Origin: a virus
Direction: 5' to 3' (one strand)
DNA length: 21,331 nt
Virus record (IMG/VR): IMGVR_UViG_3300002460_000191
Location: 1-21,331 of that record
Part shown: piece after piece, positions 1 through 21,331 of the stretch
Layout: every line of letters begins with the position of its first letter
Numbering within the stretch: position 1 is the stretch's first letter
The notes under the pieces: model-generated
Database searches by the model: none
Seen by the model: the letters and a program-made list of their open reading frames with translations, nothing else
Told to the model about the DNA's origin: nothing
Program-made: the position numbers and the translations under genes

Positions 1-1
1 T

Positions 2-73
2 AGACAAGTCTACTGTTGGCGAGGTCCTTATAAGTCCTACACCTATAGAAGGCTGGAGCTAAAAGTATTATGA
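2..73 (+). CDS. C-terminal fragment of an upstream gene (partial)
   Basis: Frame 2 is open from the window edge to a TGA at 71-73, giving 23 residues rich in Tyr, Arg and Leu. The TGA overlaps the ATG of the next gene at 70 in an ATGA arrangement, which is the usual junction in this window, so I read it as the end of a real gene. The other two frames carry stops. The fragment is too short for a function, and a chance open frame of this length is possible. Confidence 0.4.
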   Translation, partial: RQVYCWRGPYKSYTYRRLELKVL

Positions 74-324
74 CTGAATTACTAGCACTTATACTCGGCT
101 TACAGCTCGGATATTGGGGTCGTACAATATCGTCTAAGGTGTCAGATATTCACCACGCTCTTAGAAATAGAATAGAAAACCCCGCCGGCGTTGTTAAACC
201 CAACCCTCAAAAGATAGCCGACAGGTCAGATGATTCACCTACGGGACCGGTCAGACCTCCTGATCCTAAGCAGTACGCAATCCAGAATCAGATTAGAGAG
301 AATGAGCTGAAAGCTAGGGTATGA
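70..324 (+). CDS. Small protein with N-terminal hydrophobic segment, unknown function
   Basis: 84 residues. Residues 4-16 (LLALILGLQLGYW) form one hydrophobic stretch that could be a short membrane anchor; the rest is polar and Pro-rich (residues 38-66) with a charged C-terminus. The ATG overlaps the preceding stop, and a GGAG sits about 11 bases upstream, a rather long spacing. The last codons overlap the next gene by four bases (ATGA). I do not recognise a family. A membrane-anchored phage accessory protein is a guess from the N-terminus only. Confidence 0.6.
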   Translation: MTELLALILGLQLGYWGRTISSKVSDIHHALRNRIENPAGVVKPNPQKIADRSDDSPTGPVRPPDPKQYAIQNQIRENELKARV

Positions 325-593
325 ACTGTGAACTTTGCAATAAACCCAGTAACAGAGGCGGAGTCATCAACGGTAAATACTACTCCTCGATCTGCAACGA
401 CTGTATATCGGGGCAGACCCGCCTCATATCTGCACAGGCCGCGGAGTTTCAACGCCTCTCCGACCGACAAGAGTTCGCCAAAGACATCATCCAACCTTAT
501 GACGGCGATAAACCCAATGGCGAGTTCATCAAGGCCTATCCAAATAAGGCCAAGGAAATGTTTAGCGAACAGCAATTACGGGAGTTCGGATGA
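321..593 (+). CDS. Small zinc-binding (CxxC...CxxC) protein
   Basis: 90 residues. Cys3/Cys6 and Cys25/Cys28 form two CxxC knuckles separated by 18 residues, the pattern of a treble-clef or zinc-ribbon fold. The C-terminal two thirds (from about residue 35) look helical and charged, ending in an EQQLREFG tail. It overlaps both neighbours by four bases (321-324 and 590-593), so it is translated as part of a coupled operon. A rival frame at 328-597 covers the same DNA but lacks the cysteine pattern and does not fit the ATGA junctions. Function unknown; zinc binding is inferred from spacing of cysteines only. Confidence 0.7.
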   Translation: MNCELCNKPSNRGGVINGKYYSSICNDCISGQTRLISAQAAEFQRLSDRQEFAKDIIQPYDGDKPNGEFIKAYPNKAKEMFSEQQLREFG

Positions 594-793
594 GTGATTA
601 CTTCGACAATCAGGACGATGCGGTATTCAAGGTCTACAAAGCTCAGAACATGAAAGAGTTTGCTGACTTATTACAAACCATAACTAATGCTAATGACAAT
701 TTTCACTTGGTCTGGATACAACCCTATGACCACGCCCACCATACAGGTTACGAATTCATAATATCAACGCCAAAGGAGAAATCAGATGTTTAA
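590..793 (+). CDS. Hypothetical small acidic protein
   Basis: 67 residues, unrecognised. The sequence suggests a small alpha/beta fold: a helix around residues 18-32 (AQNMKEFADLLQTIT) followed by strands around 38-60. A GGGAG precedes the ATG by about 5 bases, inside the end of the upstream gene. The 3' end overlaps the next small gene at 786. No catalytic motif; the His cluster HAHH around residues 48-51 may be incidental. Confidence 0.6.
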   Translation: MSDYFDNQDDAVFKVYKAQNMKEFADLLQTITNANDNFHLVWIQPYDHAHHTGYEFIISTPKEKSDV

Positions 794-959
794 GAGGAAA
801 GGTGCGAAACCGGAAGTTAAAGCCCTGAATCCAATAGTGGAGGTAGCCCTAGCGGTTGCCATTGTATCTAACAAGGTGGATGTAGATAGGATGTCCAACG
901 GTCAGTTGCTTAACGCAATCTTTGAAGAACTAACTAAAGTGGAGAAAACAGATGAGTAA
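786..959 (+). CDS. Hypothetical 57-aa protein
   Basis: ATG at 786 lies inside the stop region of the previous gene and AAAGGAGAAA just upstream serves as ribosome-binding site. The product has a basic N-terminus (MFKRKGAKPEVKA), a hydrophobic stretch IVEVALAVAIV at residues 17-27 and an amphipathic C-terminal helix. The TAA (957-959) overlaps the ATG of the next gene (952). The gene fills an otherwise unexplained gap in a contiguous operon, which is the main reason to accept it. No recognised family. Confidence 0.6.
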   Translation: MFKRKGAKPEVKALNPIVEVALAVAIVSNKVDVDRMSNGQLLNAIFEELTKVEKTDE

Positions 960-1221
960 AAAACCAGAAGGCTCAACAGCCAAGCGATTCACATTAAAAA
1001 AGACCGAGGCTATGGTCATTAATCAGATACAAGCCTCTGCGAACAACGACAAGAGCATGTTCTTAGTACATCTCGCTACTGACAGATGGGCTTACCCAGT
1101 CACCCAAAACACCCAATTCAAGTTCTTGGACAACAACGAGGTTGAGGTAAGTGAGCTAGAGCCTGAACCGAAGCAGAAGGTAGCTGACGCGGTTGAGCCA
1201 GTTGTTAGGAAGGCTAAGTAA
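952..1221 (+). CDS. Hypothetical small protein with acidic tail
   Basis: 89 residues. The N-terminus is basic (MSKKPEGSTAKRFTLKK), the centre (residues 20-60) alternates polar and aromatic residues as in a small beta fold, and the C-terminus (about 63-80) is rich in Glu and Pro. GGAGAAAAC upstream of the ATG is a fair ribosome-binding site within the previous gene. The stop TAA overlaps the next ATG (1221) by one base. No recognised family or motif. Confidence 0.6.
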   Translation: MSKKPEGSTAKRFTLKKTEAMVINQIQASANNDKSMFLVHLATDRWAYPVTQNTQFKFLDNNEVEVSELEPEPKQKVADAVEPVVRKAK

Positions 1222-1400
1222 TGCAACTGTTAATGGAAATCAAGAAGACTAGTCAGCGCAAATTGGCGAGTGGCGATAACGCATATCAGCTCGTTTTAGA
1301 GTGCGAGGATTCACAAGTCATGGACCTGGGGAAGCTAAGACCGGACTCATTAGTTCTTGTTGAGATACGGGCCGAGGGTGAGGAGGAAGAGCATGACTGA
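1221..1400 (+). CDS. Hypothetical 59-aa protein
   Basis: Starts at the last base of the preceding stop (TAATG) and ends by overlapping the next start at 1393. The product begins MQLLMEIKKTSQRK, continues with strand-like segments (AYQLVLECED, SLVLVEIRAE) and ends in a run of acidic residues (EGEEEEHD). That layout suggests a compact beta domain, possibly binding a partner through its charged tail. No family recognised. Support comes from its exact fit between coupled neighbours. Confidence 0.55.
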   Translation: MQLLMEIKKTSQRKLASGDNAYQLVLECEDSQVMDLGKLRPDSLVLVEIRAEGEEEEHD

Positions 1401-1497
1401 TTTAGAAGCCCTGCGAATGGGAGTCGGTCTAATAATGATGTTCACTGGCATCGCTATGATAATCGCCTTCTGGTCAGATAGGAACCGCAAGCTCTGA
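1393..1497 (+). CDS. 34-aa single-pass membrane peptide
   Basis: ATG at 1393 with GAGGAGGAAGAG immediately upstream, a strong purine-rich ribosome-binding site. After a short polar N-terminus (MTDLEALR) residues 9-27 are continuously hydrophobic (MGVGLIMMFTGIAMIIAFW), followed by a charged C-terminus SDRNRKL. This is a textbook one-helix membrane topology with the positive tail in the cytoplasm. Phage peptides of this form include spanin or holin-like and superinfection proteins, but nothing here distinguishes these. The gene is coupled to its neighbours at both ends. Confidence 0.55.
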   Translation: MTDLEALRMGVGLIMMFTGIAMIIAFWSDRNRKL

Positions 1498-1522
1498 TGA
1501 AAACTATCCAATGGAGTGGATT

Positions 1523-1834
1523 ATGTTAATCCCCCACTCAGTAAAAGTAGGCTCACTGACCTATAAAGTCACCCGCGGCCCTAAAATGCACCACGATGAC
1601 ATAAAGGCTTGGGGTATTACAGACCACGAAAGCCAAGTAATTCAGCTTCAAGAAGGTATGAGCAAGGAACGCGAGGCCGAGACATTCTTACACGAGCTTA
1701 TGCACTGCGCTATGGCTACCTGTGGAATCGGTTACGCACTGGAGCAAAACCGCAACGTGAGCGAAGAAGAACTGGTCAATGGAACGTCACGGATGCTGTA
1801 CCAGATAATAACAGATAACAAGTTGGTGTTTTAG
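1523..1834 (+). CDS. HExxH zinc peptidase-like protein
   Basis: 103 residues from the ATG at 1523. I prefer this start to the ATG at 1511 because GGAG at 1513-1516 lies six bases upstream of it, while nothing suitable precedes 1511. The motif HELMH (residues 57-61) is the zinc-binding helix of gluzincin-type metallopeptidases, and the Glu cluster around residues 81-83 (SEEELVNG) could supply the third ligand. Short proteins with a conserved LTYKV-type N-terminal strand and this helix are common in phage genomes and resemble ImmA/IrrE or SprT-like folds. Substrate is unknown. It could be catalytically active or act on a host regulator; neither is shown. Confidence 0.7.
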   Translation: MLIPHSVKVGSLTYKVTRGPKMHHDDIKAWGITDHESQVIQLQEGMSKEREAETFLHELMHCAMATCGIGYALEQNRNVSEEELVNGTSRMLYQIITDNKLVF

Positions 1835-2197
1835 ATGAGCAATCAACAAATCCTAGAACAAGCCATACAGAAAGCTATTGACGGTCGGTTCTACAGTTTT
1901 GCATATGGAGCTTTCGGTAAGCCAGAGTTCGTAGTTGGCTCAGAAGATAGATTTGGGCATACCAAAGTTTGGGTAAAAGATTGGCCTGATGAATGGGTAT
2001 CAGCCGAGTATATTATCTTCTCCCACGACTTCGCTAAGGCAATTTTTGGCTCGGATATGCAGAATGGACAACCTAAATGGCGTAACGCTTTGCAGTATAT
2101 GGTTGTACAGGATGACCCTATTGAGGCACTGGGAAGGTTGATTGACGATTACCTAGGAGAACACTTGGATGGCGACTCCGAGCAATCCGCCGAATAA
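1835..2197 (+). CDS. Hypothetical phage protein
   Basis: 120 residues, starting directly after the previous TAG. The sequence is mixed alpha/beta with many aromatics and a segment FSHDFAKAIFG...WRNALQYMVVQDDPIEALGRLIDDYL in the second half that recalls a small protein often seen in phage genomes next to DNA-metabolism or packaging genes. I do not know a function for it. Its end overlaps the helix-turn-helix gene at 2169 by 29 bases, so the two are translationally linked. Confidence 0.6.
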   Translation: MSNQQILEQAIQKAIDGRFYSFAYGAFGKPEFVVGSEDRFGHTKVWVKDWPDEWVSAEYIIFSHDFAKAIFGSDMQNGQPKWRNALQYMVVQDDPIEALGRLIDDYLGEHLDGDSEQSAE

Positions 2198-2600
2198 GCT
2201 CCTCGTAAAGAGAAAGGAGTTCGAGGCGTTCCTTGGAATTATAAAGAACGGCCAAGCGTCGCATTGGGTGGACATCGCCCGCACTCTTGGAGTATCCAAG
2301 GACACCATAACCGACTGGAAGAAGCTACCGGAAGCCCAACAAGCTATATCGGATGGTATCACCCACGCTGTAGAGCAGATGCAGACAGTGGGCAAGCGTG
2401 ACTGGCGCATGTGGGAGTCCAAACACAAGATGCTCACCCAAAAAGAGGAAGAAGCTCAGCCAACAGGCACCACCTACAACACCTTCATCCAGCAGAACAA
2501 TCTGAACCCCAACGCACCAGGAGCTAAAGAGATTGTTGATGCCACGCTAGTAACACTTATGAGCAAGACAAAGAGGTTGGGCCATGAGAATAACCTTTGA
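2169..2600 (+). CDS. terS: Helix-turn-helix protein, candidate terminase small subunit
   Basis: 143 residues. Residues 31-52 (SHWVDIARTLGVSKDTITDW) read as a homeodomain-like helix-turn-helix, followed by an amphipathic helix that could drive oligomerisation. Small terminase subunits have this size and an N-terminal HTH that binds the packaging site, and the large terminase is 2.2 kb downstream on the same strand. A TAGGAGA about 8 bases upstream of the ATG supports the start. The assignment is an inference from fold and context; a transcription regulator is the main alternative. The separation from terL is unusual and is partly explained by the GC-richer cassette in between. Confidence 0.5.
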   Translation: MATPSNPPNKLLVKRKEFEAFLGIIKNGQASHWVDIARTLGVSKDTITDWKKLPEAQQAISDGITHAVEQMQTVGKRDWRMWESKHKMLTQKEEEAQPTGTTYNTFIQQNNLNPNAPGAKEIVDATLVTLMSKTKRLGHENNL

Positions 2601-2796
2601 AGCTCGGTTAGACACCGACAAAGATTCGAGAACTCTTAGTAAGCTAATGAGCTATTGCGTGGATAGGGGAATTACCCTGATGTACTCAGATAGCGGGACG
2701 GGTAAGCTGAGGTTTGCATTAGAGGGCAAAGTATCAGTGCTCAAAGATATAATCGAGCACTTTAAGAAAGTACAGAGTCATGAAGAAGCGACTTGA
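2584..2796 (+). CDS. Hypothetical small protein
   Basis: 70 residues, overlapping the HTH gene by 17 bases and the next gene by 17 bases. The pattern (RITFEARLD strand, helix DSRTLSKLMSYCVDRGI, strand TLMYSD, strand KLRFALEG, helix VSVLKDIIEHFKKV) suggests a two-helix, three-strand alpha/beta domain resembling ACT or ferredoxin-like small folds. No active-site motif and no recognised family. Confidence 0.55.
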   Translation: MRITFEARLDTDKDSRTLSKLMSYCVDRGITLMYSDSGTGKLRFALEGKVSVLKDIIEHFKKVQSHEEAT

Positions 2797-2977
2797 TTTC
2801 AAATTGCCATTCGACCCAGCGTGGGTAGCCAGGGCCAGAGAATCTGAGCTTAGGATTATGGCCCGGCATGGCCTAGAGCCGGTAGTGCATGATATTGACA
2901 CCGAAATAATCAGAAGGGTTAGAAAGACCAAGGCCCAAGGCGATAGCTGGGCGGGGTGGAATGGTAAGAAACAGTAG
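2780..2977 (+). CDS. Hypothetical basic small protein
   Basis: 65 residues with many Arg and Lys and a long predicted helix (residues 12-60). It starts with ATG inside the end of the upstream gene and ends with TAG at 2975-2977. It is the last member of the overlapping left operon before the structured non-coding stretch. High charge suggests nucleic-acid binding, but there is no diagnostic motif. Confidence 0.55.
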   Translation: MKKRLDFKLPFDPAWVARARESELRIMARHGLEPVVHDIDTEIIRRVRKTKAQGDSWAGWNGKKQ

Positions 2978-2987
2978 TTGTCTGAGT

Positions 2988-3101
2988 TGAGGGGTAGAAA
3001 TGTCTCGGCCCGGAGTTTTTAGACTCCACACTGGCGTTATAAAGCTCTGCAGAGCAAGTCGATAGCGGAGCAATCACCCCTCACCCCAGCTAACTAGCTG
3101 G
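2988..3101 (+). ncRNA. Multi-hairpin structured intergenic element (possible RNA or packaging site)
   Basis: The 169-base gap between genes holds four clear inverted repeats. An 8-bp closing stem pairs TGAGGGGT (2988-2995) with ACCCCTCA (3076-3083). Inside it are GGAGT/ACTCC (3012-3016, 3023-3027) and GCTCTGC/GCGGAGC (3044-3050, 3065-3071, one G-U). Directly after is CCAGCT-AACT-AGCTGG (3086-3101). A branched fold of this kind could be a non-coding RNA, a translation control element or a DNA site used by terminase. There is no tRNA T-loop and no T-run. The structure is visible; the role is not. Confidence 0.4.
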
Positions 3102-3146
3102 AACCTTAACAATCTGCCGCCAAGTTTAGTTTAGAAAGGTTTAGAT

Positions 3147-3326
3147 ATGAACAAGAAAAGGAAAATAGTGTTTAGTGACAAGAGCCAAGGTTTAGAGGGT
3201 GACTGGCCGGTTGCCATAGTTGCGGAGCAGGATGTTAAATCTGGGGGATTGTACAGCACAATAGTTGACCCAGTTTTTAACGGAGCGATACAAAACAATC
3301 TTTTATTTACACACGATAAAAGATAA
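3147..3326 (+). CDS. Hypothetical 59-aa protein
   Basis: ATG at 3147 with AGAAAGG (3133-3139) as ribosome-binding site. The product starts with a basic segment (MNKKRKIVFSDK), then LEGDWPVAIVAEQDVKSGGLYSTIVDPVF, which looks like a small beta barrel or SH3-like fold. Ends TAA at 3324-3326. It stands apart from its neighbours, with the structured element before it and a 63-base gap (3327-3389) after it in which I see no feature apart from the next ribosome-binding site. No family recognised. Confidence 0.5.
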   Translation: MNKKRKIVFSDKSQGLEGDWPVAIVAEQDVKSGGLYSTIVDPVFNGAIQNNLLFTHDKR

Positions 3327-3389
3327 TCACTTGGCGGTGGTTTGTTGGGGTAACTCAACGCACATTACAATCCGGTCAAAGGAGTCCAC

Positions 3390-3545
3390 ATGGACTGTCC
3401 CAACTGTCCATCTCATCCGCCCATGAAGCGTGTGGCGGGGAACATCTGGGTCTGCACCTGGTGTGATCTACTCATCGTCAACTCTAAGGAGGTGAGCGGT
3501 GACTCGCTCCCGCCGAGTGCGATACCTCGGCAAGCGCAAGTGTGA
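3390..3545 (+). CDS. Zinc-ribbon mini-protein (CxxC...CxxC)
   Basis: 51 residues starting at ATG 3390 with AAGGAG (3379-3384) upstream. Cys3/Cys6 (DCPNC) and Cys22/Cys25 (VCTWC) form a rubredoxin-like zinc ribbon with an aromatic between the second pair. The C-terminal 20 residues overlap the HNH gene in a different frame, so that part may not be under selection for protein. It opens the GC-richer cassette. Small zinc ribbons often accompany HNH genes, but a functional link is not shown. Confidence 0.55.
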   Translation: MDCPNCPSHPPMKRVAGNIWVCTWCDLLIVNSKEVSGDSLPPSAIPRQAQV

Positions 3546-3795
3546 GCTGTGCCAAAGAGCTGGGACTGAAAAGAACCCGCTCCAAGCACACCATACTGAT
3601 GGCAACCCAGCCAACAACATCAAGGAGAACTTCTTGGTGGTACACATGCGGGTCTGCCATCCGTTCGCGGACTTCATTACTCAGCTATACCTGCTCAACG
3701 GCAAGAAGGCCAACCGGCGTATCGTCCTGGCGGCCTGGACTACCCTCACCTGGAAAGAACCAGGAATCGAGGACATCCTGACGAGAGGGAGCTGA
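3499..3795 (+). CDS. HNH endonuclease-like protein
   Basis: 98 residues from a GTG start at 3499; AAGGAGG (3486-3492) six bases upstream fixes it. Cys15/Cys18 and Cys53/His54 give the structural zinc site, and the core HHTDGNPANN (residues 31-40) with a following Asn44 matches the HNH metal/active-site hairpin of phage HNH proteins. Such proteins nick or cut DNA; some assist terminase in cos phages and others are homing-type. The position between the terS candidate and terL is compatible with a packaging role, but the base composition (about 57% GC over 3481-3780 against about 43-45% in sampled lines outside) suggests later arrival. Confidence 0.8.
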   Translation: MTRSRRVRYLGKRKCELCQRAGTEKNPLQAHHTDGNPANNIKENFLVVHMRVCHPFADFITQLYLLNGKKANRRIVLAAWTTLTWKEPGIEDILTRGS

Positions 3796-3796
3796 C

Positions 3797-3871
3797 GTGT
3801 TCATCCTACGGGATGCCCTACTGTTCGCACGGCTGGTGTTCTACTGGCTGTGCAGGAAGGTGGGAACATGA
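3797..3871 (+). CDS. 24-aa hydrophobic peptide (possible)
   Basis: A GTG at 3797, one base after the HNH stop, opens a short frame that ends TGA 3869-3871 overlapping the next ATG (3868). The peptide FILRDALLFARLVFYWLCRKVGT is a single hydrophobic, Arg-containing helix with a basic end. ACGAGAGGGAG before the GTG could be a ribosome-binding site. It may simply be a coupling leader for the exported protein behind it. Short length keeps confidence low. Confidence 0.35.
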   Translation: MFILRDALLFARLVFYWLCRKVGT

Positions 3872-4161
3872 AGTACCTGCTAGTCATCGTAGCGACTATC
3901 GCTGTACTGGGATGGTCGCAGGGCGTAACCGCCCAGCAAGCCCCCGAACCAGACCCCTTGCAGACCGCTTGCAAGTACCTCTGGGACTTCGGGGAAGTCG
4001 CCGGACTGGAAATCAACAACTGCCGCCGGACAGCACCCGACGAGTTCTCCTGGCGGGGAACCACCGTCCACGTCCGTCTGTCTACCAGCCAAGGCCCCGT
4101 GAACCTCACGGTTCGCACCATTCGTTCACCTTGGCAGGTGGTCAACTGGGCGCAGGAATAG
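3868..4161 (+). CDS. Exported protein with signal peptide, unknown function
   Basis: 97 residues from the ATG at 3868, chosen over the GTG at 3850 because AGGAAGG (3854-3860) precedes it at seven bases. The N-terminus MKYLLVIVATIAVLGWSQGVTA is a classical Sec signal peptide with a likely cleavage after VTA. The mature part contains two cysteines (TACKYLW and INNCRRT) that could form a disulphide and a beta-rich C-terminal half. A phage protein sent across the inner membrane could alter the cell envelope or block superinfection, but no family is recognised. GC content and codon use match the HNH gene and differ from the rest of the window. Confidence 0.65.
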   Translation: MKYLLVIVATIAVLGWSQGVTAQQAPEPDPLQTACKYLWDFGEVAGLEINNCRRTAPDEFSWRGTTVHVRLSTSQGPVNLTVRTIRSPWQVVNWAQE

Positions 4162-4173
4162 GAAGACCGGAAC

Positions 4174-4206
4174 GGGGGCTAGTGAATCATATTCTCATTA
4201 GCCCCC
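4174..4206 (+). terminator. 12-bp hairpin, terminator-like without a T-run
   Basis: GGGGGCTAGTGA (4174-4185) pairs with TCATTAGCCCCC (4195-4206) with one G-U pair and a nine-base loop. It closes the GC-richer cassette and precedes the ATG at 4218. The downstream sequence AACTTAAATAG has no T-run, so it is not a canonical intrinsic terminator; it may be a weak terminator, an mRNA processing or stability element, or a junction scar. Confidence 0.45.
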
Positions 4207-4217
4207 AACTTAAATAG

Positions 4218-4355
4218 ATGAATACCACTCACGACGACCCAATAATACATGGCTGGCAATGTCCAGTCTGTAAAAGGATATTTCAGAAACACGGTGAGTG
4301 TTATGTATGTAAAAAGTTCTTAAAGCCGATGGTGATACAGATTGATGAAGGATAA
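4218..4355 (+). CDS. 45-aa zinc-ribbon mini-protein
   Basis: ATG at 4218. Cys15/Cys18 (QCPVC) and Cys28/Cys31 (ECYVC) sit only ten residues apart, giving a very compact zinc ribbon or zinc-finger knuckle. The C-terminus KKFLKPMVIQIDEG is basic then acidic. There is no strong ribosome-binding site; the hairpin at 4174-4206 ends 11 bases before the start. Its TAA (4353-4355) overlaps the HAD gene at 4345. Function unknown. Confidence 0.5.
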   Translation: MNTTHDDPIIHGWQCPVCKRIFQKHGECYVCKKFLKPMVIQIDEG

Positions 4356-4680
4356 GCTACTCCAAATTCTCAAAGACCCCAACGACAAGGTGATTGCTAT
4401 TGATATGGACGGCGTTCTCTGTGAGGGCGAGTTCTGGGGTGAAGGAGAGCCGATACCCAAGCAGGACATCATAGATAAAGTTTGGGGTTGGTATAAGAAG
4501 GGCGCTCACATCATCATCTACACCGCCAGACAGCCGATTTACTACCCTGAAACCCACGCATGGTTGATCAAGCACAAAGTACCTTTTCACGGGATATGTA
4601 TGCTCATGAAGCCTGGGGCTGACATCTACATAGACGACAAAGCTTTAAACCTTGAGGACATAGCTCCGAGGTTGGTGTGA
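4345..4680 (+). CDS. HAD-superfamily phosphatase-like protein
   Basis: 111 residues. The start is ATG 4345; the TTG at 4342 is an alternative. HAD motif I is DMDGV with Asp20 as nucleophile and Asp22 as acid/base, motif II is Thr60 in YTAR, motif III Lys is probably Lys89 (KPGAD), and motif IV is DIYIDDKA with Asp97/Asp98 binding Mg2+. All four catalytic elements are present. There is no large cap domain, so it belongs with the small capless (C0-type) HAD phosphatases, which often act on macromolecular or phospho-sugar and nucleotide phosphates. Substrate is unknown; a 3'-phosphatase in nucleic-acid repair or nucleotide metabolism is plausible in a phage. It overlaps the next gene by four bases (GTGA). 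Confidence 0.8.
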   Translation: MKDKLLQILKDPNDKVIAIDMDGVLCEGEFWGEGEPIPKQDIIDKVWGWYKKGAHIIIYTARQPIYYPETHAWLIKHKVPFHGICMLMKPGADIYIDDKALNLEDIAPRLV

Positions 4681-4808
4681 ATAAGAAAACCCTACGAAGG
4701 ATTATTGGTGTGCGACTGATGTTACTCGTTTGGCCTTACGGTAGACATAAGTATTACTCGTACCGATTGTATAGGTTGGCAACTTGGGTTGCAGATGGTG
4801 GTTACTGA
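4677..4808 (+). CDS. Hypothetical 43-aa basic protein
   Basis: GTG start at 4677 overlapping the HAD stop (GTGA), ending TGA 4806-4808 overlapping the terL ATG (TGATG). The peptide has a hydrophobic stretch IIGVRLMLLVWPY (residues 9-21) followed by a Tyr/Arg-rich tail. CTCCGAGG upstream is a fair ribosome-binding site. It bridges exactly the gap between two confident genes with coupling at both ends. It may be a short membrane peptide or a coupling leader for terL. Confidence 0.45.
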   Translation: MNKKTLRRIIGVRLMLLVWPYGRHKYYSYRLYRLATWVADGGY

Positions 4809-6430
4809 TGGACAAAGAACAAGTAAGAGCACAGGCCCACATACTCAACCCTGCGGTATGGGTATTAGATAACGAGCTGATCAATGAAAACCAGCAGCCG
4901 TTTGAGTTCGACGACCACCGCTTCATGCTACAACCCTACGCTGACTCTAGCCCTGACCAAGTAATTATGAAATCAGCACAGGTCGGGTGGTCAGTAGCGG
5001 CGATACTTAAGAGCGTCCATGCCGCCGCATTATTAAAGCTGAATGTTATATACATACTGCCCACCAGAAACGCCTCTGGTGAGTTCGTAGTACCTAAGGT
5101 TAATCCGATGTTACAGCGCAACCCATCATTAGCCGCTCTGGTCAAAAGTACCGATAACAAGTCACTGAAACAGGTAGGCGACAGGTTTATTTACTTCAAG
5201 GGTGCGTTCCACAGGGGTGAGGCCGTTTCTACTACTGCTGACCTCGTGATAGCTGACGAGTTTGACATATCCGACCAAGCAGTATTAACGACCTATGAAT
5301 CACGCTTACAAGCTTCAAAATACGCCTGGTTCTGGCGGTTTTCTAACCCAACAATCCCAGGCTTCGGGGTGCATGAGCTGTTCCAAGAGTCTGACCAGAT
5401 GACTTGGTTCGTGACCTGTCCCCATTGCGGGTATGAGTGGTACATGGAGTTCGAGCGAGGCGAGAGAAGCCACCATGTAGATGTTGAGAAAGGGATATAC
5501 GCTTGCGGTAAGTGCCTGAAAGAACTGCCCGATGACGATCGACAATCAGGCAGGTGGATCGCCAGATACCCGAATCGAACTAGACGCGGTTATCACATCT
5601 CCCAGTTGATTGTGCCTTGGGTGCCAGCTAAGAAGATTGTCCAACAATCGACCAAATCTCCTGATTTCTTTAATAACTTCGTACTAGGGCTTCCGTATCA
5701 AGCTAGTGAACTCCTAGTAAACCGTGACTCGATACTAGGCTGTCTATCCAGAGATGTAGGCAAAAGACAGGACTTCGTACTGGGAGTCGATAACGGACTT
5801 ATCAAGCACTGGGTGCTGGGTAACAGGGAAGGAATCTTAGCTTACGGCAAAACTGAGCACTGGGAAGACATCGAGCGCATGATTAAGACCTATAATGCTA
5901 CAACTGTAATAGACGCACTGCCTGATTTCACGATTCCTCAACAGTTAGTCCAGAAGTACCGAGGGAAAGTACACGTCCACTACTACGTCCACAATGCCAA
6001 GGATATAGATGTTTCGAGAACGGGTGACGGCATGAAGCAGGGTGTTATCCAGTCGGACAGGACTAAGATATTCGACCAAGTGGCCGCTGAGTTTAACTCT
6101 AGGAACTTCGCCATCTATGTTGGCGAACACGCTATGAATGATTACATCTACCACTGGGAGAATATGTACCGAATTGTCGAGGAAGATACTCGTGGAATCG
6201 AACGGGGTAAATGGGAAACCAAAGAGAACCGGCCCGACCACTGGGCTCACGCCACAGTTTATTACCGTGTTGGGGTAGGTAAGGCTCTAGGCCCGGACGA
6301 CTCAGGTGCGGTCAGAGGGCCACAGCCCACCAAGAAGGAGGCGATAACGGTTGACCCTGTGACCAATACCGTGCCGGCGATAGATGTTCTGGAAATGGCA
6401 AGGAAAACTAATCGAAAGGTCAAGATATGA
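4808..6430 (+). CDS. terL: Terminase large subunit, lambda gpA-like
   Basis: 540 residues; ATG 4808 is preferred over the TTG at 4784 because it is coupled to the previous stop. This is the ATP-driven DNA-packaging motor and nuclease that docks on the portal. The adenine/Walker A region is KSAQVGWS (residues 55-62), very close to the KSARVGYS of lambda gpA, and Walker B is LVIADEFD (146-153). A zinc site CPHC...CGKC (204/207, 233/236) is also typical of the gpA family. The C-terminal nuclease carries acidic residues in LGVDNG (Asp328), VIDALPD (Asp369, Asp373) and PDHWAHA (Asp477). It ends by overlapping the next gene by four bases (ATGA). Confidence 0.93.
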   Translation: MDKEQVRAQAHILNPAVWVLDNELINENQQPFEFDDHRFMLQPYADSSPDQVIMKSAQVGWSVAAILKSVHAAALLKLNVIYILPTRNASGEFVVPKVNPMLQRNPSLAALVKSTDNKSLKQVGDRFIYFKGAFHRGEAVSTTADLVIADEFDISDQAVLTTYESRLQASKYAWFWRFSNPTIPGFGVHELFQESDQMTWFVTCPHCGYEWYMEFERGERSHHVDVEKGIYACGKCLKELPDDDRQSGRWIARYPNRTRRGYHISQLIVPWVPAKKIVQQSTKSPDFFNNFVLGLPYQASELLVNRDSILGCLSRDVGKRQDFVLGVDNGLIKHWVLGNREGILAYGKTEHWEDIERMIKTYNATTVIDALPDFTIPQQLVQKYRGKVHVHYYVHNAKDIDVSRTGDGMKQGVIQSDRTKIFDQVAAEFNSRNFAIYVGEHAMNDYIYHWENMYRIVEEDTRGIERGKWETKENRPDHWAHATVYYRVGVGKALGPDDSGAVRGPQPTKKEAITVDPVTNTVPAIDVLEMARKTNRKVKI

Positions 6431-6681
6431 GATTTGATGAACCCCTAAGACATGATGACGACCCGCCTATTTCAGTATTCCTGTCCAGCGACAAGCATTC
6501 GGATGGGTTGTACCACATCGTCCACTGTTTCTACTGCGGTAAACCTTATAGCACGACAGTCAACACGATTACACGGGTTCTAGTAGACCAACCGGCTAAT
6601 GTTGCTGTAGCCACAGTCCATACGGGCATTGGAAACACCTGTAAAAGGTGCAAAGCCACATACCGATTCGTCATGCTATAA
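6427..6681 (+). CDS. Zinc-ribbon protein downstream of terL
   Basis: 84 residues, ATGA-coupled to terL. Cys34/Cys37 (CFYC) and Cys72/Cys75 (CKRC) form a zinc ribbon split by about 35 residues of beta-rich sequence. The N-terminus is acidic and His-containing. Its last codons overlap the -10 region of an extended promoter (6674-6682). The position between terminase and portal suggests a packaging or head role, but no family is recognised. Confidence 0.65.
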   Translation: MRFDEPLRHDDDPPISVFLSSDKHSDGLYHIVHCFYCGKPYSTTVNTITRVLVDQPANVAVATVHTGIGNTCKRCKATYRFVML

Positions 6682-6682
6682 T
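6674..6682 (+). promoter_or_regulatory. Orphan extended -10 promoter (TGCTATAAT)
   Basis: A perfect extended -10, TGC followed by TATAAT at 6677-6682, overlaps the last codons of the zinc-ribbon gene. No TTGACA-like -35 is seen 17 bases upstream, which extended -10 promoters can tolerate. It lies about 70 bases upstream of the main portal promoter and is followed by GAGC-TAG-GCTC rather than the AAGCCC hairpin. It may be a second start or a decayed copy. Confidence 0.5.
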
Positions 6683-6714
6683 TGAGCTAGGCTCGCTGGC
6701 CCATCGAAACTTAA

Positions 6715-6741
6715 CAGGGGTAAATTGCTTATTCGCCCCTG
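6715..6741 (+). other. Hairpin enclosing the -35 of the portal promoter
   Basis: CAGGGG (6715-6720) pairs with CCCCTG (6736-6741), extendable by one T-G pair, with a loop of about 13-15 bases. The loop contains TTGCTT, the -35 of the next promoter. There is no T-run after it. In RNA from the upstream operon it would form just before the portal promoter; as DNA it could be an operator-like inverted repeat. Confidence 0.35.
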
Positions 6742-6753
6742 ATTTGCTATAAT
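6725..6753 (+). promoter_or_regulatory. Portal promoter, class II (hairpin leader)
   Basis: -35 TTGCTT (6725-6730), 17-base spacer, -10 TATAAT (6748-6753) with an extended TGC. A transcript would start near 6760, a few bases before the AAGCCC hairpin. One of four promoters in the window with the same spacing to a terminator-like hairpin. Confidence 0.8.
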
Positions 6754-6763
6754 ACATACCAAC

Positions 6764-6796
6764 AAGCCCACACTGGCTATCAGTGGGGCTTTTTTT
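6764..6796 (+). terminator. Terminator-like leader hairpin before the portal gene
   Basis: AAGCCC (6764-6769), a bulged A, then CACTG pairs with CAGTG and GGGCTT (6781-6791), an 11-bp stem with a five-base loop, followed by seven T. It has the form of a strong intrinsic terminator but lies between the promoter and the portal ATG, so it would stop transcripts at about 37 nt unless read through. The internal GGCT (6775-6778) can pair with AGCC (6765-6768) instead. Confidence 0.75.
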
Positions 6797-6800
6797 ATTT

Positions 6801-8840
6801 ATGGAAGAAACTACACCCTCAGACGAACAGGCGGCGATTGATATAGGTATCAAGGACGTTGACCTACTGCGCGAAATGCGTACGTCGGTTGAAGCGTCCG
6901 AAAAGTTCTGGAACGAAAACCCTAAATTCAAGCTCAAGGAAACGATAGAGAACAACATGAACCTCTACCTGCCGAACCACTGGAAGGGCAAGGAGGTCTA
7001 CGAGCACGAGAAAGAGAATCTTTACCAAGACCCCCGCATATTCATATCAGTCGAAACGATTATGGGCATGGTGGCTAGTAAACCGGCCTATCCCGAGGTC
7101 GCGCCCGATGAAGATACTGTAATAGCCCGTAAGTTAGCTGGTGATGTCCAAGAGGCGTGTTTCGCCCACGCCAAGAAATACCGCGTTGACGACCTTCAGG
7201 GCGTGGCCGGTAGGAACATGATAATCAAGAGAATCGGCTGGATTAAACTTCGTTATGACAGCACGATTGATGATATAAAACCCGAGGTATGCGACCCGCT
7301 TGATATAACTGTAGACAAAGACGCGCGGTTCATGGGCAATCCGCGGTTTATAGCCCATAGGATTAGAAACAAGCCAGCCGAAGAATTGATAGCCATGTTT
7401 CCCGGCGGTGAGCAAGCGATACTAAAAGCATGGGGCTGTGAGAGACAAAAGAAGAACGGCGATCTGGTGGCTTACAAATCCCAGTTAAGCAAGCGCAAAG
7501 ATGTCTGGGAGATATGGTTTACCTATTATAAGGACGGCCCGAAGGAAGGGCTGATGGTCTGTGATTACGACTTCCAAAACATGTTCTTCAAAGGTCCGAA
7601 CCCCAACTGGAATTATGAGGAGGAAGAAGATTCGCTGACTAACTTCCTAGACACCCCGCCTAAACCCTTCATAGAGTTCGTGTACTTGTCAGACGGGATT
7701 ACATTCATTCCTCCGACCAGCGCGGTAGAACAAGCCGCCGGCTTGCAGAAGAACCTTGACAAACGGGGCAAGCAGATAATCGAGAACGCCGACCAGTCGG
7801 CCGGTGGGATAGTATTCAGTACCGACGCGATGACCAAAGAGGAGGCCGAGAAGTTGATCGGTGCGCCTGATGAGCGAGTAGGAGTTAAGGGCAAGGTAAC
7901 AGATGCTATGATGCGCCTAGCTCCTAATCTACTCCCGACCTATGTAATAGAGGACAAGGTTGACGCTCGTAATGAGATAGACGCTATCTTCGGGACTCAT
8001 AAGCCGACAAGGGGCGAATCAACTAACCGTACAGCGACGCAGGATGTCTTACAGCAACAGCAGGACCTTACTCGCCAAGATGAGATTTCAAGAGCCTTGC
8101 AAAGGGCGATGTCTAAGTATTATCAGATTCTTGTGCAGATGATGAAGGTCTATTACCGGGAAGACCACTGGTTCAAAGTCAACGGCGAGGACGGACAGTT
8201 CGACTTTATTGTGATGCGTTCAGACCTTATCCGTGACGGTATTGATGTGTCAGTCCAAACTGGTTCGATGGCACCGCCGGACAAGATTAGTGAGAGAAGC
8301 GCGGTCATGCAGTTACTACAAGCTGATATGGTTGACCCAATGACAGTATATGAAACACTAGGCATCCCGAACCCCAAGAAGACCCTCGAGCGAACAATTA
8401 AGTGGAAACTCGACCCCATGTCCTTCAGCACCGAAGTCCAAGACGAGACGTTTGAGCGACAGGCCTTCATGGATATACAGATGCTTAACAGGGGTGAATT
8501 CCCCAAGCTGAGAGGTGAAATTACTCCACGCCACCTAGAGTTCCATCGACAGTACATGAGCGGCGGTGAGTATGACGAGCTGGAAGACAATATCAAGAAC
8601 CTGCACCTAGAACACGTCAAGATGGAAATGCAACAGGCTAATAAACTCTTACAAACCGCCATGTCCCAGGCCCCGACTCAACCCGAGCTAGATGCCGCGG
8701 CTAAGCAGGAAACTCAGCAAGCCCAATCAGCCGTAAGTATGGGCGTGGCTCAACCGGCAGAGCAACCGCCGGGCGCAGCACCAGCCCCGCAGGGTTCATC
8801 CGAACAGCAGTCCAACAGCGGACAGCTTCCAATAGCTTAA
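6801..8840 (+). CDS. Portal protein
   Basis: 679 residues from ATG 6801; the GTG at 6783 lies inside the terminator hairpin and is rejected. The portal is the dodecameric ring at the capsid vertex through which DNA enters, docking terminase and later the tail adaptor. The length, the N-terminal acidic helical region, and the C-terminal part (SVQTGSMAPPDKISERSAVMQL, about residues 490-510, and the LGIPNPKKTLE loop) resemble large P22/SU10-type portals. The C-terminal 60 residues are Gln, Ala and Pro rich and disordered, as in portals with a barrel extension. It follows terL and precedes the scaffold, the standard order. There is no clear Shine-Dalgarno: the ATG directly follows a U-rich tract after the hairpin. 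Confidence 0.85.
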   Translation: MEETTPSDEQAAIDIGIKDVDLLREMRTSVEASEKFWNENPKFKLKETIENNMNLYLPNHWKGKEVYEHEKENLYQDPRIFISVETIMGMVASKPAYPEVAPDEDTVIARKLAGDVQEACFAHAKKYRVDDLQGVAGRNMIIKRIGWIKLRYDSTIDDIKPEVCDPLDITVDKDARFMGNPRFIAHRIRNKPAEELIAMFPGGEQAILKAWGCERQKKNGDLVAYKSQLSKRKDVWEIWFTYYKDGPKEGLMVCDYDFQNMFFKGPNPNWNYEEEEDSLTNFLDTPPKPFIEFVYLSDGITFIPPTSAVEQAAGLQKNLDKRGKQIIENADQSAGGIVFSTDAMTKEEAEKLIGAPDERVGVKGKVTDAMMRLAPNLLPTYVIEDKVDARNEIDAIFGTHKPTRGESTNRTATQDVLQQQQDLTRQDEISRALQRAMSKYYQILVQMMKVYYREDHWFKVNGEDGQFDFIVMRSDLIRDGIDVSVQTGSMAPPDKISERSAVMQLLQADMVDPMTVYETLGIPNPKKTLERTIKWKLDPMSFSTEVQDETFERQAFMDIQMLNRGEFPKLRGEITPRHLEFHRQYMSGGEYDELEDNIKNLHLEHVKMEMQQANKLLQTAMSQAPTQPELDAAAKQETQQAQSAVSMGVAQPAEQPPGAAPAPQGSSEQQSNSGQLPIA

Positions 8841-8873
8841 GAAGTATGGTATAATGTGTAAACATAAGGAGTA
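8827..8873 (+). promoter_or_regulatory. Scaffold promoter, class I (16-nt SD leader)
   Basis: -35-like TTCCAA (8827-8832), 17-base spacer, extended -10 TGG with TATAAT (8850-8855), then GTAAACATAAGGAGTA (8858-8873), whose AAGGAG (8866-8871) is the ribosome-binding site six bases before the ATG at 8877. The 16-base leader is identical to the one before the HNH gene at 13338. The transcript's untranslated leader would be only about 15 bases. Confidence 0.8.
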
Positions 8874-8876
8874 GGC

Positions 8877-9830
8877 ATGGCAGATAAAGTAGATGCCCCA
8901 GCGGAAGCTGTAGGCGCAGACGAGCCACAAGTTACTGGCCCAACATCAACAAACCTAGAAAATGAAATTGAAAGTGCGTTAGAGGAGGCACCAAGTGAAG
9001 AAGTCAATGATAGTCCCGCATCCGATGTGGGAGAAGGTTCCGGTGAAGAAGGGAACGATGGTTCCGGGGACATTGCTGGAAATCAAGGAGATAGTGATGA
9101 TGAAGGACGAAGCGTGGGAGATGATGACGCAGCTCCTATACCCCCTCCCAGTCCAGCGCCAGAATACAACCAACCAGCCCCCGAACTAGACACCGACATA
9201 TCAATACCGGCAGACCACAAGATTGTCTTGCAGGGATTTGACAAAGACGGTAATCCTAAAGAGTTCTACCTGACATCAACGGCTGATTTAGCCAAACTAC
9301 CCAAGAGTGGATTTGAACCGGCTAATTATCCGCATTTGATGGCTGTGTCGGCGGAACTCGCCAGACGAGCCGTGCGTGAGGAAGACGCTGATGCCGCCAG
9401 AACTAGTCTGGAACAAGAAACCCAAGCCCGTGAACAAGCCGCGAGAGAAGCAGAAGATTTACGCAATACATGGACGGGTGAGGCGGAAGAACTGGCTAAG
9501 AATGGTCAACTACCATCAGTTCCCAAGACCGCCAAAGAACAGAACGACCCCGAACATCCCTATAATAAAAGGGTCAACGAGGTCAAAGAGTTCATGCGTG
9601 AGGAGCTGAAAGCCAAACGTCCGTTACAGAGCTTTGTACATGCACTAGGATTACTAGAAGCAAAAGAACTAAAAGCTGAAAAAGCTACCAAGCAGAAAGA
9701 GATTGACGAGCGTAAAAAACGCTCAGGATCGCTGGTGATGGGTTCCGGTTCTGGCAATTCTACTCCATCTACCGGACTACGACCCGGCATGAGTGTTGAT
9801 GCCGTCATTGACGAAGCACTAGCGACTTAA
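8877..9830 (+). CDS. Capsid scaffolding protein
   Basis: 317 residues. Scaffolds guide procapsid assembly with the capsid protein and leave or are degraded before packaging. Position between portal and major capsid gene, an extremely acidic low-complexity N-terminal third (Glu, Asp, Ser, Gly, Pro to about residue 105), a charged helical, coiled-coil region (about 160-205 and 235-285) and a short Gly/Ser linker before a helical C-terminus (SVDAVIDEALAT) are all typical. The C-terminal helix is the expected capsid-binding end. There is no protease motif, so it is a plain scaffold rather than a protease-scaffold fusion. It has its own strong promoter, consistent with high copy number. Confidence 0.75.
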   Translation: MADKVDAPAEAVGADEPQVTGPTSTNLENEIESALEEAPSEEVNDSPASDVGEGSGEEGNDGSGDIAGNQGDSDDEGRSVGDDDAAPIPPPSPAPEYNQPAPELDTDISIPADHKIVLQGFDKDGNPKEFYLTSTADLAKLPKSGFEPANYPHLMAVSAELARRAVREEDADAARTSLEQETQAREQAAREAEDLRNTWTGEAEELAKNGQLPSVPKTAKEQNDPEHPYNKRVNEVKEFMREELKAKRPLQSFVHALGLLEAKELKAEKATKQKEIDERKKRSGSLVMGSGSGNSTPSTGLRPGMSVDAVIDEALAT

Positions 9831-9839
9831 AAAACACGG

Positions 9840-9868
9840 TTGTAAAAATGCGTTAAGTGTGCTATAGT
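9840..9868 (+). promoter_or_regulatory. Capsid promoter, class II
   Basis: -35 TTGTAA (9840-9845), 17-base spacer, -10 TATAGT (9863-9868) with upstream TGC. Starts ten bases after the scaffold stop. The hairpin AAGCCC begins exactly ten bases after the -10. Expected start of transcription is near 9875, about 97 bases before the capsid ATG. Confidence 0.8.
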
Positions 9869-9878
9869 TCTAGATAAG

Positions 9879-9914
9879 AAGCCCCTTTGGCTCAGGCCAA
9901 GGGGGCTATTTTTT
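9879..9914 (+). terminator. Terminator-like leader hairpin before the capsid gene
   Basis: AGCCCCTTTGGC (9880-9891) pairs with GCCAAGGGGGCT (9896-9907) through 12 bp, one a G-U, around a TCAG loop, and is followed by A and six T. It would end the scaffold transcript efficiently and also terminate RNA from the promoter at 9863 after about 40 nt. GGCT (9889-9892) can pair with AGCC (9880-9883) in an exclusive alternative. The capsid ribosome-binding site (GGGGAA, from 9961) lies downstream. Confidence 0.8.
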
Positions 9915-9971
9915 ATACCCCGAAACCTCAACAAAGACGGCTTCCTCTATTAATCAACAAGGGGAATAAGT

Positions 9972-11042
9972 ATGGTATTCGGAACCAGAGTTACGTCCAT
10001 CACCCAGGACAAGATTGTTCCTGTAGTCATCGATGCCGTTCTGAACAGCAATGTTCTGATGGCTCGTATCTTCATGCGGGACAACAAGCGCTGGAGTGGT
10101 GAGACGCTACGCATACCTCTACAGGTAAGCAAACCGACTACTGGTGGTGCTTTCGACGGTGTAGATACCTTCGACACATCATTGGCTGACACCCGCCAGC
10201 GGCAATCATTCGAGCCCAAGGCGTACTATCAGAGCGTAGTCGTATCTGGCATGGAAGCATCGGCGAACTCCGGTTCAGATGCCGAAGTGCTCAATCTAGT
10301 AAAAGTAACGATGGAAGAAGCCAAGAACGCCATGTGCGATTCTGTAGGCACACTTCTATATAGCACAGGTTCTGGCAAGAACTTCCAAGGTCTAGGCGCA
10401 ATCGTTGATGATGGTACTAACACCTCAACCTACGGTTCACTCTCACGAACAACCTACAGCTTGCTAAACTCAACAGTTACCGCATCAGGCGGGACGTTGA
10501 CACTGGCAAACCTAGCAACTCCATTCCGAGGTGCTTCGGCCGCCAGCTCTGCTCGGAACCGACCAACCGTTTTGGTAACAACCGAAACTGTCTGGGACTT
10601 GTACGAGTCACTACTGACACCAACCGTTCGAGCCAACTACGACGCATCAGGCCGCCCACAGGTTACTGCCTTCAGTAAGCCGGGCCGCATGATCCAAGGC
10701 GAGGAAGCTCTCAAGGGCGCACAGGGATTTGACGCACTATCATGGCGCGGCATTCCGGTAGTAGCCGATGAGAAGGCCGACTCCGGTGTAGTCTTCCAAT
10801 TAAATGAGAACTTCCTGCACTGGTACTCGCTCAAGGGTGTGGACCTACAGACTAAGGAAGTCATTAAGGGCGGGGTTGACTCAGTTTACTCCGAAGCTCC
10901 TAAGGACTACCCGATACAGTGGAAAGACCTACAGATGCCTACCAACCAGTACGCAGAGGTTGGACAGTTCATCATGCTTGGCAACCTGATCTCTGAGCAT
11001 ACTCGACGACACGCAAAACTAACCGGCGTAACGAGCGCTTAA
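9972..11042 (+). CDS. Major capsid protein, HK97-fold
   Basis: 356 residues; GGGGAA in AAGGGGAATAAGT upstream supports the ATG. This is the shell subunit. The size, the position after the scaffold, an N-arm followed by a basic E-loop-like segment (RDNKRWSGETLRIPLQVSK, about residues 36-54), a helical spine region (about 100-125) and a P-domain segment RNRPTVLVTTETVWDLYESLL (about 194-215) with the later FDALSWRGIPVVAD strand are typical of HK97-fold capsid proteins. There is no N-terminal delta domain, which agrees with a separate scaffold. Only one cysteine (in NAMCDS). Confidence 0.9.
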   Translation: MVFGTRVTSITQDKIVPVVIDAVLNSNVLMARIFMRDNKRWSGETLRIPLQVSKPTTGGAFDGVDTFDTSLADTRQRQSFEPKAYYQSVVVSGMEASANSGSDAEVLNLVKVTMEEAKNAMCDSVGTLLYSTGSGKNFQGLGAIVDDGTNTSTYGSLSRTTYSLLNSTVTASGGTLTLANLATPFRGASAASSARNRPTVLVTTETVWDLYESLLTPTVRANYDASGRPQVTAFSKPGRMIQGEEALKGAQGFDALSWRGIPVVADEKADSGVVFQLNENFLHWYSLKGVDLQTKEVIKGGVDSVYSEAPKDYPIQWKDLQMPTNQYAEVGQFIMLGNLISEHTRRHAKLTGVTSA

Positions 11043-11052
11043 GGAGAATAAT

Positions 11053-11775
11053 ATGGGATTACAAGCACAAGCAGAAATCTTCGGCCAAGATTTTAGAGAC
11101 ACTTCATCGGTTAAGCAAAACCGAATTGGGCAGAAGGGCGAAACACTAGATGGCCGCGCCTATCGCTACTCATTAGTCGGAGGCGTAACTCTCGACCCAG
11201 GTAAAATCTGTGTCGCTGAAACAGTTGACACCGACGCAACCAACAGGACAGTGGCTCGAACATACGTAGCCGGTGTAACTGAGGTCATCGTAGATGCCGC
11301 AGGTGCAGTAGCAGCTAACCGCTACACGGATGGTTACTTAAGCATCACCGACGCGACGGGAGAGGGCGGAGCAAGCTATCTCGTAGAAAGCAACACTGTA
11401 ACTTCTGGTGCAGCCGAAATGACCGTTGTGCTGGCAGAGCCGACTGAGGTAGCTCTAACCATAGACGTATCTGAGGCTAGCTTAACCGCGAACCCTTGGA
11501 GTGGAGTCCTCGTATCCATTGCAGATCAGCTAGACATGGCTGTGGGTATCCCGAACGTCAGCATCACTAACGCAGAGTACGGCTGGTTACAGACTAGAGG
11601 CGTTGTCGCTGCACTAGCAGACGAATCATACGCAATAGGTCAAGAGCTGGTAATCGGCTCAAGCGTTGTCGGCGCTCTCGAAGCCCACGACGCGGCCGGC
11701 GAACAGACAGTCGGTGTAGCAATAGTCGCAGGCGTAGATACTGAATACCGCGAAGTTTACCTAAACATAGACTGA
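11053..11775 (+). CDS. Structural protein next to capsid, probable decoration protein
   Basis: 240 residues, ten bases after the capsid stop with TAAGGAGAATA as ribosome-binding site, so cotranscribed and probably abundant. The sequence is almost all beta: short Gly/Thr/Val-rich strands, acidic, no cysteine. The N-terminal GQKGETLDGRAYRYSLVGG and later VGVAIVAGVDTEYREVYLNI segments look like a beta-barrel that caps capsomers. Head decoration or a minor capsid protein is the best call from position and composition; I do not recognise a named family. Confidence 0.65.
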   Translation: MGLQAQAEIFGQDFRDTSSVKQNRIGQKGETLDGRAYRYSLVGGVTLDPGKICVAETVDTDATNRTVARTYVAGVTEVIVDAAGAVAANRYTDGYLSITDATGEGGASYLVESNTVTSGAAEMTVVLAEPTEVALTIDVSEASLTANPWSGVLVSIADQLDMAVGIPNVSITNAEYGWLQTRGVVAALADESYAIGQELVIGSSVVGALEAHDAAGEQTVGVAIVAGVDTEYREVYLNID

Positions 11776-11804
11776 TAAGCGGACGTAAGAAATTAACTAA
11801 CTCG

Positions 11805-11831
11805 CCGTTGACCGGGCTAGACCCGAGACGG
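11805..11831 (+). other. Intergenic hairpin between decoration and beta-helix genes
   Basis: Outer CCGT/ACGG (11805-11808, 11828-11831) encloses CGGG-CTAGA-CCCG (11813-11825). No T-run follows, and AAAGGAG for the next gene begins about 10 bases later. It probably modulates mRNA stability or stoichiometry between the capsid pair and the next genes. Confidence 0.4.
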
Positions 11832-11852
11832 AGAAATTAAAAGGAGAACACA

Positions 11853-12812
11853 ATGGGAAAAGCAAGAGATCACATACCAACACTAAGATACGGAAATAAG
11901 ATATACCCGGAAGACATCGCCAGTATTCTAGGCTTGCCTTCAGTGGGAAATATCTACTACGTTGACCCCGGAACGGGAAGTGATAGCGCCGGCGGAAAGA
12001 GTCGTGATGACGCTTTCGCCACAGTCGCTGCTGCCTTTGCGGCACTAACAGCCGATCAAGACGATGTGGTTGTAATAGTCGGTTCTTCCTCTACGGGTAG
12101 AACTTCGGAAACTGTAGCTATCAATTGGAGCAAGAGACGAACCCACCTAGTAGGGAACGGCCCCGCAAGGAAAGTAAACCCTCGTAATGGGATGGGCTTT
12201 GCAGCCGCCCTGTCACCATGTCTTACGATTTCGGCTACTAACTGTTCATTTACCAACATCTCTATCGCCAGCTTTACCGACAACGATGTTTTAGTAGAAG
12301 TTACCGCTGGTAATAACACTTTCAACAACGTCCACTTCCAAGGCATCGGCCACGCCACTCCCGCTGGGGAAACCGGCGCACGATGCTTACTGATAACGGG
12401 TGCGGGTGAAAACGAGTTCTACAACTGTGTGTTCGGCATTGACACTGTTACCCGATCGGCTGCTAATGCCACTGTTGAAGTAACAGGCAGTTCGGCTAGA
12501 AACCGATTTGTTGGCTGTGACTTTGTGGTATTCACTTCCGATGCTGGAGTAGTCCACGTCAAGGCTGATACTGGAAATGCCTTTGAACGATTCCTACTGT
12601 TTGACAACTGCCTATTCCTTAACGCTGACTTGGATAGCTCGACTACCCTGACTGTGAACATGGACTTGTCCGCGACAGGAAATGGTACGGTCTTCCTGAA
12701 GGACTCATGGTCAAAGGGTGCTACTGACTGGACAAATACCTTCAGTCACCTATTCGTCACAATGCCTCTGGCCGACACCGATGAGGGCGGACTGACTAAA
12801 ATAGGTACTTAA
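11853..12812 (+). CDS. Right-handed parallel beta-helix structural protein
   Basis: 319 residues with AAAAGGAG upstream. An N-terminal segment with NIYYVDPGTGSDSAGGKSRDDAFATVAAA (about 33-60) is the classical entry of pectate-lyase-like beta-helices. After that come repeated N-x-F or F-x-N-C turns (CSFTNISIA, NTFNNVHF, NEFYNCVFG, NRFVGCDFV) spaced about 20-25 residues, which give the asparagine/aromatic ladders of a beta-helix. Beta-helices in phages form tailspikes, sugar-binding or depolymerising fibres and, less often, head decorations. Gene order next to the capsid favours a virion surface role. No catalytic triad can be assigned by eye. Confidence 0.7.
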   Translation: MGKARDHIPTLRYGNKIYPEDIASILGLPSVGNIYYVDPGTGSDSAGGKSRDDAFATVAAAFAALTADQDDVVVIVGSSSTGRTSETVAINWSKRRTHLVGNGPARKVNPRNGMGFAAALSPCLTISATNCSFTNISIASFTDNDVLVEVTAGNNTFNNVHFQGIGHATPAGETGARCLLITGAGENEFYNCVFGIDTVTRSAANATVEVTGSSARNRFVGCDFVVFTSDAGVVHVKADTGNAFERFLLFDNCLFLNADLDSSTTLTVNMDLSATGNGTVFLKDSWSKGATDWTNTFSHLFVTMPLADTDEGGLTKIGT

Positions 12813-12814
12813 AC

Positions 12815-13279
12815 ATGCCACTCGTAGCCGGCCAACAGATAGATGCGAACTATCGCACCGTTAATGGCAACCAAGCCTTTCTATTCAAAGCACCCTGGAC
12901 GTTCGTTACTTTAACCACGGGCGCAACGGGTGCTCATACGGTTTTTACTGTAACTGGTGACTGGCTAGTATCAGCGTTTGGGATATGCAACACTAACCTC
13001 GCAGGAGCAGGGACTATAGAACTAGGTGTAGCTGGCAACACTGCCGGCCTGATAGCTCAAATTGCCGATGCCGAGAACCTTGATGACGGCGATAATTGGG
13101 TAGACGCTACTCCCGAAGTCGGGGTATCAGCCGTTCCCGGCTCGTTTATCCTGAATGATGGTGCGGATATTATCCTAACTATAGGAACTACCGCCATTAC
13201 CGCCGGCCAAGTTGATTTTTACCTTACAGGTCGCCCATTAGAAAATGACAGTGCGATTACTGTAACGACCCCAGCTTAG
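12815..13279 (+). CDS. Beta-rich structural protein, unknown function
   Basis: 154 residues, two bases after the previous stop. Alternating hydrophobic strands with Gly/Thr/Asn turns ([41 protein letters not shown]) suggest a jelly-roll or immunoglobulin-like sandwich. No cysteine motif. Weak ribosome-binding site (AGGTACT), so likely translated by coupling to the beta-helix gene. A partner or tip for the beta-helix or a second decoration protein is plausible; nothing is diagnostic. Confidence 0.6.
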
Positions 13280-13306
13280 TTCACGCTTTAATTCTTACGC
13301 TTTTTC

Positions 13307-13333
13307 TGTTATAATAGGTAAACATAAGGAGTA
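13307..13333 (+). promoter_or_regulatory. Class I promoter before the HNH gene
   Basis: Extended -10 TGT with TATAAT (13310-13315), then GTAAACATAAGGAGTA (13318-13333), identical for 16 bases to the leader before the scaffold gene, with AAGGAG (13326-13331) as ribosome-binding site seven bases from the ATG. The -35 is poor (TTTAAT at 13287-13292). Confidence 0.75.
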
Positions 13334-13337
13334 CCGT

Positions 13338-13814
13338 ATGCAAGACGACGGTTATAGGTCGAGTGGAATCGCACATGGAATGACCCTAACCCCAGAGTAT
13401 CGTGCTTGGATTGGTATGCGGCGGCGTTGCTACAACCAGGAACGTAAAGAGTACCCATTATATGGCGGGCGTGGTATCAAAGTATGCCAACGCTGGCAAC
13501 GCAATTTCCTGGCCTTCTATGAAGATATGGGGCCTCGGCAAACTGGCTTAACACTTGAGCGGATAGATAACGACGGTGATTACTCGCCAGAGAACTGTCG
13601 CTGGGCTACACCGAAAGAACAAGCCCAAAACCGCAGAGCGGGTTGGGGTAAGTATGGACGTGGCATTTACTTCTATATCAAGCATGGCAACCCCCGTTTT
13701 CGGACAGAACTAACGAAAGATGGCAAGCGCTATGTAGGGAGCTACGTTAAAACTTTAGATGAGGCATTAATGCAACTTAATCAATTAAAGGAGAAAATAT
13801 ATGGAACCAACTGA
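13338..13814 (+). CDS. HNH/AP2-like endonuclease, probable homing-type element
   Basis: 158 residues. Residues 20-100 match a widespread phage family with [13 protein letters not shown], a [11 protein letters not shown] strand, and [19 protein letters not shown] leading to EQAQNRR. It has the beta-beta-alpha-metal layout of HNH proteins but the canonical first histidine of the motif is replaced (ERIDN), as is usual for this family. The C-terminal third ([23 protein letters not shown]...[13 protein letters not shown]) looks like a degenerate AP2 DNA-binding fold. It sits alone under a strong promoter between structural genes, and its own 3' end supplies the AAAGGAG (13787-13793) for the next gene. 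Homing-type mobility is inferred from family and position. Confidence 0.75.
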
Positions 13815-14274
13815 TGATGGATTCAGCTCCCGTTGGAGAACATTTCATCCGCTAGATACTGTTCGGGTTCAGAACCCGTTTGACGAAACCTTCACATGGA
13901 GGGTCGCAGACGAAAACAACAGACAAAACGAATATTCAATAAAACCCCATGACACAGCCACGCTACCCGGAGGATTGATCGCAACTCTCGGAGTAAAAGG
14001 TATGGTTGATAAGTTGATCATGGATGACAACAAGCCGCACTCAATGTGGGATAAAAAAGTACGCACAGAATACGAAGAAAGAGTCATCTTGAGCGTCAAG
14101 CAGACCGGCAAGGTCAGCGAACCCCAGGAACCGCAGGAGGTACGCTCTGTGGACCTCTCAGACGGCAATACTAAGGCCGAAAAAGTAAAAAAAACAGAGG
14201 AAAAAGAGCCGGAGTTTCCGGAACTCACTAAAGCCACCAAGAACCTACCCAAAGAAGCCGAAATAGAGGTCTGA
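13801..14274 (+). CDS. Hypothetical structural-region protein with charged tail
   Basis: 157 residues, overlapping the HNH gene by 14 bases. Residues 15-95 form a beta domain with a characteristic segment [18 protein letters not shown]...[32 protein letters not shown] that I associate with small phage proteins encoded close to capsid genes. From about residue 100 it is low complexity, rich in Glu, Lys and Pro. Function unknown; candidates are head completion or a capsid-associated protein. Confidence 0.6.
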
Positions 14275-14275
14275 A

Positions 14276-15067
14276 ATGTCAGACCCTTTCACCTCGCTCT
14301 CTCAACGGGTAAAGGACTTAGAGGAAACGGAGAAGCGCAAGGAGGCGAGTATCGCCCGATTGGTTGAATTGGAGAAACAACAGGCCGATGAGGTCAGACG
14401 GCTAAATAAACTATCCGTAGAAGCCTCAGACACCCTAGAAGAACAAGTTGCTAAGGTCCGACAGGCCAAAAAAGCGTTTGCCGACTGGCACGATGAGAAA
14501 ATGGCCGAACTCGACGCGAAAACAGCCAAGTTAGCACAAGACCAAGTGACTTTCGACAACCAAAAACAGGAGTTTGAAGCCGAGCAGACCGCCATGCTAT
14601 CCAATTTCAAGAAAGGTACTGACAAAATTACCGAGGGTAAGTCATTAGTTGATATAGACCGCGCGGAACTGACCAAACAGGCCGAAAAACAGCGGCTAAG
14701 AGAGCAGAAACTGGATAAACAGGCCGAAAAACTGGACTCTGAAAGGGTCAGTATCAAAGAATTGAAGGCCGGATTATCTCATAGCCAGGAATTGATGGAT
14801 GAGATGGTACAGAAAGCCAAAGACAGAGAACAAGAGAGTATCAAGAAACTAGCTCAAGCCCACGACAAGGAGGCCATCGCTGATAAAAATCTTAAGGAAT
14901 CGAGAACCAAGCTCAAAGATGTCCGGGCTAGGGAAACGGCTATAGAGAAGCGCCGGGTAGAACTGGATAACTGGGAAGGTGAGCTGAACAAGAAGGCCGT
15001 CATGTTAGCCGATAGGGATAGGACTGGCCGAGCGAACCAGAAACTACTTACAAAAACCTCAGAATAA
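14276..15067 (+). CDS. Long coiled-coil protein
   Basis: 263 residues, one base after the previous stop. Residues 8-250 are almost uninterrupted charged alpha-helix with heptad-like hydrophobic spacing (LEETEKRKEASIARLVELEKQ and onward), Ala, Glu, Lys, Gln rich and free of cysteine and proline. Such rods act as scaffolds, fibre stalks or length rulers. It is too short for a typical tape measure and sits far from a tail module, so a head or whisker-like stalk is possible. Its 3' end carries the -35 region of the next promoter. Confidence 0.6.
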   Translation: MSDPFTSLSQRVKDLEETEKRKEASIARLVELEKQQADEVRRLNKLSVEASDTLEEQVAKVRQAKKAFADWHDEKMAELDAKTAKLAQDQVTFDNQKQEFEAEQTAMLSNFKKGTDKITEGKSLVDIDRAELTKQAEKQRLREQKLDKQAEKLDSERVSIKELKAGLSHSQELMDEMVQKAKDREQESIKKLAQAHDKEAIADKNLKESRTKLKDVRARETAIEKRRVELDNWEGELNKKAVMLADRDRTGRANQKLLTKTSE

Positions 15068-15076
15068 TGCTATAAT
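15048..15076 (+). promoter_or_regulatory. Fibre-gene promoter, class II
   Basis: -35 TTACAA (15048-15053), 17-base spacer, -10 TATAAT (15071-15076) with upstream TGC. It overlaps the last codons of the coiled-coil gene. The hairpin AAGCCC begins ten bases after the -10. Confidence 0.8.
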
Positions 15077-15086
15077 CTAGGCAACG

Positions 15087-15119
15087 AAGCCCCCTTTGGC
15101 TCACATGGGGGGCTTTTTT
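15087..15119 (+). terminator. Terminator-like leader hairpin before the 15134 fibre gene
   Basis: AAGCCCCC (15087-15094) pairs with GGGGGCTT (15108-15115), followed by T to 15119. The loop holds TTTGGCTC (15095-15102), shared with the hairpins at 9886 and 18626. GGCT (15098-15101) can pair with AGCC (15088-15091). GGAG (15125-15128) and the ATG (15134) follow immediately. Confidence 0.75.
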
Positions 15120-15133
15120 ATTTTGGAGAAGAA

Positions 15134-16984
15134 ATGGCCGAAGCACGGCGCGATCAAAACTTTGTAACCGGCTTACTAGCCCACAGCAACGCTGACCAAA
15201 CAACGGTACTGCGACTATTAGCGGATAGTTCGACACAGCGTTTATTAGTTGATGCCACTGGTTCACTGACTGTTGATTCAGAGTTTCCAGCCGCCGCGGC
15301 ACTTGCTGATAACACAGCCAATCCGACCACTACTCTTGTCGGTGCGATGGGGCATCTGTGGGATGGTTCTACTTGGGATAGAGCGCCCGGCAACTCAACT
15401 GATGGTTCACTCGTAAACCTCGGTTCTAATAATGATGTGACTCTAAATGCTGGTTCCGCATCCATCGGTGTTCTAGGAGCAAACTCTGGCGTGGATATCG
15501 GTGATGTGACCATAAACAACGCCTCTGGTGCTAGTGCGGTGAATATCCAAGACGGTGGAAATGCAATTACAGTAGACGGAACTGTCACCGCTAACGCTGG
15601 TACTAACCTCAATACTTCGGCACTCGCCCTCGATGCAACACTGACCGGAGGGACGCAGAAATCGCAGTTAGTAGATGCTGGCGGAGAGGCCGCAACAGTA
15701 ACGGGTGGAAAACTGGATGTCAACGCTACGGTTGTCGGCGGTTCGGGTAGCTCAGCTGTAGATGATGCGGCCTTTGTCATAGCCACTGATACCGGTACGC
15801 CGGCAATGGGATTATTTGACGATACTAGCACTGATTCAGTCGATGAAAATGATGTCGGTGTCCTACGGATGTCTGGTAATAGAAATCTCTATATCCAGAT
15901 TAGGGATGCTGCTGGCAATGAGAGAGGGCTGAATGTTGATGCAGCCGGTAGTATTGGAGTTACCAACACTGGACTCACTGAACTGGCTGCCGCTATTGAT
16001 ACCGAAGTACAGGTTGATGTTGTTGGATCACTCCCGGCGGGTAGTGCAAAAGTAGGTGCAGTTGAGATACATGGTGCTGGAGTGTCTACCGCCGCAGAAC
16101 TTATAACCGATGGAGCAGATAACATATCTAATGCTACTAATCAGCTTATTGTAGGTTCTTGGCTATACGGTTTTGATGGCACTACTTGGGACCGGATAAG
16201 AGGAGATTCTACAGATGGCTTACTAGTTAATCTTGGCTCCAACAACGACACAACTATTACAGGCGATGCTCTTACGGCACTTCAAACAATAGACTCTAAT
16301 ACCGACTCGCTAGCGGTTGTAGGTGGCGGGACTGAAGCTACAGCCCTGCGAGTCACCATAGCAAATAACTCCACGGGTGTTCTGTCTGTTGACGACAATG
16401 GCAGTGCTTTGACTGTAGATAATGGAGGTACATTCGCCGTTCAAGTAGATGGAGATGCTTTAACTGCCCTGCAGTTAATAGACAACCCCGTTCAAGTAGA
16501 TGATGGGACTGGGTTTACTCCAGCTACTTCATCAGTATCAATGATTGGGGCTTTTGCTGACGATACTTCGCCGGATTCTGTGGACGAGGGAGATGTCGGT
16601 GCGGTAAGAATGAGTTTAGACCGGGCTCTGCATGTAGTAGATATGCCCAAAGCTACAGTGGCCTATGCGCCGTCCTCGGACATTTCAGCAGCTTATGAAG
16701 CATCCAGCGTCAGTAAGGCATCTGCTGGTATCCTGTGGGGCTTTTCAGGCTATAACTCCAGAACTTCAGCCCAATTCATCCAAATCCACAATGCTTCGTC
16801 TTTGCCGGCGGATACTGCAGTACCAGAACTGATTCTCTATGTGCCTGCCCAGTCTAACTTCTCATGGGATGGGGGCAGGTTTGGCTACTTTGCCGATACA
16901 GGGATTGTTTGGACAAACAGCAGTACCGGCCCCACGAAAACAATAGGAAGTGCTGACTGTTTTGTCACACTCATGTATTCATAG
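15134..16984 (+). CDS. Large repeat-containing fibre-like structural protein
   Basis: 616 residues. Short Gly/Asp/Val/Thr-rich strands throughout, no cysteine until near the end, as in fibrous phage proteins. Two sequence blocks are each present twice in alternation: LWDGSTWDR...[14 protein letters not shown] at about 74-101 and again at 344-372, and [20 protein letters not shown] at about 228-247 and again at 474-494. This shows duplication of a unit of about 250-270 residues. The last 110 residues (from about 507) are a different, aromatic-rich domain ending in [12 protein letters not shown] that may be the globular tip. Probably a head or tail fibre; receptor binding is inferred from architecture. 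Confidence 0.65.
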
Positions 16985-16992
16985 GAGTCATC

Positions 16993-17136
16993 ATGCCAAT
17001 AGTTTCATCTGGGGGATTTGGAATATCGGAATCAGCACAGCGACTAACTGTCTATCAAGATGAAATTGGTAGCCAGTTTGTCAATCAGAGTCTCTTTGAT
17101 TTTATCAATGGCACAGACATGAAGTGGATAGGCTAA
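16993..17136 (+). CDS. Hypothetical 47-aa protein between fibre genes
   Basis: ATG at 16993 with ATAGGAGTC upstream. The sequence (PIVSSGGFGISESAQRLTVYQDEIG...SLFDFINGTDMKWIG) is neutral, with a short strand and a C-terminal aromatic helix. It ends one base before the next ATG. It fills the gap exactly and has a good ribosome-binding site, which is the support for it. May be a minor fibre chaperone or connector, but no family is recognised. Confidence 0.5.
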   Translation: MPIVSSGGFGISESAQRLTVYQDEIGSQFVNQSLFDFINGTDMKWIG

Positions 17137-17137
17137 G

Positions 17138-18013
17138 ATGGCTGAGACTTTACCGCAAAGAGTACCATCACCTGACACCATACCTGCCAGCTCTAGCCTT
17201 CTATACATCGTTGACAACCCCTATACAACTCCAGTTGATAATGCCACTACCATTGCTGATGCCGTCACTAAAGGTAGTGGGTTATCTGACAGCACAGTGC
17301 TGGGCATTGCCTCAGGAGTTATGACCTCTGGCGTAGATGTGGCTGTCATTGATGGCGGAACTGGTGCATCAACAGCTTCTGGGGCTAGGAGTAATCTAGG
17401 GTTAGTAATTGGTACTGATATTGCTGCCCAAACACACGCCACACAGCATCAAAGCGGTGGCTCGGATGCCATAAAACTAGATGACCTTGCTACCCCTGAT
17501 GATAACACTGACCTAAATGCTTCAAGCACCAGACATGGGCTTTTGCCTAAACTACCCGGTGGCTCTACTAATTTTCTAAGAGAAGATGGTACTTGGGCTG
17601 CTCCCGGTGGCGGTGGTGGGTTGGGTTATGTTATTAACTTTCAAGCTCTGACTTCAAGCCCTGCTGATGGAGCTACTATATATATAGGCTTACAGCCAAG
17701 AGCACCAGTTACTACTGCTGGACAGCAAAAAATACGAATCCCTAAAACTGGAACTATCAAATATGCCTACATCTATTCTAGGGCTGGTACAGCTGGTACA
17801 AACCAGTCGTGGTCTGCTTATGTTAGATTAAATAACACTACCGATACACTTATTCAGACGCTCGCAGTCAGTACCAATGAGCGTATATGGGAAAACTCAG
17901 GTCTTAATATTTCTGTGGCGGCTGGAGACTATATAGAAATTAAGTTCGTGAATCCCACTTGGGCGACCAATCCAGCAACTTGGATACCGGGCGGATTTGT
18001 ATATATAGAGTAA
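17138..18013 (+). CDS. Tail/head fibre-like protein with GGTGAST repeat
   Basis: 291 residues. The motif VIDGGTGASTASGARSNLGL (about 70-89) is a well-known fibre-shaft hinge repeat of phage side fibres, followed by HATQHQSGGSDAI and STNFLREDGTWAAPGGGGG (about 143-161), another common fibre element that ends in a glycine linker. The remaining 130 residues (GYVINFQALTSS...WIPGGFVYIE) form a beta-sandwich that I read as a globular, receptor-facing tip. Trimerisation is expected from family knowledge. Confidence 0.75.
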   Translation: MAETLPQRVPSPDTIPASSSLLYIVDNPYTTPVDNATTIADAVTKGSGLSDSTVLGIASGVMTSGVDVAVIDGGTGASTASGARSNLGLVIGTDIAAQTHATQHQSGGSDAIKLDDLATPDDNTDLNASSTRHGLLPKLPGGSTNFLREDGTWAAPGGGGGLGYVINFQALTSSPADGATIYIGLQPRAPVTTAGQQKIRIPKTGTIKYAYIYSRAGTAGTNQSWSAYVRLNNTTDTLIQTLAVSTNERIWENSGLNISVAAGDYIEIKFVNPTWATNPATWIPGGFVYIE

Positions 18014-18022
18014 GGAGAAAAC

Positions 18023-18508
18023 ATGTCGACAGTCAACACAACCCCAAATATTTCACCCGGCATGGTGGTTCAGGTAGTTAGTTCTCTTACTACTGCTGTG
18101 GCTACTGGGACAACCGTTATTCCTCATGACGACTCGATCCCCCAGAATACCGAGGGTAATCAATTTATGACTTTAGCCATTACTCCCCAATCGGCGACTA
18201 ATATTCTGGTTATTGAGGCCCTAGTTTATATGTCTAACTCGGTTGCTGGGCATTTGATAGCTGCTCTTTTCCAAGACACAACTGCTGGTGCTTTAGCTGT
18301 TGGTGACGTTTTTGAAGCCACGGCTACAGCCGAGGATATGGTGCCAGTTAGGCATACTATGGCTGCTGGTACGACCTCGGCAACTACCTTTAAGATACGG
18401 GCTGGCGGCAATAATGCTGGCACTACGACATTCAATGGCTTCTCAGCGGGCAGGGCTTTTGGTGCAATTACTAAATCTTCAATAGTTATCTGGGAATACA
18501 AAGCATAG
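18023..18508 (+). CDS. Fibre tip/beta-sandwich structural protein
   Basis: 161 residues with TAAGGAGAAAAC before the ATG. Strand-rich and Ala/Thr-rich, with MVVQVVSSLTTAVATGTTVIPHDDS at the N-terminus and FNGFSAGRAFGAITKSSIVIWEYK at the C-terminus. I associate this layout with stand-alone jelly-roll tip domains found beside phage fibre genes. It probably sits on the fibre encoded just upstream. No adhesin specificity can be read. Confidence 0.6.
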   Translation: MSTVNTTPNISPGMVVQVVSSLTTAVATGTTVIPHDDSIPQNTEGNQFMTLAITPQSATNILVIEALVYMSNSVAGHLIAALFQDTTAGALAVGDVFEATATAEDMVPVRHTMAAGTTSATTFKIRAGGNNAGTTTFNGFSAGRAFGAITKSSIVIWEYKA

Positions 18509-18517
18509 CTCGACAAA

Positions 18518-18582
18518 CTACCTGCTCGGACGCTGATGGAGGTGAGGGCATAATCTCAATGGGTTTATTATTCCCAAGGTAG
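18518..18582 (+). other. Possible folded element upstream of the 18603 promoter
   Basis: The 158-base gap between genes (18509-18666) holds a CTACCT/AGGTAG pair (18518-18523, 18577-18582) enclosing a smaller TGGG/CCCA hairpin (18560-18563, 18573-18576). The stems are short. It could be the end structure of the fibre operon. Apart from the promoter and hairpin that follow I see no gene here. Confidence 0.25.
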
Positions 18583-18599
18583 AAATTACACCCCAAACC

Positions 18600-18608
18600 T
18601 GTTATAAT
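18600..18608 (+). promoter_or_regulatory. Class II promoter before the 18667 gene
   Basis: Extended -10 TGT with TATAAT (18603-18608). The -35 is not recognisable at 17 bases (TAGAAA). The leader AGCCCGC begins ten bases after the -10. The ATG within the box (18607) is rejected as a start. Confidence 0.7.
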
Positions 18609-18618
18609 GCTCTCTAGT

Positions 18619-18653
18619 AGCCCGCTTTGGCTCCCCGCCGAGGCGGTATTTTT
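18619..18653 (+). terminator. Diverged terminator-like leader hairpin
   Basis: This copy keeps AGCCCGCTTTGGCTC (18619-18633), with TTTGGCTC shared with two other hairpins, but its main stem is now the short CCGC-CGAG-GCGG (18635-18646), followed by A and five T. AGCC (18619-18622) can still pair with GGCT (18629-18632). It looks like a weaker or decayed member of the family. Confidence 0.6.
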
Positions 18654-18666
18654 ATTTGGCAAGAAA

Positions 18667-18891
18667 ATGACAGCGAAACCAACCACCACATATTTGGACA
18701 CTACGAAAAACACGACTGGCTTTAGTACGGCAAGTCCTGAAATTACAGGGTACTTACTGAAACAGGACGGTGATTATCTATTGCAGCAGAACGGCGACAG
18801 GATAATCCTCAACACTGCGTCTGATGTCGTCAAGAAAGCCACTAGCTTTACAGCGACAGCCAAGAACACTACGGGATACATGGCAACGTAA
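18667..18891 (+). CDS. Short repeat-containing structural protein
   Basis: 74 residues from ATG 18667; a longer frame from 18607 would start within the promoter and read through the hairpin, so I reject it. Residues 30-44 contain tandem LLKQDGD and LLQQNGD units, a repeat type seen in many phage virion-associated proteins, and KNTTG occurs at 14-18 and again at 66-70, framing the repeat. Only a weak ribosome-binding site (CAAGAAA) precedes it. It is coupled to the next fibre gene (TAATG at 18889-18893). Function unknown. Confidence 0.6.
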   Translation: MTAKPTTTYLDTTKNTTGFSTASPEITGYLLKQDGDYLLQQNGDRIILNTASDVVKKATSFTATAKNTTGYMAT

Positions 18892-19913
18892 TGGCAGATT
18901 CAAGAATAGAAGGCTCCCCAGGCGGGTCATTAACCGAACTAACATCGCCAGCGGCGGATGACCGCTATGTTATTGATGATGATTCCGCCGATGCCACTAA
19001 GTACATCAAGCACGAGAACATCTTTAAGACTATCGCTGATGACAAGTTCACCCTTCAGGACAATTCTGATGCCAGTAAACAGTTACAGTTTCAGCTATCG
19101 GGCATCACTGCCAGCAACACCCGTGTTTTAACCGTCCCTGATTTCGACGGTACGATTGCGACGCTTACCGGAACGGAAACCTTGAGTGGCAAGACCCTTA
19201 CGACACCGACGATCAATGGGGCCGTCATCGGAACAAGTTTGGATATGAACGGCACCGAACTAATCTTAGATGCCGACGCTGATACTTCATTAACTGCTGA
19301 CACGGATGACCAGATAGACGTGAAATTAAATGGAGCCGATGATTTCAGGTTCGTAGCTAATACGTTTAGAGCCTTGTCTGGAAGTACCATCGAAACAGAT
19401 ACCCTTAATGAGACAACTTCGGCCAACGGAGTGAGTATTGACGGTATGACCATCAAAGACGGGTTAGTGGTTGGTGCCTCTGGCAAGGGTGTTGACAATG
19501 ATAGCTTAAACACTGCCGCTGGAAAGCTAGGGGCGGCTTGGCAATCTTGGGTACCTTCAGTCACCCAATTAGGTAGCGTGATAGTCACCAATACGGCTTC
19601 TAAATATATACAGATTGGCAAGACCGTTATAGCTGTTTTGAACCTCACCGTAACCGGTTCTGGCACCGGCGCTAATAACATTATCATCACCTTGCCCGTA
19701 ACCGCCGCCCGAACAGGTGAAGCCATAGGTGATGGTTACATAAACAATGTTGATGTCGCTGTTGTCTACAAGCTCACGGCTCAAGCCACCACTACTGGTT
19801 CATTCATAGGAATTTGGGGAACGGGTACCGGAGCGGCTGCTGGCAATGACCCTAACTTTTCTCTAGCTTCAGGCGATACTATAACTTTCAGCCTAATATA
19901 TGAGGGTGCCTAG
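18891..19913 (+). CDS. Phage fibre protein
   Basis: 340 residues, one-base overlap with the previous stop. Residues about 55-115 hold LQDNSDASKQLQFQLSGI, RVLTVPDFDGTIATLTGTETLSGKTL and TTPTINGAVIG, a shaft sequence shared by many phage and marine-virus fibres. A middle stretch rich in Asp, Thr and Leu forms more shaft, and from about residue 215 (WQSWVPSVTQLGSVIV) comes a globular beta domain to the end, which is a common tip for this fibre type. Attachment to receptor is inferred. Confidence 0.8.
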   Translation: MADSRIEGSPGGSLTELTSPAADDRYVIDDDSADATKYIKHENIFKTIADDKFTLQDNSDASKQLQFQLSGITASNTRVLTVPDFDGTIATLTGTETLSGKTLTTPTINGAVIGTSLDMNGTELILDADADTSLTADTDDQIDVKLNGADDFRFVANTFRALSGSTIETDTLNETTSANGVSIDGMTIKDGLVVGASGKGVDNDSLNTAAGKLGAAWQSWVPSVTQLGSVIVTNTASKYIQIGKTVIAVLNLTVTGSGTGANNIIITLPVTAARTGEAIGDGYINNVDVAVVYKLTAQATTTGSFIGIWGTGTGAAAGNDPNFSLASGDTITFSLIYEGA

Positions 19914-19924
19914 GGGGTTTAATT

Positions 19925-20815
19925 ATGTTGACTTACCAAAATATCTATCAGGAAGCCCAAGAACAGCTAGGAGATACATCGGCCCCTACTAAAACAGTCA
20001 TTGTCCAGGCACTGAATCAGGGCCAAAAAAAGTTCGCAGCCGTTATGCGTAGGGACTGGTATAACACCGAAAAAACATTTTCGTTAGTTGCTGACCAGCA
20101 GTATTACCGAATGCCCGAAGATTGTGTGCGGATGAAGGGACTACTGGTAACTATCGGCTCAACTATCTATCCCCTCGAGGAAATCGCCAATGAGGAACAG
20201 TGGCGGATACTGAATACTTCCACGACTACATCAGATCGTCCGAGGTTCTTCTTCGTACGAGGAGCCGATGAGTATGGTATCTGGCCGACACCTTCTTCCA
20301 GTTCAAGTAACGCCGGGAGGCTGATTTACCAACGGCGACAAAGGAATTTATCAACCGATAACTACACGACGGGAACTGTAACACTGACCAACGCCAGCGC
20401 CGCCGTAGTAGGTGATAGCACTACCTTCACCGCCCTAATGGTCAATCGCTATCTGAAAGCTGACGATCCAAGTGGTGACGGAGTGGCTTATAAAATCGCT
20501 TCCTTTACCTCGACTACTTCTATCGCTTTAGATAACACTTACGGTGGCACTACCGCCTCCGGACTGAGTTATGTAATAGGTGAAGCCCCCGACATTCCAG
20601 AGGAGTACCACGAATCTCTAGTGGATTATGCACTTTACAGGTGTTATCTGAGGCGCAGGGATGTCAACACGGCCAAAGAACTGAAGTCGCTATTCGACGA
20701 ATCCCTGAGTAATTGCAAAGAACAATACGGCTCAAAAACCACCTCAAATTACACGAGAGCTAGAAAACACCGTTATCCAAGTATCTTCAACAGTGAGCCG
20801 GGGGAAGTTACCTAG
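19925..20815 (+). CDS. Head-tail adaptor protein, SU10/gp6-like
   Basis: 296 residues; GGGGGTTTAATT precedes the ATG. Adaptors form a ring below the portal and connect it to the tail. N-terminal helices (YQNIYQEAQEQLGD...VIVQALNQGQKKFAAVMRRDWY, residues 4-47), then FSLVADQQYYRMPEDCVRMKGLLV and IYPLEEIANEEQW, match the SU10-type adaptor pattern. A beta insertion (about 148-225) with TVTLTNASAAVVGDSTTFTA is followed by the closing helices IPEEYHESLVDYALYRCYLRRRD. It lies after the fibre genes rather than beside the portal, which is unusual. Confidence 0.8.
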   Translation: MLTYQNIYQEAQEQLGDTSAPTKTVIVQALNQGQKKFAAVMRRDWYNTEKTFSLVADQQYYRMPEDCVRMKGLLVTIGSTIYPLEEIANEEQWRILNTSTTTSDRPRFFFVRGADEYGIWPTPSSSSSNAGRLIYQRRQRNLSTDNYTTGTVTLTNASAAVVGDSTTFTALMVNRYLKADDPSGDGVAYKIASFTSTTSIALDNTYGGTTASGLSYVIGEAPDIPEEYHESLVDYALYRCYLRRRDVNTAKELKSLFDESLSNCKEQYGSKTTSNYTRARKHRYPSIFNSEPGEVT

Positions 20816-21291
20816 TGAAAAGGGTTAAGTTAAATAAGGATAGGTTTGCACTCGTGGATGATGCCGACTACCCCTTAGTCGCTCAACATAAGTGGTACTA
20901 TGCTCCAAATCAGTGGGGCGGTTATGCATACTGTCGAATCAAGGGTAAAACTAAATACTTACACCGACTACTACTAGATGCCCCCAAGGGTATAGAAGTA
21001 GACCACAGAAACCACGACACGCTAGATAATCGTAGGAGTAATTTACGACTAGCGACACCGAGCCAAAATAGAACTAATAGTCGTTTACGAAGCGACAACA
21101 CTACTGGCTATAAGGGAGTTCATTACTACAAAAAGAGTAGGAACTGGGTTGCCGCTATACACCTTCCCGGGCATCGCAAAGTACATCTCGGTTGTTTTAA
21201 CAATCCAGTTTCGGCTGCCTATGCGTACAACGAAGCTGCCATTGAGCACTTTGGCGAATTTGCTTATCTAAACAAAATAAAGGCCGTCTAA
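20815..21291 (+). CDS. HNH homing endonuclease with AP2 domain
   Basis: 158 residues from a GTG at 20815 that overlaps the adaptor stop (TAGTG); GGGGGAAG nearby provides the ribosome-binding site. The nuclease core is YLHRLLLDAPKGIEVDHRNHDTLDN (about 48-72), with His in VDH and NHDTLDNR followed by NLRLATPSQN, a classical HNH_3-type motif. The C-terminus from TGYKGVHYYKKSRNWVAAIHL through LGCFNN, AAYAYNEAAIEHFGEFAYLN is a complete AP2 DNA-binding domain. This HNH-AP2 combination is typical of homing endonucleases that spread through phage genomes. Confidence 0.88.
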   Translation: MKRVKLNKDRFALVDDADYPLVAQHKWYYAPNQWGGYAYCRIKGKTKYLHRLLLDAPKGIEVDHRNHDTLDNRRSNLRLATPSQNRTNSRLRSDNTTGYKGVHYYKKSRNWVAAIHLPGHRKVHLGCFNNPVSAAYAYNEAAIEHFGEFAYLNKIKAV

Positions 21292-21331
21292 TGGGTAAAT
21301 ATACATTAGTCATGGCTCGCCACGCTGGCGG
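21291..21331 (+). CDS. Start of a downstream gene (partial)
   Basis: ATG at 21291 overlaps the HNH stop (TAATG) and stays open to the window end, beginning MGKYTLVMARHAGG. Too short to classify. Confidence 0.5.
   Translation, partial: MGKYTLVMARHAG

What the first reader, a model, noticed from the sequence alone, without database searches (positions are those of the whole stretch)
6748..18666. Four dispersed promoter-into-terminator cassettes in front of virion genes
Seen: at 6748, 9863, 15071 and 18603 an extended -10 box is followed 10-11 nt later by AAGCCC or AGCCC, a hairpin and a run of 5-7 T, before the start codon of a structural gene. With initiation about seven bases after the -10, each would give an RNA of only 37-40 nt ending in U. 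CTTTGGCTC is identical in three copies. Known: intrinsic terminators end transcripts, and here they lie between promoter and gene. Inference: either these are a family of tiny phage RNAs, or attenuators needing antitermination, or 5' hairpin caps that stabilise late mRNAs. I do not know a described system with this exact layout.
Basis: partly seen in the sequence, partly recalled or inferred. Interest (0 to 1): 0.85.

Follow-up and report, generated by a model that had tools for sequence, protein, structure and literature searches.

The report
Phage late promoters with built-in terminators
In this phage and a wide group of its relatives, the promoters of virion genes such as the capsid gene run straight into a terminator-like RNA hairpin before the gene starts, which looks like a built-in brake that must be read through, or overridden, to make virus particles.

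Summary
All four cassettes (6748, 9863, 15071, 18603) are present and are the only ones in the window (four on +, none on -; shuffles average 0.12, maximum 1).

The layout is conserved as structure, not sequence. Of 70 distinct capsid (MCP) leaders from related viral contigs, 36 have a terminator-like hairpin. Thirty of those 36 also have a strong sigma70-like promoter, against 3 of 34 leaders without a hairpin. When leaders are chosen by promoter score alone, the best early hairpin is followed by at least 5 T in 8 nt in 27 of 31 (6% of control windows).

New here: the first ~20 nt of the RNA can form a small covarying hairpin (P1) that shares bases with the terminator stem (P2), so the two compete.

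Best reading: promoter-proximal attenuators of virion genes, working like lambda pR'-tR' or AlpA targets but probably recognised at RNA level: copies in one phage share no promoter-spacer motif, and no Q or NusG-type protein was found. The read-through trigger is unknown. A T7-like 5' stabiliser is the main rival. The literal CTTTGGCTC is private to this phage; it contains the 3' arm of P1.

The parts
6725..6753 (+). Promoter 1: weak -35 TTGCTT (6725-6730), TGC, -10 TATAAT (6748-6753)
6764..6796 (+). Leader hairpin P2 (6764-6791, -16.3 kcal/mol) and T-run to 6796; alternative helix P1 AGCC 6765-6768 with GGCT 6775-6778; portal ATG at 6801
9840..9868 (+). Promoter 2: -35 TTGTAA (9840-9845), spacer 17 with TG, -10 TATAGT (9863-9868)
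9880..9914 (+). Leader hairpin P2 (9880-9907, -22.7 kcal/mol) and T-run to 9914; P1 AGCC 9880-9883 with GGCT 9889-9892; MCP ATG at 9972
15047..15076 (+). Promoter 3: -35 CTTACA (15047-15052), spacer 18 with TG, -10 TATAAT (15071-15076)
15086..15119 (+). Leader hairpin P2 (15086-15116, -19.8 kcal/mol) and T-run 15114-15119; P1 AGCC 15088-15091 with GGCT 15098-15101; ATG of the 616-aa ORF at 15134
18580..18608 (+). Promoter 4: -35 TAGAAA (18580-18585), spacer 17 with TG, -10 TATAAT (18603-18608)
18619..18653 (+). Leader hairpin P2 (18622-18646, -16.9 kcal/mol) and T-run to 18653; P1 AGCC 18619-18622 with GGCT 18629-18632; probable ATG at 18667

Best explanation
Each cassette is a promoter-proximal transcription attenuator of a virion gene or operon. 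Host RNA polymerase with the housekeeping sigma starts at the promoter (inferred). The nascent leader can first form a weak 5'-terminal helix P1, then the stronger hairpin P2 followed by a U-run, so most transcripts should stop after about 36-45 nt. Read-through into the gene happens when termination is suppressed late in infection, by a phage factor acting on the leader RNA or on polymerase, or by conditions that favour P1 over P2. Shown here: the layout, its conservation, the link of promoter, hairpin and T-run, and compensatory variation in P1 and P2. Inferred: real transcription starts, real termination, timing, and the trigger.
For: Four of four sites in the window, none on the other strand, 0.12 expected. 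36 of 70 MCP leaders have the hairpin (shuffled leaders: 15 of 140), and a promoter of score 11.5 or more is in 30 of these 36 against 3 of 34 leaders without it. Leaders picked by promoter alone: 27 of 31 best hairpins are followed by at least 5 T in 8 nt (control 6%), mean energy -10.7 against -4.0 in shuffles. The hairpin-to-T-run distance is fixed while stem-to-ATG ranges 11-71 nt, as expected of a terminator and not of a translation element; fixity is partly set by the detection rule, but one search used no T rule. Strand bias in near-complete relatives: 34 of 273 terminator-like sites on the MCP strand have a promoter 4-30 nt upstream, 5 of 374 on the other. P1 pairs with its own leader better than with others': 0 of 500 swaps for MCP-type, 12 of 1000 for window-type. 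A model from ten copies found a further copy not used to build it (L089 15698-15741, E 2e-7) just upstream of an ORF.
Against: No transcript data, so neither starts nor termination are shown. No antiterminator identified: no NusG or Q family hit in 15 genomes and no shared promoter-spacer element among copies of one phage (29% identity within, 30% between phages). P1 is weak (about -0.1 to -6 kcal/mol) and P2 should win at equilibrium. Other promoters in the same modules have no hairpin, so this cannot be the only late control. Many capsid start codons lie only 10-16 nt after the hairpin, which fits a leader role as well.
Confidence: 0.5

Rival explanations
1. 5' stabiliser and translation leader: P1 or P2 sits within a few nt of the mRNA 5' end and shields the late mRNA from 5'-end-dependent decay, with the U-rich linker helping ribosomes; termination is only partial. 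This would work like the T7 gene 10 leader.
For: P1 begins about 1-7 nt from the predicted 5' end. MCP, the gene that needs the most protein, carries the element most often. Several genes lack a clear Shine-Dalgarno sequence and start just after the U-run.
Against: The T-run is attached to the stem whatever the distance to the ATG (11-71 nt), and genes with their own Shine-Dalgarno sequence keep it. A stabiliser needs no U-run directly after a GC-rich stem.
Confidence: 0.26
2. Insulator or dosage element: the hairpin mainly ends transcripts arriving from upstream genes and lets a fixed fraction of the local transcripts leak through, setting the protein ratio without a regulatory switch.
For: In the window the hairpins lie shortly after the stop codon of the upstream gene (for example stops at 9830 and 15067), where an operon-end terminator would lie.
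Against: For insulation alone the terminator should precede the promoter; the reverse order is kept in dozens of phages, and leaders without a strong promoter also lack the hairpin.
Confidence: 0.13
3. The cassettes are genes for tiny trans-acting RNAs of about 40 nt.
For: Promoter plus terminator is the anatomy of a small RNA gene; one sub-threshold match to an Enterococcus small RNA family lies exactly on cassette 2 (Ref55, E 0.6, 31.1 bits against a cut-off of 43).
Against: Sequence is not conserved between phages, only structure. The literal motif occurs elsewhere only in stretches without promoter or T-run. The elements sit just upstream of gene starts.
Confidence: 0.06
4. P1 is a DNA operator for a repressor or activator, and the hairpin is an ordinary terminator.
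For: P1 is a short inverted repeat at the very start of the transcribed region.
Against: Its sequence differs between copies within one phage (for example L008: AGCT/AGCT, GGTT/AGCC, GGT/ACC), and some pairs are G-U (10 of 206), which a DNA dyad would not favour.
Confidence: 0.04

Closest known systems
Lambdoid late promoter pR' with terminator tR' and Q antitermination (lambda, 21)
   Same: Sigma70 promoter followed by an intrinsic terminator before late (virion and lysis) genes; the predicted default is a short aborted RNA
   Different: Lambda has one such promoter for the whole late region; here there are several short copies per phage in front of separate genes. No shared spacer element, and no Q-family hit.
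AlpA targets in Pseudomonas aeruginosa (PMC7969949)
   Same: Intrinsic terminator between promoter and first gene, at more than one target
   Different: AlpA loads at a DNA element between -35 and -10; no such element is shared among copies here. AlpA relatives were not searched for.
HK022 put RNA (PMC9378689)
   Same: Nascent RNA structure near the start of a phage transcript that bears on termination (my comparison)
   Different: put suppresses termination and pausing; here the main hairpin itself looks like a terminator. Sequences were not compared.
T7 gene 10 leader (own knowledge; Olins et al. 1988 is cited in PMC8545117)
   Same: Hairpin at the 5' end of a capsid mRNA followed by a U-rich stretch
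   Different: The U-run here directly abuts a GC-rich stem, as in an intrinsic terminator
PhiKZ p40 5' UTR RNA (PMC8545117)
   Same: Phage 5' UTR with two stem-loops, the second possibly causing premature termination before the start codon
   Different: One locus, about 180 nt; no family of copies described

Membership tests
Q-type late antitermination | Sigma70-type promoter followed by an intrinsic terminator before late genes | tested here: met
   By sequence only:
Q-type late antitermination | Shared binding element between -35 and -10 of the target promoters | tested here: not met
   Spacer identity 29% within phages, 30% between
Q-type late antitermination | Q-family protein encoded by the phage | tested here: not met
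   No PF06530 hit in 15 records; other Q families and unrelated Q-like proteins not tested, and several records may be fragments
Q-type late antitermination | Sigma-dependent pause at a -10-like element in the first transcribed bases | not tested
   No scan was made for such an element
Attenuator (terminator with competing antiterminator helix) | Terminator with GC-rich hairpin and U-run between promoter and gene | tested here: met
   By sequence:
Attenuator (terminator with competing antiterminator helix) | Alternative helix that shares bases with the terminator stem | tested here: met
   40 of 44 leaders share at least 2 nt; specific pairing by swap tests. P1 is weak, and any early helix reaching the 5' arm would overlap.
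Attenuator (terminator with competing antiterminator helix) | Condition-dependent read-through | not testable with these tools
   Needs transcription experiments
T7 gene 10-type 5' stabiliser | Hairpin within a few nt of the mRNA 5' end | tested here: met
   P1 starts about 1-7 nt from the predicted +1; the +1 itself is predicted
T7 gene 10-type 5' stabiliser | Longer mRNA half-life or higher yield owing to the hairpin | not testable with these tools
   Needs mRNA decay measurements
Any Rfam family | Match at the curated score | tested here: not met
   No gathering hit in the window; best sub-threshold hit on a cassette is Ref55, E 0.6

The most novel reading that the evidence does not exclude
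A phage-wide RNA switch: dispersed leaders of about 40 nt, each with a 5' antiterminator helix that competes with a terminator, jointly opened late in infection by a phage-encoded RNA-binding factor (possibly the small zinc-finger protein next to the terminase) to start virion synthesis.
Probability: 0.22. Interest if true: 0.8.

Novelty: new variant of a known kind. Interest (0 to 1): 0.62.

Why it matters
If termination is real and conditional, a large group of uncultivated phages (nearest named relative: a TM7/Saccharibacteria phage) times its virion genes with many small attenuators in front of single genes, where lambda uses one late promoter for all. It would also give a new RNA element to search for in viral genomes. 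Each cassette is short enough that the question can be settled by simple in vitro transcription.

Tried and rejected
CTTTGGCTC as a conserved recognition motif: viral hits lack promoter and T-run, and its GGCT is explained as the 3' arm of P1. Rfam membership: none. Q-type spacer element: none. NusG and Q proteins: none. Host control: two genome-contig scans found no Patescibacteria genome with MCP or TerL relatives, so whether host genes use the same layout is untested. The small four-cysteine protein between terminase and portal gives no significant family match, and its predicted structure is of low confidence (mean pLDDT 57); its co-occurrence with cassettes may simply reflect one phage clade. 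Boundaries from my energy-based hairpin finder are wrong for a few leaders (L008, L017, L021, L065), which I left out or read by eye. Literature searches for the exact layout found nothing useful, but the library lacks most subscription papers.

Full report
What the window is. The window is a 21,331-base viral record carrying terminase large subunit (4808-6430), portal (6801-8840), an acidic ORF in the usual scaffold position (8877-9830), major capsid protein (MCP, 9972-11042) and further structural-type genes, all on +. The closest named phage by MCP is TM7 phage DolZOral124_53_65 at 42% identity. The host is therefore probably a Patescibacterium, but that is a guess: no host genome with relatives was found.

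Observation. All four cassettes exist as described. A strict scan finds only those four, all on +, against 0.12 expected in shuffles. Hairpin energies are -16 to -23 kcal/mol. Neither promoters nor terminators alone are over-represented; it is the order promoter, hairpin, T-run, gene at close spacing that is special.

Conservation. MCP relatives at 37-62% identity were collected. Seventy distinct MCP leaders fall into two groups: 36 with a terminator-like hairpin and 34 without. A promoter scoring at least 11.5 is present in 30 of the first and 3 of the second; by eye, two of those three (L034, L042) have degenerate hairpins. When leaders are chosen only by promoter score, 27 of 31 have at least 5 T in the 8 nt after the best hairpin, against 6% of control windows, and the hairpins are far more stable than in shuffles. 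The distance from -10 to hairpin is 9-32 nt, mostly 15-20, and from stem to ATG 11-71 nt. In near-complete relatives, 34 of 273 terminator-like sites on the MCP strand have a promoter 4-30 nt upstream, against 5 of 374 on the other strand. Cassettes recur in front of MCP, portal, the 19925-type structural gene, the 15134-type gene and one further conserved gene family. A covariance model built from ten copies finds one further copy in the relative G001 at E about 2e-7. The letters of the hairpin change freely: the literal window motif occurs elsewhere only in stretches without promoter or T-run. The named TM7 phage itself has no cassette at its MCP gene.

A second helix. Before the 3' arm of the terminator is made, the leader can form a short hairpin, P1. 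In MCP-type leaders its 3' arm overlaps the foot of the terminator's 5' arm (GGTC/GACC, GGTT/AACC, GGC/GCC and others). In window-type leaders its 5' arm does so (AGCC/GGCT, with AGCT/AGCT, AGTC/GACT and AACC/GGTT in relatives). Pairing is specific to each leader: 0 of 500 swaps between leaders reach the observed energy for the MCP type and 12 of 1000 for the window type, where copies within a phage are near-identical and weaken the test. In 40 of 44 leaders the early fold shares bases with the terminator stem P2, though any early helix touching the 5' arm would do so, and P1 is weak. Copies in one phage can differ in P1 sequence, and some pairs are G-U, which favours RNA over a DNA operator.

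Interpretation. The T-run clings to the stem and not to the start codon, so the element is best read as a true intrinsic terminator. It is mostly absent where the promoter is absent, so it serves that promoter's own transcript. Strong consensus promoters in front of capsid genes need some brake early in infection; this is the logic of lambda pR'-tR' and of AlpA targets (PMC6606751, PMC7969949). The present elements differ in being several per phage, very short and dispersed, in lacking a shared spacer element and recognisable Q or NusG proteins, and in keeping a competing 5' helix. Within a phage, leaders resemble each other more than between phages (58% against 44% identity) while spacers do not, which points to recognition at the leader, or to recent duplication. 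The trigger is unknown. The main rival, a 5' stabilising leader, cannot be excluded by sequence.

Candidate factor. A small four-cysteine protein gene between terminase and portal occurs in all 15 cassette-group phages examined, with a positional counterpart in the window, and was not detected in five phages of the other group. It superficially recalls Mu Com, a zinc-finger RNA-binding activator of translation (PMC6483171), but no profile supports that. This is a lead only.

Verdict. Observation confirmed; interpretation partly supported; a new variant of a known kind, with a moderate chance of being a new RNA switch.

Noticed in passing
Related phages, e.g. G008 13512, G009 11548, G011 43776, G012 18911 (record coordinates): A second promoter class: TGnTATAAT followed about 6 nt later directly by ATG, which predicts leaderless mRNAs for many phage genes.
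   Followed up: partly
8850-8879 and 13310-13340: Two hairpin-less promoters share almost the same leader (TATAAT-NNGTAAACATAAGGAGTA-ATG), in front of the ORF before MCP and of an HNH-type ORF.
   Followed up: no
6427-6681: Small four-cysteine (zinc-ribbon-like) protein between terminase and portal; counterparts in all 15 cassette-group phages examined, not detected in five others.
   Followed up: partly
13338-13814 and 20815-21291: Two ORFs that look like HNH homing endonucleases inserted in the structural module (judged by eye from the translations).
   Followed up: no
L087, L088 and gene family 19: Several related phages carry GroEL-like (Cpn60) and GroES-like genes.
   Followed up: no
L119: A contig binned as a Methanoregulaceae archaeon encodes a TerL 43% identical to the window's; probably a binning error.
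   Followed up: no
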